From NCBI GenBank assembly GCA_964016985.1, contig OZ024836.1, positions 42,466,803-42,530,802 on the forward strand: a stretch of DNA of 64,000 nucleotides, read 5' to 3'. Below the pieces are notes generated by a model that ran no database searches, was not told where the DNA came from, and worked only from the letters and a program-made list of their open reading frames with translations. Positions within the stretch are counted from its first letter, which is position 1. Each line of letters starts with the position of its first letter. The position numbers and the translations under genes were made by a program. Positions 1 through 64,000 of the stretch are shown piece by piece. Source of the stretch: Anodontia alba. Lineage: Eukaryota; Mollusca; Bivalvia; Lucinida; Lucinidae.

Positions 1-665
1 AGTTAATAACAAGGGATTTTCATCAAACTTGCTATATGCATTGACATTAAGAAGATCTGGTTTGGGATTGCTAATGGGCAAATTTCGTCAAATTTTTACG
101 GAGATCTGCCTGAGACACCCCCATATTTTCGTTTCCGGATGATAACTTGAGTAAATAACAAGGGATTTTCATCAAACTTGCTTTATGCATTGACATTAAG
201 AAGATCTGGTTTGGGATTGCTAATGGGCAAATTTCGTCAAATTTTTACGGAGTTCTGCCCGAGACACGCCCATATTTTTCGTTTCCGGATGGTAACTTTA
301 GTAAATATGAAGGGATTTTAACCAAACTTGCTATATGTATTGACAGTAAGGAGATCAGGTTTGGAATTGCTAATGGGCAAATTTCGTCAAATTTTTTCGG
401 GAGTTATCTGCCCGAGACACGTCCATATTTTTATTTCTGGATGATAACTTGAGTAAATAACAAGGCCTTTTAACCAAACTTGCTATATGCATTGATATTA
501 AGATCTGCTTTAGGATTGTTATCTGTCCATTGATATTATCAAGATCTGCTTTAGGATTGCTATCTGTCCCTCCGTCTTTTTCTTTCCAGACATTTTCACA
601 ACGATAACTTTAATACATAAACAAATAATTGCTAAGGCGGGGTATTATGCTTGCAGTGCTTTTTT
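1..665 (+). mobile_element. Tandem-core element family 1, first copy (5' end outside window)
   Basis: Imperfect 151-bp repeats (GATAACTT anchor at about 141, 291 and 443) containing GAAGATCTGGTTTGGGATT and ACGCCCATATTTTCG. The copy ends in AAGGCGGGGTATTATGC at about 635-651, the inverted counterpart of the TACCC...GGGGTA start of the next copy. No coding potential. The design resembles non-autonomous Helentron-type elements. Confidence 0.72.
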
Positions 666-1745
666 TATACCCTACCACACAATAGTGGCGGGGTATTATG
701 GTTTCACATAGGTCGTCCGTGAGTCTGTCCGTCCGTCGTCCATCCGTCCATTTTTCGTTTCCGGATGATAACTTGAGTTAACATCAATGGATTTTCACCA
801 AACTTGGTATGTGCATTGATATTTGGAGATCTCGTTTGGGATTGCAAATGGGCAAATTTCGTCAATTTTTGATGGAGTTATCTGCCCAGGACACGCCCAT
901 ATTTTCGTTTCCAGACTATAACTTGAGTAAATAACAAGGGATTTTCACCAATTTTGCTATATCCATTGACATTAAGGAGATCTGGTTTGGGATTGCTAAT
1001 GGACAAATTTCGTCAAATTTTTACGGAGTTACCTGCCCGAGACACACCCATATTTTCGTTTCCGGATGATAACTTGAGTAAATAACAAGGGATTTTCATC
1101 AAACTTGCTATATGCATTGACATTAAGAAGATCTGGTTTGGGATTGCTAATGGGCAAATTTCGTCAAATTTTTACGGAGTTATCTGCCCGAGACACGCCC
1201 ATATTTTCGTTTCCGGATGATAACTTGAGTAAATAACAAGGGATTTTCATCAAGCTATATGCATTGACATTAAGAAGATCTGGTTTGGGATTGCTAATGG
1301 GCAAATTTCATCAAATTTTTACGGAGTTATCTGCCCGAGACACGCCCATATTTTCGTTTCCGGATGATAACTTTAGTAGATAACAAGGGATTTTAACCAA
1401 ACTTGCTATATGTATTGACAATAAGGAGATCAGGTTTGGAATTGCTAATGGGCAAATTTTGTCAAATTTTTTTGGGAATTATCTGCCCTAGACACATCCA
1501 CATTTTTATTTCTGGATGATAACTTGGGTAAATAACAAGGCCTTTTAACCAAACTTGCTATATGCATTGATATTATTAAGATCTGCTTTAGGATTGTTAT
1601 CTGTCCATTGATATTATCAAGATCTGCTTTAGGATTGCTATCTGTCCCTCTGTCATTTTCTTTCCAGACATTTTCACAACGATAACTTTAATACATTAAC
1701 AAATAATTGCTATGGCGGGGTATTATGCTTGCGGTGCTTTTATTT
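666..1745 (+). mobile_element. Tandem-core element family 1, second copy, complete
   Basis: It starts with a hairpin, TATACCCTACCAC...GTGGCGGGGTAT, followed by GTCCGTCCGTC microsatellite. About five 151-bp units follow (anchors near 766, 917, 1068, 1219, 1366 and 1518), then a tail with GGCGGGGTATTATGC near 1714. It abuts the first copy with no unique DNA between them, and its 3' half matches 1-650 at an offset of about 1078 bp. Confidence 0.75.
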
Positions 1746-1885
1746 TTTTATATTTTTGCAAAATTTGGTCAAATGGTGTGTTATGTTGATTGAAAGTTAC
1801 TGTGAATGCTATCATAAGATCTGTCCTGGTGGAATATTGTCGCTGGAATTTAATAGCTCTTTTCTGTCCCTGACTCAGGGTTTAG

Positions 1886-2203
1886 CTATAGCTGCTTGTA
1901 CAAGAGATCATGGGTATCTTGTGTTTTTCGGTTTTTCTGACAGTTGTTTGGTTGCTCCCCAGTAAGAATTATTGTACTGCAGATCCTTCTGATTCTTAAG
2001 GCTTGGCTGTAAGGGATGGTTTTTTCTGGTGTTCGGGGTGGAAGGAACTGTAATGTAGGTACATGTGTGCGCGAGTTGGTTTTTGTGTAGAGGCTTGTGC
2101 TAGTGTTGCCAGCTTCATCTTTGTGTATCCTTATGTCCAAAAAGTTAATTGTTGTCTGGCTGATATGTGAGGAGAATTTGAAAGAGTGTTGAAAAATCGT
2201 CAC
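1886..2203 (-). pseudogene. Penelope-like element reverse transcriptase fragment
   Basis: The minus-strand frame of 105 codons encodes part of a reverse transcriptase thumb. It contains INFLDIRIHKD, then LYTKTNSRTHVP, then the signature IPYSQALRIRRICS, typical of Penelope-like elements, where this block lies between the YxDD palm and the GIY-YIG endonuclease. The palm and endonuclease are missing and the frame ends soon after the signature, so this is a small dead fragment in the intron before the acidic exon. It is opposite in direction to the host gene. Assignment to the Penelope class is from memory of the motif. Confidence 0.7.
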
Positions 2204-2589
2204 ACAGCATCACAATTCCATTAAACTAGATCTTTATGGTGTAATTAGGATTTAATATGTAGAATGTGATTTTTTGCTCTCCGGGGTTGAAGTCTAGCTT
2301 GAGCTGTTTATCACTGGGAAGCCATCATCCATCTGTATGAAGAAGGCCAAAATGACAGATGACATCACAAAATAGCACTCTAATGCAAATGGAATGAACA
2401 AAATGAAAAGAAACTGCAACAGAAATTCTGCATTGGGATAAAATAAAACTGTTTGGGGCTTAAACCTGCACTTGTTTAAAAATAGGAAGCATGGTAAGGA
2501 ATTAAAGTGTTCAGATATTTACTATAAATATAGTATGTGTCTACTAAAATTTTTCATCTTCTTTATTTCTAAAATTTTCATTTGTTTAG

Positions 2590-2881
2590 ATTCTGTTCAG
2601 AAAGACACAGTGGCTATTGATAATGATGATGGTGGTGATCACAGTGATGAAGCTATTCCTGACAATAATGCCAAACTTAGAACTGAGGAAAATAAAGGTG
2701 TAGATAACAATTATGCTGTACTTGGAAATGATGCAAATGAAGTGGATGAAAATAACAAAATTGATGTTGGTGATGGGAATAAAATGCATGAAAATAATGT
2801 TGCTGAAGGAAATGAAGTGGATGAAAATAACAATGGTGTTGAACATGAAAATAATCTAGATCTGAATCAGGATAATGAAAG
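2590..2881 (+). CDS. ZCWPW1: ZCWPW1-like gene, acidic Asn/Asp/Glu-rich exon
   Basis: This is the most upstream exon I can support. It is open throughout and very rich in Asp, Glu and Asn, with repeats of NEVDENN type, so it is probably disordered. It starts after a T-rich tract ending TTTAG at 2589 and ends AAAG before GTAATA at 2882. It begins in phase 1 and ends in phase 2; the next exon supplies exactly the one missing base (AG+C, Ser). No start codon belongs to it with confidence: an in-frame ATG lies upstream at 2472, but the 3' splice site between suggests that the first exon is outside the window or unrecognised. Assignment to the CW-PWWP gene rests on strand, phase and order, not on homology, since this part of ZCWPW1 is poorly conserved. 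No RNA evidence is available here. Confidence 0.62.
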
Positions 2882-3314
2882 GTAATACATCAGAACCTGT
2901 TTAGAATCCAAACCAAAAACTTTGTTAGCTAAACAGCCATAAATGGTCTTTTGTCTATATAATCTGTAAATTCTTGGTTATGTAAAAAATGAATAGAAAA
3001 ATCACCATAAATGGTCTTATAATGAACCATCTTATAAAGAGGTTTTAGCATTGAAATTGCTTTTACTGTGGCTTTAGTAGAAACATTCATAGCATTTGCT
3101 TACTGATGCATGTTTCAGAATCTTGTTTTGTAGTGTATGTGGAGGACTTCAGTACTTTAATAACAAACTAATAATGATCTCTACACTAGTGACCAACATT
3201 TTATTACAGTCATGTTTCTGCAACCTGGCCAGGGTATTTCTGGAGTATTACACAAACATGTCTGCAACAGTTAAATAACTAGGGCTAGAATGCCACTGTA
3301 TTATATATATATAT
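2882..3314. other. Intron sequence, nothing recognised
   Basis: AT-rich intron after the acidic exon. Short open frames here show no motif. It ends in a TA microsatellite next to the hAT-like element. Confidence 0.5.
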
Positions 3315-4561
3315 CAGGGCTCGGGGAAAACCGGAAAAACAGCCGGTCTGGACCGAAATTAAGAATTCTGGACCGATTTTAAACACCCCAAAACGCTAAT
3401 AAATCGGTCCAACAGGTTTGTGCCTTGAACCCCATTTTTCCCCAACCAACCAATTTTCACGAATCAATGATGTCTGAAAAATCAAACGGTCAAGTCTTCC
3501 CAAACTGACAACGTCCGCGCACCTTTTAAATGCGATATTATGGAAGTTAAAAGGCTCTAAACGGTCATTTGACATGTATATTGGAGAGATGGCTGAATAA
3601 CGGCAACCTTCAGCAGCACAAATTAATTACGTCATTATCCAAACATTGTCAAAAAATCAACACTTCACTGACCTTTGTGCGGTAAACAAGCGATTAACAT
3701 GAATCATCAGTAACGGTAGTCTGATAATTAATCCGTTTGGGTGATACGTGTGAATACACTGAGACTGCAAAACATCCAGGTGCAGTCGGCATGTCCAAAA
3801 GATCAAAGATCGCTTTACTGAGAGTGATAAAAGAATGCACCGCTTGAACGCACCCTTTTTCTTCCTCTTCTTTTTTGTTTTGATCAACACGGTTTGTCGG
3901 TCTCAGATTCGATAAATGAATTCCCAAACCGTGTACGTCCTGATCAGATGTGGCATACAACGGCGTCTGATCTGGTATTATTGATTGCTTCTTTTTTTTT
4001 TTGTTGTTGTTGTTGATTGCCGTAACACGCGAGTATAATTCAAGGTAGATTTCACTGTAAAAATAAGTAATGCACCACTTGCGCTAGACAAGATTGGTCA
4101 GTGCTTAAAATTTAAGCAGTCTGATCAAATCTTGAAACATTGAAAACTGCAAAACCGCCCGTGGCGCAGGCCTTTTTTATCAGACCTAATTAGGTCCATG
4201 AAAGTCGTTTCGTTCCGTCTCTCCTGTTTCCCGCCGTCTTCGCGCTTATACAAGACGGGAATCAGTTGTTTATAAATAGTTTAGGAAAACCCTGCGGAGG
4301 TGGAAATAACAAAACCTTTTTTTTTTTTTTTTTTTACATACCTGACTGTATTTATTGATGACACCGGCTTTGATCATGCTCGGACTTCCGTCATATAACA
4401 GAGTTGAGGTGTATTATTTAAAAGGAGTTATAGGACTGCCAATTGTCATTAGTTTTCATGACAGGTGATATATACATATTTTTTTTTTTGGAAATGGGCT
4501 CATTGATGACGTCATCGTCATCGGCTGGACCGATTCAGATTTCAAAATTTCCAGAGCCCTG
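3315..4561. mobile_element. Non-autonomous hAT-type DNA transposon
   Basis: The element starts CAGGGCTCGGGGAAA and ends TTTCCAGAGCCCTG, giving inverted terminal repeats of about 14 bp with one mismatch. CAGGG termini are typical of hAT. It sits in a TA run; the 8 bp on each side are ATATATAT and ATACATAT, compatible with an 8-bp target duplication although TA repeats make this weak. Length is 1247 bp. No transposase can be read. Confidence 0.72.
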
Positions 4562-4928
4562 ATACATATATATATATATAGTCGATTACCTGCATAATTG
4601 TGACTTCAAAGCATTTTGTTTTTGCAAGGGCCATTCAATATATTAACAGCCTAATCTTTTTACCATCACCCCTCACATCTTCTTTCTCCACTTAATCACC
4701 ATTGAGTCAATGCAGTTTGTCCAATGATGTTTAAGGGCCAGTAGTCCATTCTGATTGAAGTAGGGGGTTGTTACTTGTAGTGCATGACATGTAAATGTTA
4801 ACATAATGCATGTGTTTCACCTTTTAGTTATGTATACATCTGACGTATTTTGAACCTTACAAATAATAGTGATATGCTATATGGATCTATTTATTTCATT
4901 TTAATTTTCAACACACACCTGCCAAAAG

Positions 4929-5216
4929 CCGGCCTTTGTGGCTCAGTTAGGTTTGCATCCGACTAGAGGTTGTGGGTTTGACCCCCACAGGGTCAGCAAC
5001 ATTCTTTCATGGAGATTGATCATGAAATACTTTCTATGGTCATTCTCTTCCTTCTGCCGATTCAAGAAGGGCAGTTGTCAGTTTCATGTGAAAGAATGTG
5101 CACAATACTGGTTAACCATTTAGAGGACTATACCTGCCCAGTAGAAGAGTGGTTAGGTAAACTGACCACACTCAACATGACCCTATTGGGTTGATTTGGG
5201 CTGTAAAACCTCAACA
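4929..5216 (+). repeat. tRNA-derived SINE, family A, nearly full length
   Basis: The tRNA-like head has an A box (TGGCTCAGTTAGG) and a B box (GGGTTTGACCCCC), followed by a conserved body (ATTCTTTCATGGAGATTGA; GGCAGTTGTCAGTTTC; AATACTGGTTAACC) and tail (GGGCTGTAAAACCTCAACAC). The same body recurs at 41199, 48366 and 53203. Short open frames over it are not genes. Confidence 0.85.
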
Positions 5217-5510
5217 CAAACATGCCAATAGATCTGTTTTTAAACATTTACCTGCATGATAAGAACCAGTTTGATTTTAAAGAATAACAATATACAGTGT
5301 TTAATGTATAAGTGTATCTTAAAAACCCAGTCCATTGTTGAGTAATAATTTATTTTCAACTAATCGCAAATGAGCTTGGTGATCCTAAAGGACCAGAAAA
5401 TATCAAATACACTGAAGTGAAGTAATAGATGATGTTTTATGGCTGCTACTCAGCACTTCTCAAAGAAGGGATCATTTGGAAGCACAGAACATAAACTAAA
5501 TCAATTATTA
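5217..5510. other. Intron sequence, nothing recognised
   Basis: Unique-looking AT-rich DNA between the SINE and the family 2 element. Confidence 0.4.
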
Positions 5511-7923
5511 TATTGCTTCTGGGGCCCTCGTCTGTCCGTTTGTTGTCTGTCCATCCGTTTGTCCGTCTGTCCATTTGTCACGCTTTTTGATGCATAGCAT
5601 AATTTTAGAACCATGCATGCTACTGTTTTGAAATTTCTTAAATGGATTCCTCATGAAACAATAGCAGACATGTATTTTTTTCTCAACAGGATTGATCCCC
5701 CTTCCTGAGTTATGGTCCTTTGAAAAAATATGCATGCAACCTTGTCAGCAAAATATCTCAAAAACTATTAAAGCTAGAGCCTTGAAACTTGATGAATAGA
5801 CTGGTAGTGATGAGTAGGTGATCTGATAACTTTTGAATAAATTTTGATAAATACTTCATGAGTTATGGCCCTTTGTAACCTAGGGCATTTTTACCTTGTC
5901 AGCAAAATATCTCAAAAACTGTTGGAGCTAGAGCCTTGAAACTTGGTGAATTGATTGATAATGATGAGTAGATGACCTGATTGACTTTTGAATAAATTCT
6001 GAAAAATATTTCATGAGAAATGGCCCTTTGTAAATTTGGGCATTTTTCCCTTGTCAGTCAAATATCTCAAAAACTATTGAAGCTAGAGCGTTGAAACTTG
6101 ATGAATAGATTGGTAGTGATGACTAAAAAAATGACCTGGTTAACTGTTGAATAAATTCTGAAAACTACTTCATGAGTCATGGCCCCATGTAATTTTAGGC
6201 ATTTTTACCTTGTCAGCAAAATATCTCAAAAACTGTTGGAGCTAGAGCCTTGAAACTTGGTGAATTGATTGATAATGATGAGTAGATGACCTGATTGACT
6301 TTTGAATAAATTCCGAAAAATATTTTATGTGTAATGGCCCTTTGTAAATTTGGGCATTTTCCCCTTGTCAGCAAAATATCTCAAAAACTATTGAAGCTAG
6401 AGCTTGAAACTTGATGAATAGATTGGTAGTGATGAATGGATGACCTGGTTAACTGAAAAATACTTCATGAGTGATGGCCCTTTGTAATGTTGGGCAAATT
6501 ACCTTGTCAACAAAATATCTCAAAGACTATTGAAGCTAGACCATTGAAACTTGGTGAATCGATTGATAATGATGAGTAGATGACCTGATTAACTTTTGAA
6601 TAAATTCCGAAAATATTTCATGAGTAATGGCTTTTTGTAAATTTCGGCATTTTTCCCTTGTCAGCAAAATATCTCAAAACGTATTGAAGCTAGAGCCTTG
6701 AAACTTGACGAATAGATTGGTAGTGATGAATAGATGACCTGATTTTGAATAAATTCTAAAAAATACTTCATGAATTATGGCCCTTTGTAATTTTGGGCTT
6801 TTTTTACCTTGTCATCAAAATGTCTCAAAAATTGTTGGAGCTAGACCGTTGAAACTTGGTGAATTGATTGATAATGATAAGTAGATGACCTGATTAACTT
6901 TTGAATAAATTCCAAAAAATATGTCATGAGTAATGGCCCTTTGTAAATTTGGGCATTTTTTCCTTGTCAGCATAATATCTAAAACATTATTGAAGCTAGA
7001 GCCTTGAAACTTAATGAATAGATTGGTAGTGATGAATAGATGACCTGGTTAACTTTTGAATAAATTCTCAAAAATATTTCATGAGTTATGGCCTTTTGAA
7101 ATTTTTTGGGCATTTTTACCTTATCAGCAAAATATCTCAAAAACTGTTGGAGCTAGAGCCTTGAAACTTGGTGAATTGATTGATAATGATGAGTAAATGA
7201 CCTGATTAACTTTTGAATAAATTCTGAAAAATATTTCATGAGTAATGGCCCTTTGTAAATTTTGGCATTTTCCCCTTGTCAGCCAAATATCTCAAAAAGC
7301 TATTGAAGCTAGAGCCTTGAAACTTGATGAATAGATTGGTAGTGATGAATAGATGTCATAGATGACCTGATTAACTTTTGAATAAATTCTGAAAAATACT
7401 TCATGAGTGATGGCCCTTTGTAATTTTGGGCATTTTTACCTTGTCAGCAAAATATTTCAAAAACTGTTGGAGCTAGAGTCTTGAAACTTGGTGAATTGTT
7501 ATTTAACTTTTGAATAAATTCCAAAAAATATTTCATGAGTAATGGCCCTTTGTAAATTTGGGCATTTTTCCCTTGTAAGCAAAATATCTCAAATACTGTT
7601 GGAGCTGGAGCCTCATGATAAATAGAGTGGTAGTGATGAGAAGGGGCCTATTGCTTCTGGGCATGAGTGATGACCCTTTGTAAATTTGGGTATTTTTTCC
7701 TTGTCAGCAAAATGTCTCAAAAACTGTTGGGAGCTAGAGCCTCATAACTTGATGAATAGTTTGGTAGTGATGAGATGATCTGATTTACTTTTGAATAAAT
7801 TCTGAAAAAATATTTCATGAGTAATGGCCCCTTTGTAGATTGGGCCATTTTTACCTTGTATTATCTTTAGAGGCAAGCATATGATTGGGGGCATAGTGTT
7901 TTTCAAACACAATTTCTAGTTAA
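5511..7923 (+). mobile_element. Tandem-core element family 2, copy a (5' hairpin lost)
   Basis: It starts within TATTGCTTCTGGGG followed by CGTCTGTCCG microsatellite. Roughly 15 units of about 155 bp follow, with the constant phrases CTTGTCAGCAAAATATCTC, GCTAGAGCCTTGAAACTTG and GGCCCTTTGTAATTTTGGG. It ends with ATTGGGGGCATAGTG, a short hairpin (GTGTTTTTCAAACAC) and TTTCTAGTTA. There is no protein-coding capacity. Confidence 0.8.
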
Positions 7924-7979
7924 TGTAGCAGTGGAGCTTACAGACACATGTTATTGTAGTCTGCCATCCTACTATCTGG

Positions 7980-8135
7980 ATAAAAATTGGTCAGGCAAGC
8001 AGCAGGTTTAATGGTTGGGTTGGCCAGGGTGGAGCTGGGGGCTTTTTTCTACTCTATTCTTCCTTTTCTTTCTCCCTCTATTTGGGAGTTGGCTCAATAT
8101 AGTCTGAAATACTGATTGCTTGATGGTTAAACAAA
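7980..8135 (+). repeat. Possible SINE 3' half with CT-rich stretch
   Basis: A CT-rich run (TTCCTTTTCTTTCTCCCTC) followed by TTTGGGAGTTGGCTCAATATAG and a tail with GGTTAAACAAAAAAC. Similar CT-rich plus GGGAGAT arrangements occur at 42090-42195, 55835-55935 and 62290-62460. The head cannot be assigned. Confidence 0.35.
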
Positions 8136-8409
8136 AAACAAAAAGTTCTACTTCCTTTTGTACCATGTCAATGGGAAATTATTCTTCAGACAGAGCACAG
8201 ATTCAGGGTATTCTGCATGGCCACACATTTCATCAGGGCCTTTGCTTTCTGTTGGTGCAGTATCCAAGCAGACAGCAAAGGCCCTGTAAATAGCAAAGGC
8301 CTTGAAATTGCTGCTCTAGGTCTTTTGCTATCCACAAAGGCCTAGGACATTTTTGCTTAATGCATTCACTTGATAGATTTTCATCCATTTTTGCAAGGAA
8401 GACTAACTT

Positions 8410-8555
8410 TTGAGACTTCCTGTTTGCTTCACTGAACACCATGTCCCTTCTGAAAAGGGATCTACTCTAAATGGAAGGAATTTGCTCCCAAGGAGAGGAA
8501 CATCTTGCCTTTTAGAGTAGACACCTTTTTAGAAGGGGACCAAAACAATTTTTAA
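8410..8555. repeat. Short palindromic repeat (MITE-like)
   Basis: Left arm CCCTTCTGAAAAGGGATC... and right arm TTTAGAGTAGACACCTTTTT AGAAGGGG pair around a GCTCCCAAGGAG centre. Relatives lie at 28585-28870, 39625-39760 and 40480-40590. Immediately downstream is the 8619 exon. Confidence 0.55.
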
Positions 8556-8618
8556 AGAGCTATCTCCTTGAAAGTGAATCCTTTCCACTCAGCTTATGGT
8601 CAGTTTTTGTTAAAACAG

Positions 8619-8797
8619 CATTGACATGATGCAGAATCAGAATGAGACAACCCCGGATGGTAGTGAGATAAACTATGGAGCCGCATCAATCCCTGAACCC
8701 GCCTGTGCATCACCACCAGTAAAGAAGAAGAAAATTGCTGGGATGAGGAAGAAACAAAAGCTCGAACCTAAGTCCCTGTCATTCTCAGACAAAACAG
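8619..8797 (+). CDS. ZCWPW1: ZCWPW1-like gene, exon with KKKK basic patch
   Basis: The exon follows TTAAAACAG at 8618 and ends ACAG before GTTGAT at 8798. Entered in phase 2 from the acidic exon it is open throughout and leaves in phase 1, as the next exon requires. It encodes about 60 residues: a polar start (MMQNQNETTPDGSE), a Pro/Ala stretch, then a basic patch (VKKKKIAGMRKKQKLEP) that could be a nuclear localisation signal. Base composition is visibly richer in GC than the flanking intron and it lies outside every repeat family I recognise. Acidic and basic low-complexity N-terminal segments are usual for ZCWPW1, which acts in the nucleus, but the segment itself has no diagnostic domain. 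The acceptor's pyrimidine tract is short. Confidence 0.68.
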
Positions 8798-8883
8798 GTT
8801 GATAAAAATATAACTATGCTCTAAGCTGATTTGCCTGTTAATTAATATGCTACACTTTTGCCTGAACCTAGGCTTTGTTTATT

Positions 8884-10105
8884 ATCCCCTTACACAACGA
8901 AGTTGTGGAGGGGCTATAGGGTTTGTTCTGTACATAAGTACATACATACGTATGTACGTACGTATGTTCACCTTTTGTTATTGCTCTAGTGCCTATATTA
9001 ATTTTATTGATGGATTTTAATACAACTTTACACAAATGTTGGGTATGACAACATCTTGAGTCAGTTCGACTTTCAGGGTCCTGGGCTTAAGGTCAAGGTC
9101 ACAGTGGCTATTTTTAGAAAACTTTGTCATCGCTCTAGCTCCTACATTTATTGATGGGTTTTAATATAACTTCACTCAAATGTTGAGTATGACAGTATCT
9201 TGAGCAAGTTCCACTTTCAGGGTCCTGGGCTCAAGGTCAAGTTCACTGGCTATTTTTAGAAAACCATTGTCATCGCTCTAGCGCCTACATTTATTGATGG
9301 ATTTTAATGTAACCACACAAATGTTGGGTATGACAATATCTTGAGCAAGTTTGACTTTCAGGGTCATGGACTCAAGGTCAAGGTCACTGTGGCTTTTTTT
9401 AGAAAAAACTTTGTCATCGCTCTAGAGCCTAAATTTATTGATGGATTTTAATATAATTACACAAATGTTGAGTGATAAATGTTAATGTTGAGTATGACAG
9501 TATCTCGAGCAAGTTCAACTTTCAAAGTCCTGGACTCAAGGTCACAGTCACTGTGGCTTTTTTAAGAAAAACTTTGTCATCGCTCTAGCACCTGCATTAA
9601 TTGATGAATTTTAATGTAACTTCACAGGAATGTTGGGTATGACAATATCTCGAGTGTTCAGAGTCCTGGGCTCAAGATCAAGGTCCCGGTAAGTGTGGCT
9701 ATTTTTAGAAAAAACTTTGTCATCGCTCTAGCCCCTGCATTTGTCAATGGATTTTAATGTATCTCTACATAATTGTTGCGTATTATAATATCTCGAGCAA
9801 GTTCAACTTTCAGGTTGCTGGGCTCAAGGTCAAGGAAACTGGCTATTTTTAGAAAAAAAACTTTTTGTCATCGCTCTAGCCCCTACATTTATCAATGTAT
9901 TTTATTATAATGTCACACATTTGTGGGTATGATAATATCTTGAGCAAGTTTGACTTTCAGGTCCTGGGCTCAAGGTCAAGGTTGACATGACAGGAATATT
10001 TTCTATCATGCGAGATCTAATCTTACCCAGTCTGATAATCTGAATGTTTACAATACTGTAGTTTAATGTCAGGATCATATATGACCTTTATATTAAGGTC
10101 ACAGG
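8884..10105 (+). mobile_element. Tandem-core element family 3
   Basis: The 5' hairpin is ATCCCCTTACACAAC...GTTGTGGAGGGGCTAT, followed by an ACATACATACGTATGTACG microsatellite. About six 145-bp units follow, each containing CTTTGTCATCGCTCTAG and TCAAGGTCAAGGTCAC. The tail near 9980-10105 is found again in reverse at about 47325-47545. The 3' end appears cut by the family 4 element at 10112. Confidence 0.75.
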
Positions 10106-10111
10106 CTTTTT

Positions 10112-11215
10112 ATACCCCCCACAAACTTTGTTTGTGGTGGGATATACTGTTTTCACGTTGTCCGTCCGTCCATCCATGTGTCCATCCGCGACACTTTGGT
10201 TTTTGCCTAATATCTTGAAAACGCAGTGATGGATATTCATCAGTTTCTGCAGACACATTGATATCAATAAGGTGCACCTACATAAGAGAAAGTAAGGGCT
10301 AGGGGCCAATTCTCTTGAAGTCATTGCCCTTTGTAAAGTTTCTTAATGCAGTAAAAGGTTTGTGTACACACTATCTCTTTAACCAATGGCTGGAATTTGA
10401 CCAAACAAGCACAGGTACATCATCAGGATGGGGGAAAGAAATGATTAGATTAGATTTTGGTGACCTTGACCTAATTTTTAAGGCCACTACATTATAAACA
10501 CTCAAAAAGTGAGCCTTGTGTGCACTCTGTCTGATGAATAAATAGATGGAATTTGACCAAACTAGCACAGATACATCATAATCATTGGGATTGGGGAAAG
10601 TAGTGGTTAGAGATTTTGGTGACCTTTATCTCATTTTCAAGGTCACACCGGCACTTTGAAACAAATTTTGATAGAAAAAAAGCTTGTGTGCACACTATAT
10701 CTTGAACCAATGGCTAGAATTTTAACAAACTAGTACAGATACATTGTTAGGACATGGGAAAGAAGCGATTAAATTTTTGTGACCTTGACCTCATTTTCAA
10801 GGTCACTACATCATAAAGACTCTAAAAATGAGCCTTGTGGTTACCCTATCTCATGAATCAATAGTTGGAATTTGTTCAAACTAGCACAGATACTTCAATG
10901 GGATGTGGGAAAGAAGTGATTAGATTTTGGTGACCTGGACCTCATTTTCAAAGTCACACTGACACTTTGAAAGTAAAATTTTGATAGAAAAAATTAAAAG
11001 CTTATGTGCACACTCTCTCTTAAACCAGTGGTTGGACTTTGACCAAACTAGCACAGATACATCAATTGGATGGGGGAAAGAAGTGATCAGATTTTACTGA
11101 CTTTTACCTCATTTTCAAGATCACTACATTATAAAGACTCTAAAAGTGAGCCTTGTGTGCCACCTGTTTCATGAATCAGTTGATGGAATTTGACCAAACT
11201 TACACAGCTTTATCA
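10112..11215 (+). mobile_element. Tandem-core element family 4
   Basis: The 5' hairpin is ACCCCCCACAAAC...GTTTGTGGTGGGAT, followed by GTCCGTCCGTCCATCC. Six units of about 160 bp follow, anchored on GTGCACACTATCTC and GGAATTTGACCAAAC with alternating TCATTTTCAAGGTCAC blocks. The 3' end is not defined. Confidence 0.7.
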
Positions 11216-11575
11216 ATGAGATATGCATCAACTACAAAAAGCCCTACTATCCCTACTGTTCAGTCCAAAAATGTTTGAAGTGACCAAAAGTTGTAATTTT
11301 TTTTCCTCGCTCACTTTGCTTGCTTGGTGCTTGTAAAAATCAGATCAACTTATTCTGAGCAGCCATGATGCAAAAGTTTATAAAATAATTTTTCTTCAGT
11401 TGTAACTCCTTTTTTGGAACATTGATTTTGCTATTTCCTTCCCATTGTAATGTAGTGTTATTGTTCAGAGAAAACTTTGCTTCTTATGTCTTTTTCTAAG
11501 TCTGAAAACACTCAGAACATCCCTACTATCCCTCCTTTTCATAATTGAAATTCCTACTTTTGCCCTACTTTTTTT
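11216..11575. repeat. CCCTACTTTT-rich degenerate sequence
   Basis: Several copies of CCCTACTATCCCTACT and CCCTACTTTTT occur here and resume at 14206-14245 after the AGCTCACC element, so the element interrupts this sequence. Class not recognised. Confidence 0.4.
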
Positions 11576-14205
11576 AGCTCACCTGAGCACTAAGTGCTCA
11601 TGGTGAGCTATTGTGGTCAGTCAATGTCCATTGTCCGTCGTGCGTCATCCGTCGTGCGGTGTCAACAATTGCTTTAAAAGCCTACTCCTACACCCCTGGG
11701 CCAATTGACTCGATACTTGGTAGGAAGCATCAGGGTGACTTGTAGATCGAAAATAGCTAAAATCATGCCGATCGGAAATCCAAGATGGCCGCCATGGTCG
11801 CCATCTTGAAAATCTATTTTTCGCTTCTTCTCCTGAACTGAAAGGCCATTTGACTCCAAACTTGCTAGGAAGCATCAGGGTGACTTGTAGATCAAAAATA
11901 GCTAAAATCCTGCTGATTGGAAATCAGAGATGGCCGTCATCTTGAAAATCTATTTTTAGCTTCTTCTCCTGAACCGGAAGGCCAATTGACTCCAAAGTTG
12001 CTAGGAAGCATGGGGGTGACTTGTAGATAAAAAATAGCTAAAATCGTGCCGATTGGAAATCCAAGATGGCCGCCATCTTGAAAATCTATTTTTCGCTTCT
12101 TCTCCTGAACTGAAAGGCCAACTGACTCCAAACTTGCTAGGAAGCATCAGGGTGACTTGTAGATCAAAAATAGCTAAAATCGTGCTGATCGGAAATCCAA
12201 GATGGCTGCCATGGCCGCCATCTTGAAAATCTATTTTTCGCTTCTCCTGAACTGAAAGGCCAATTGACTCCAAACTTGCTAGGAAGCATCAGGGTGACTT
12301 GTAGATTAAAAATAGCTAAAATCGTGCCGATCATAAATCCAAGATGGCCACCATGGCAACCATCTTGAAAATCTATTTTTAGCTTCTTCTCCTAACCCCA
12401 AATGCCAATTGACTCGAAACTTGGTAGGAAGCATCGGGGTGACTTGTAGATCAAAAGTAGCTAAAATCGTTCCAATCGGAAATCCAAGATGGCCGCCATG
12501 GCTGCCGTCTTGAAAATCTATTTTTCTCTTCTTCTCCTGAGCTGAAAGGCCTGTTGACTCCAAACTTGGTAGGACGCATCAGGGTAACTTGTAGATCAAA
12601 AGTAGCAAAAATCATGCTGTTTGGAAATCCAAGATGGCAGCCATGGTGGCCATCTTGAAAATCTGTTTTTCGCTTCTTCTCCTAAACCCAAAAGCCAATT
12701 GACTTGAAACTTGGTAGGAAGCATCGGGCTGACTTATAGATTGAAATTAGCTAAAATTGTTCGGATTGGAAATCCAAGATGGCCACCATGGCAGCCATCT
12801 TGAAAATCTGTTTTTCACTTCTTCTCCTGAACCAAAAGGCTTATTGACTTTAAACTAGGTAGGAAGCATCAGGGTGACCAGTGGATCAAAAATAGCTAAA
12901 ATCATCCCTATCAGAAATCCAAGATGGCCACCATGACAGCCATCTTGTAAATCTATTTTTCGCTTCTTCTCCTGAACTGAAAGGCCATTTGATTCGAAAC
13001 TTGGTCGGAAGCATTTGGTTGATTTGTAGATCTAAAATAGCTTAAATTGTTTGGATCGGAAATCCAAGATGGCCATCATGGTGGCCATCTTGAAACTCGC
13101 TTATTTTCCTGAACCAAAGGGCCAGTTGATTTGAAAATTGGTAGGAAGGATTGAGATGACTTGTAGATATAAAAATAGCTAAAATCGTTCCAGTCGGAAA
13201 TCCAAGATGGCGGCCATCTTGAAAATCTGTTTTTCTTTTCTTCTTCTGAAATGAAAGGCCAATTGAATAGAAACTTGATAGGAAGCATCGGGGTGACTTG
13301 TAGATGAAAAATAGCTCAAATCGTTGTGATAGGGAATCCCAAATTGCGGTTATGGTGGCCATCTTGAAAATCTTGTTTTGAACTTTTTCTCCTGAACCGA
13401 CTCAAAGTTCATTGAAAGTATCGAGGTGACTTGTAGATAAACAGTAGCTAAAATCATTCTGATTGGAAATCCAAGACAGGGTGGCCACGCACTCTGGAAA
13501 ACAGGGAAAACAGGGAAAATGGTGGAAAAAAAATTCCCTGCAGGGAAAAATCATGGAATTTGAAATTTTGTTGAAAATCATGGAAAAATCAGGGAATTTA
13601 AAAAAATCTTATCTTTGTAAGGTCAAAATATTCAAATTTTATAGCTGTTCAGATGTGGCTATATATTTTACCAGTTTTGATTTTGACTACCATGAAAGTA
13701 AATTAGCACCTGTACATCATATTTTAGATAAATTTTCATTTAATTAAGAATATTGTGACAGCATTGTGTATAAACATGTCACTTGACAGCATTTGAATCA
13801 GTATATGAATTCTAAAAGTAGGGGCCATTGCGATAATATTAAGGTTTTTAATCAGGGAAAATCAAATCAAATCGGGGAAAAATCAGGGAATTTGATTGCT
13901 AAAAATGTGTGGCCACCCTGCAAGATGGCTGCCATCTTGTTTATGTTTTTTATATTTCCCTGCCACTGTGCTGTTTACATGTATAAAATCATGATTCTTC
14001 AGAAACCAATTAGCTAGTTGCCTGCAAATTTCACATTGATCCTACTGTTGAAATGTGATTGAGAGTTTGTTCAAATGATCATGCTCCATTGACTGTCATG
14101 CCATATACAATAATGACAGGACTGGAAAAATGTTGCACAACATCTGCATATCAGCAGTGGCTATGTCACTCAGGTGAGCGACCTGTGGCCCGTGGGCCTC
14201 TTGTT
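11576..14205 (+). mobile_element. AGCTCACC element, copy A (Helentron-like, non-autonomous)
   Basis: The 5' end is the hairpin AGCTCACCTGAGCAC TAA GTGCTCATGGTGAGCT, followed by GTCCGTCGTGCGTC. About 13 units of roughly 145 bp follow, each with a CAAGATGG...CCATCTTG palindrome, GCTTCTTCTCCTGAAC and GTGACTTGTAGATC. The 3' end is CTCAGGTGAGCG, the inverse of the start, then GGCCCGTGGGCC hairpin and TCTTGTT. Minus-strand open frames across the units are repeat artefacts. Interrupted at 13477-13920. Confidence 0.85.
13477..13920. mobile_element. Small CAGGG transposon with 5-bp target duplication
   Basis: A 444-bp insert with inverted ends CAGGGTGGCCACGCA and TGTGTGGCCACCCTG, flanked by CAAGA on both sides (13472-13476, 13921-13925). 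It lies in a tandem unit of copy A, whose sequence resumes exactly after it. The interior repeats CAGGGAAAAATCA. It shares its design with 46078-46370. Confidence 0.82.
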
Positions 14206-14249
14206 AAAATTTTGAGCCCCACTTTGTCCCTACTTTTTCGTTGGCAGGC

Positions 14250-14465
14250 ACTTGAAAGCCTGAATATTACAAGATAATATATATGGTATTGTCTGGGTTG
14301 TTGATGGGCAGCTGTGTACTTTTGCTGGTCAAACCACCGGTGGCTGGACTGGCACTGATTGATCAAGGCACACTGTCAATCATGTGGTCAATACACAGAA
14401 AAGCTGCAGTCCAGCTTATTTCCTTGGATAAGGAGAAGCAAACATTAGTGCAATGCTGGAGAGCT
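14250..14465 (+). repeat. Dispersed repeat, copy 1 of 2
   Basis: The sequence from ATTACAAGATAATATATATG through GGATAAGGAGAAGCAAAC recurs at 22525-22740 with high identity. Both copies share the AATCATGTGGTCAATACACAG stretch. Class unknown. Confidence 0.7.
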
Positions 14466-14689
14466 CATTATTATTTATTTATTTATTTACTTTTATTTAT
14501 TTATGAAAACTGCCATATTTATTAATCATATTCATATATATTTCTTGCATCTGATTTGGTTGGGTAGTATGGAAATCGGAACCTAAGTCTTATTTATTTA
14601 CTGAGCTCTTTAGGATTGCACTTGTGGTTTGCATCTGCTGCTGTATATATCATCTTTTCTAGGAAATTCCAATGTTAAGAGAAACTACA
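14466..14689. other. Intron sequence, ATTT-rich, nothing recognised
   Basis: Contains a short TTTA microsatellite near 14470-14505 and no supported feature. Confidence 0.4.
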
Positions 14690-15173
14690 TCTCGATATGA
14701 TTTGTCAAAGCAGATATTTATGGATGTTTACAATTCAGTCTAAGTATATTTATGGCTTTCTGTTGTGGATGAGGAATTGGACTATAAAATGACAGTACTC
14801 TAAAGAAGTTTTCAGATACTAATAAGCTGTTCCTAGAAGATCAAGGTTCACTGACTATGTGTTTTCCTGGGAGGAAACTATAGGAATATGCTACAGATTG
14901 TACACCATAGTTCAGTACATATTTCTAAGCATTCTGTACACAAAAAGTTTTAAGTGTTAAGACAACCTAATCTCAATATTGACCAAGTGGAATATATGGA
15001 TGTTTAGGTTCATTCAAAGTATAGCCATCATAGATTTTCTATTATGAATGAAGAATGAGACTATAATATGACAGTGTTTCAAGAAATTCTCGGATGCTAA
15101 TAAACTGTTTGAAGGTCAAGGTTCACTGATTGTGTGTTTTCCCAGGAGGCGACCATGGGAATATGCTACATAT
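14690..15173 (+). repeat. Diverged direct duplication of about 280 bp
   Basis: Two units, about 14690-14965 and 14966-15173 (the second continues at 15984-16035). Each contains TATTTATGGATGTTTA, AGGTTCACTGA, GTGTTTTCC and GGAATATGCTACA, followed by CACCAYAGTTCAGTA and TCTAAGCATTCTG. The second unit is interrupted by a hAT element. Confidence 0.7.
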
Positions 15174-15983
15174 TAGAGGTGAAGCGATTCACTGAATTTA
15201 CAGTGCTTCGCGGTTCAGCGGTCACGATTCGGTTCACAATTCTTTTTCTCAGAGTTTTGATATGGCTCGGTTCACTCAAGTGTAAACAAAAGTCGTCAAT
15301 TAGATTGGTAATTACTGCATGCAAAAAAAATATTTTGCTTCATTCAGATCAATTTAGGATAGTTGTACCGCTGCATGACTACTTTAGACAAGTTTTTAAT
15401 GACTATAACCAACAAAAACAATGTATTTAGTGCTGTAAAATGTACGTGTCATTAGTTTTCGTGACTTCCAAATTTCCCAAAAAACATTTAATTCTTCAGT
15501 CAGTAAACACTGTTATGAATATTAAAAGCATTCAAAACACTCAGGAAATGTCAAACACTTTTTCATAGAATTTTCAATATTTCATGCCATTTTGCAGTAG
15601 CGATTTTCTATAAAATCATAAGTCTGTCTCACACTGAATGAAAGGAACAACATTCATGACAGAACCTGTTTTACCTCTTTTCAAACATTATATATCTGGG
15701 AAGCTTTAGTGCTTTAACTTGATTGGTTATATTAGGTTCTTTTCACTGAAGCAAAAAAGGAATAAATTTTTCACATTATGAAACTTTTACAAATATGATA
15801 TAAAGCCTATGACTGTGAACCATTTCAAACAAACTTTGAAGTATGATGAGCACCTTAGTTGATCATTATAGTATAATCCACATGCAGTTAGTTATTGTCT
15901 CGAGTCTGAAAAGCGTGTCGTATTGTGAAGCAAGTATTGCGCTACGTATCATATCGTGTGGTGAGTGTATCGTTGCAGCCCTA
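15174..15983. mobile_element. Non-autonomous hAT transposon with 8-bp target duplication
   Basis: It begins TAGAGGTGAAGCGATTCACT and ends TGTATCGTTGCAGCCCTA, giving imperfect inverted ends of the TAGGGCTGCAACGAT type common in hAT. Flanks are CTACATAT (15166-15173) and CTACAGAT (15984-15991). The undisrupted paralogous site is at 14885-14945. 810 bp, non-coding. Confidence 0.82.
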
Positions 15984-15991
15984 CTACAGAT

Positions 15992-16739
15992 TTACACCAC
16001 AGTTCAGTAAATAATTCTAAGCATTCTGCACACAGTAAGTGCTCAGCCTCTGTATTCAGCAAAGAATTCAGCTGTGTTAATAATTCAGGATTAAGAATGG
16101 ATATAGGACTAAACACTTGAAGAAATTCAAGTATGGTATGTACAAAACACAAAACTTTCCTGATCATACATACTCATTGGATGGTATTATTTGTGAGTAA
16201 AGAGAATTTGTACAACAGTACAACAGAATGAAATACACTGTCAGTATAGCAGTATATAAGTCTTGGCTAAATAGGATTAGCGATAACTGGAATCTGTTGT
16301 TAGAATACTTCTTAGGGGCCAAAAACTGTATCTGATACTTGTCTTGATATTTCTTGAATGTACCATATTAATATCATTCATAGTAGTTGTACATCACAGT
16401 ATACAGTGCTTCAGCTCAGTTTTGTTTGTTTCTTAAGATAGAATGAATATTCTCTTAACATTAAAATTTTCCTATCCAGAGTCTAGACACAGTCATCTTA
16501 AAGATGAGCTCCATCAAGTCATGAGTATAACATAACACTTAACTGTTGTCATACTTGGGTATGTTTACCACTCCTCAAAACAGTCTTCTAGAAATGTTAA
16601 AACCCAGATGTAGTGAGACAAGTTGGAATAATAATGACATTCTACATTTCAATAAGCAGCACACCATACTGATGGTGCTGAACATAAATCTTCTTGTGAA
16701 AAACTCGACAAGTCAATTTGCTAGATGCTGCCATGCATA
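15992..16739. other. Intron sequence, nothing recognised
   Basis: Apart from the end of the 280-bp duplication (to about 16035) I see only AT-rich intron. The short open frames have no motif. Confidence 0.45.
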
Positions 16740-17560
16740 AAGAAGGCTAATGCTTGACAAGCAGAGCTGACCCTAATTAGATGCTGCTTTTGCGGCCTCT
16801 CATCTGGATGTACAATGTTTGCTCACGCCTGTGTATCTTCCAAATCCTTGGGGTAGATGGGGTAGTTGTATTCTTTTACAGGTTAAAGCTGCTCAAATTT
16901 AAAAACCATTAGTCATATGTATATGTCCTTAGTATGGATTACAATTTGCTAGTTGTCAGTGTGCTTTAAGATGGCTGGATGATTGACAAGCAGAGTGGAT
17001 CCTGACCAGATGCTGTTTTCTTAGGTGTCTGATCTGGGTCTACAAGTTTGCTCTGGCCTAATACTTGGGATAAATATGGTATTTCACTTATTCTTCTGCA
17101 GGATAAATGTCGCTCAGATCTGAAACCATCTATCATATGCATGTACTGACTGCTTGATGCTTGATGAGTGGAGCGAATCATGATCAGGAACTGCTTTGCA
17201 GCCTCTGATCTGGGTCTACAATGCTTGCTTAGGCCTGTCTGTCCCAATACTTGGGATAGGGTAGTTTCTTATTCTTTACAGGTTAAAGTCACTCAGATTT
17301 GAGAACCATAAATTTGTCATAATTTATGTATGTCTGTAGTATAGATTCCATTTTGCTAGTTGTTATTAATTTGCATAAGACAGATGGATGTCTTATAAGT
17401 GGAGCGAACCCTGATCTGACACCATGTTCTGCAGGGTCCAATCTGGGTCAACCAGGTTTGCTCAGGTTTGTCTGTCCCAATACTTATGAAAAAAGATGGT
17501 AGTTATTTGTTCTTTTACAGGAAAATGTTGCTCAAACTTGAAGCAATTTGTCACTTGCAT
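16740..17560 (+). repeat. Diverged tandem repeat (about 175-235 bp, four units)
   Basis: Units begin near 16761, 16990, 17165 and 17400 with GCAGAGTGGATCCTGACC-like starts. They share TCTGATCTGGGTCTAC, TTGCTCAGGCCTGTC, AATACTTGGGATA and TTCTTTTACAGG. The motifs are the same as in the foldback family at 42510-42735, so this array seems to derive from it. Confidence 0.6.
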
Positions 17561-17920
17561 GTTCTTAATATGGATTCAGTGGACAAACAGAGGTACCCTG
17601 TTACACAGTCAATTGATATTTCCAAAACTATTTAACTATCACTGGTAAGCTTACAGTCAGGTGCAATCAAAATTAGTAACTAATAATATATTCTTTGACA
17701 CAACATAGTACAGGTAAATTCAGCCATGATTACAATGGTAAGTAAACTAGATCTCAGAATGACAAAAATCACATTGTTTACATGAAGATGCGATCAGTCA
17801 CCTCCTTGGAGGTTCATCTGAATCATATATCCAGACTTATACTACTATACGGGAAGAGACACTCTACACATACCTGAAGTACAGGTTAGCTACTATATAT
17901 ATCTACTGACATCCATCATT

Positions 17921-20900
17921 CTCTTGGAGCCTAAATCATCCACCCCATATGTTTCATTTATAACCTTCATCAGATCATGAGGGAGTGATTATCCACTTTG
18001 CTGGCTAATTATCCAATTCTATGAAGCTGAGATCATCCACTCCATGCATCTGCTGACTAATTATTCATGCCACATCTCTATTTATGGACATTCGTCATCT
18101 TTTTTGGGGCCAGTTCATCCACCCAAACATTTCATTTATAATCTTTATCTGACCACAAGGCCGTGATCATTCACCTTGGTGGTTGTGAATTCTATGGGGC
18201 AGAAATCATCCACTCCATGCATCCGCTGACTAATCATTTGTTCCACTTTTATATCTGATGTTCATCATCTTTCCTAGACCCGAAATCATCCACCGCAAAC
18301 GTTTCGTTGATCATACCTATCAGACCACAAAGCTGGTGTCTGTAGGGCCATGATAATCAGCCCCACATTTCCATTGACTAATCATACATAACAGGAGGCC
18401 GCAATCATCCACCTCCTGTCAGCTGTGTATCCACAATATGGGGCCGTGATCATCCACCCCATTTCTGTAGTTACACACATCATCAGATCATGGACTGACA
18501 CTCGTCATCTCTCTTGGGGCCGAGATCATCCACCCCAAACATTTCATTTATTGTTATCAGACCACAAGGCCATGATCATCCACCTTGCTGGTTGTGTATT
18601 TTATTCAGTGGGGCCAAAATCATCTGCTCCATGCATCCGCTGACTAATTATTCAATTCCATGTCTTTATCTAGTGACAGTCATGATCTCTCTTGGGGCCA
18701 AGATCATCCACCCCAAACGTTTCATTTATAATTTCTATCAGACCACAAGGCCGTGATCATCCACCTTGCTGGTTGTGTATCTTCCATGGGGTCGAGATCA
18801 TCCACCTCATGCATCTGCTGACTAATCATTCATACCACGAGGCAGGGATCATCCACCTTTTATCTGTGGGGCTGCGATCATCCACCCAACCTCCACATTA
18901 ACCAAACCATTCATAACACGAGGCCGTGATCATCCACCTCATATCTGTGGGGCTGCGATCATCCACCCCACCTCTGCATTGACTAATCATTCATAACACA
19001 AGGCCGCGATCATCCACCCAACCTCTACATTAATTAATCATTCAGGCCGTGATCATCCACCTCGTATCTGCGGGGCCACGATCATCCACCCCACCTCTAC
19101 ATTGACTAATCATTCATAACACGAAGCCATGGTCATCCAACTCATATCAGCTGTGTATCCACGATATGGGGCTGAGACCATCTACCCCATTTCCGTGGTT
19201 ACACACTGTCATCAGATCATGAGGCTGACACTCACCATCTCTCTTGGGGCCCACCCCAAACATTTCATTGATAAGCTTTATCAGACCACAAGGCCATGAT
19301 CATGCACCTTGTTGATTGTGTATCTCAGTCTGTGGGGCCGAAATCATCTGCTCCATGCTTCAGATGACTAATCATTCAATGCCACATCTATATCTACTGA
19401 CATTCATCATCTCTCTTGGGGCTGAGACCATCCACCCTTATGTTTCATTTATCATCTCTCTCAAACCACAAGCCCAGGGTCATCCACCTTGCTGGTTGTG
19501 TACTTCATTCTATGGGGCTGAGATCATCTACCCCATGCATCAGCAGACTAATCATTTATACTACAAGGCCGTAATTATCCTCCTTGTGTCTGTGGGGCCA
19601 TGATCATCTAGCCCACCTCACCATTGACTAATCAATCATAACATGAGGCCATGATCATACACCTGATGTCAGCTGTGTGTCCAAGATATGGGGTCGGCAT
19701 AGTCAAACACATTTCCATAGTTACATACTTATCATCAGACAACATGGCTGAATCTACCTCTGAACATTTTAGGGGAAATGTATATCACAGTATTGAGTAG
19801 CCCATAGAGAGAGCCTATGTTATTTCTTTTTAACACATGGGGCAAAAAAAAAAAAAAAAAAAAAAAAAATCATCTATTCCATTTTGCAATTTTGACATCA
19901 TCAACTGCATGAAGATGAGGCTGTGATCATCTATATCATGAATGTCATCTAATCATATAGGGCTCAGATCATCCCTCCTATTCTGCTATTTAGACATCAT
20001 CAGCAGGGCATGAGGCTGTGATCATTGCAATAATATTTTCATATGTCATCTTATCATGTGGTGTCAAGATCATTCAGTCCATTTTTCTAGTGCTAATTTG
20101 TCTTCATTGTCAGACTTTTCTATGGGGCAGATCTGTGGAAATACCATGCCTGACTTGTCCAACTTGTCCCATTTCCCTGAGGACAAGTAAGAAATTTCAA
20201 TTTACTTGTCCTGGGACAAGTCATTCATAGCTCTGGCTAGAAAGAGTATCCAGATTATAAGATATATATTTTTCTTATTTCTCGAAGAAAACATATGTTG
20301 TGGGTACTCATTAGAAGCGCCTCGGTGAGGTGCTTCTAATGAGTACCTACAACGTATGTTTTCTTAGAGAAATAAGAAAAAATGTCCATTTTCGGGCAAG
20401 TAAATCTTTGTTGGGCAGGTGGTTTTTGACCATTTACTTGTCCGTGGACAAGTAATAAAATATTATAATTCCTCACCCCTGTATCTGGTGAAGATTCGTC
20501 AGTTTCTGATCAGTAAGACTGAGATCATTCACCTCATTCTCTTGTGGTTTGTAAGGGCGCAATCAAATTCTGGGAAGTAGCTGCTCAGGTGAACCAGTAT
20601 CAGACCATAAAGCTGAGATCATCCACTTCTGGTAAGAAGTATCATATCGCACGGACATCAGTCATCCCATTCTGTGATTTCTACATTCATGACAGAGCAT
20701 GAGGCTGTGATCATTGATTTCATGTCACACCTCTGATCATATGTCGACAATGGAGGCTGATCATCCACATCCAATACAGTAAACCATATTATTCAGGAAG
20801 TGAGATCACTCACACTCAGTGTACATATATAAAAGTAGCAGATGGAACAAATTACAACTAGACATCCAAGCCATAGGACTAAGATAAAAGGTAATCATTA

Positions 20901-21030
20901 TCAGACAACGAGGCTGAGATCATCCTCACCAGTTTTAGTAGTTTTTAATTCAGTATCAGACAATATATGCAGCTCGAGATCATCCACTTCCAGGTCAAGT
21001 ATCTTACTCAGGAGGATGAGACTATACACC
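17921..21030. repeat. Array of short hairpins with conserved 13-nt loop
   Basis: More than 20 units share the form stem-GG, 13-nt loop close to CCGTGATCATCCA, CC-stem. The outer stem differs by unit and stays self-complementary: TTGGGG/CCCCAA (18514-18538, 18692-18716), CAAGG/CCTTG (18565-18587, 18746-18768, 19289-19311), ATGGGG/CCCCAT (18438-18462, 19166-19190, 19512-19536), GTGGGG/CCCCAC (18947-18971), GAGG/CCTC (18920-18940), ACAGGAGG/CCTCCTGT (18391-18419), ATAGGG/TCCTAT (19967-19991). Hairpins are embedded in a higher-order repeat with subunits of about 177 and 100 bp and spacers such as CTGACTAATCATTCATAAC. It degenerates after 19700. Open frames across it are by-products. Function unknown. 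Confidence 0.85.
20137..20485. mobile_element. ACTTGTCC foldback element inside the hairpin array
   Basis: Several ACTTGTCC...GGACAAGT palindromes flank a near-perfect 113-bp palindrome at 20269-20381 (arms of about 54 bp from TTTTTCTTATTTCTC to GCGCCTC). The right edge reads as an inverted CAGGGGTGAGGAATTAT, a hAT-like terminus. Array sequence resumes on both sides, so this is an insertion. The left edge is uncertain. Confidence 0.6.
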
Positions 21031-22099
21031 TCATTTGATATTAAATGAATGTAGTAAGGCAAGGCCACAACCACCAGAACAGCTCTTCAAGTCATAAGAT
21101 GTATATAAACAGGTAAAATTGTCAGACCATGAACATCCATCTTGGGCCACTATTCTCATGAAGACATGAGCCACCATTCTGCTAATTTTTGCACTCAACA
21201 GATCATGGAACGTCATCCATGAAGTGCCAACCAAGATTATAGGAAGGCATCTTGGGTTATCCTTACTTATAGCAATTGTAATGCAGATATTTCCGGTCAG
21301 GATTAACAGTTTTATCTGTTCTCCTGTGAGTGATAATAGTTTCTTGCTTTTCACAGTATATTAAGAAACTTTTCTCTTCATGTTAGGAATATACATCATA
21401 CTGTTAGCAGATCAGCTTTAGTATCACAGGATTGTCTTTTTTCACATCAAGTTTGTTGGCAGTGATCATTTCTTGTGAAGCATCGTCAACATACACTTTA
21501 ACTTTCACATTTTGTATAAGTAAAAAATATTATTATTTTCTGGGCATGTATCATATGTTATATAAGAAAAAATTGTAATTATTTCTATGTACAAATATTA
21601 TAAACTAATGATATAAAATGAAATCATGCCAGTTTGGATGAGGTTGAAATCCACCCTCTGGGTATACTGTGCATGGCTTCGACACACATTCCAGCTTCCC
21701 AAAGGTTTTTTTATCTCTGTTTTTTGTGACCGGCTAGTATACTAAAAATGGGGTAATATATATTTCTGTAGCATTAATAAGCAGACAAATAGGATATTAC
21801 AAATATTTCTAACATCTTGTAAATATGAATATTATGATAGAAACTTTGATGTATGTATGTTCTTATTTGATTATTTTATACTCCTGTGGTAATTATTCTC
21901 TGCATTGCCCTTGCACATTCACTGCCCAAAATTATGTAGATTTGTGTGTAGTATGATATAGAAGTGCAGTAAGATTCTCAGTTCTCACATATTAGCAAAT
22001 TGTATTATTTGTGATGTTTAAATAGGTCAGTGAACAAACTTTTTAGTTTAATGTTATGTAATCAACATTTACCCCAGACTCTGTTTTTTTTGAGGCCTC
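21031..22099. other. Intron sequence, nothing recognised
   Basis: AT-rich DNA after the hairpin array. Open frames of 60-107 codons show no recognisable domain. Confidence 0.4.
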
Positions 22100-22440
22100 A
22101 TTTGATACTATCAAATTCGTATGGCCTTCTTGACTCCCCCCCAAAAAACTGGATTCACACTGTCTGAAATATGGAACACAATTTTGGCATCTATCTCTCA
22201 GTTAACTTCATGTGTGGGATCAGACCACCTTGCAGGACTGCTGTCTGTTATCAGTCTGTGTGCCATATTGTTGGGGAGTCAGGAAGTCAAGCAGCCTGAC
22301 ATTACTTAATCATTCACGAAGGTCAAGTGAATAGCCCCCAGGAAAAGAGCCAAATATTTTTATAAATTTTTTTATGTTATATAATAAACATGGAACAGTC
22401 GTATTCTTATGTTTTGTATAAAATGACAATTTTGTAATTG
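22100..22440 (+). repeat. Dispersed repeat, first of two copies
   Basis: AACTGGATTCACAC, GGATCAGACCACCTTGCAGG, CATATTGTTGGGGAGT and TATAATAAACATGGAACAG recur in the same order at 27255-27590. Both begin after a C-rich run (CCCCCCCAAAAAA here, longer at 27275). Short open frame 22121-22309 lies in it but is not supported as a gene. Confidence 0.7.
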
Positions 22441-22524
22441 TAGTTTATGCAAAAGTTTTATTCTATAATACTGCTTCATTATAGACAGGTTGAACTATTT
22501 TTCTTATAACTGACTGAGATCAAA

Positions 22525-22740
22525 TATTACAAGATAATATATATGGTATTGTCTGGGTTGTTGATTGGCAGCTGTGTACTTTGTGTATTAGACAGATCTT
22601 GCTGGTCAAACCACAGGTGGCTGGACTGGCACTGATTGGTCAAGGCACACTTTCAATCATGTGGTCAATACACAGATAAGCTGCAGTGCTGCTAATTTCT
22701 TTGGATAAGGAGAAGCAAACAGTGCAGTGCTCACTCAGCC
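22525..22740 (+). repeat. Dispersed repeat, copy 2 of the 14250 repeat
   Basis: Nearly identical to 14250-14465 apart from a short insertion (TGTGTATTAGACAGATC). It leads directly into the TGCGGAC palindrome cluster. Confidence 0.7.
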
Positions 22741-23065
22741 CATACCTGAAATGTCCGCAAAGAAGATCATATTCCGCATGGAAAATTGCGGAAATTTACC
22801 TGCGGAGGTTTGCGGAGTATTGGAACACTTTGTCCATAAGTCTACGCAAGCTGGAAATTTTTTCTGTGCGGACGTCTGCAATATTTCCATATGCAGGTCT
22901 GCAGTTGTCCACAGAGAGGTCTGCGGACATCAGTGTGGACATCTTTGCAGACATCTATGCGGACATCCGCATGGATGGGTGCGGACGTCCGCATGGATGG
23001 GTGCAGATGTCTGCGGAAGTCTGCATGGACGGGTGCGGACATCCGCAGGGCCAAAGGGTCTATTA
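22741..23065. repeat. Cluster of TGCGGACRTCCGCA palindromes, part 1
   Basis: Perfect 14-bp palindromes TGCGGACATCCGCA (22958-22971, 23034-23047) and TGCGGACGTCCGCA (22980-22993), with many one- or two-base variants, connected by GCATGGATGGG spacers. Overlapping frames on both strands are open only because stops are rare in the motif. Confidence 0.75.
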
Positions 23066-23924
23066 GAGTTGCTGCCCCTGCTGTGTAATAACCTGTTGAT
23101 CATATGTGGTATTACATGATCATATACAGTATGACTTAGTTTTCAATGTTTTCTCCACATTATTATTCGTTATGCAAAAACTATAGCTGTTCAGAAAATT
23201 AGAATGTGCAATTAAGATTTTCTGCTGAAGACATCTCTGACTTCATGTAATAATTAGTCGTTAATAAAACTTAACAGAATTTCCAAGCAAATACAACTGA
23301 TCATTTTGTATGTGGTTCGAGTTACTGGGAAGGGTCCCAAAATTTGAATATTGATGCAGTACAATTAAGATTTGGTGCAGTTAAAGTTTGGTTGAATAAG
23401 AAAGATTTGGTATATTATAGCCAGTGTGCGTATTATAGCAACTTGCATTTAAGTCAAAATAGCTGAATGAATACATTGAAACTGTAACAATAATAAAGCA
23501 GGATATTCTACCATTAGTCTTCTTTAATAATGTACCATGTTATCAGTCAATGTCTTTTACAAGTAGTGAGTTTATTTTTACAAATAAGAAAAAAAAAAAA
23601 AAAAAAAAAAAAACTAACTTTGCTTTCAAAATATATCCTGACTGCCACAGTGTTTGGAATCCTAATTTCAAATTTTATAGAGTATTGATACATTTAGTGC
23701 AATTTATGTAACAGAGTCAAAACAGTTTTACATTTGAGTATCATAACACTTTTCTGGTAAATTAATTTGAACCAAATAAAAGTGCAGGCCTGAATATCAT
23801 TACTGTTGGTTAATTGTTTACATTTTAAAATGGTACTATTTTGTGTGTGTGTAAGGTTACTGTGTGTACATTGCCTGACATACTTACCCATTTATTGTTC
23901 AAAATGTGTATGACGATATTTCAG
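23066..23924. other. Intron sequence between the two palindrome clusters
   Basis: AT-rich with a poly-A run of about 30 at 23588. No gene or known repeat recognised. Confidence 0.4.
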
Positions 23925-24280
23925 ATGTCCGCAAGAATTTGTGCAGACATATGCAGTTTACTTCAATGCCTAATCTTTTCTAAGTCCAAAATGTCCGCAA
24001 AAGTCCGCAGCGAAAAAAAACAAAGTCAGAATTTTACGCAAGCTTTTGCGGACGTCCGCAGGCTTACTTGCGTAGAGCTGCGGACGTCCGCAAAAAGATA
24101 GCCCCAGCTGATATGGAAAAATGTCCACAAAAGTCCGCAGGCTTTGACAAAGGCACGGACATCTGCGGATTTGTAGCAGACATCTGCGGACATACCCAAC
24201 TTCCGCAATGATTTACGCAAATGTACGCGGAAGTCCCCATATGTCCGCAGCATATGCCAGACCTGTTGCGGACATTGAAG
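23925..24280. repeat. Cluster of TGCGGACRTCCGCA palindromes, part 2
   Basis: Palindromes at 24047-24060 and 24079-24092, and repeated TGTCCGCAAAAGTCCGCAG (near 23990 and 24121, about 133 bp apart). Short open frames on both strands are by-products. Confidence 0.72.
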
Positions 24281-24336
24281 GTACGGGAGGAGAGCTTATC
24301 CCACCCACCATCCCTGGCAGCACCACATTATTTATT

Positions 24337-27155
24337 AGCTCACCTGAGCACGAAGTGCTCATGGTGAGCTATTATGGTCAGTCAATGTCCGTCATGCGGC
24401 GTCTGCCATGCGGCATCAACAATTGCTTTAAAAGCCTACTCCTCCTACACCCCTGGGCCAATTGACTTGATACTTGGTAGGAAGCATCAGGGTGACTTGT
24501 ACATCAAAAATAGCTAAAATCATTGCAATCAGAAATCCAAGATGGCGGCCATCTTGAAAATTTATTTTTTGCTTCTTCTTCTGAACCAAAAGGTAGGATA
24601 GTATCAGGGTGACTTGTAGATCAAAAGTAGCTAAAATTGTTCCGATCAGAAATCCAAGATGGCAGCCATGGCTGCCATCTGGAAAATCTATTTTTCGCTT
24701 CTTCTCCTGAACCGAAAAGCCAATTGACACCAAACTTGGTAGGAAGCATCGGGGTGACTTGTAAATCAAAAATAGCTAAAATCGTTCTGATCGGAAATCC
24801 AAGATGGCCTTCACGGAAATATATTTTTCGCTTCTTCTCCTAAACCAAAAAGCCAGTTGACTCTAAACTTGGTAGGAAGCATCAGGGTGACTTATAGATC
24901 AAAAATAGTTAAAATTGTTCCGATCGGAAATCCAAGATGGCCACTATGGCGGCCATCTTGAAAATCTATTTTTCGCTGCTCCTGAACTGATAGGCTTATT
25001 GACTGTAAACTTAGTAGGAAGCATTGGGGTTACTAGTAGATCAAAAAAAAATAAATCATCCTATCGGAAATCCAAGATGGCTGCCATGGTGGCCATCTTG
25101 AAAATCTATTTTTCGCTTCGTCTCCTGAACTGAAAGGCCAATTGACTCAAAACTTGGAAGGAAGCATCGCTTTGACTTGTAGATCAAAAACAGCTAAAAT
25201 CGTTCCGATCGGAAATCCAAGATGGCTGCCATGATCGCCATCTTGAAAATCTGTTTTTCCCTTCTTCTCCTAAACTGAAAAGCCAGTTGACTGGAAACTT
25301 AGTAGGAAGCATCGTGGTGACTTATAGGTCAAAAGTAGCTAAAATCTTTCTGATCGGAAATCCAAGATGCATGGCTGCCATCTGGAAAATCTATTTTTTG
25401 CTTCTTCTCCTGAACCGAAAAGCCAATTGACACCAAACTTGGTAGGAAGCATCGGGATGACTTGTAAATCAAAAATAGCTAAAATCGTTCTGATCGGAAA
25501 TCCAAGATGGCCGTCACGGAAATATATTTTTCGCTTCTTCTCCTAAACCAAAAAGCCAGTTGACTCTAAACTTGGTAGGAAGCATCAGGGTGACTTATAG
25601 ATCAAAAATAGTTAAAATTGTTCCGATCGGAAATCCAAGATGGCCACCATGGCGGCCATCTTGAAAATCTATTTTTCGCTGCTCCTGAACTGATAGGCTT
25701 ATTGACTGTAAACTAAGTAGGAAGCATTGGGGTTACTAGTAGATAAAAAAAAAATAAAATCATCCTGATCGGAAATCCAAGATGGCTGCCATGGTGGTCA
25801 TCTTGAAAATCTATTTTTCGCTTCTTCTCCTGAACTGAAAGGCCAATTGACTCGAAACTTGGAAGGAAGCATCGGGGTGACTTGTAGATCAAAAACAGCT
25901 AAAATCGTTCCGATCGGAAATCCAAGATGGCTGCCATGATCGCCATCTTGAAAATCTATTTTTCCCTTCTTCTCCAAAACTGAAAAGCCAGTTGACTGGA
26001 AACTTGGTAGGAAGCATCGTGGTGACTTATAGGTCAAAAATAGCTAAAATCTTTCTGATCAGAAATCCAAGATGGCCGCAATGGCGGCCATCTTAAAAAG
26101 TCTATTTTTCGCTTCTTCTCCTAAACCCAAAGGCTTATTGACTTGAAACTTGGTAGGAAGCATCCGGGTGACTTATAGATAAAAAATAGCGGAAATCATC
26201 CCTATTGGAAATCCAAGATGGCCGCCATCTATTCTTCGCTTCTTCTCCTGAAGTGAAGGGCCAACTGACTCTAAACTTTGTAGGAAGCATTTGGGTGACT
26301 TGTAGATCAAAAATAGCTAAAATGGTTTCGATTGGAAATCCAAGATGGCCACCATGGCAGCTATCTTGAAAATCAATTTTTTTACATAGACTTATATAGG
26401 ATGGCCCAATTCTGAGTATTGAAGCAGAAAAGAAAAATGCCATAGATTATCATTACCCATGCCCATGACTTTAAGGTCTACGAAACACAGAGTTTTTGTG
26501 TCATAACTTTTATGTTAAAATATTTAGAGAGCTCATACTTTTCTAACAAAATGATGTATTCAATTAATATATGGTATGATGTTAGATATCAGTCCAAAGT
26601 ATCCAAATTCCCCTCCATTTGTTTGTTTATTCATTCATCAGTCTGTTCATCAGGCCTTCAAAAGCCATGAGAGGGGCTGATTTTCCATAAAAGTTAACAT
26701 GCATACATTGCAACTTTTGCTTTAAAAGACTTCTCTGCTGACACTGCTGGACGGATTTTTCAATAATTTCACAAGAATGTTCCTTGGGTGATCCTCTACC
26801 AAAATTGCTCAAACTGTCCTGCTCTGCTGAACAAGATGGCCACCAGAGCTAAAAATAAAAGAAAAAAACGAAGGCACCATGGGATCTTGCTTTTGTCAAG
26901 CACCCGCCCCCCATTCCCCCAGGCCTATAATACTGTACAAGCCAACATGCTTTTATCTGTGCCAAGCACCATCACATTCCTCCAAAGGCCTGTATAACAC
27001 AGTTCTTAAACCTCCAGCCTGTCATCTGAAAACATTCATTTTCAACAAATTTTAAACATACATGGTCCTATAAAGAGAAACCATAGTCTTTTAGAATATA
27101 CTAGAGACAATGACACTCAGGTGAGGGAATTAAGGTCCTCTGGGCCCTCTTGTTT
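24337..27155 (+). mobile_element. AGCTCACC element, copy B
   Basis: The same design as copy A: AGCTCACCTGAGCACGAAGTGCTCATGGTGAGCT start, about 13 units of 145 bp rich in AAGATGGC/GCCATCTT, then a unique 3' part and CTCAGGTGAGGGAATTAAGG with hairpin GGTCCTCTGGGCC and CTCTTGTTT. Within it, blocks near 24640-25250 and 25370-25970 are nearly identical, a recent internal duplication of several units. Confidence 0.83.
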
Positions 27156-27254
27156 AATGGTGTTGTAGACAATTTTAATATACTGTATATATTATGTCCA
27201 TATATATGTAAATAGTCTTATTACATTGGGGTTGTTCACTGAGACCAGTCCGCC

Positions 27255-27590
27255 CAGATGGCCTTCTTCTCTACCCCCCCCCCCCCCACCCCACCCCATC
27301 CCCACCAAGAAACTGGATTCACACAGTCTGAAATATGGAACACAATTTGGGCATCTGTCTCTTAGTTAACTTCATGTGTGGGATCAGACCACCTTGCAGG
27401 ACTGCTGTCTGTTATCAATCTGTGTGCCATATTGTTGGGGAGTTAGGAAGTCGAGCAGCCTGACATCACTTAATCATTCACGAAGGTCAAGTGAGTAGCC
27501 CCCAGGAAAAGAGCCAAATATTTTTATAATTTTTTTATGTTATATAATAAACATGGAACAGCCATATTCTTATGTTTTGTATAAACAGAA
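27255..27590 (+). repeat. Dispersed repeat, second copy of the 22100 repeat
   Basis: Closely matches 22100-22440 with a longer C run at its start (27275-27300). Direct orientation, 5.1 kb apart. Confidence 0.7.
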
Positions 27591-27714
27591 AATAGGGTTG
27601 GGAGACAATTTGCATGAAATGTCAACTCTCATTTTGTGGGAGTAATAAGAAAAATAATTCAGACTGCTGTCCTTTGAAAATTTTACCCAGCATGTTACCA
27701 TATTTACTCATAAG

Positions 27715-27910
27715 TATTGAGTACACAAGTCTGAACAAACAGTGCAGACTGTAATCAGACACTGCAGAACGCAACATCTGATCAGAGTCTCTGTTTGCCA
27801 CTCATCCAGCAGTTTTTAGACTCATCAGTAGGAAGTAAAATGAACTTGTTCAAGTTTTAGTACAAGTGCAGTAAGAAGGTTAGGTGTCTCAATAGTTAGG
27901 GTAAATATGG
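27715..27910. repeat. Foldback family repeat (GATCAG...GTTTGCC), copy
   Basis: Contains GCAACATCTGATCAGAGTC, CTGTTTGCCACTCATCCAGC and AGTTAGGGTAAATATGGTAA. Other copies or parts: 34590-34690, 35030-35165, 41345-41480, 42510-42735, 63395-63590. Confidence 0.6.
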
Positions 27911-28584
27911 TAAGTTTAACTTTTTATTTGCTTTAGGATTACCTACGGTAAGTGTTGAGCCTTGTAAGGTTTAAAAAAAAAAACAATGAAAAACAAAATA
28001 TTTTTTGGGTAGGGCCTTTCTCAGTGAGTGTTAGCTCTCTCACTGCCACAGGCGATAATAGTAGGCTTTTGCACACAGCGGAGATCCAGGTGAGACAGGT
28101 TCTAATGAGCCATCTCATCACAATCTACACTGTTTGACATTTAGTCTTTCAACTTTACATATAAACTTTTTTCCAATGGATAGTTTGTTTAAAAAAAAAA
28201 CAAAGCAGATGACAAATGCTGTCTGATATTTGGCGCCGAAAGAGTTACAGTGGATTCAGTGGGAATATTTATATTTTATGTATCATGACCACATGTCTGT
28301 TGGTGTCATAATGCTATATTGAAATCTTAATTATATTTGTGTAATAAAACTTGGTTGCAGCATGTAGTGTTAAGGCATTACATCCTTAACAGCACATTTA
28401 TTAATGGCAAAACTGTGGCATAACAAATCAAAAACAAGTCATATAATAAAGAGAACCTTACTTTCATATTCCCTTTATATATTTATCAAAGTCATTCAAT
28501 AATTTCTATCTTTTGCCTGCCAGGTTTCACAGAAAAGTATTTATCAAACTGGAAACATCAGTTAAGTTTTCTGCTATGCTTTAC
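27911..28584. other. Intron sequence, nothing recognised
   Basis: AT-rich intron. Overlapping open frames near 27940-28137 on both strands have no motif. Confidence 0.4.
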
Positions 28585-28870
28585 AAGGGACAAAATTTTG
28601 TGACTTCCTGTTGGCTTTCTTGCACACCAAGTCCCTACTGGAAAGGGTCTACTCGAAAAGGAAAGAATTTGCTGCCAATGGAGTGGTCTACTCAAAAAGG
28701 AAAGATTTTGCTCCAGGAAAGAATTTGCACCCCTTGGAAACAAATTCTTTCTTTTTAGTGTAGAATTCTTTTCAGAAGGAAAGGGCCTACTGTAAAATGG
28801 AAGTTTAGTTGCAAATTCTTTCTTTTTCTACTAGATCCCTTTTCAAAAGGGGACAAAAACAATTAGTTAC
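28585..28870. repeat. Palindromic AAGGAAAGAATTTGC repeat
   Basis: Successive AAAGGAAAGAATTTGC and CAAATTCTTTCTTTT blocks around CACCAAGTCCCTACTGG. Same family as 8410-8555 and 39625-39760. Confidence 0.5.
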
Positions 28871-29884
28871 TGTCCATGAAGATGTCCCATTAATAAATAA
28901 TATGATTTAAACACTAATGTAAGATCCACTAATGTAAGATCTGCTACAGGTTTAAGAAAGCTCGGCGGAAAGGTCTGGACATAACAAAACTGTAAGTTCT
29001 ATACATTATACTATAGAAGCCGATAAAAAAGTCTCAACTTGGGCCCCTGCTGTTTGTAAGTAGGAAAATAATTGGTTTTCATAAAGTGGTCTCCATTTAA
29101 GCCCAATTGATTAGCGTAATAGGAGAGTTTGTGGCACGGCTAATATACTATAAATAAAACAAGTCTTGTGCATGTGCGGAGCGGTCACAAAAAAGTAGGA
29201 CAAGAAAACAATGGAGAATGAAGAGAATCTACAGATCAGCTTATGCTAAAAACAAACTAACAGTTTCGTTGCGATTCAGTCAAACGTGATTTTTCTTTTT
29301 CATTGAGTTTCTCCGCAAACATATTTTTCTTGGGACAATTAATCAGAAAAGTTATTGTTAAATTTTTCCGCAACTTGGGTAATTACCTATGCGGTAGGAA
29401 GCAATACTCAGATAAATTTAAGAGAAATATGTTTGTCAAAACTGATTTTTAAATTAGCAAAATTGTACATGTGAATAAAATTACACTATATATATGTGTG
29501 TTTGGGGGTGGGGGAGGGGGGGGGGGATGCATGCGTGTGTGTGCATGCATGTGTCATCAACAAGATAGGACATAATGTACATGCATAACGTTATAAAAAT
29601 AACAGTTGCTACATTTCTAATAAACAAATAATGTAAATATGGCAAAGACTCAGGATAACCAGTGGGTTTGTTAATGTTTACTTGGGAAACTCACAAGCTA
29701 AGCTGCATCTTCCCGGCTAGCCTGTGCCTTTCTTGTTAACAGTTCAAAAGGTCACGCACAAATCAGGGCTGCGATAAGCAGTGCAAAACACCTGCGAACA
29801 TATTTTCCTTGGGCAGTCATCTGTAGATACGGAAATCTGAAAAAATAAAACAAAAAAAAAAACATACACACATTTCCGATTGAT
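28871..29884. other. Intron sequence with G/GT-rich microsatellite
   Basis: A GTGTGTTTGGGGGTGGGGG tract with CATGCATG steps near 29498-29555. No gene supported; a possible tiny exon at 28957-28991 was rejected on phase. Confidence 0.4.
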
Positions 29885-32714
29885 GAGGGTCTGGATGGGG
29901 CTTATTGACTACTCATTAATGACCTTATTTTTAGCTCACCTGAGCTATGCTCAGGATGAGCTATTGTGATCACTTTTCGTCCGTCTTCAGTGTGTCCGTC
30001 CATTAACATTTTCAAACGACTTCTCCTCTGAAGCCGCTGTACCAATTTTGCTCAAATTTCATGTAGACCTCCTTAGGTTGGGGGAACAAAAGATGGCTAA
30101 AATGGTTGCGGTCCATTGACCAAGATGGCCGCCATGCCCATATATGGTAAAAACCTTTAAAAATCTTCTTCTCCAAAACCGAGGATGCCTTGGGGCTGAA
30201 TCTTTGCACAATTCATTTGGGACGAGAGGTCTACCAAAGTTGCTAAAATAATTGTTGTACATTGACGTTTGACCTTTTTATGGTTAGGTCAAGTTTGCTT
30301 CCCTATGTATTTGTATGGGCACCATACATTTGTATGGGAAAAATGTTGAGAATTTCAAACGACTTCTCCTCTGAACCCGCTGAGCCAGTTTTGCTCAAAT
30401 TTTATATGGAGCCTCCTTAGGTTGGGGGAACGAAAGATTGCAAAAATGGTCGCAGTCCGTTAACCAAGATGGCCACCATGCCCATATATGGTAAAAACCT
30501 TTGAAAATCTTCTTCTCCAGAACCCCCGAGGATGCCTTGGGACTTAATCTTTGCACATATCATCAGGGATGAGAGGTCTACCAAAGTTGCTTAAATAATT
30601 GTTGTACATTGAAGTTTGACCCTTTTACGGCGAGGTCACGTTTGCTTCCCTATGCATTTGTATGGGCACCATACATTTGTATGGGAAAAATGTTGAGAAT
30701 TTCAAACGACTTCTCCTCTGAAGCCTCTGGGCCAATGTTGTTCAAATTTCAAATGGCGCCTCCTTAGGTTGGGGGAACGAAAGATTGCTAAAATGGTTGC
30801 GGTCCATTGACCAAGATGGCCGCCATGCCTATATATGGTAAAAACCTTTAAAAATCTTCTTCTCCAGAACAGAGGATGCCTTGGTGCTGAATCTTTGCAC
30901 AAGTCATCAGGAAGGGGAGGTCTACCAAAGTTGCTAAAATGATGGTTGTACATTGATGTTTGACCTTTTTACGGTGAGGTCAACTTTGCTTCCCTGTGCA
31001 TTTGTATGGGCACCATTTGTATGGGCACCATACATTTGTATGGGAAAAATGTTGAGAATGTCAAACGACTTCTCCTCTGAAGCCTCTTGGCCAGTATTGC
31101 TCAAATTTTATGTGAAACCTCCTTAGATTGGGGGAAAGAAAGATTGCTAAAATGGTCGCAGTCCATTGACTAAGGTGGCTGCCATGCCCATATATGGTAA
31201 AAACCTTCTAAAATCTTCTTCTCCAGAACCAAATAAGCCCTGGGGCCTTATCTTTGCACAAATCCTCGGTGACAGGAGATCTACCAAAGTGCTAAAATGA
31301 TTTTCCTACATTGACGTTTGACCTTTTTACGGCAAGGTCAAATTTGCTTCCCCATGCATTTGTATGTGCCCTATACATGATATGGGAAAAATGTTGATAA
31401 TTCATATTTTGGACATCTCCTCTATAATCCAGTTGAATCGAAACTTGATGATGAGCATTAGGGCACTTATGAGACACAAAATAGCTAAATGGGCCGATAG
31501 AAAATCCAAGATGGCCACCGCATCTTGAAAATCAATTTTTGACATCTCTTGTCAGACCATAGATCCCTTTGAGCTGAAACTTGCTGTTTAGCAACAGGAT
31601 GACTTCTGGATCGAACAGCGAAAAGTGTGTCGATCAAAAATCCAAGATGGCCGCAATGCTTCTGCACCATTGAACAAAATGGCCGCCTGAGCTAAAAAAT
31701 ATAAAATCTTCAAATGACATCTCGTCCTTGGCCAGTGGCCTGATTTCAAAATATTTGCACAGAAGTGTTCCACCAATGGCCCTCAACCAAAGGTACTAAA
31801 ATGGCTCCGCTTGGTTGAACAAAATGGTGGCCAGAGCTAAAAATAGAAAAACCTTTAAAAGACATCTCCGCGGCCAGTGTCCTGATGTCAAAGTAATTTC
31901 AAAGAAATGTTCCTCTTATAGCCCTTTACCAAAATTGCTAAAAAAGTTCTGCTCAGCTGAAGAATATGGCAGCCAGAGCTGAAAATAGAAAAGAAAACCT
32001 TTAAACATCTCCTCCTTGGCCAGTGGCCTGATTTCAAAATGATTTCACAGAAATGTTCCTCTTATCCCCTTTACCAAAATTGCCCAAATGGTTCTGCTCT
32101 GCAGAACAAAATGGTCACCAGAGCTAAAAATCAAAACACTTTTAAACGATATCTCAGTGGCCAGTGGCAAGATTTCAAAATAATTTGACATCAGTGTTCC
32201 CCTTATGCCTCTTTGCCAAAATTGCTAAAATGGTTCTGCTCTGCTGAACAAAATGGTTGCCAGAGCTAAAAATAGAAAAAAAAAACCTTTAAAGACAGGA
32301 TAAGTAGGTGAACCAAATGACTTCTGAAAAATATCTGAACTTTTTTTTAATGGCGTTTTGAAAATTTCAGCATTTTAACCTTGTAAGCAAGATATCTCAA
32401 AAACTGTTTAAGCCATTGCCTTGTCATGTTTCAATATTTGACAGTACTGGAAAAATTTTGCATGCCATCTGCATATCTGCAGTGGCGGTTTCACTCAGGT
32501 GAGCGAGTTGTGGCGCATGGGCCTCTTGTTTCTTGACTACTGAGTTTTGGCCTAAAATTTTAGTGACTACTGATTTTTATGATGTAGAATTTAACGATTA
32601 AGCCCAAAAAATCCAAAATATGCTGATTTTTGTGAAAATAGCTTTACCGATTACTGATTAAAGGGCTAAGATTTTAATGATAAGTGATTTTGGTACCCCA
32701 CAATCCAGACCCTC
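29885..32714. mobile_element. Small GAGGGTCTGGAT element split by AGCTCACC copy C
   Basis: The ends GAGGGTCTGGAT (29885-) and ATCCAGACCCTC (-32714) are perfect inverted repeats, flanked by ATTGAT on both sides (29879-29884, 32715-32720). The element itself is about 230 bp (29885-29932 plus 32530-32714); the rest is copy C inserted into it. Its interior has GACTACTGATTTTTA and TACCGATTACTGATTA motifs. Confidence 0.75.
29933..32530 (+). mobile_element. AGCTCACC element, copy C
   Basis: The 5' hairpin is AGCTCACCTGAGC TAT GCTCAGGATGAGCT, followed by GTCCGTC. Several units of about 330 bp follow with GGTTGGGGGAACGAAAG, CAAGATGGCCGCCATGCCC and TATGTATTTGTATGGGCACC, then shorter units with AACAAAATGGC. 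The end is CACTCAGGTGAGCGAGTTGTGG...GGGCCTCTTGTTT. The core differs from copies A and B while the ends are conserved. Confidence 0.82.
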
Positions 32715-32720
32715 ATTGAT

Positions 32721-34177
32721 TTGCATTTCTGATTGCGCTACCAGAACGTAAAGGAAAAAAGGGGTCTGTTCATAGTATAATTATTTTCAGCATGAGAAAA
32801 ATACCCACCCATCGCACAAAGCAACCTGAAAAAATGGTCCCTATATCATTTTAGAACAGCGAAGGCTCAGATCATCCTGCGCATCCGGGTAATCTGAGTA
32901 GGGCCTTTGCTATCAGGGCAGTGAAGGCCTTAATCAGACTGCATGGATGTACTAAATAATCAAGAGTTTTGCTCTCCCAATATTGTATATGGGTCATTCT
33001 TTTTAAGACACAAACAAACAAAATCGTGTCGGCTTTAATGGCATGAGAAAAATACATGTGCGCCGCAATGTCAGAAAACCCCATAGTTGCAAGAGAGTGA
33101 ATATCAAAATGAGCATGTGCATCTGCACAGTCCATGTGTTGCTGGCCACATGTTTCCTTGATTCGAAATTGACGGTTTTATATGTCTCAGCAGTCATGTA
33201 GCATATTTCTTAGATGGACTTGTCTCCTTAAACATGGAATCGCCATGACAGATGAATGAACGGAGCTTTTCTTTTAAAGAGACACCGAATATTTCGGGCT
33301 CTATAAAATCCAAACTACTTGGCTACGGTATGAATGGGAGACACTGTAGGCAATATGAACTACTGTTCTTTCGATTTGATCTAGATATACACTGTTCAGG
33401 CACGTCTGCCCGAATAATAGGGAAATATGGTCTTTTGTGACATCTATATTTTTAGTTATTTATTTTTCTATTGTTTTTATTATTATCCAGAGATAATTTT
33501 CTGCTTGATGACACAAAAGTGAAGCCCTTGCAAAATTTTAAGTGTAGTTTGATCTGGGTATTACATTGTTTCCACATTATTTGCAAATATATATAGGTGT
33601 TATCAACTTAATGGCAATATTGAATGTCCTACGTTTGGTTATATGTGTACTACGTAGTGCGCAACACATAAACTTGTGAATCATCAAAGAACTCTCTTAT
33701 TGGTATTGAACAGGATGACAACTGTTTGTTATGTAGTGAAGGAGCTGAATCAGCCAGTAATATAAAAAAAAAATAAAGTCTATTATCTCAAAAAGATGTA
33801 TCACCATATATAGTACTAGACAAGAGGGGTAGCAAGAAATTTTTTTTTTTTTTTCTTTTTTTTTTTTCTGTAAAATTGTGTAACCAGTGAGTACCCACAT
33901 GTTTTTGTAAAGATACAAGAAAAATATTGATAACTTGTTTGTAAAAGCATTTTACCCAGAGAGATATGACCATACCAAACAAGTACCCATTTGAAACTCT
34001 TTGGCAATGCACTTCTGATGAGTACACACAACATATGATTTCATGGAGAAACTTTTTAGTTGAAAAAAAAAAAATAAAACTCTTATCTGAAGCTATGATA
34101 CCACATAGCGTAACCCGAGTTTCCTCCTGCTGCAAGCTCATTTAGGTTTAAAACTTTTGTTCTTTTTTTTTAAACAG
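32721..34177. other. Intron sequence, no gene recognised
   Basis: AT-rich. A T-rich tract at 33839-33867, and at 33995-34055 a diverged copy of the half-palindrome seen at 20269 (CACTTCTGATGAGTACACAC). Open frames of 60-117 codons on the minus strand are low complexity. Confidence 0.4.
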
Positions 34178-34255
34178 ACATTAAAACTGGAGAGGAAGAG
34201 AAAAACCAGAAGAAAGAAGCAGAAAAATCCTCTGTTGACAAGAAAAAATTAAAAG
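34178..34255 (+). CDS. ZCWPW1: ZCWPW1-like gene, short Lys/Glu-rich exon
   Basis: A 78-bp exon, 3n long with phase 1 at both ends. It follows a strong T-rich acceptor (TTCTTTTTTTTTAAACAG) and ends AAAAG before GTAATA. It encodes 26 residues of alternating Lys and Glu (DIKTGEEEKNQKKEAEKSS), probably disordered or helical. It is separated from the previous exon by a 25.4-kb intron that holds most of the tandem-core repeats and the hairpin array. Splice sites and phase are good; homology cannot be judged for such biased sequence. Skipping it would keep the frame, so alternative use is possible. Confidence 0.68.
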
Positions 34256-34727
34256 GTAATATTAAGAGATAATTTCTTCCAATATTCCATGTTTCAAGCA
34301 TTGATTTCAGCTTGATACTTGAGCCATAGATATGGAGTTCTGCAAGCTATACAACAGTTCAAGTGTATCATTATTATTTTGATATAGTTGACTTTCTGGG
34401 GTTCTGTTGAAATGATTGTGATGTATCCTTTAATAGAACATATTGTGTTCTTCTTGAAAAAAACTAACAACAAAACAACAAACTGTCTTCACAATACCAT
34501 ACTTACACCTAACTCCTGACAATAATTGTCCTGACTTTTGAACAGCATCATTTTACTACCTGTTGATATGCTTTATAAACAGCTGGATGAGTTGCTCAGC
34601 AGCATCTCATCTACACTGTTTGCTCAGGCCTTTCTATTCTTATACTGTTTGCTCAGGCCTGTCTATTCTTGTACTTGGGTAAATATGGTAAACTGTTTAT
34701 CTGATGCATATTTTTTTATTAAATCAG

Positions 34728-34964
34728 GCACACCAGTCAAAGAAAAGATAAAGAAATTGAAGCAGATGAGGAAAGAACATGATCAATTAAGAAAGAAGAA
34801 AAATGTGGAAGAGTGTGTGAAACAGAAGAAAAGGAAGCAGGAAAAGAAAAGAGAAGAACAACATGTTCCAAAACCTGCAGAGAAGCAACAGCATGTTCCA
34901 AAATCCACCGAAAAGAAGCTAAATAAGAAAAAAAGAATGCAACAGAGAAAAGTAGCAAATGATG
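34728..34964 (+). CDS. ZCWPW1: ZCWPW1-like gene, Lys-rich coiled exon with QHVPK duplication
   Basis: A 237-bp exon, phase 1 at both ends, starting after TATTAAATCAG and ending GATG before GTACAG. It encodes about 79 residues dominated by Lys, Glu, Gln and Arg, beginning GTPVKEKIKKLKQMRKEHD and likely to form a charged helix or coiled coil. Two imperfect copies of QHVPKxxEK follow one another, a small internal duplication. A long Lys-rich segment before the CW finger fits ZCWPW1 better than the shorter ZCWPW2. The open frame extends upstream to 34538 and downstream to 35026, but those extensions leave the biased composition and run into intron, so I chose the splice sites. Confidence 0.78.
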
Positions 34965-35029
34965 GTACAGTATTTATGGGGCATTTAGACAGATGGGCCA
35001 GAGCAGAAAATGTAAACCCATATTAGACA

Positions 35030-35297
35030 TCCCACATTGTGGCATCTGATCAGGGTTTACACTGTTTGCCACTCACCCAGCAGTCTCTAGTAAAATAGAC
35101 TGTTCAAAGTTTAGGACAAGTATGGTGAGGAATCAAGGTGTCACAGTATTTAAGGCAAATATACAATAAAACACTTTCAGATAAGGCAACTCTAGTCAAA
35201 ATTGTTTTTGTCCCCTTCTCAAGAGTCTTATCAAGTGTATCCACTCCTATTAAGTCAGGGAGTAGCATATGCCTGAACCGAACAAGGTGGATTGCAT
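35030..35297 (+). repeat. Foldback family repeat, copy
   Basis: GTGGCATCTGATCAGGGTTTA, CACTGTTTGCCACTCACCC and AGGACAAGTATGGTGAGGAA match 42595-42735. Confidence 0.6.
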
Positions 35298-35885
35298 TTT
35301 TATGCTCCCCGAAGGGAGAGCATAAATTTGCTGCTTTGTCCATCCGTCTGTCCATCCGTTTGTTACACTTTTGTCTGGAGCATATCTCTAAAAGTATTGA
35401 AGGTAATTTAATGAAACTTGATACACCAATAGAGGGTCATGAGGGGAATTGCAGAATGCAAGAACCATAACCCTATCGTCAGTATTTACAGAGTTACTTC
35501 CCTTTATAATTTTTGCAGTAAAAAGCTTGTCAGGAGCATATCTCTGAAAGCACAGAAGGGAATTAAATGAAACTTGATACATTGATAGACAGCCATCAGA
35601 GGAAGTGCAGAGTGCAAGAATCATAACTCTATCACAAGTAATTCAGGGATGAGAATTTTCCTCTTTTTATAGGATTTCCCCTTTTTATTACTGAATGGAT
35701 TACTGATAGTGGTCCATGAAGGGAATTGCAGAATGCAAGAACCATAACCATGTCACCAGTATTTACAGAGTTACTGCCCTTCTTAATTTTTGCAATCAAA
35801 AGCTTTTTTGGAGCATATCTCTGAATGTATAGAAGGGAATTCAGTGAAACTTGATACATTGATAGGCAGCCATCAGAGGAAGTGC
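35298..35885 (+). mobile_element. Tandem-core element family 5
   Basis: The 5' hairpin is TATGCTC CCCGAAGGG AGAGCATA, followed by GTCCATCCGTCTGTCC. Three units of about 150 bp follow, with GGAGCATATCTCTGAAAG, GAAACTTGATACATTGATAG and GAATTGCAGAATGCAAGAACC. No clear 3' end. Confidence 0.68.
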
Positions 35886-36215
35886 AGAGTGCAGGCAAAT
35901 GTGCCTGAGCATCCGTCTGTCCGGCCATCTGTCTGTCTGGAGTTATCTCCCTTACTTATACTATGGATGCACGCCTTATTTTTTTCATGATTTTTACATT
36001 CTTTGTTGAAAATCACTTACTAGGGAACACAAAACTTAGTTTCTTAGTCTTATGGTTTAAGAGTTACAGGCCTTGCAGGGAAATGGGCCTTAAATTTCTC
36101 CTTATTTTTGCATTCTTTGTTGAAAATCACTTACTAGGGAATACAGAAGTGAATTTCTTAGTCTTATGGTTTAAGAGTTACAGGCCTTGCAGGCAAAGGG
36201 CCTTATATTTCTCAT
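35886..36215 (+). repeat. About 110-bp tandem repeat, left part
   Basis: GTCTGTCCGGCCATCTGTCTG, then units with TTCTTTGTTGAAAATCACTT, TTTCTTAGTCTTATGG and ACAGGCCTTGCAGG. The array continues at 38752-38868 after two inserted family 2 elements. Confidence 0.75.
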
Positions 36216-37781
36216 TATGCCCCCAACTTCAAAGAAGTTGGAGGGGCATATTGCTTCTGGGTTGTTCGTCCTTCCGTCCGTCCGTCCGTTCGTCACGCTT
36301 TTTTATGCATAGCATAACTTTAAAACCCTGAATGCTACTGTTTTGAAATTTCATATATGGATTCCTCATGAAAAAATAGCTGACACGTATTTTTTTTCTT
36401 GACAGGATTATGCCCCTTTTCTGAGTTATGGCCCTTTGAAAAAATATGGATGCAATCTTGTCAGCAAAATATCTCAAAAACTATTAAAGCTAGAGCCTTG
36501 AAACTTGATGAATAGACTGGTAGTGATGAGTAGACAACCTGATTAACTTTTGAAGAAATTTTGAAAAATACTTCTTGAGTTATGGCCCTTTGTAATTTTG
36601 GGCAGTTTTACCTTGTCAGCAAAATATCTCAAAAACTGTTGGAGCTAGAGCCTTGAAACTTAGTAAATGGATTTGTAGTGATGAGTAGATGACCTGATTA
36701 ACTTTTGAAGAAATTCTGAAAAATACTTCATGAGTTATGGCCCTTTGTAATTTTGGGCATTTTTATCTTGTCAGCAAAATATCTCAAAAACCGTTAGAGC
36801 TAGAGCCTTGAAACTTAATGAATAGACTGGTAGTGATGAGTAGACAACCTGATTAACTTTTGAAGAAATTTTGAAAAATGCCTTTTGAGTTATGGCCCTT
36901 TGTAATTTTGGGCATTTTTACCTTGTCAGCAAAATATCTCAAAAACTGTTAGAGCTTGAGCCTTGAAACTAGTAAATGGATTTGTAGTGATGTGTAGATG
37001 ACCTGATTAACTTTCGAAGAAATTCTGAAAAACACTTCATGAGTTATGGCCCTTTGTAATTTAGGGCATTTTTAACTTGTCAGCAAAATATCTCAAAAAC
37101 TATTGAAGCTAGAGCCTTGAAACTTGATGAATAGACTGGTAGTGATGAGTAGACAACCTGATAAACTTTTGAAGAAATTCTGAAATATACTTCTTGAGTT
37201 ATGCCCCTTTGTAATTTTAGGCATTTTTATCTTGTCAGCAAAATATCTCAAAAACTGTTAGAGCTAGAGCCTTGAAACTTAGTAAATGGATTTGTAGTGA
37301 TGAGTAGATGACCTGATTAATTTTTGAAGAAATTCTGAAAAATACTTCATGAGTTATGGCCCTTTGTAATTTTGGGCAATTTTACCTTGTCAGCAAAATA
37401 TCTCAAAAACTGTTGGAACTAGAGCCTTGACACTTGATGAATAGACTGGTAGTGATGAGTAGACAACCTGATTAACTTTTGAAGAAATTTTGAAATATAC
37501 TTCTTGAGTTATGCCCCTTTGTTATTTTGGGCATTTTTATCTTGTCAGCAAAATATCTCAAAAACTATTAGAGCTAGAGACTTGAAACTTGGTGAATTGA
37601 TTGGTAATGATGAGTAGATGACCTGATTAATTATTTTGTAAATTCTGAAAAATATTTCATAAGTAATGGCCCTTTGTAAATTTGGGCATTTTTCCCTTGT
37701 GAACAAATATCTCAAAAACTATTGAAGCTGGAGCCTTGAAACTTGATGAATAGATTGGTAGTGATGAGTAGATGACCTGAT
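36216..37781 (+). mobile_element. Tandem-core element family 2, copy b (3' end replaced)
   Basis: Perfect 5' hairpin TATGCCCCCAACTTC AAA GAAGTTGGAGGGGCATA, TTCCGTCCGTCCGTCCG, then about nine units of 155 bp as in copy a. It stops mid-unit where copy c begins. Open frame 36229-36477 (minus) is repeat. Confidence 0.82.
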
Positions 37782-38751
37782 TATGCCCCCATTCGAATGA
37801 AATTGATGGGGCATATTATTTTGCCTTCATTTGTCCATCCGACTGTTTGTCCGTTCATCAAGCTTTTTTTGTGCATGCCATATCTTAAGAACCCTGCACG
37901 CTAGGGTTTTGAAATTTTATATTTGGGTTCCCAATGAAAAAATAGCCGACCCGTATTTTGTTTCTTGTCTAGCATGTTTATTTAAAGTTATGCCCCTTTG
38001 AAAAAAATCAGAATTAAATCTTGTGAGCAAGATATCTTGAAAAGTATTTAAGCTGGGTTCTTGAAATTCGATACAGTGAGTGGGAATGATGTGTACATTA
38101 CCCGATTATATTTTGAGAGAATTCCATGAAAATATTGATAAAGTTACGGCCCTTTGCAGTTCTGCTCATTTTGACCTTGTCAGCAAGATTTCTCAAAAAG
38201 CACTTAAGCTAGGGTCTTGAAATATTATATGCTGATTGGGGATGATGTGGAGATTACCTGGTTTGTTTTTTAGGGAATTCCATGAAAAATTGATGTAGTT
38301 ATGGCCCTTTGTAGTTCTAGGCATTTTGACTTTTTCAGCAAGATATCTCAGAAAGTATTTAAGCTAGAGCCATGATATTTGGTATACTGATTGGGATTGA
38401 GGAGGAGATCACCTGAATAAATTTTGAACCAATTAAATGAAATGTTGGAGTTATGGCCCTTCGCAATTTCGGGCCATTTAATGTCGTTGCTTTATTGTGT
38501 ATAGCATAAGTTTAGAACCATGTATGCTAATGTTTTGAAATTTCATGTTTTGATTCCTCATGAAAAAATAGGTGATCCGTATTTTTTTCTTATCCCAATC
38601 ATCTATTTTAGAGTTATTTCCCTTTGATAAAATAACATTGAAATCATATATTTGTACTGTTGTTACCGTCATGGCTAAGCAGTGTTGGAGTCAAACAGTG
38701 TTAGAGTCAGGCAGTTGGGGGCATAGTGTTTTACAAACACCAGCTCTAGTT
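37782..38751 (+). mobile_element. Tandem-core element family 2, copy c with intact 3' end
   Basis: It starts TATGCCCCCATTCGAATG with a hairpin to ATGGGGCATA, then diverged units with GCAAGATATCTCAAAAAG. The end is GTTGGGGGCATAG, the perfect hairpin GTGTTT TAC AAACAC, and CAGCTCTAGT. The flanks rejoin exactly to the sequence of an adjacent tandem unit. Confidence 0.82.
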
Positions 38752-38868
38752 ATTTTTGGATTCTTTGTTGAAAATCAATTACTAGAGAACACAAAATTGA
38801 GTTTCTTAGTCTCATGGCTTAAGAGGCAAAGGGCCTTATATTTCTCATTATTTTTGGATTCTTTGTTA
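38752..38868 (+). repeat. About 110-bp tandem repeat, right part
   Basis: It continues the 35886-36215 array. It holds GGGCCTTATATTTCTCATTA (38832-38851) followed by TTTTTGGATTCTTTG, the uninterrupted version of the family 2 insertion site. Confidence 0.8.
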
Positions 38869-39301
38869 ACTAGAAATGTGTCCAAAGTACACAGATGCCC
38901 TCGCATTGACGTAGGCTAATTTGGCAAGGTTTGCATAGTTTTATAGAGGCACCTAAAGCGGGGTATCCATGTACAGTGGACAAATTTCTGGTCTTGCATA
39001 CTGGATAAGGATTTCCACAAATTACACCGGTGCTAGCAAATCTTATCTCATACATCCTTATCCTTCCCGTGGGAAAGATAAAAATCAAGAATTTTCACGT
39101 TTGATATACACTGGTTATATATGACATGACAGTACCCCATTATTAAGGTTGACGTCACTGAACATAATGATGTCACTAAACGTCACGGTATTGTCATCAC
39201 AGTATGGTGGACATCTGCAATCAAAGTGACTGTATTATCAAGAACCCACCATCAGAAATGAAAGGTATGTAAGAAAAAAGAAATGAAAGGTATATAAGAA
39301 A
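38869..39301. other. Intron, possible start of another repeat family
   Basis: ACTAGAAATGTGTCCAAAG at 38871 has the look of a repeat terminus, but no second copy is in the window. Otherwise nothing recognised. Confidence 0.35.
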
Positions 39302-39448
39302 AAGAATCTATCATGGGTTTGAGGGACAGATAGAAAAATCCGTCCCTTGGGATCACAGCCTGACATCACTCGGCAAGCCTCGTGATGCCAGACAGTAACC
39401 CTCCGGATGGATTTTTCTGTCTACCCCTCACACTCATGATAGATTCTT
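39302..39448. repeat. 147-bp palindromic element (MITE-like)
   Basis: Outer arms AAGAATCTATCATG (39302-39315) and CATGATAGATTCTT (39435-39448) are perfectly complementary. Inner arms GACAGATAGAAAAATCCG and GGATGGATTTTTCTGTC continue the stem with small mismatches. Confidence 0.75.
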
Positions 39449-39624
39449 ATAATACCAGACTAGTCTAGAGTTTGCTTGTGGATCACTAGCCTGTCTCTAC
39501 CCTGGTTTATATATGGAAAGGAAATTATCCAGAGAAGGCCACAATTACAGAGCTTTTCCAAGGCAAAAAAGAAGCAATGGGAATTTATACATTTTCAGGG
39601 TATGCACTTTGTCAGATTATGTTT

Positions 39625-39760
39625 GCCTCCCTTTTAAAAAGGGGTCTCCTCTGAAAGGAAAGAAGTAGCTCCCAAAGGGAGCAAATTTTTTCCTTTTAGA
39701 ATAAAGCCCTTTTCAGAAGGGACTTGGTGCACAGGAAAGCAAACAAGAAGTAACAAAAGT
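39625..39760. repeat. Palindromic AAGGAAAG repeat, copy
   Basis: CCCTTTTAAAAAGGGG, GCTCCCAAAGGGAGC, CCCTTTTCAGAAGGG and CTTGGTGCACAGGAAAGC place it with 8410 and 28585. Confidence 0.55.
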
Positions 39761-40212
39761 TGTCTCATTACATAAATTACAGCAAACCTACCATGTGCAG
39801 CCAGTTCCTTTAAGAAAGCAAGATGTGTAAGCACAAAATGCAAATAATATTATACATAACAAAGTATGATGGCTTTTATCTGGGTACCATGGCTTCCTTC
39901 ACAGTTCAAACTGGCTCACAGCTGGGTACCTCAAAATCTTAAGTCAAGTGCACTACCACTTTACAAGTGCTTTCCATTTGGTGTCTTAATGTTTAAAGAT
40001 GTAAAACACCAAATCATCATCGTTGTATTCAACATATGATCAAATAAAAACTTTCAATATTGTTTATAGTAGACTTAGCCTCTTAGACTGATATTTTATC
40101 TACTACCGGTAATCTGAATTTGTAAAAATAAACAATATTATTATTAGTAAAATCAAATTAATGTTGGTATTCCATCAAAAAAAAAAAAAAAAAAAAAATG
40201 TGGAAAATGAAG

Positions 40213-40338
40213 AAAACATTCTCATTCCAGGAACATGGGTACAGTGTTGTAACCCTGAATGTTTGAAATGGCGATATCTCCCCGATATCAGTGACCCATC
40301 CAAGGTTCCAGAACAATGGGTCTGCAACATGAATACAA
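40213..40338 (+). CDS. ZCWPW1: ZCWPW1-like gene, CW-type zinc finger exon
   Basis: A 126-bp exon, phase 1 at both ends, encoding the core of a CW zinc finger. Visible signature: TWVQC, four residues, C, then LKWRYLP, a short loop, and EQWVC. These give three of the four zinc-ligand cysteines and both Trp of the methyl-lysine cage; the fourth Cys (YNSC) is in the next exon. CW fingers of this family read H3K4me3. The donor is ACAA before GTATGT. The acceptor is odd: the only AG in the right phase is at 40211-40212 in a purine-rich stretch right after a run of about 22 A, with no pyrimidine tract. Family identity is very strong; the exact 5' edge is less certain. Confidence 0.9.
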
Positions 40339-40524
40339 GTATGTTGTAATTTTTTTTTTTTGCATTTTTTTTTTTGCATTATTGTTATTATTATATACTC
40401 TACACTGTCAGTGGCATAGCCAGGATGGAATTGTTTTTACGTATGCCCAAGAAAATTTCTCCCGAGTATCGCTTCCTAAATTGGGATTATTTTTAAAGGA
40501 AAGACTTTGCCTCCAGAGGGAGCA

Positions 40525-40559
<35 letters not shown>

Positions 40560-40609
40560 CCCAGCCCCTATGATAAAGGGGGAAATAATTTTAGCTGATC
40601 TCACTTTAT

Positions 40610-40846
40610 TATGCTCCCAACTTTGAAAAGATTGAGGGGGCATATTGCTTTCGTTCGTTACTCTTTTTGTCACACTTTGCATTTTGTACCAGATATCTCG
40701 GAAAGTATATATAGCCCTGCTTTGAAAAAGTGTTTAACACTAAAAGTTATGCTTCTTTTCAAATTTGTATAGGAGTTATACTCCTTTTCCAATTTAGCGT
40801 TTTGTAGAGACAAGCATATTGTTAGGGACATAGTGTTTTCTAGTTG
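40610..40846 (+). mobile_element. Short family 2 element, copy d
   Basis: 5' hairpin-like TATGCTCCCAACTTTG...GAGGGGGCATATTGC and 3' end AAGCATATTGTTAGGGACATAGTGTTTTCTAGTTG. Only 237 bp, with the tandem core almost absent. Confidence 0.7.
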
Positions 40847-41198
40847 CAAATATTTTTCCTTATGCCCATGCTTAATGTGCATAATGAGCATTTCTCAGAG
40901 TATGAATAAAGAGCCCTTATTATGCAGTATGAAACAGTAGACTCTGGTAAGTTTGCATATCCATGCAGTCTGATTGGGGCCCCTATTTGTCAATGTATTC
41001 TTCAATATGCGATGATACTGTAAGCATCCAACAAAGATCCTCATCAGACTTTCTTTACACTGCATATCACCTGCAGTCAGCATAGACTCAGATCAGACAG
41101 CATGCCTGTACAGTCTAATCTGTGCTATTTGCTTACTGAATCGTCAAGTTAGTTCTTCATGTACTGTATTTCCCTAAGTTTTCTAACAGTTTGTCTTT
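40847..41198. other. Intron sequence, nothing firm
   Basis: Faint similarity to the GATCAG/GCAGTCTGATTGGGG foldback family at 40960-41165; otherwise unremarkable. Confidence 0.35.
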
Positions 41199-41282
41199 GA
41201 AGAAGGGCAGTTGTCAGTTTCTGGCAAATGAATGTGCACAAATACTGGTTAACCACTTTGAGGACTAAAGCCTGCCCAAGAT
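41199..41282 (+). repeat. Fragment of SINE family A body
   Basis: GAAGAAGGGCAGTTGTCAG through GAGGACTAAAGCCTGCCCA, matching 5066-5145; head and tail are missing. Confidence 0.75.
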
Positions 41283-41482
41283 TGTCTCCTTACAGTACTT
41301 TTTAATTTTTACAAAAAGTCACTTTTAGTACATTTTAGGACATTTTGATACTGCTGGATGAGTGGTAAAGAGTTGTGTAGACCTTGATCAGATGCCACAG
41401 AACACAGCATCTGATTTGAGGCTATATTGTTCACTCAGCCTGTCCTTTCAAATACTTTGGGTAAAAATACAGTAAGCAGATA

Positions 41483-42095
41483 GTGGAAATCTTAGTCAGA
41501 CTGTATGCAGAGTGGAGAATTTTCCTACTGTCTCTTGCTGATTGCTGACTTCTTTGTGTAAAGGTATGTTCGTACAAAAAAAAATATATCAACGTCTGGT
41601 CTGATTAGCAAAGTCAGTGTCAGAATTTTTGTAATTTCAGAGAAGACATTTTTGCTGGAAACAGTCTGAAACTTTTCTGACTTTTGTTGGTTAATAGAAG
41701 CTTTAACATTGAATGAATTCCAATGCATAGATGTTGGAAGATACCGTTTATCAAGGCAAAACCTAGATAACCTAAAAAAAAGATAATTCATGCATAGTTA
41801 AAGCATGAAAGTAGATTTTCTTGCAATGTTCTGTGGGTGCTTGTCAATAAACTTAACAAAAAACAGCTTAAAAGGCAATAAACATACTCAAGAAATACCT
41901 AATGACAACACTCACAATACTTCCTAGAAAACTGAATGAGTAATTACAGAAGTACCATTATGAAATATGGGTAGTGGGGTTGTATGCCCACCTGCTGAAA
42001 CTTTCAGAGGGTTGGCCCTATCAGCAATGGCTTTCAGCAGGAAGGTTATTGTCTCACTTGAAGCAAGATTTTGGAGCTTTTCTCTTTTATCCCAG
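41483..42095. other. Intron sequence, nothing recognised
   Basis: AT-rich intron; the open frames 41525-41791 (minus) and 41974-42363 (plus) show no domain, the latter running into a CT-rich SINE-like tail at 42090-42195. Confidence 0.4.
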
Positions 42096-42509
42096 TCGTC
42101 TTTTCTCTCTCCTTCTCTCTAGGAGATGGCTTGACATGGCTGAAGTAGTGTTGTCAGGGCTGTACCTCAATGCAAACAATCAAACTACCTTGAAACGATC
42201 AACAGTAGGACTGTTTGTGAGGCTTAAACCCGTTTTATGTGTACTCAGCTCTCACTTTAGTTTCATCCCCACTCCCCTCCCCGTAATTATTCTAAATATT
42301 CAAACTCCTTATTTTACTTTTTCTAAAATTAGAGTAGCCGAATATTTGTCAAAAATATACTGACTGAATTGCAGACAGTGAGACTGATCAAGCTGCTCCT
42401 TAGGGGAAGTTTCATCTAAGTAACAGTGTTTGTTCAAGCATTTTTAAGGTCAATATGATACTTGATGTTAATTGCCGTCAAAGGTTCTAATTTGCTTACT
42501 CTAATAACC

Positions 42510-42735
42510 CTAAGTATTGGCACAGATAGGCCTAAGCAAACTGTAGACCCAGATCAGAAGCCACAGAAAGTAGCTGCAGAATGTGGATTCTGTGGCTTCT
42601 GATCAGGATCTACACTGTTTGCCACTCAGCTGGCTTTGTTTTAGACACATCAGCATGTAGTAAAAGGGACTTTTTCAAATTCTAGGACAAGTAAAGTGAG
42701 AAATTAATGTGTCAAAATACAGTAAAGATTGTACT
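42510..42735. repeat. Foldback family repeat, best palindromic copy
   Basis: GGCCTAAGCAAACTGTAGAC, CCAGATCAGAAGCCACAG is followed by CTGTGGCTTCTGATCAGGAT, CTACACTGTTTGCC, an imperfect palindrome of about 36-bp arms around 42567. A unique tail with AGGACAAGTAAAGTGAG follows. Confidence 0.7.
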
Positions 42736-42793
42736 TAAGTTATTTAGTGTACCTTTACTGGTTTGACTGTTACATTCTTTTCACTGTTTTTAG

Positions 42794-42908
42794 GAGAGGA
42801 GTACAATAGCTGTGATAAATCAGAAGAGAATTATGATGAAAGTGAACATATTTACACCAAGTTTACAGAAGGATCCATAGTTTGGGCGAAAATGATGGGC
42901 TATCCTTG
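42794..42908 (+). CDS. ZCWPW1: ZCWPW1-like gene, end of CW finger and start of PWWP domain
   Basis: A 115-bp exon following TTCACTGTTTTTAG, entered in phase 1 and leaving in phase 2 (CCTTG before GTACAT). It starts REEYNSC, which supplies the fourth zinc ligand of the CW finger, then an acidic linker, then the opening PWWP strand: FTEGSIVWAKMMGYPW, where VWAKMxGYPW is the classical PWWP start. The second Trp of the PWWP motif is completed by the first base of the next exon, 20.2 kb downstream. The PWWP domain of ZCWPW1 binds H3K36me3 and DNA. The CW-linker-PWWP spacing matches ZCWPW1. Confidence 0.93.
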
Positions 42909-43144
42909 GTACATATATATCAAAGCTCCTCATAAGACGAGTAGCCAGAAAATTATTTTTCTTATTTCTGCACTAAAGCATGTTGTGGGTACAGTAAGTT
43001 ACCATAAAAACAAGTTCTGATATGCTTTGTTGTAGGTTTTGTTTTTGTTAAATTTTATCAGACCAATATTATATCAAGAAATTTATTATAAACTTTATGA
43101 TACAATTTGGAGAACATTTGACAAAAATTATGGTACTGATTAAA

Positions 43145-43515
43145 AAGTTATGAAAAAGTTGAGGAGCCTGTTGCTTTCCCTTCATCTGATTATCCATTTG
43201 TTCGTCACACTTTTTGGTAGGTCTCATAAGTGATAAATGGTGTATTTTAGGCTCTCGAAATTTCATACATGGGTTCTTTATGAAAAATTTGCTGACCCTA
43301 TTCAATTTCTCTTTGGGCCAACCTATATTAGGAGGCCGACATATTTCATAGTTGTGTCCGTTTACCTTGTTCTGACACAAAATATCTCAGAAAGTTAGGC
43401 AGACTTATCAGGTCTGCAGAGTGTATATCACCTGATTAAATTTGGAAAAAAACATCAGATTTCTTTTATGAGAGTTAAGCCTCTTTTTAAATTTGGCATT
43501 TAAACATCCCTTATT
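43145..43515 (+). mobile_element. Diverged family 2-like fragment
   Basis: AGTTGAGGAGCCTGTTGC, TTGTTCGTCACACTTTTTG, GAAATTTCATACATGGGTTC and ACACAAAATATCTCAGAAAG parallel the start of family 2. It is cut by AGCTCACC copy D at 43516. Confidence 0.55.
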
Positions 43516-44090
43516 AGCTCACCAGAGCCTTTGGCTCACTGGTGAGCTTATAGTATGACTATCCTCTGTTGTTGTCATCTGCAGTCTGTCTTCTGTAGTC
43601 TGTCGTCTGTCAACATTTTCAAACATCTTTTCCTGAAACCACTGGGCCAATTGAAGTCAAATTTCATGAGGAGCATCCATGGGATGGGGGAACGAAAGTT
43701 TGTTCGCTGGGTCCAGGTCACATGGCCAAGATGACAGCCATGCCATATAAGGTGAAAACCCTTCAGAAATCATCTCCCGAACCAGTAGGCCGATTGTTAC
43801 GAAACTTAGTAAGTAGCATTGGGGACTCGAGCCAATCATAGTTTGTTCAAATGGTGACATTTAGATGACCTCGACCTATTTTAGGCCAAGGTCAAATTTG
43901 TTCGCATAGACTTTTGTATGGGAAAAAGTCAAAACCTTGTATTTTTTCAGAAACTATTGCAGCCTATGGTCTGAAAATTGGTAAATGCAGTGAGCTAAAT
44001 GAATAAATGAAACCACATGAGTAATGAAGATCAAGGTCATTTGTTGACCTTGGCCTAAAGTCATTCAGATAATATGAAATAAATAGGTGT
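43516..44090 (+). mobile_element. AGCTCACC element, copy D, 5' part
   Basis: The 5' hairpin is AGCTCACCAGAGCC TTT GGCTCACTGGTGAGCT, followed by CTGTCGTCTGTCAAC. The core contains GGATGGGGGAACGAAAG and CTTTTGTATGGGAAAAAGTC, shared with 60623-61447. The matching 3' end may be the one at 47940-47990 or at 61410-61447. Confidence 0.72.
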
Positions 44091-44557
44091 TACCTATGAA
44101 GTAGTTGTGGTCATGGTACCAAAGCCATAATCCAAACTCATAAATCCATAAACGAATGACGAATCAGAATGTTCAGACCAACAGACATGGACCCCAGAAC
44201 AAAGGGTGTAATCAGGCGTCCGCGGATAGTAAGCATTACTTGGTAAGCAAGCTTCGCCCACCATGCCCATAGGCCTGAACGAAGGAAATATCGGTAGAAG
44301 CATATCTCCGGGATTTGGGAAGTCTACTTATGGCGCGTCACTGGCAGAAACATCAGAAATGAGCTTAAGCATTTTATGCACTTTTTTTATTTTTTTTTCC
44401 ATCAGGTATGCAAAGTCGCGGACCAGACAAAACCTATTTAAACATAGGTCCGAGGCAAAGTGCACAACATCGAACAATTTTTTTTTCCATGAAATTTTGT
44501 ACATTGGTGTGTCACTGGCTATAGGTATATGAAACTCTTGTACTGCCTTGCGGTACT
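44091..44557. other. Intron sequence, nothing recognised
   Basis: Relatively GC-richer stretch with CCATGCCCATAGGCCTG; open frames of 69-89 codons without motif. Confidence 0.35.
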
Positions 44558-44640
44558 AGCCGGCCTTTATAGTGACGTGGTAGAGTGTCTGCCTGTCACG
44601 CGTACGGCCCGGGTTCAATCCCTGGTCGTGGCAGAAATTT
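44558..44640 (+). repeat. tRNA-Asp-like SINE head
   Basis: TAGTGACGTGGTAGAGTG (A-box region), CCTGTCACG (anticodon-loop region with GTC) and GGGTTCAATCCC (B box) resemble tRNA-Asp. The acceptor stem does not pair and an A/T-rich tail follows, so I read it as a SINE head or tRNA pseudogene. Confidence 0.6.
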
Positions 44641-46077
44641 TTTTCACCTGTTACAAGTGTATAAATAAATATTTAGTCTTATAGTGAAAAAAAGAAATTA
44701 TGCATGTACCCCAAAAATTTATTTTTATAGGCTGATTTCGTCAAAAAAAAAAACCCAAAGAACTTGATTTCTCCTTTTAGCTATACAGCGAACGATCACC
44801 TGATCGCCAGTGAACTGAAATTACCACATATCCTACCTTTATAATGTTGTCACTGATAAATTCTTCTCCATGCATAATTCCTGTTATGTGCTGTAGGAAT
44901 GTAATCCATTTTTTACAGCAAAACTTGTGAAAATGTTGTTTAAAGGCTCATCCTCAAAAACTGACATTTTATTATCGAAAAAAGGTTTAAATAAATTGAT
45001 ATATGGTATTAATGTGGCACATGACAGCCTATAAAATTCCAGCTAGTCTCTCGTTCTTGAAATGAAATGATTTTTTATCGTATCTCTGAATTAATGTTGC
45101 CAACATCATTTCATTTTTGATTCAGTTCAAAAACAGAAGACTTACTGAAATTTTACAGGCTGTCAGATGCCAAATTTTATTATCATATTAATACTATATA
45201 TCAATTAATTAAACCTTTCTTTGAAAAAAATGTCTATTTTTGAGGAATATGGAGCCTTTAATGCAAGAGAAGTCACAAATTAAATATGGCGGCTAAAATG
45301 CAGATCAGTCACGCATTTATCCCTGTCGATGTCGTAAAAAATGTATCCTTCTATTTCATTGGCTATACGATTCATTACAGCCAATGAGATCGCTTGCAGC
45401 GGCTGACTGGCTTTCCATGTTTGCAGCGGAGCGTATCTGATCTTCATATTTTCCAGAAACCAGGCTGGCAATGGACAGAAATTAGGGTTGGTTTTCGGGT
45501 TCAACATTAAGCTGATACACTCCCCTGTAGATTTGGGAAACCAGTCAGCCGCCGCATGCGAATTCTTCTGCACAATATGTGAGAGACTCACAATATCTAT
45601 AATACGAGCTTAAGCTTCGCAGGTTGGTGGCAACTTGCTTTGCAGGTCGCTTAAGTTCGTTATTAAAGGATGAGTTGCACTTTTGCTGTTTTTGTGCCCA
45701 TGATGGATTTGGGTGAAATTCATGTGGTAGCTTGACCTTTGCCAATTCATATGAGCACAATTTGAATTTAATGACAAATACAGAGTCGCGTGACTTCTGA
45801 TTGTATTGCAAGAGGGTGTTTATAGAGGTTTGTTGACCTTAGTTGACATATTAAATAAAAAACAATGACTATACATACTTCCGGCGTATTTAAAGCATGC
45901 TCGTGTTGTGATCTATGCCTGTCTTATCATGTGACAAAATTAGATAATTTTCTCTAAGAAAACTTTAGCTATGTGTTAAAATATAGATGAAGTTACATAT
46001 TGCCTAATTGTTTTATTACTATTTCTGTTTATGGTTCCGAGTAAGCAAATACAACAATTGACATGTATATTTAACAT
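44641..46077. other. Intron sequence, nothing recognised
   Basis: Mixed composition. Open frames near 45280-45811 on the minus strand have no domain I know. Confidence 0.4.
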
Positions 46078-46370
46078 CAGGGTTAATGTGTCAGGGAAAT
46101 GTCAGGGAAATTTAATTTTTTTATTTTTTCAAGGTCAGGGAATTGTCAGGGAATTCTGTGATGTGTCAGGGAAAAATGAAATTTTGCAAAAATGTCAGGG
46201 AAATGTCAGGGAATTTTACATTTCAGCCTGATGAGGCTGGGATGTTTGGTCCTGATGTATCTTTTTTGCTAAATTCATAAAATTTTCGGCTCCAATACTG
46301 TCAGGGAAATTTGAATTTGTGTCAGGGAATTGTCAGGGAATTTTGGTCAGTCCTACATGTATGAACCCTG
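46078..46370. mobile_element. Small CAGGG transposon, second copy, 5-bp target duplication
   Basis: It starts CAGGGTTAATGTGTCAGGG and ends GTATGAACCCTG, flanked by AACAT on both sides (46073-46077, 46371-46375). The interior is made of GTCAGGGAAATGTCAGGGAAT, like the 13477 element. 293 bp. Confidence 0.75.
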
Positions 46371-47075
46371 AACATGCCCATGTACACCTTCATGCATTTG
46401 GAAGGTATGGGTGCTCGTAGTCGTAAATATGAAAACATAAATAGATACTGATTTATATTTGACCTTGACTTTCCAATCGCATGAAGTATCTTTTTGGAGA
46501 TAATCTACCATACCATCAGCATCCCAAAAAATGAGGCCATAACCTTCCCAGTTGTCAAACCAGACTTTGTCTTCTTTGGCAGGGTGAGCCAGGGTAATTC
46601 CATTATTTAGACTGGATTCTGGTGTGAAATATTGGACCACAGTTTCATCCATAGTCACAAACCTCAACAGAAACTTGTCAGGATCTGTCTCAAAAAGGTT
46701 CAGATTAGCAAGCGACATATTCTGTCTTGTGTGCTTCTGATCATTTGTCAGAAGTCTTGGTACCCAACAGGCTGAGTTTTCTCATATTCAGATATTCTGT
46801 AAGAATGGAATGTGCTATTTCCTGAAAAATTCCTACAGCACTAGCTATGCATCTGTCTGTGACCCATAACCATATCATGGACTGCTAAAGACTATTTCGG
46901 GAGTTGCCACAGTAACAAGCCCTCCAGAATGGGGGTCAACCTCTAGGCTCTCCTTGCCACGCTTAAATTCTGCTATCCACTTTTTTTTTACAGTAGCATA
47001 TGAAGTGACATCCTTCTCCAGTGTTGCTACAATAACAGCATGAATGGCCTTAGGTGCTAGTCTCATTATATGCAA
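46371..47075 (-). pseudogene. mariner-type transposase remnant
   Basis: Two minus-strand blocks. The upstream one (47075-46875) has YATVKKKWIAEFKRGKESLE and VDPHSGGLVTVATPE, the helix-turn-helix and linker of mariner. The downstream one (46718-46376) has FVTMDETVVQYFTPES, with the first catalytic Asp of the DDD triad (WVHH-like region changed to VVQY), and WDADGMVDYLQK. About 150 bp between them has decayed, and the second and third catalytic Asp blocks are missing; the 3' side ends at the CAGGG element. A dead copy related to the element starting at 63806. Confidence 0.82.
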
Positions 47076-47324
47076 ATACTTATCACCGCACGTTCAGCAG
47101 TCTTGTCTATTTTGCAAAATTCATGTGTCCTGTTTACCATAACTTGTTATCACTTTGAAATATGCTGACCAAATAACACAGGCTGTTGGTTACATAACTG
47201 TAACAAGGCATTGCAGGCAAAACAAATTCCCTCACACAAGACTTCTTGATGTGGGCAAACACTGAACTGGGGAATTTGATGACATATAGTTATGTGAATG
47301 AAGAGACAAAAAGCCTGTGACCTT

Positions 47325-47940
47325 AATGTAAAGGTCATGTATGACCTTGACATTAAGGTACAGTATTGTAAACATTCAGATTTTCAGGTTTGAAGGGATT
47401 AGATCTCACATGATAGAAAATATTTCAGTCATGTCAACCATGAGCCCAGGATCCTGAAAGTAAACTTGCTTGAGATATTATCATATCCACAACTGTGTGA
47501 AGATATATTAAAATCCATTGATAAATGCAGGGGCTAGATAGATACTAGACAGAGGGTAGATTGATACTAGACAGAGGGTATCTATTGACATTAAAATTCT
47601 GGTATGTGCCCTGCTCTTGGGCTATATTCATGTATAAAATAATGAAAAGAATGTAGAAAATCACAGTTTAAAGGGAAAAAAATGAAATTTTCAACAGTGG
47701 GCCACAATGACAGAGGGTATCTGTTGACATCAAAAGTCTGCCCCCAGTGGGTTATGTGTCCTGCCCCGTGAATATACACATGTATAAAGTAATGAAAAAA
47801 TGTAAAAAAAAAAATAACAGTTCAAAGAGATACTGTTTAAACTTGCAGCAGTGGGTCACAATGACAAAAGGTATCCACTGACATCAAAATTTTGCCCACA
47901 GGGATTGTGTGGCCCTGCCCTGGGGCTAAATTTTAACATC
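47325..47940 (-). repeat. Inverted family 3 tail plus degenerate tandem repeat
   Basis: 47325-47545 is the reverse complement of the family 3 end near 9730-10100 (CATGATAGAAAATATTTC, GCAGGGGCTAG). 47545-47940 has three units of about 140 bp with GACAGAGGGTATCTGTTGAC and CAGTGGGYCACAATGAC. Confidence 0.6.
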
Positions 47941-47990
47941 TCTTCAGCAGTCAGGTGAGCGTTTCAGGACGAATGGTCCTTTGGTTTTAG
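47941..47990 (+). repeat. 3' end of an AGCTCACC element
   Basis: CAGTCAGGTGAGCGTTTC, then hairpin AGGAC GAATG GTCCT and TTGGTTTTAG. It may close copy D. Confidence 0.6.
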
Positions 47991-48365
47991 TTTAGAGTGG
48001 GGAGGGGGTTGAGACAGGGTCAGTCGGGTTACAGGAAACACAGCGTTCTTTGGACTAAGTTTTGATCAGATCCTCTTGAAACTTCAGGGATAAAAGCTAC
48101 GATAAGTGCAAAAACTGGTGAAGTTAACCTATCTGTCATGAAGTTATGTCCCCTTGACTGCTGAAAATGCCTGTTTCTGACCTTGTCATCACCATAGGTC
48201 CTTCAGTTTTGATGGGATCATCCTGAACTTACATATGTGTAGGTCAGGATAAAAGCTCTGATAAATTCAGGGATGTTGATCATGGATTTTATCAAAAACT
48301 TATGCTATCTTGTACGGTCATAACCATAAATCCTTAGTTTCATCAGGATCTTCAGGAAACCAACA
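47991..48365. other. Intron, weak repeat of CCTTGTCATCACCATA type
   Basis: Two loose copies of GATCCTCTTGAAACTTCAGG / GATCATCCTGAACTTACAT. No gene. Confidence 0.35.
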
Positions 48366-48632
48366 CCTGCCTCAGTGGCTCAATTGGATGCACGGTCCGA
48401 CTGGAGACCAGGAGGTCCCGGGTTCAACCCCCGCCGAGGTCGGCAATATTCTTTCGTGGAGATTGATCATGAATTATTTTCTACGGTCATTCTCTCCCTT
48501 GTGCACAATACTGGTTAACCCCTTAGAGGACTAAGCCTGCCCAGTAAACATGTGGTTAGATAAACTGACCGCGCTCAACATGACCCCATTGGGTTGACTG
48601 GGCCGTAAAACCTCAGCACAAACAAACAATCA
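48366..48632 (+). repeat. tRNA-derived SINE, family A, full length
   Basis: A box TGGCTCAATTGG and B box GGGTTCAACCCCC, then the body AATATTCTTTCGTGGAGATTG and tail GGGCCGTAAAACCTCAGCAC. Better preserved than 4929-5216. It lies just upstream of the DIRS element. Confidence 0.88.
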
Positions 48633-49239
48633 TGAAACTAACACAAACGTTTAACACGGAATTTGGAGTATTTTACTCCATCTTTTTATCTCTAACTCTA
48701 GCTTTTTGGAAATTAGAAAAGTAAATACCAACCATATATTCTACTTATTGCTAATCCCTGTTTGCTCCGGACAGAAATTAGGTTTGATTAGAGGTTCTCT
48801 TCTACATGGGAGGAACAAAGAAATGATCTTCGTGCGAACAGTGATAGCGTAGATCACTTCCGGTCACCTGAATTACCCAGTTTTTTTTCCCTGGAGCTGC
48901 CATTGAAAGTTGAAAAATCTTCTGAAGAAACCTGAATCAAGAAAATTTTTGACCAAAGGTCTGTTATTTCACTTTCTTCTTTGGTTTCTAGCTCCCACAC
49001 AGTTTATCTATCCTTCATCCCTTTATGTACGGGATTTGAAATATGTATTTTATAATTTTACATAATTGATATTTCTTTGTTTGACTTGCGGTAATGCATC
49101 CATTTTACCGGGTATTTGTTCGTCTCTCCCATTTTATCCTTTACCTATATGTCGCAAATAAAAGGTATTTGCGGACATTTCAAGGCTTTTTGGGATAATC
49201 ATCTGACCTGTGCTATTTGCTCTTTGTTTTAGGGACAAA

Positions 49240-51290
49240 AAGTGTTCCTTTTGTCAAAACTGGTCGGAGCATCAGTGGGACCTTTTCGAGAACCGTAGAT
49301 CTTATATAAGAAGATGGTTCGATGGAAAGTTACTCGAACAACACATAAGACTCGATTCCTTTCAAGGAAAAGAAATGAAGATCATAAAGAGACAAGTGAC
49401 AATTAAAGGTCCAGCCGGTACTGGATGGTCCCAGCCTAATGCCAGTACAGCTTTGGACGTGGAAGGTGTAGCATCTTTGTCGATCAATATCAAAGAGAGC
49501 TACCCTTCCAAATCCACCAGATGCTTCACCATCCAGAACTCTTCTGACGAAGACAAATCATCTCATGAAACAGAAGAGAGATCTTCTCATTACAATGTTT
49601 CATCTCGAAGTCCGGCTACAGACAGACTAACTCAGTCCCAAAAGGCAACTGAAATTCCTAACTCTTCCGGACAATCCAATCATCACAGACAAATGACTAA
49701 GTCCACAGGACACTGGACATACAGATACTACTAAGGTCACATCCCGTACCGGACACTGGACAACAGTTAGACACCGGACATTATTCAACAGCAGAACAAT
49801 CTACAAACACCAGGCATTCACCAAACTCCGGGCATCGGACATGCGCAGATCTCCAAACCAGACACTGGACATTCACCGGACACTCACCGGACATTGAACA
49901 TTCACCAGACACCAGACATTAGCAGGACTTATGATAATTACTGGACAAATGTCAGTCATCACCGGACAAGTCAAGCTCATTCTTCAAGTCAGCGTTTAGA
50001 GATCAAAGATCTTTCTACTCATTCTTCCAGGAGGAGAAGAAGATTTCGTTATAGTTCATATTCTTCCTCCTCTTCTCCTCACTATTGGTCTAATAAAAGA
50101 CATCATAAGAGAAGATATCATACTAGATCTCCTAGACGTTCTCATAAACATCCCTGATCTTCACCATCATCTTCTCATTCATATTCAAGAAGAAATACTA
50201 AGAGAAGATCTATTTCTAGACAGTCTATTTTCTCTGATAAAGCGTGTTCTTCTCCAAGGGAAAATACCACACAAACTATTTCAGAGAACATTGAGAAAGA
50301 ACAACAGATGGATTTGTCTATTCAAGCTAAAGACGACGAATTCTAATCCGAAACAACGTTGACAAGAAAGAAATCTCCCTCAAGAATAGTCTTTCTTAGA
50401 GGAACCACAAGAAGAAGAAAGAATGGGTTTTCCCCTAATTATAGAAGAAATATTTAAACTACTTCCAGCGGACAAATTTCCTAGGATGTCAGTTTCAGAT
50501 TCTTCCTCTCAACTTCAAAGACCTAAATCAAGCATTGAAGAGGACTTAAAGAAAGAAGATAGAAAATCTATTTCATTGCCACAATCCCAGATCCTTTCAA
50601 GTAACATGAATTTCATTCAAAACCAATACTAAAAGGATCATTTGCCTGAAGACTGGACAGTTTCTAAGAAAGAACAAAATGCCTTTGTCAATATGGCATA
50701 TTATAAATCCCATGCCGAGATAGTACGTACTCAAAGAGAAGTTCCACTTGATCCGGACTCCTCTAAGATACATCTTGCGCTCACTGGCAGTTGTCAGATA
50801 CCCACTAAGAACCTGGGCATTTTTGAGAATTAACTCAGAGAACTCTTCTCTCTTATTCTGACATCTTTTCTTACGCGGCATACAAATGCCTACAACAAGA
50901 ATCAATAGACACTAAAGTCTTAGTCAGAATATTAGGACCTTTAGCATGCACAATTAAGCATTTGGCTTTGCTTGCTTCCTATCTTACATTAGAGATGCAA
51001 TAAGCAAGAAGAGATGCTGCCATTTGTTCTGCTCCTAAGTCTTTATCAGATAAAACTAAAATGAAACTTAGGTCAACACCTTTCATCTCAGACTCACTTT
51101 TTGGAAGTCAAATAGATGAAATTTACAAAGAGAATGCAGAAGTTCTGAAGAACGACTTGATTTCCAAAACAGTCACTTCTTCTCATGATAAACTTCAAGC
51201 ATCTACATCTAAAAGTGTAAAACCTGAATTCAAGAAAACTAATCCAAGACCTCAGAATCCTTGAATTCAGGATAAAAACCACAATCTTCT
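49240..51290 (+). pseudogene. DIRS gag remnant
   Basis: The best-kept part starts RDKKCSFCQNWSEHQWD, a Cys-x2-Cys block followed by a Trp/His pattern usual at the start of DIRS gag proteins. It is followed by Ser-rich and Arg/Ser-rich stretches (RRRRRFRYSSYSSSSS at about 50026-50080) and, near 51061-51260, the conserved tail DSLFGSQIDEIYKENAEV. Stops and shifts split it into at least five pieces (49737, 50157, 50632, 50833, 51264). DIRS gag is thought to package the RNA; this copy cannot make a full protein. Confidence 0.78.
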
Positions 51291-51479
51291 TATCCCAAGA
51301 AAACCTATGGTCCCTCAAGAGACATTTTCTCTAGGGGTTCTGACAGAAGAGACAGAGGTGGCTTCTCTTAAAGAGGTTCCATCTCTCAAAAGAAATTTTG
51401 ATGTGCTACCTCCACTGCCCTGTCCTCAATCTCAGATTCCGGTAGGAGGGCGGTTGGCCCACTTTGCCCCAAACTGGCA

Positions 51480-52400
51480 CTAAATCACAAATGACAAATG
51501 GGCCCTTTCTATTGTGGAAAGATACTGTTCAAGGAAATACCTCCTCTTTCAAAAGACCCCATTTTCTTCCAACAAACCAAAAGGCCAGAATTGGAAGGAG
51601 GTCAACATTCTCCTAAAAAAGAGGGCAGTGGAGGAAATTCTTCTGGAATCTCCAGGATATTACTCAAGAATATTTCTTGTCCCAAAAAAGAATGGAAAAA
51701 TGAGGCTCATAATAGATCTTTCCACTCTAAACTAATTTGTTCTAATACAAAGCTTCAGAATGGAAACTCAGAAATCAATTCACCCCAACAATTGGGCATT
51801 TTCATTGGATCTGACGGACGCTTATTTGCATGTCCCGATACATCCATCATCTCGCAAATATCTCCGTTTTGCTCTAAAGGACAAAATATATCTTCCAATT
51901 CAGAGCTCTACCATTTGTCTGTCAAAGAGCTCCTATATTCACTCATCTCATGAAAGTAATAGCATCTCATCTTCACAGAAAAGCTATCACTCCCTTTCCT
52001 TACCTACACGGCTGGTTATCAAGAAACCAAAACCATCTAGCTCTATTGGAACACAGACAATTCATCATTCAGTTGATTGTAAATCTAGGACTGATAATCA
52101 ATCAAGAGGTCAGACCTGATTCCATCTCAGAAATTCATTTTCATAGGGATGGAGTTTCTCATTCACCTCAACGTAGTCAAAATTCCTCAAGACAGAATTC
52201 AGACACTGTTAGAGACAATCAGTCCTTTTCGTGCCAAAATAACAATTACAGCCAGATCATTCCTGTCTCGTTTGGGAAAACTCAGTGCAGCAGCAGACTT
52301 TGTAATTCTAGGGAGACTTCATCTCAGACCATTACAAATGTCTCTTCTGGCACACTGGAGACCTCATATTTTTCCGCTTCACCACCAATTCGATAACACA
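51480..52400 (+). pseudogene. DIRS reverse transcriptase remnant, catalytic site lost
   Basis: Pieces in shifting frames: SPGYYSRIFLVPKKNGKMRL (51640-51720), WAFSLDLTDAYLHVPIHPS (about 51795-51850, with the first catalytic Asp in DLTDAY), RKYLRFALKDKIY, then HLMKVIASHLHRK. At 52001-52015 the catalytic YLDDW-type motif reads YLHGW, so both Asp are replaced. Downstream FLSRLGKLSAAADF (about 52258-52305) is the usual DIRS connection to RNase H. Multiple frameshifts show this is an old, inactive copy. Confidence 0.88.
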
Positions 52401-52479
52401 ATATTTGGTATCATCTCAATTGGTGGAACAATCGTTAAATTTATCTAAAAGGTGCTCCTATCAAGAACCCTCCTCCTTC

Positions 52480-53202
52480 TCACCAGTTATTCACAGATGC
52501 CAGTCAGGCTGGTTGGGGAGCTAATCTGGAACCGGAGGGTCTATTATTTCATGAAGTTTGAACCAAGACCAATCACAACTCCATATCAATCTTCTAGAAA
52601 TGATGGCCGTAACTCTTGCCTTGAAACAAGCACACCATCACATAATCAATTCAACAGCCTTAGTCTCAACAGACAACTCAACTGTTGTAGCTTTGATGAC
52701 AAGGCGGAACTCATTCTCCAGATCTTTTTCTCTAGAAGTGTGAAACACACTCATTTGGTGTCAACAAAACAAGATATGTCTAGTAATCAGACACATTCCA
52801 GGAAAATTCAACATACTTGCAGATCGTCTGTCCAGACCAAAAAAAAAAACAAAAAAAAAAAACAGTCTCAACAGAATGGTCTCTCAATCAATCATTTGTG
52901 AATGCAATTTTTCACATGACCAAATTTCCCAACATAGATCTATTTGTAACACTTCTCAATCACAGATTGTCAATATACATGTCACCAATTCGATACGAGA
53001 AAGCACTAACAATAGATGCTCTTTCAATGGACTGGAATCGCATCCATGCTTATGCCTTTCCTCCATTTCATCTTATTCAAGCTGTACTTCCAAAAATTCA
53101 TCAATCACAGTGCAAAGTAGTACTTATAGCACCTCTATGGCCAAATAGATCATGGTTCCCAGAACTGCTAAATCTGTTAATATCTCCACCCATAACTCTT
53201 CC
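52480..53202 (+). pseudogene. DIRS RNase H and post-RNase H region, cut by a SINE
   Basis: TDASQAGWGA near 52494-52525 is the RNase H start, HINLLEMMAVTLAL and VSTDNSTVVALM contain the next two acidic residues. After a poly-A rich patch (52838-52860), NIDLFVTLLNHRL, DALSMDWNRIHAYAFPP and VVLIAPLWPNRSWFPELL are the conserved block that follows RNase H in DIRS elements. The frame ends at 53202 where the family A SINE begins. Confidence 0.85.
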
Positions 53203-53465
53203 TGCCGGCCTCGATGACTCAGTTGGATGCACCGTCCGACTGGAGACCAGGAGGTTGCTGGTTTAACCCCGCCAAGGTCGGCAATATTCTTTCGTGGAGA
53301 TTGATCATGAAATATTTTCTACGGTCATTCTCTCCCTTCCACTGATTCAAGGAGGGCAGTTGTCAGTTTCTGGCAAAAGAATGTGCACAATACTGGTTAA
53401 CCGCTTAGAGGACTAAGCCTGCCCAGTAAATGTGTGGTTAGGTAAACTGACCACGCTCGACATCC
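53203..53465 (+). repeat. tRNA-derived SINE, family A, 3' truncated
   Basis: A box TGACTCAGTTGG, B box GCTGGTTTAACCCC, body as in the other copies, cut after GACCACGCTCGACAT where Copia sequence starts. It disrupts the DIRS element. Confidence 0.85.
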
Positions 53466-54215
53466 CTTTCAAATTCTTTGCCTTGTAAAAAAGCTGACTT
53501 CATATCAGTTGTTTTTACAGTCCAATTTTCAAGTCCTGAAATAGAAATGAATAGCCTCATAGTACCTTTACTAACCATTGGACTGTCTCTAGGTGTTTCA
53601 TGATCTCTTTCTTCAAATCCTCTTACAAGTAATCTGGCCTTGTTCTGTCCATCTTTACATGTTAAAACCCACTGTGTTGGTAATGCCTTCTGTCCACAGT
53701 CTGTTACTTCCTCATATGTTTGAAACTGAACTAATTTTTCAACCTCATTCTTCTTGGCAGTGCTTATCTCTCTACTCTTGGTAACCTCAGTAATGTTAAT
53801 TTCTGTTTCACATATTTTTTCCCATTCATGCATTCCAAGATCAACACTTCTTTCTTCACTATTTTTATTTCAATATTGTTAGGTTTTGTATTTCCTAGTC
53901 GCTTTTCCTGCTCGACTAAGTATTGTCCCAGTAACCCACTCTCCATCCAACTTGTATCTTATAACATCATTAATTTTTACTCCCACAGATCCCCCCTTAC
54001 TCTGTCAGCCTCTGCTCTTCTTGAATCTGTCTCTCCATCAAGTTATGGTAAATCCCTCTGTGTAACTGAGGATTGTTCTTCTGTATCTCTGTCAGTTTCT
54101 ACAACTTCTTGACTCTCTGCATGTGCTGGTACAACTTCTGTTGTGACTCTTCCTTTGTTCCTTCTTCTGTAACATCTTCATTATGTTTGGTTTTGGCCAT
54201 ACCAGTTGTTAAACC
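53466..54215 (-). pseudogene. Copia-type reverse transcriptase fragment
   Basis: Reading on the minus strand: a pre-RT segment VKINDVIRYKLDGEWVTGTI (about 53970-53915), then the RT start with ALPTQWVLTCKDGQNKARLL, VRGFEERD, RDSPMVSKGTMRLFISI and TDMKSAFLQGKEFERDV. KARLxxRGFE and DxKSAFLxG are the classical first blocks of Ty1/Copia RT; the latter holds the first catalytic Asp. The copy ends at 53466 before the YxDD block. One frameshift near 53800 separates the two parts. Confidence 0.88.
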
Positions 54216-54333
54216 ACTGGTGTTTAACAATGTGAGCCGAGCGGATCATCATGGAAATATGAGTTTAGAGGGAAGTTAGCTGAGCATTGACTGGTGGAGG
54301 TATTTGTGTGTATTTTAAGAGTAAAATATAAAA

Positions 54334-55225
54334 ATGGCTACAAAAATCAATCCTCCAAGTTTGACTTCAGTGCCATATGGACTCTATTAGCATGGCATGT
54401 AGTGTGACTTTAGTAGGGACAAGCAGGGTGTTGCAATAGCTTTATCCCTTCCAGATGACAACAAAAATAATATTCAAGAAAAAGTTTTCAGTCAGATAGG
54501 TCTTGATGAATTTAAAAAAGAGAATGGACTTGACATTCTCATTAACTTTCTTGATAGTCAATTGATGAAAGATGAGCTAAGTGATAGTTTGGAAAAGTTT
54601 GAGGAATTTGAAGATTTTCAAAGAGCTAAGGCCAAAATATTACTGAATTCATTGCCACCTTTGATTCCCGATATAGAAAAATTGAGAAACTTGACATGAA
54701 CCTGCCATCAGAAATATTGGCATTCAAACTGCTTAGCAAAGCAAATATCAGTAAAGAGGAAAAAATGCTCGTTCTCACAGGAATGAATTATGCAAATAAA
54801 CAGACACTATATGAGGAAGCAAAGCAGTCACTGAAGAAATTTAAGGGAGATATAGCAGAAGGCAGTGCAAGTATGAGATCAAGTATAAAGTTGGAGCCAG
54901 CATTTTTAGCTCAGAATGAAGAGGCTTTACTGGCTGCTGGTTCTGTTAAACAAGGTCAAAATAACAGGACAGCCAAGAAAGGGCTACAGTCATGGTAGTG
55001 GACAGAGAAATCAAGGTCAGGATAGAAGAAAATTTAATCCCACAGGAGTGAATGGTATGAAGGACTGTCCTGATAGCTGGGAGAATATTAGGAGGGTTAT
55101 TAACATAGCAGAAGAGGAGAATGTTGTGCTGTTTACAGGGTACGGTACATCAAAGAGGAGATATATCAGCTGGGGGTCGATGCTTGTAACTGCGCTGTAC
55201 TGGACAGTGCCTGCAGCAGCACAGT
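54334..55225 (+). pseudogene. Copia gag and protease-start copy, opposite orientation
   Basis: It starts at an ATG (MATKINPPSLTSVPYG) matching the start of the minus-strand gag at 58919. The body SQLMKDELSDSLEKFEEF and EILAFKLLSKANISKEEK matches the minus copy. The zinc-knuckle region is partly deleted (NGMKDCPDSWENI retains the end), and the frame passes into INIAEEENVVLFTGYG, the protease leader, then decays. It interrupts the minus-strand element between its integrase and RT fragments. The upstream 54218-54333 is the leader shared with the minus copy. Confidence 0.8.
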
Positions 55226-55229
55226 GTGT

Positions 55230-55520
55230 GGGAAGATCTTCCCAGTACTGCATCAGGGCATCTATAACATTGCTTGGCCCTTTTCTGCAGACAAAAACAG
55301 AGATGGTATATCTTGACCACATGTCTATTTATGGAGACTCTAGTGCTTATCCCATTGCTTTAAGTCCATGGCCACTTTTTCATTGAACTGAGTTGCCATT
55401 GGCATGCTAACTACAGGACATGGTGGTGTTTCTGAATACCTTATGCATAACTCACATTTTTTATCTATTTCTTCTAGTAGGTCCTTGAAAGCATCTTTCC
55501 AGAGTTCTGCATCCTGTAGC
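55230..55520 (-). pseudogene. Copia integrase fragment
   Basis: The minus strand reads AELWKDAFKDLLEEIDKKCE, then CIRYSETPPCPVVSMPMA and TQFNEKVAMDLKQWD, the end of the HHCC zinc region and the first catalytic Asp of a Copia integrase. A stop follows, then TISVFVCRKGPSNVIDALMQ, the next strand of the core. The remaining catalytic residues are missing. Confidence 0.78.
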
Positions 55521-55526
55521 AGTGAT

Positions 55527-55761
55527 TTTTTTTTTTTTTTTGATTTGGGTTTTACGGCCCTTTCAAGAATATTTCACTTATATCGAGCCGATCGTTCATC
55601 GAAGGTGGGCGAAAACCGGAGAACCCGGAGAAAAACCACCTGACCATCCGTAAGCAGAACTTGGCTTTCCCACATATGACCCGAGCCAGGCTCGAACCAC
55701 AGCGGTGAGAAACCTAATGGATTAAGAGTCAACTCTCTTATCCACTAGGCTACAGGGGCCC
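55527..55761 (-). repeat. tRNA-derived SINE, family B
   Basis: On the minus strand it starts GGCCCCTGTAGCCTAGTGG (A box TAGCCTAGTGG), has B box GGTTCGAGCC, then CGGGTTCTCCGGTTTTCGCC and GGGCCGTAAAACCCAAATC, and ends in poly-A (poly-T on + at 55528-55543). It lies between the integrase and protease fragments. Confidence 0.82.
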
Positions 55762-55775
55762 GTGTAGCAGTGATT

Positions 55776-55935
55776 TAGCTTAGTCGCTGGAGAATGAGCG
55801 AACTGATGATGTAGCTTGAGTAGTGTTTTATACTTGTCTTTCCTCCCCTTTTCTGTCTCTTCTCCCTTTCTCTGGGAGACGACACAAAATGACCCACAAG
55901 GGTTGACGTGTCGTTAAACCACAACTCAATCAAAT
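55776..55935 (+). repeat. SINE-like tail with GGGTTGACGTGTCGTTAAACC
   Basis: A CT-rich stretch, CTCTGGGAGACGACACAAAA, TGACCCACAAGGGTTGACG and TCAATCAAATC tail. 62390-62460 carries the same tail. Confidence 0.6.
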
Positions 55936-56546
55936 CTTCAAGCTTTACTGTGAAGACCTCTTCAACGGCTATATTTTCAGTTCTATCAATTGGGACGCAA
56001 TAATGCCCCAATGTTGTGAGATTCAGAGCAATGTCTTTCCTAAATATTGCTGCGGAGTCATTTTCTAGGTCCATCTTTACTCCTGCTCTTTTCATCGCAC
56101 TACATGATAACAACAGTTGAATGTCTAATTCAACAACATCTGTTTTAATTGTCATCTCTTTTCCGGAAATTACTGCAGGAAGACGGTATTCAGCTCTTGA
56201 TTTCAGATGAGTGCCCCCACCAAATTTAAATGTTTTTTCACCTGTGCTTTGCTTGATCTCCTTCCTGTCATTTTCATTCAGCAAGTTGATGTAGCTATCT
56301 ATCCAGGTCTTCCCACACACTATGCTGCTGCAGGCATTGTCCAATACAGCACAGTTACGAGCATCGACCCCCAGCTGATATATCTCCTCTTTGTTGTAAC
56401 CTGTAAACAGCACAACATTCTCCTCTTCTGCAATGTTAACCCTCCTAATAGTCAGGGTGGTGACAGGAGAACCCAAAAAAGTAGTCCGCACAAATGTTTG
56501 ATGCAGATTCTTATTATTTAGGATGTCCTTAACCAGAAACTGCATG
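55936..56546 (-). pseudogene. Copia aspartic protease region
   Basis: Minus-strand frame with IAEEENVVLFTGYNKEE, CAVLDNACSSIVCGKTWID (active-site region; the family has LDSGCS-like sequence), FKFGGGTHLKSRAEYRLPAV and LDIQLLLSCSAMKRAGVKMD. The pattern VLDxxCSxxVCG followed by IPLLLS-type residues is typical of Ty1/Copia protease. The Gly of the usual DSG or DTG is replaced by Ala-containing DNAC. The frame runs into the SINE-like tail at 55935. Confidence 0.82.
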
Positions 56547-57953
56547 ATTCTTGGCATCATTGGGGAAATTAAAAATATTCAAGATGGCGGACAAGATGGC
56601 CACCGCAGCATAAAATCTCCACATCTTCTTAAGTATATGGGCTAGAGACATAATTTTGCGGCATCCTACGGTGTTTATATTTCACAATTAATTGGATTTG
56701 CCAGAGTGTCTAGTCATGTAACTGACTTCAACACTCATAATAAATTGCTAACTGCTAAACTTCTTAATCAGGGTTATCGGTATCAAAAACTACGTAAAGC
56801 CTTTTCTAAGTTTTATAGACGTCATTCCGATTTAGTTTCTAAATTCGCTGTTGGACTTAAATCTCTTCTGCAACAAGGCCTATCGGAACCCGAATTTTAT
56901 GGTGACTTAGTATATAAATTCAGAAAAATATATGCTTGCAGTGACTTCAGTACCCAATTTCGTAAAATCACTCTTCGATATAAAAAGATTGGGTACAACA
57001 TAAATGTTATGCGACAGACGGTTAATAACTTTGCTTCCCTCTTCAGTTGCATGCCAGCGGGTTAGGCCTCAGATTCTATGATGGTTCCAGCGTAAAGGCT
57101 TACTTGAAATTTAATTTTGGGTAATATTGGTTGGTACTTGATGCTCTATCTTTGGTGGGGCCCACCGGAGTCTTACTGTTGGTTTTCTTTTGCTCTAGCA
57201 TTTCAGTTGTTTCGTGGTGTCGAGTCCTCATCGTTGTTTCATCTCTGTAATTGTTGATTTTTTTGTGTTCTCAGAGATGTAGCACTGATGGGTTAGGAAG
57301 CCTTCATGCGGGCTGAACAAATTATGTGTCTAAACCGCGGCAGAAGTAAGGGCGAGGATTGTGGCCACGTAAAATCGATTTAAGCCCCCCGGTGAAATAC
57401 TTTTCACTGACCGTTCCAATGCGGTTCTTCTGTCATGGTTTATTTTTGTTATAGTTCATCTTTGAATGTGTGTGTCGCTTACATCTTTTTGTTTTGGATA
57501 GCCATTTGGTCACTTTGTGGGAAAGTAACTGTCCGTTTGGCTTTCTGCTAGTGATGTTTCCATTAGGGTCCAGTTATTTCGTGTTTGTGTTTCTTTCCCT
57601 TTGATATCTCTGATGGGAGGTGTGGGATAATTGTATCGATTCCTGATCATTGCCTTCCTTTCTATTTTTTATAATAATAAAATCTATGTTTTGTTATCAC
57701 GAAGAAATATCTTGGTCAATCAGTGCAGTAGAAATTTGCAGACTATGACATCTTATTGGCCAATGCGGATATTAGATGTGTCTTAAAGCTGATTTTGACA
57801 CTCTCAGTTGATTTCTTGACCTAAAAAACCTGTATTTAGACACAAAAATTATATGTGTAGCCCTCATACTTAAGAAGATATGGAGGTTTTATGCCTTAGG
57901 CGCCTTCTTGTCTGCCATCTTGAATATTTCAGTTTCCCCAAAGATGCCAAAGA
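56547..57953 (+). mobile_element. 1.4-kb insert with ~95-bp inverted ends carrying a reverse-transcriptase tail
   Basis: The ends 56547-56644 and 57858-57953 are inverted repeats with about 80% identity (GGGGAAA, ATATTCAAGATGG, CTTCTTAAGTAT). The 9-mer GGCATCATT occurs at 56553-56561 and 57954-57962. Inside, about 56668-57065 encodes VYISQLIGFARVSSHVTDF, KLLNQGYRYQKLRKAFSKFY and SEPEFYGDLVYKFRKI, the C-terminal end of a reverse transcriptase type I have seen in invertebrate retroelements but cannot place in a named clade. 57066-57700 looks like its 3' untranslated tail. It separates Copia gag from protease. Confidence 0.65.
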
Positions 57954-57989
57954 GGCATCATTAAGTTTCAGTGAGAGGACATATTAGAG

Positions 57990-58919
57990 ATCATATTTCT
58001 GCAAAAACATTTTGTGCAGACTGTTTTTTTGGGTTACCTTCAAAATTTGCATTTGGCAACCGGACTGTAATATTCTCCCAGCTATAAGGGCAGTCTTTCA
58101 TAAAGTGCCTATAAGAGCCGCAAATTCTACAGGTTAATGGCTTGCCATCCACTCCTGTAGGATTTAGTCCTAACTTCCTGACCACGACTTCTCTGTTCAC
58201 TACCATGACTGTAGACTTCCTTCCCTTTCTTGGCTGTCCTTTTATTTTGACCTTGTTTAACAGAACCAGCAGCCAATAAAGCTTCTTCATTCTGAGCTAA
58301 AAATGCTGGCTCTAACTTTATACTTGATCCCATGCTTGCACTGCCCTCTGCTGATATCTCCCTTAAATTTCTCCAGTGACTGCTTTGCCTCCTCATGATA
58401 GTGTCCATTTATTTGCATAGTTCATTCCTGTGAGAACAAGCATTTTTTTCCTCTTTACTGATACTTGCTTTCCTAAGCAGTTTAAATGCCAATATTTCTG
58501 ATGGCAGTTTCATGTCCAGTTTCTCAAGAATCAAAGGTGGCAATGAATTCAGTAATACTTTGGCCATTAGCTCTTTGCAAATCTTCAAACTTTTCCAAAC
58601 TGCCACTCTTTGCAAATCTTTAAATTCCTCAAATTTTTCCAAACTGTCACTTAGCTCATCTTTCATCAATTGACTATCGAGAAAGTTAATGAGAGTGTCA
58701 AGTCCATCTTCTTTATTTAATTCATCAAGACCTAGACCTATGTGACTGAAAACTTTTTCTTGAATTTTATTTTTGTCATCATCTGGAAGGAATTAAGCTA
58801 TTGCAACACCTTGTTTTTGTCCTACTAAGGCCAGTCACTACACGCCATGCTGATAACTTCTGTTTATACAGTTCATATGGCACTGAAGTCAAACTTGGAG
58901 GATTGATTTTTGCTACCAT
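57990..58919 (-). pseudogene. Copia gag with zinc knuckle
   Basis: Starts at the ATG complementary to 58917-58919 and carries SLEKFEEF, KVLLNSLPPLILEKLDMKLP, EILAFKLLRKASISKEEK and, near 58080-58135, the zinc knuckle CRICGSYRHFMKDC (Cys-x2-Cys-x4-His-x4-Cys). Several frameshifts divide it. It is the 5' end of the minus-strand Copia element whose protease, integrase and RT fragments lie at lower coordinates. Confidence 0.85.
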
Positions 58920-59190
58920 TTTGTATTTTACTCATTAAAATACACACAAATACCTCCACCAGTCAATGCTCAGCTAACTTTCCTCTAAACTTGCATGTTC
59001 TCATGTTGATCAGCTCTGCTTTGTTAAACACCAGAAAACACTTCATAGAAGCAGCAACAACTTTATTCAAAGTAATGGTGGACATACACTGACGTAACGT
59101 CAAATCCATGACATTGATGACCACAGTTAAACAATAACTGTAACTCTAGCTTTAAAGAATATAAAATATATGAGTTTATGTCCCTTTCAT
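58920..59190 (-). other. Copia leader or LTR remnant
   Basis: The sequence upstream of the minus gag start partly matches 54218-54333 (AATACACACAAATACC, GTTAAACACCAG). LTR borders cannot be set. The DIRS reading frame resumes by about 59220. Confidence 0.5.
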
Positions 59191-59199
59191 AAAATTATC

Positions 59200-60066
59200 A
59201 TAATGGTAGGAAATTAACATTGCTGACCTTGATATATCTATGTAGAGATAAAAATTGTCAAGTCAGCATAATCAAAGATTACAGATCAATGATATCTGAC
59301 ACCTTGAAATTCAGGTCCAAAATGAATATAGGAAAACATCCTATCATTTCAGAACTTATCAAGTTATTTCAAATGCAAAGACCTGTCAATAGATTACTTG
59401 CCCCAAAATGGGATCTAGCTTTTATTCTCACATACTAATGCAAAGATCCATTCGAATCTATGAGCAAGTTGTCTTTGTTTCACTTATCTATAAAGACATC
59501 TTTCCTACTCACTATGGCTACAGCCAGACATGTTAGTGAAATTCATGCCTTTGCTATTGATGAAGAATGTTTCAGATTTAGTTCTATTGATGGTTCTCTC
59601 ACTCTTAGAACTCAAGTAGGCCTTTTAGTGAAGAATCAACTTCTGATAAAGCTCCTGAGTCTGTTGCAATTCCAAGGCTTTCAAATATCTGTCAGAGTCA
59701 CGACTTTAACAGCCTTCTTTGTCCAATTAGAGCTATCAAAATCTATCTCAAAAGGACAAAATCTATAAGGGGTTCCAGAACTAGACTTTTCATACCCACT
59801 AAAGGAAATCATGACATTAAGAAGTCTACAATTTCTAATTGGGTAAAGTTTGCCATTAAAATGGCTTATCAGTCCATTTCTGAGAGACAATTGCCTCACC
59901 TTAAAATCAGGACACACGAGTTAAGAGCTCTCTCTTCCTCTTGGACTTACTTTAACTTCATACCTCTGGATGACGTAATTAAGGCAGCTGTCAGGACCAG
60001 TACTTCAACTTTTACTAGATTCTATCTCAGAGATTTCAGAATCAAAAGGCAAATCTTCATCTCTTG
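59200..60066 (+). pseudogene. DIRS tyrosine recombinase
   Basis: IIKDYRSMISDTLKF is the usual N-terminal block. TMATARHVSEIHAF (about 59515-59555) contains the first catalytic Arg; HELRALSSSW (about 59918-59945) is the His-x-x-Arg motif; STFTRFYLRDF (about 60006-60040) contains the nucleophilic Tyr. All key catalytic residues remain visible, but a stop near 59438 and a shift near 59640-59770 break the frame. In DIRS this enzyme joins circular cDNA to the genome without target duplication. Confidence 0.88.
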
Positions 60067-60622
60067 AGCCTGAGGTATCTGATACCTACAGCCGGATCTC
60101 TAAAGGTAATTAGATTGTTAATATATTGACAACACTTCCAGGAAGGTATTAGGAGAGTCAAACTCTATAATCTAATATCTCTTCTATACACAAGATCTTA
60201 GTCAAATAATATTATATATTATGGACCTTCTAAGATCTTCTTGGAAGTCTACAACAGGTATTATCAGAGTTGGAGGAATCCTCCCTCCATGTTGATGATT
60301 CTAGCAATAAGTAGAATATATGGTTGGTATGCGAAACATTAAAATTATATTTTAAAAAATGTAAAATCGATTTTAATGAGCATACCTACCATATATTCTA
60401 CTGGGAGGTTGCCATCCTCTTCCCCCCACCCCACTATATTATAGATATAAGGGAAAAAACTGGGTAATTCACGAAGATTGTTTCTTTGTTCCTCCCATGC
60501 AGGAGAGAACCTCTGATCATACCTAATTTTTGTCAGGAGCTAACAGGGATTAGCAATAAGTAGAATATATGGTAGATATGCTCATTAAAATCAGTTTTAC
60601 ATTTTTAAAAATTTAATTTTAG

Positions 60623-61447
60623 GTCAAGGTCAACTTTGGTCACATAGGCTTTTGTATGGGAAAAAGTCAAAACTGTGTATTTTTCAGAAACTATTCCAGC
60701 CTGTGATCTGAAAATTTGTAGATGCAGGTAGCTAAATAAGTAAATGAAACTACATGAGTATTCAAGGTCAAGGTCATTCCTTGACCTTAGCCCAAGGTCA
60801 TTCAGATATGAAAATTAAAACTTGTTTTTCTCAGAAACCACTGGGCCATTTGTAACCAAATTTCATAGGAAAGCTTTTAAGAACAAGGAAATGAAAATCA
60901 ATAAATATGAGTTTGGTCACATGACCAATACGGCTGCCATGCCCGTATATGGTAAAATCATTAAAAAAAACGTCTTCTTCAGACCCAATGGACTGATTGC
61001 CTTGAAACGTGGTATGTAGTATTGGGGTCTCAGAGGCCCATCGTAATTTATTCAAATGATGACTGGCTTGACCTTGACCCAATTTACATCAAGGTCAAAT
61101 TTGGTCGCATATGCTTTTGTATGGGAAAAAGTGGGAATTTTTAATTTTTTAGAAACTGTTGTTGCCTGTGAACTTTAATTTTGTATTTGCAATCAACTAA
61201 ATGAGTAAATGAAGCTACATGAGTATCAAACTTAGCACAGAATTTAACATAATCAGTAAATAAATTCATGATACAGACACCTGGGTTCATGATCCTAAGG
61301 AAGGACATAAAGTCCCATAACATGAGCCTGGCTTCCAATAAGCATATAAACAGTCCATGGGATAGTCTTTAATAATGACTTTCAAATTCATTTTAAAAAA
61401 CACTCTGCACTCAGGTGAGCGATTTAGGACCATTGGTTCTCTGGTTC
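60623..61447 (+). mobile_element. AGCTCACC element, copy E (3' part)
   Basis: GTATGGGAAAAAGTC and AACCACTGGGCC units as in copy D, ending CACTCAGGTGAGCGATTT, AGGACCATTGGTTCT hairpin and CTGGTTCTT. It begins directly at the right end of DIRS; copy D ends in similar core sequence 16.5 kb upstream. Confidence 0.72.
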
Positions 61448-61508
61448 TTGAGTAGGGACAAGCATATAGTTAGGGGCATAGTGTTTTACAAACAAGCAAT
61501 TCTAGTTT
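61448..61508 (+). repeat. Isolated family 2 3' end
   Basis: ACAAGCATATAGTTAGGGGC, ATAGTGTTTTACAAACAAGC and TCTAGTTT match the ends at 7873 and 38715. Confidence 0.75.
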
Positions 61509-62260
61509 AAATGTAGCTGCTAAAAGTGTATTGTTATTGTAGGAGTCACTAACGTGACTAGATACTCTGCTTAAGCATAAGTTTAGATATATAAAATCTA
61601 AACTTGCAATTTTAAAAGTTATCCTGGGTTTCAGACCCAGTTTTTGAAAGCTTCTGACAGCTTCTGTGATATGCATGTTTAAGATTGGCTGCATGGTTCT
61701 TGAAAACAGACATATGTCAAATGCAATGGCATGTAGTAAACTTCTAGATGTGACCCAAAAGTAGAATAAATCGGTGTCTAAAGGGGTGGGGTGAGTTATT
61801 TTTGGAAAAACATTTTAGCAGCCTAAAATTCTGGCAAAAAAAAATGACTTGTGCACAAATCACAGGTGCATTATATCTGAATTTTACAACAAAAGTTACA
61901 CTGTCCATCACTAATGCATATACCTGTACCTATATAAATATTACCAAGGTTTACACCTGTTAATTATAAATAGGACAGGTGGTATTAACATACTGTAGGT
62001 AAATTTATAGTCATGTTGAGTCCGGCAAAAAGTGTGTGCTAAATTTAACATAGCCTGTGTAGCATACTGATACAGTATATGTCCAAACCCTTGTTAGTTT
62101 ACTAATCATGGAGCTTAGCCAGGTTGTTGGTTTTGGGGGCTTTTTGACAGCCTTCCTGCCTTGCCCAAACTTGCCATTTCGATATAATATTCATCAGGTG
62201 TAGCGAAGGTGTCGTGTATCTTGCATCGCCATTATTTGCTTACAGTTAGGCAAGGCCTGA
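61509..62260. other. Intron sequence, nothing recognised
   Basis: AT-rich intron without supported features. Confidence 0.4.
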
Positions 62261-62462
62261 TATCCATTTAGCAGGTAAGGGTAGAAGGGGAATGTTTTTA
62301 TTTCTTCTTTTTCATCACTTTCCTGTTCCTCTTTCTTTCCTGTCCCTCTCTTTCATCTCCTTTATCTCTTCTATCTCTTTTCTCCCTTTCTCTTTGAGAC
62401 AACACAAAATGACCTACAAGGGTTGACCTGTCATTAAGCCCAAACACAATCAATCAGTCGAT
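62261..62462 (+). repeat. CT-rich SINE-like repeat with GGGTTGACCTGTCATTAAG tail
   Basis: A long CT-rich run, GAGACAACACAAAATGACC, AAGGGTTGACCTGTCATT and AATCAATCAGTC. Matches 55835-55935. Confidence 0.6.
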
Positions 62463-63155
62463 ATAATAAATTATGTCATATTCAAAAATACATTTGTATG
62501 CCAAATTGTTTGAATAGCTAAGGGGGAGAGGGGGGGACATATACTAAAAATACTTTCTGTTTCCTATATAATTGAATATAGAGTTCATACTTTCATACTT
62601 TTCATTCAAATTTGAACAGAATCATTGCTTGAGCTACAAAAACGATTACACAGCTAAATAGAACAGTAAATTATCTTTAATGAGTTTGGTTTATTAAACC
62701 TGAGATTCTGAAAATTTCTTGGGCATTTGCTAATTGAAGATCTCCAATCTCCTTTAATATTTCATCTCCAACCATCTAAACTTATAATGCTTTTTAATGT
62801 ATACTTTATTTAGACACAGGCTGTTTTATATTTATGTTTGTTAAGGTTTATACAATATGTAATGAAATCTGTTAATGAGTAAAATTACCAAGTTTCAATA
62901 TTGACTTTGTGTAACATACCAGATTTTTATTAGTATTTTTTTATTATTGACACTTAAGTCCATATATCTTGGTAGCTAAATAAGATGTTTTATGATATTT
63001 AGATGTTTTATATTTGCTTTTGCAAGGCTGACAACATATATTAATGTGTATGATACACTTTTTGACTGCAGATCAAAGATGTAGACTTCATGAAAAGTGT
63101 CCGAATAGTTCATGACTGACCCTCATGGTTATTATATATAGAATTATATTTTCAG
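62463..63155. other. Intron sequence before the last exon
   Basis: AT-rich; ends in the acceptor TATATTTTCAG. Nothing else recognised. Confidence 0.45.
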
Positions 63156-63231
63156 GTGGCCAGCTATGGTAGAAATGGACCCTGATGCTGAGACCTATTT
63201 TGACACTAACGAAGCACATTCAATGATACCA
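63156..63231 (+). CDS. ZCWPW1: ZCWPW1-like gene, second PWWP exon (gene continues past the window)
   Basis: A 76-bp exon after TATATTTTCAG, ending ATACCA before GTAAAA, phase 2 in and phase 0 out. Its first G completes the Trp codon split over the 20.2-kb intron, giving PW-WPAMVEMDPDAE, the textbook PWWP continuation. The frame stays open into the intron to 63405, but the family places the next conserved block (KYHVxFF-like) right after this point, so I end the exon at the donor. The rest of the PWWP barrel and the C terminus must lie beyond 64000. The seven exons total about 1.1 kb, or 367 residues. Confidence 0.9.
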
Positions 63232-63394
63232 GTAAAAATAAAATTAATGTTTAAAACAAGAAATGGGCCCATATACCATATGTTGGTGGGGAAGGCACAG
63301 ATCGGCTTGCCCATTATGCAGTCTGATAAGGACCTCCATTGTCCACTACCAGAATCCCTGTATACTGTTGAATACCATAATTTCTCAAAGTATT

Positions 63395-63590
63395 GGGACA
63401 GATAGACCTTACAAACAGTTTAGGTCCAGATCAGATGCTGTAGAACACATCTGATCAGGACCTACACTGTTTGCCATACATACAGCAATATTGTAGAAAC
63501 ATGAAGAGAAGGTACTATTTCAAATTTTAGGAGTAGTATGGTAAGTAGATAAGTCCCAATACTTAGGGTAAATATGGTATTTCGGATTGC
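63395..63590. repeat. Foldback family repeat, copy
   Basis: TATTGGGACAGATAGACC, GGTCCAGATCAGATGCTG and the inverted ACATCTGATCAGGACCTACA with CTGTTTGCC, ending AATACTTAGGGTAAATATGG. Confidence 0.65.
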
Positions 63591-63734
63591 ACATGTGTAC
63601 AGGTCTATTATAGAGAACATAAGGGACCTTTTCTTGCAATGAACATCATACGAGCTGCATCACACAAAACAGGGTCTTAGTTTGCATGTAGAAAGCAAAT
63701 GCCTGGATCAATCTGCACATTCATGCGGTCAACC

Positions 63735-63805
63735 AGTCCAGGTGGCTCGATAGAACACCTACCTTCTGATCAGGAGGTTGTGGCTTCGATTCCTAGCTGG
63801 ATCTT
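63735..63805 (+). repeat. tRNA-like SINE head cut by mariner
   Basis: A-box-like GTGGCTCGATAGAACAC and B-box-like GGCTTCGATTCC, in a tRNA-like fold with stem ACCTT/GAGGT. The mariner terminus follows immediately. Confidence 0.6.
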
Positions 63806-64000
63806 ACGAGGGTAGTTCAGTAAGTTCATAGAACTCGGTATTTTTCTACACAATTCAAGATTTGTTTTTTCATTTTTGTGCAGTGTAAACCTTTGTCAGT
63901 TGAATGATAACAGCCGTTCAGTCAACACGTACATTTTTTGCTCTTACCTTTTGTTTGAAAACCTATACCCATAGGCAAAAATGGAAAGTCAGAATATTGA
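63806..64000 (+). mobile_element. mariner element, 5' end and start of transposase
   Basis: It starts at a TA with ACGAGGGTAGTTCAGTAAG, a mariner-type terminal repeat, and has a 175-bp leader. The reading frame from ATG at 63981 gives MESQNI before the window ends, the N-terminal sequence I associate with mariner transposases of this kind. Whether it is complete cannot be seen. Confidence 0.75.

What the first reader, a model, noticed from the sequence alone, without database searches (positions are those of the whole stretch)
17921..21030. Array of more than 20 hairpins with one conserved 13-nt loop and covarying stems
Each unit has the form N(x)-GG-[CCGTGATCATCCA-like, 13 nt]-CC-N'(x). The loop is nearly fixed, but the outer stem takes at least seven different sequences and is self-complementary each time: TTGGGG/CCCCAA, ATGGGG/CCCCAT, GTGGGG/CCCCAC, CAAGG/CCTTG, GAGG/CCTC, ACAGGAGG/CCTCCTGT, ATAGGG/TCCTAT. 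G-T wobbles also occur (ATGGGG/CTCCAT at 18194-18218; ATGGGG/CCTCAT at 18786-18810). Loop length is 13 in over 20 cases. Ordinary satellite drift would conserve or lose both arms independently; paired change with a fixed loop suggests selection on an RNA or cruciform structure, with the loop as the recognised part. No known family with this loop comes to mind. It lies in the sense strand of a large intron, so it would be transcribed with the gene.
Basis: seen in the sequence. Interest (0 to 1): 0.92.

Follow-up and report, generated by a model that had tools for sequence, protein, structure and literature searches.

The report
Covarying hairpin array inside mobile element
A run of about 40 small hairpins that share one nearly fixed loop but have differing, matching stems turns out to be the inner part of a non-coding mobile element copied many times around this genome, so it looks like a repeated recognition domain of a genomic parasite rather than a feature of one gene.

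Summary
At 17,921-21,038 some 42 units share a GG-13nt-CC core, and their flanking arms pair far more often than chance. The array is not specific to this gene: its loop has 725 near matches in the genome versus 41 for a reversed control. It is the body of a dispersed non-coding element of about 8 kb, A1(329 bp)-interior-B1-A2-C-B2, with exact ends, no target-site duplication seen in six copies, and young copies 98.5-99.4% identical. That is the 'split direct repeat' plan of PAT/Ngaro retrotransposons, but no RT or recombinase was found, so membership is not shown. As a set, stem pairing exceeds a tree-preserving null (0/300); no single pair is significant in an R-scape-like test. One orthologous unit occurs with three different perfect stems. 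Best reading: a repeated hairpin recognition domain of a non-autonomous retroelement, probably bound through the loop. Strand, molecule (RNA or DNA) and partner are unknown. Template switching is the main rival. Species and intron were not established.

The parts
14263..14468 (+). A1, left direct repeat, missing its first ~102 bp in this copy
   Evidence: 85% identical to the repeat A of L016 over 227 columns; full A is 329 bp in L010, L016 and L020
14469..22122 (+). Non-coding interior of the element; 15,175-15,983 and about 20,129-20,486 are absent from many other copies and are probably later insertions
   Evidence: BLAST of the fetched loci against the window breaks at those points in many copies; no ORF over 116 aa inside the element in L020, the one copy listed, and no Pfam match to the five element ORFs tested
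17921..21038 (+). Array of 42 hairpin units, GG-13nt loop-CC with variable complementary outer arms
18389..18421 (+). Unit 'D before E': stem ACAGGAGG/CCTCCTGT here; ACACGAGG/CCTCGTGT and ACACAAGG/CCTTGTGT at the orthologous unit of other copies
18496..18832 (+). About 1.9 copies of the ~180-bp higher-order repeat (units B-A-C) whose number varies among copies
   Evidence: TRF period 178; unit order (BAC)n
18827..19018 (+). 81-bp higher-order repeat of units D and F
   Evidence: TRF; clusters
22123..22422 (+). B1, internal copy of the right repeat; B ends ..GTTTTGTATAAA
   Evidence: 95.7% to B of L016 over 300 columns
22423..22731 (+). A2, internal copy of repeat A, directly after B1
   Evidence: 90.6% over 319 columns
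24289..24336 (+). End of A2 and start of spacer C, apparently split off by an insertion
   Evidence: 95.8% over 48 bp
27154..27585 (+). Rest of C plus B2, right end of the element
   Evidence: 87.7% over 432 columns

Best explanation
The array is the body of a non-coding, non-autonomous mobile element with split direct repeats (A1-interior-B1-A2-C-B2), probably moved in trans by the enzymes of a tyrosine-recombinase retrotransposon. The element's nucleic acid, most likely its full-length RNA, folds into a string of some 20-40 short hairpins. Their stems hold open one loop whose core is ATCAT, mostly GATCAT. A protein, either of the helper element or of the host, would read the loop. The many copies would give tight multivalent binding, for example to load the RNA into the helper's particles or to hold or silence it. 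Shown: dispersal, anatomy, recent copies without coding capacity, a largely conserved unit order, and stem pairing beyond descent as a set. Inferred: the helper, transcription, RNA rather than DNA, protein binding, and the benefit.
For: 725 versus 41 control matches in the genome. Element ends and repeats. L010 and L016 are 98.5-99.4% identical to L020 over the long stretches aligned; A1 and A2 of L020 are identical over 329 bp. No ORF over 116 aa and no Pfam match to five ORFs in the L020 element. Largely conserved unit order with variable (BAC)n. Among 31 unit families 89 of 124 outer pairs are Watson-Crick, versus 55.8 (sd 5.2, maximum 78 of 20,000) when arms are re-dealt; the true register has z 6.5, the next best 2.8; identity is 0.94-1.0 in the loop core and 0.23-0.41 in spacer columns apart from +24 (0.48) and +29 (0.50). 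At least 5 of 6 pairs form in 669 of 948 units, versus a mean of 436 (maximum 464 of 50) with 3' sides swapped. On a tree built without stem columns, 22 branches change both sides to a Watson-Crick pair versus 6.4 (maximum 16 of 300), and mean pairing is 0.735 versus 0.285. Three perfect stems at one orthologous unit. Between two lineages the loop core differs at 1 of 80 sites, spacers at 60 of 539 (p 0.002). Interior mispairs lean to G.T over A.C, 12 to 5, p 0.07.
Against: No single pair is significant in the R-scape-like test (E 0.39-13.8). With the tree that includes stem columns, double changes are not in excess (6 versus 4.8, 97/300). Over all family mispairs G.T and A.C are equal, 14 to 12, and outer pairs lean the other way, 3 to 9. 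The - strand folds better (z -4.55 versus -1.30 with 20 shuffles each). Within families both-sided changes exceed expectation (60 versus 34.0), but so does one of four slid controls (shift -1: 69 versus 37.8), so that excess partly reflects sub-lineages. Between recent lineages loop (18/207) and outer stem (14/125) change about as fast as spacers, so present-day constraint is shown only for the 5-nt core, and the core is also spared among private differences (14/1125 versus 222/7620), partly because units were picked by loop. No helper element, transcript or protein is known.
Confidence: 0.42

Rival explanations
1. Mutational upkeep without selection: the first unit held a short palindrome, and template switching during replication or reverse transcription copied one arm onto the other, so arms stayed complementary while sequence drifted.
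For: The mechanism is described for RNA hairpins (PMC8794818, passages seen). Stems are short and often perfect; stem and loop change about as fast as spacers between recent lineages; no strand preference of mispairs overall.
Against: Inside families of nine or more members, apart from the heterogeneous family D, only 9 cells changed on both sides to a Watson-Crick pair against 391 one-sided changes, and both-changed cells are 23 versus 15.7 expected, so repair is not evident in existing copies. It does not by itself explain the conserved loop core.
Confidence: 0.2
2. DNA-level structure: hairpins or cruciforms in single-stranded cDNA or double-stranded DNA of the element, read by a recombinase or replication protein rather than in RNA.
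For: Mispairs show no overall RNA strand bias (14 G.T versus 12 A.C); both strands can form the stems; split-repeat elements are thought to pass through DNA circles (recalled).
Against: Recombinase sites are normally at element ends, not in dozens of interior copies (recalled). Interior mispairs lean weakly to G.T, 12 to 5.
Confidence: 0.15
3. Ordinary internal satellite of a mobile element: unit turnover by unequal crossing-over with an ancestral palindrome, no function.
For: Higher-order (BAC)n copy number varies; many mobile elements carry internal tandem repeats (recalled); 279 of 948 units have fewer than 5 of 6 pairs.
Against: Six different fully complementary four-pair outer stems among 31 families and mean pairing above the tree null (0/300) are not expected from drift.
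Confidence: 0.15
4. The loop is a double-stranded DNA binding site (enhancer-like array), and the stems are incidental.
For: The loop core is nearly invariant; the units of each array share one orientation.
Against: Gives no reason for complementary arms that vary together.
Confidence: 0.08

Closest known systems
PAT/Ngaro/VIPER-type retrotransposons with split direct repeats
   Same: Repeat order A1 at the 5' end and B1, A2, B2 at the 3' end, as described in PMC4157794 and PMC6681497 (passages seen); no target-site duplication seen here
   Different: No RT or tyrosine recombinase found; interior is non-coding and carries the hairpin array; a spacer C of about 140 bp lies between A2 and B2
Non-autonomous LTR elements (LARD/TRIM), features recalled
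   Same: Large non-coding interior with direct repeats, recent copies nearly identical
   Different: Repeat A is not at the right end, which is B; no target-site duplication seen; ends do not read TG..CA
Xist A-repeat and the retroviral RNAs that bind Spen
   Same: Repeated structured RNA units linked to mobile elements that gather a protein; several copies add up (PMC7282817, passages seen)
   Different: About 8 repeats there versus 20-41 detected units in 28 of 31 places here; no sequence comparison was run; no protein or silencing shown here
Internal satellites of mobile elements (recalled)
   Same: Tandem and higher-order repeats with changing copy number
   Different: Paired change of stem arms around a fixed loop and a largely conserved unit order

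Membership tests
Split-direct-repeat (PAT/Ngaro) retrotransposon | Repeats in order A1 ... B1 A2 ... B2 | tested here: met
   A1-interior-B1-A2-C-B2 seen in L010, L012, L016, L020 (B2 cut short) and, broken up, in the window; L019 has 118 extra interior-like bases between A2 and C and a shortened B2; L017, L023 and L028 show B1-A2-C-B2 without an A1 match in the fetched stretch; L013 ends just after A2; L009, L021 and L025 end after B1
Split-direct-repeat (PAT/Ngaro) retrotransposon | Encodes reverse transcriptase | tested here: not met
   No ORF over 116 aa inside the L020 element, no Pfam match to five ORFs; only this copy was tested; a search for an autonomous relative did not complete by the genome search
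Split-direct-repeat (PAT/Ngaro) retrotransposon | Encodes tyrosine recombinase | tested here: not met
   As above
Split-direct-repeat (PAT/Ngaro) retrotransposon | Integration without target-site duplication (recalled) | tested here: met
   Flanks of L010, L012, L016, L019, L021 and L025 read by eye show no duplication; L016 sits in a tandem repeat and shows none. Small sample, no statistical test
LTR retrotransposon / LARD | Same direct repeat at both ends | tested here: not met
   Left end is A, right end is B in the copies whose right end was read; L013, which ends just after A2, is an exception
LTR retrotransposon / LARD | 4-6 bp target-site duplication (recalled) | tested here: not met
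   None seen in six copies
Helitron | 5' TC and 3' CTRR with a hairpin (recalled) | tested here: not met
   Ends read ATGACAATTT and GTTTTGTATAAA
Any Rfam family | Score above the gathering threshold | tested here: not met
   0 matches in the window and in 8 of the 20 ten-kb loci
Retrozyme / hammerhead-bearing element | Hammerhead ribozyme in the repeats (recalled) | tested here: not met
   No Rfam match in the window and 8 loci
Simple satellite | Homogeneous tandem repeat without a larger host element | tested here: not met
   62 clusters of units, 31 with three or more members, in a largely conserved order inside an element with defined ends

The most novel reading that the evidence does not exclude
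A new kind of RNA domain: a multivalent array of 20-40 protein-binding hairpins, kept by compensatory change, through which a non-coding element hijacks the particle or enzymes of a tyrosine-recombinase retrotransposon (or attracts a host silencing factor).
Probability: 0.3. Interest if true: 0.85.

Novelty: new variant of a known kind. Interest (0 to 1): 0.62.

Why it matters
How non-coding elements are recognised in trans by split-repeat retrotransposons is, as far as I recall, unknown. A young family with nearly identical copies, exact ends and a countable array of one hairpin motif would make that question testable: the array can be expressed, footprinted and used as bait. It also offers a natural test of selection against template switching as causes of paired change, because source-lineage and dead copies can be compared in one genome.

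Tried and rejected
Gene-specific intronic RNA: rejected, since the array recurs across the genome. Known RNA family: none in the window and 8 loci. LTR/LARD and Helitron: ends and repeat order do not fit. Loop-loop kissing through the TGATCA palindrome: considered and set aside because unit column 5 varies (A 49%, T 38%, C 11%) while its partner column 10 is 99% A. Relatives in viral contigs: 12 contigs with one exact 17-mer each and no second unit at the cut-off used; I take them for chance matches, with no shuffled control. Finding a strand from G.T versus A.C mispairs: inconclusive. Repair in dead copies: not evident outside family D. Coding remnants in the L020 element: none found by Pfam among five ORFs. 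An autonomous helper with the same repeat A, and the genome-wide count of B1|A2 junctions: the tool did not complete. Literature searches for retrotransposon tandem hairpins, non-autonomous split-repeat elements, LARDs with conserved structure and bivalve hairpin repeats listed 0, 4, 4 and 1 papers; nothing in the titles and abstract openings describes this. Of those nine only passages of PMC6681497 were seen, so absence from print is not shown.

Full report
WHAT WAS CLAIMED AND CHECKED. The sequence shows them. A 17-mer profile finds 44 sites on the + strand in 17.5-21.3 kb at a loose cut-off and none on the - strand there, with 19 weaker sites elsewhere in the window; at a stricter cut-off 37 sites and none elsewhere in the window. 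A direct pattern search finds 21 matches with up to 3 mismatches, against 0.07 expected. Forty-two units align without gaps. The six-pair stem pairs in 80.6% of cells versus 69.3% after shuffling and 42.5-58.7% when slid; both-sided changes are 45 cells versus 17.6 (0/500), while two of the five measures do not beat shuffling (249/500 and 128/500). RNAalifold finds five of the six pairs, weakly (-0.96 kcal/mol). The loop length is built into the search.

IT IS A DISPERSED ELEMENT. The window lies in an assembly of 1.86 Gb in 317 contigs. The loop pattern with up to 2 mismatches has 725 matches, its reversed control 41; the 100 places listed lie on 11 contigs, both strands. From those 100 exact matches I took 34 clusters: 20 stretches of 10 kb and 14 of 3 kb. 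The sample is therefore biased to well-kept units. In 19 of the 20 ten-kb loci BLAST finds the array; L015 had one unit and only a different repeat. In 17 of the 20 (all but L011, L015 and L022) the best matches shown also run beyond the array, within window 14,263-22,731 (nine best rows per locus), and to 27,585 once A2-C-B2 is searched.

ANATOMY. Several copies carry a 329-bp direct repeat A at the left end and again near the right end; A1 and A2 of L020 are identical. A2 is followed by a spacer C of about 140 bp and a repeat B of about 297 bp, and the same B lies just before A2. The plan is A1-interior-B1-A2-C-B2. Left ends begin at ATGACAATTT with differing flanks in 8 of the 17 oriented loci; B ends at GTATAAA, and the internal junction is GTATAAA|ATGAC. 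No target-site duplication was seen by eye in the six copies with both flanks read, including L016, which sits in a tandem repeat. Irregular copies: L009, L021 and L025 end after B1; L013 ends just after A2; L019 has 118 extra bases between A2 and C; L026 has B before A1. That repeat order is described for PAT, Ngaro and VIPER elements (PMC4157794 and PMC6681497, passages seen). The L020 copy has no ORF over 116 aa within the element and five of its ORFs have no Pfam match, so it looks non-autonomous, and membership in the YR class is not shown. L016 and L020 are 98.5% identical over 8.1 kb, and L010 is 98.9-99.4% identical to L020 over two stretches, so the family moved recently. In the window the copy is older and broken by insertions.

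UNITS AND ORDER. Of 959 units found in the 34 fetched loci and the window, 948 were kept (30 loci and the window; 11 units from L015, L046, L047 and L050, each with fewer than 5, were dropped). They fall into 62 clusters, 31 with three or more members. Most arrays share an order such as N-C-A-I-B-X-V-D-E-(BAC)n-D-F-D-b-A-C-G-A-C-D-a-Y-H-J-K-L, with variable (BAC)n, and at least one other lineage (S-I-B-W-Q-D-E...); some, such as L011, L022, L042 and L045, are partial or irregular.

COVARIATION. Among the 31 family consensus strings, outer pairs -1 to -4 are Watson-Crick in 89 of 124 cases, versus 55.8 (sd 5.2, maximum 78) in 20,000 re-dealings; 13 families have all four, with six different stems (ATGG, ATGA, TTGG, GTGG, ACGA, ATAG); z is 6.5 in the true register and at most 2.8 in 15 slid ones. 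Identity is 0.23-0.41 in spacer columns apart from +24 and +29 (0.48, 0.50), 0.39-0.82 in the rest of the loop and 0.94-1.0 in its core, though units were picked by loop. At least 5 of 6 pairs form in 669 of 948 units versus 436 on average with 3' sides swapped. An R-scape-like test with 689 unique units and 100 tree-preserving null sets puts the four outer pairs at ranks 1, 11, 7 and 8 of 1081, with E-values 0.39, 13.8, 8.0 and 8.4, and the two inner pairs at ranks 577 and 317: none significant alone. As a set, mean pairing of the four outer pairs is 0.735 versus 0.33 (tree from all columns) or 0.285 (tree without stem columns), 0/300 in each; both-sided changes to Watson-Crick are 22 versus 6.4 (0/300) on the second tree but only 6 versus 4.8 (97/300) on the first. 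The clearest case is the D unit before E: ACACGAGG/CCTCGTGT in 3 of 8 copies of one lineage (the other five carry single changes or variants, some mispaired), ACACAAGG/CCTTGTGT arms in 10 of 10 of another, ACAGGAGG/CCTCCTGT in the window, with nearly the same surroundings.

LIMITS. Strand and molecule are open. Mispairs among families are 14 G.T and 12 A.C; inner pairs favour G.T 11 to 3, outer pairs A.C 9 to 3; interior mispairs are 12 to 5 (p 0.07). A 741-nt piece folds with z -1.30 on the + strand and -4.55 on the - strand (20 shuffles each); single units gain about 1.9 kcal/mol from their true partner arm on either strand. Between two lineages, at 16 unit positions, differences are 18/207 in the loop, 14/125 in outer stems, 60/539 in spacers and 1/80 in the loop core (p 0.002); private differences also spare the core (14/1125 versus 222/7620). 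So recent constraint is shown only for the core, and detection bias adds to it. Within families, both-sided changes at outer pairs are 60 versus 34.0 expected, but a slid control (shift -1) also exceeds its expectation, 69 versus 37.8, while shifts +1, +2 and +3 do not; outside family D, over all six pairs, copies show 391 one-sided and 9 two-sided Watson-Crick changes.

INTERPRETATION. Drift from one palindrome is not expected to give six different perfect stems around one loop. Selection for a structure, or arm-to-arm copying by template switching (PMC8794818, passages seen), could. The conserved core favours a recognised loop. The most likely use is multivalent binding of a protein to the element's RNA, as with the Xist A-repeat and Spen-bound retroviral RNA (PMC7282817, passages seen); this is analogy, not membership. 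The search for a coding relative could not be run: every genome search after did not complete.

CONTEXT. A zf-CW frame lies at 40,113-40,346 on the + strand (PF07496).

Noticed in passing
window 51484-52445 and 59193-60064: Broken frames that look by eye like a DIRS-type reverse transcriptase (one frame matches RVT_1, E 0.0022, below its cut-off) and a tyrosine recombinase (no Pfam support); a possible sign of helper enzymes in this genome.
   Followed up: partly
window 53438-53869 (-): RVT_2 reverse transcriptase fragment, E 8e-11, between those two regions.
   Followed up: no
window 40113-40346 (+): zf-CW coding frame; a frame at 42748 resembles a PWWP domain by eye but has no Pfam match, so a ZCWPW-like gene is only suggested.
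   Followed up: partly
window 11699-13400 and 24592-26383: Two copies of one ~145-bp tandem repeat family at about 80% identity; the second lies inside the broken right end of the element.
   Followed up: no
window 5739-7859 and 36457-37783: Two arrays whose 155-bp repeat consensus looks nearly the same by eye.
   Followed up: no
window 16714-17548: A second set of diverged direct repeats (178-407 bp spacing) just left of the hairpin array, inside the same element.
   Followed up: no
window 20265-20382: Near-palindromic sequence inserted in the array; L015 shows nine matches to it, the display limit.
   Followed up: no
window 18001-20000: Strong negative GC skew (-0.25) over the array, so the - strand is G-rich.
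   Followed up: partly
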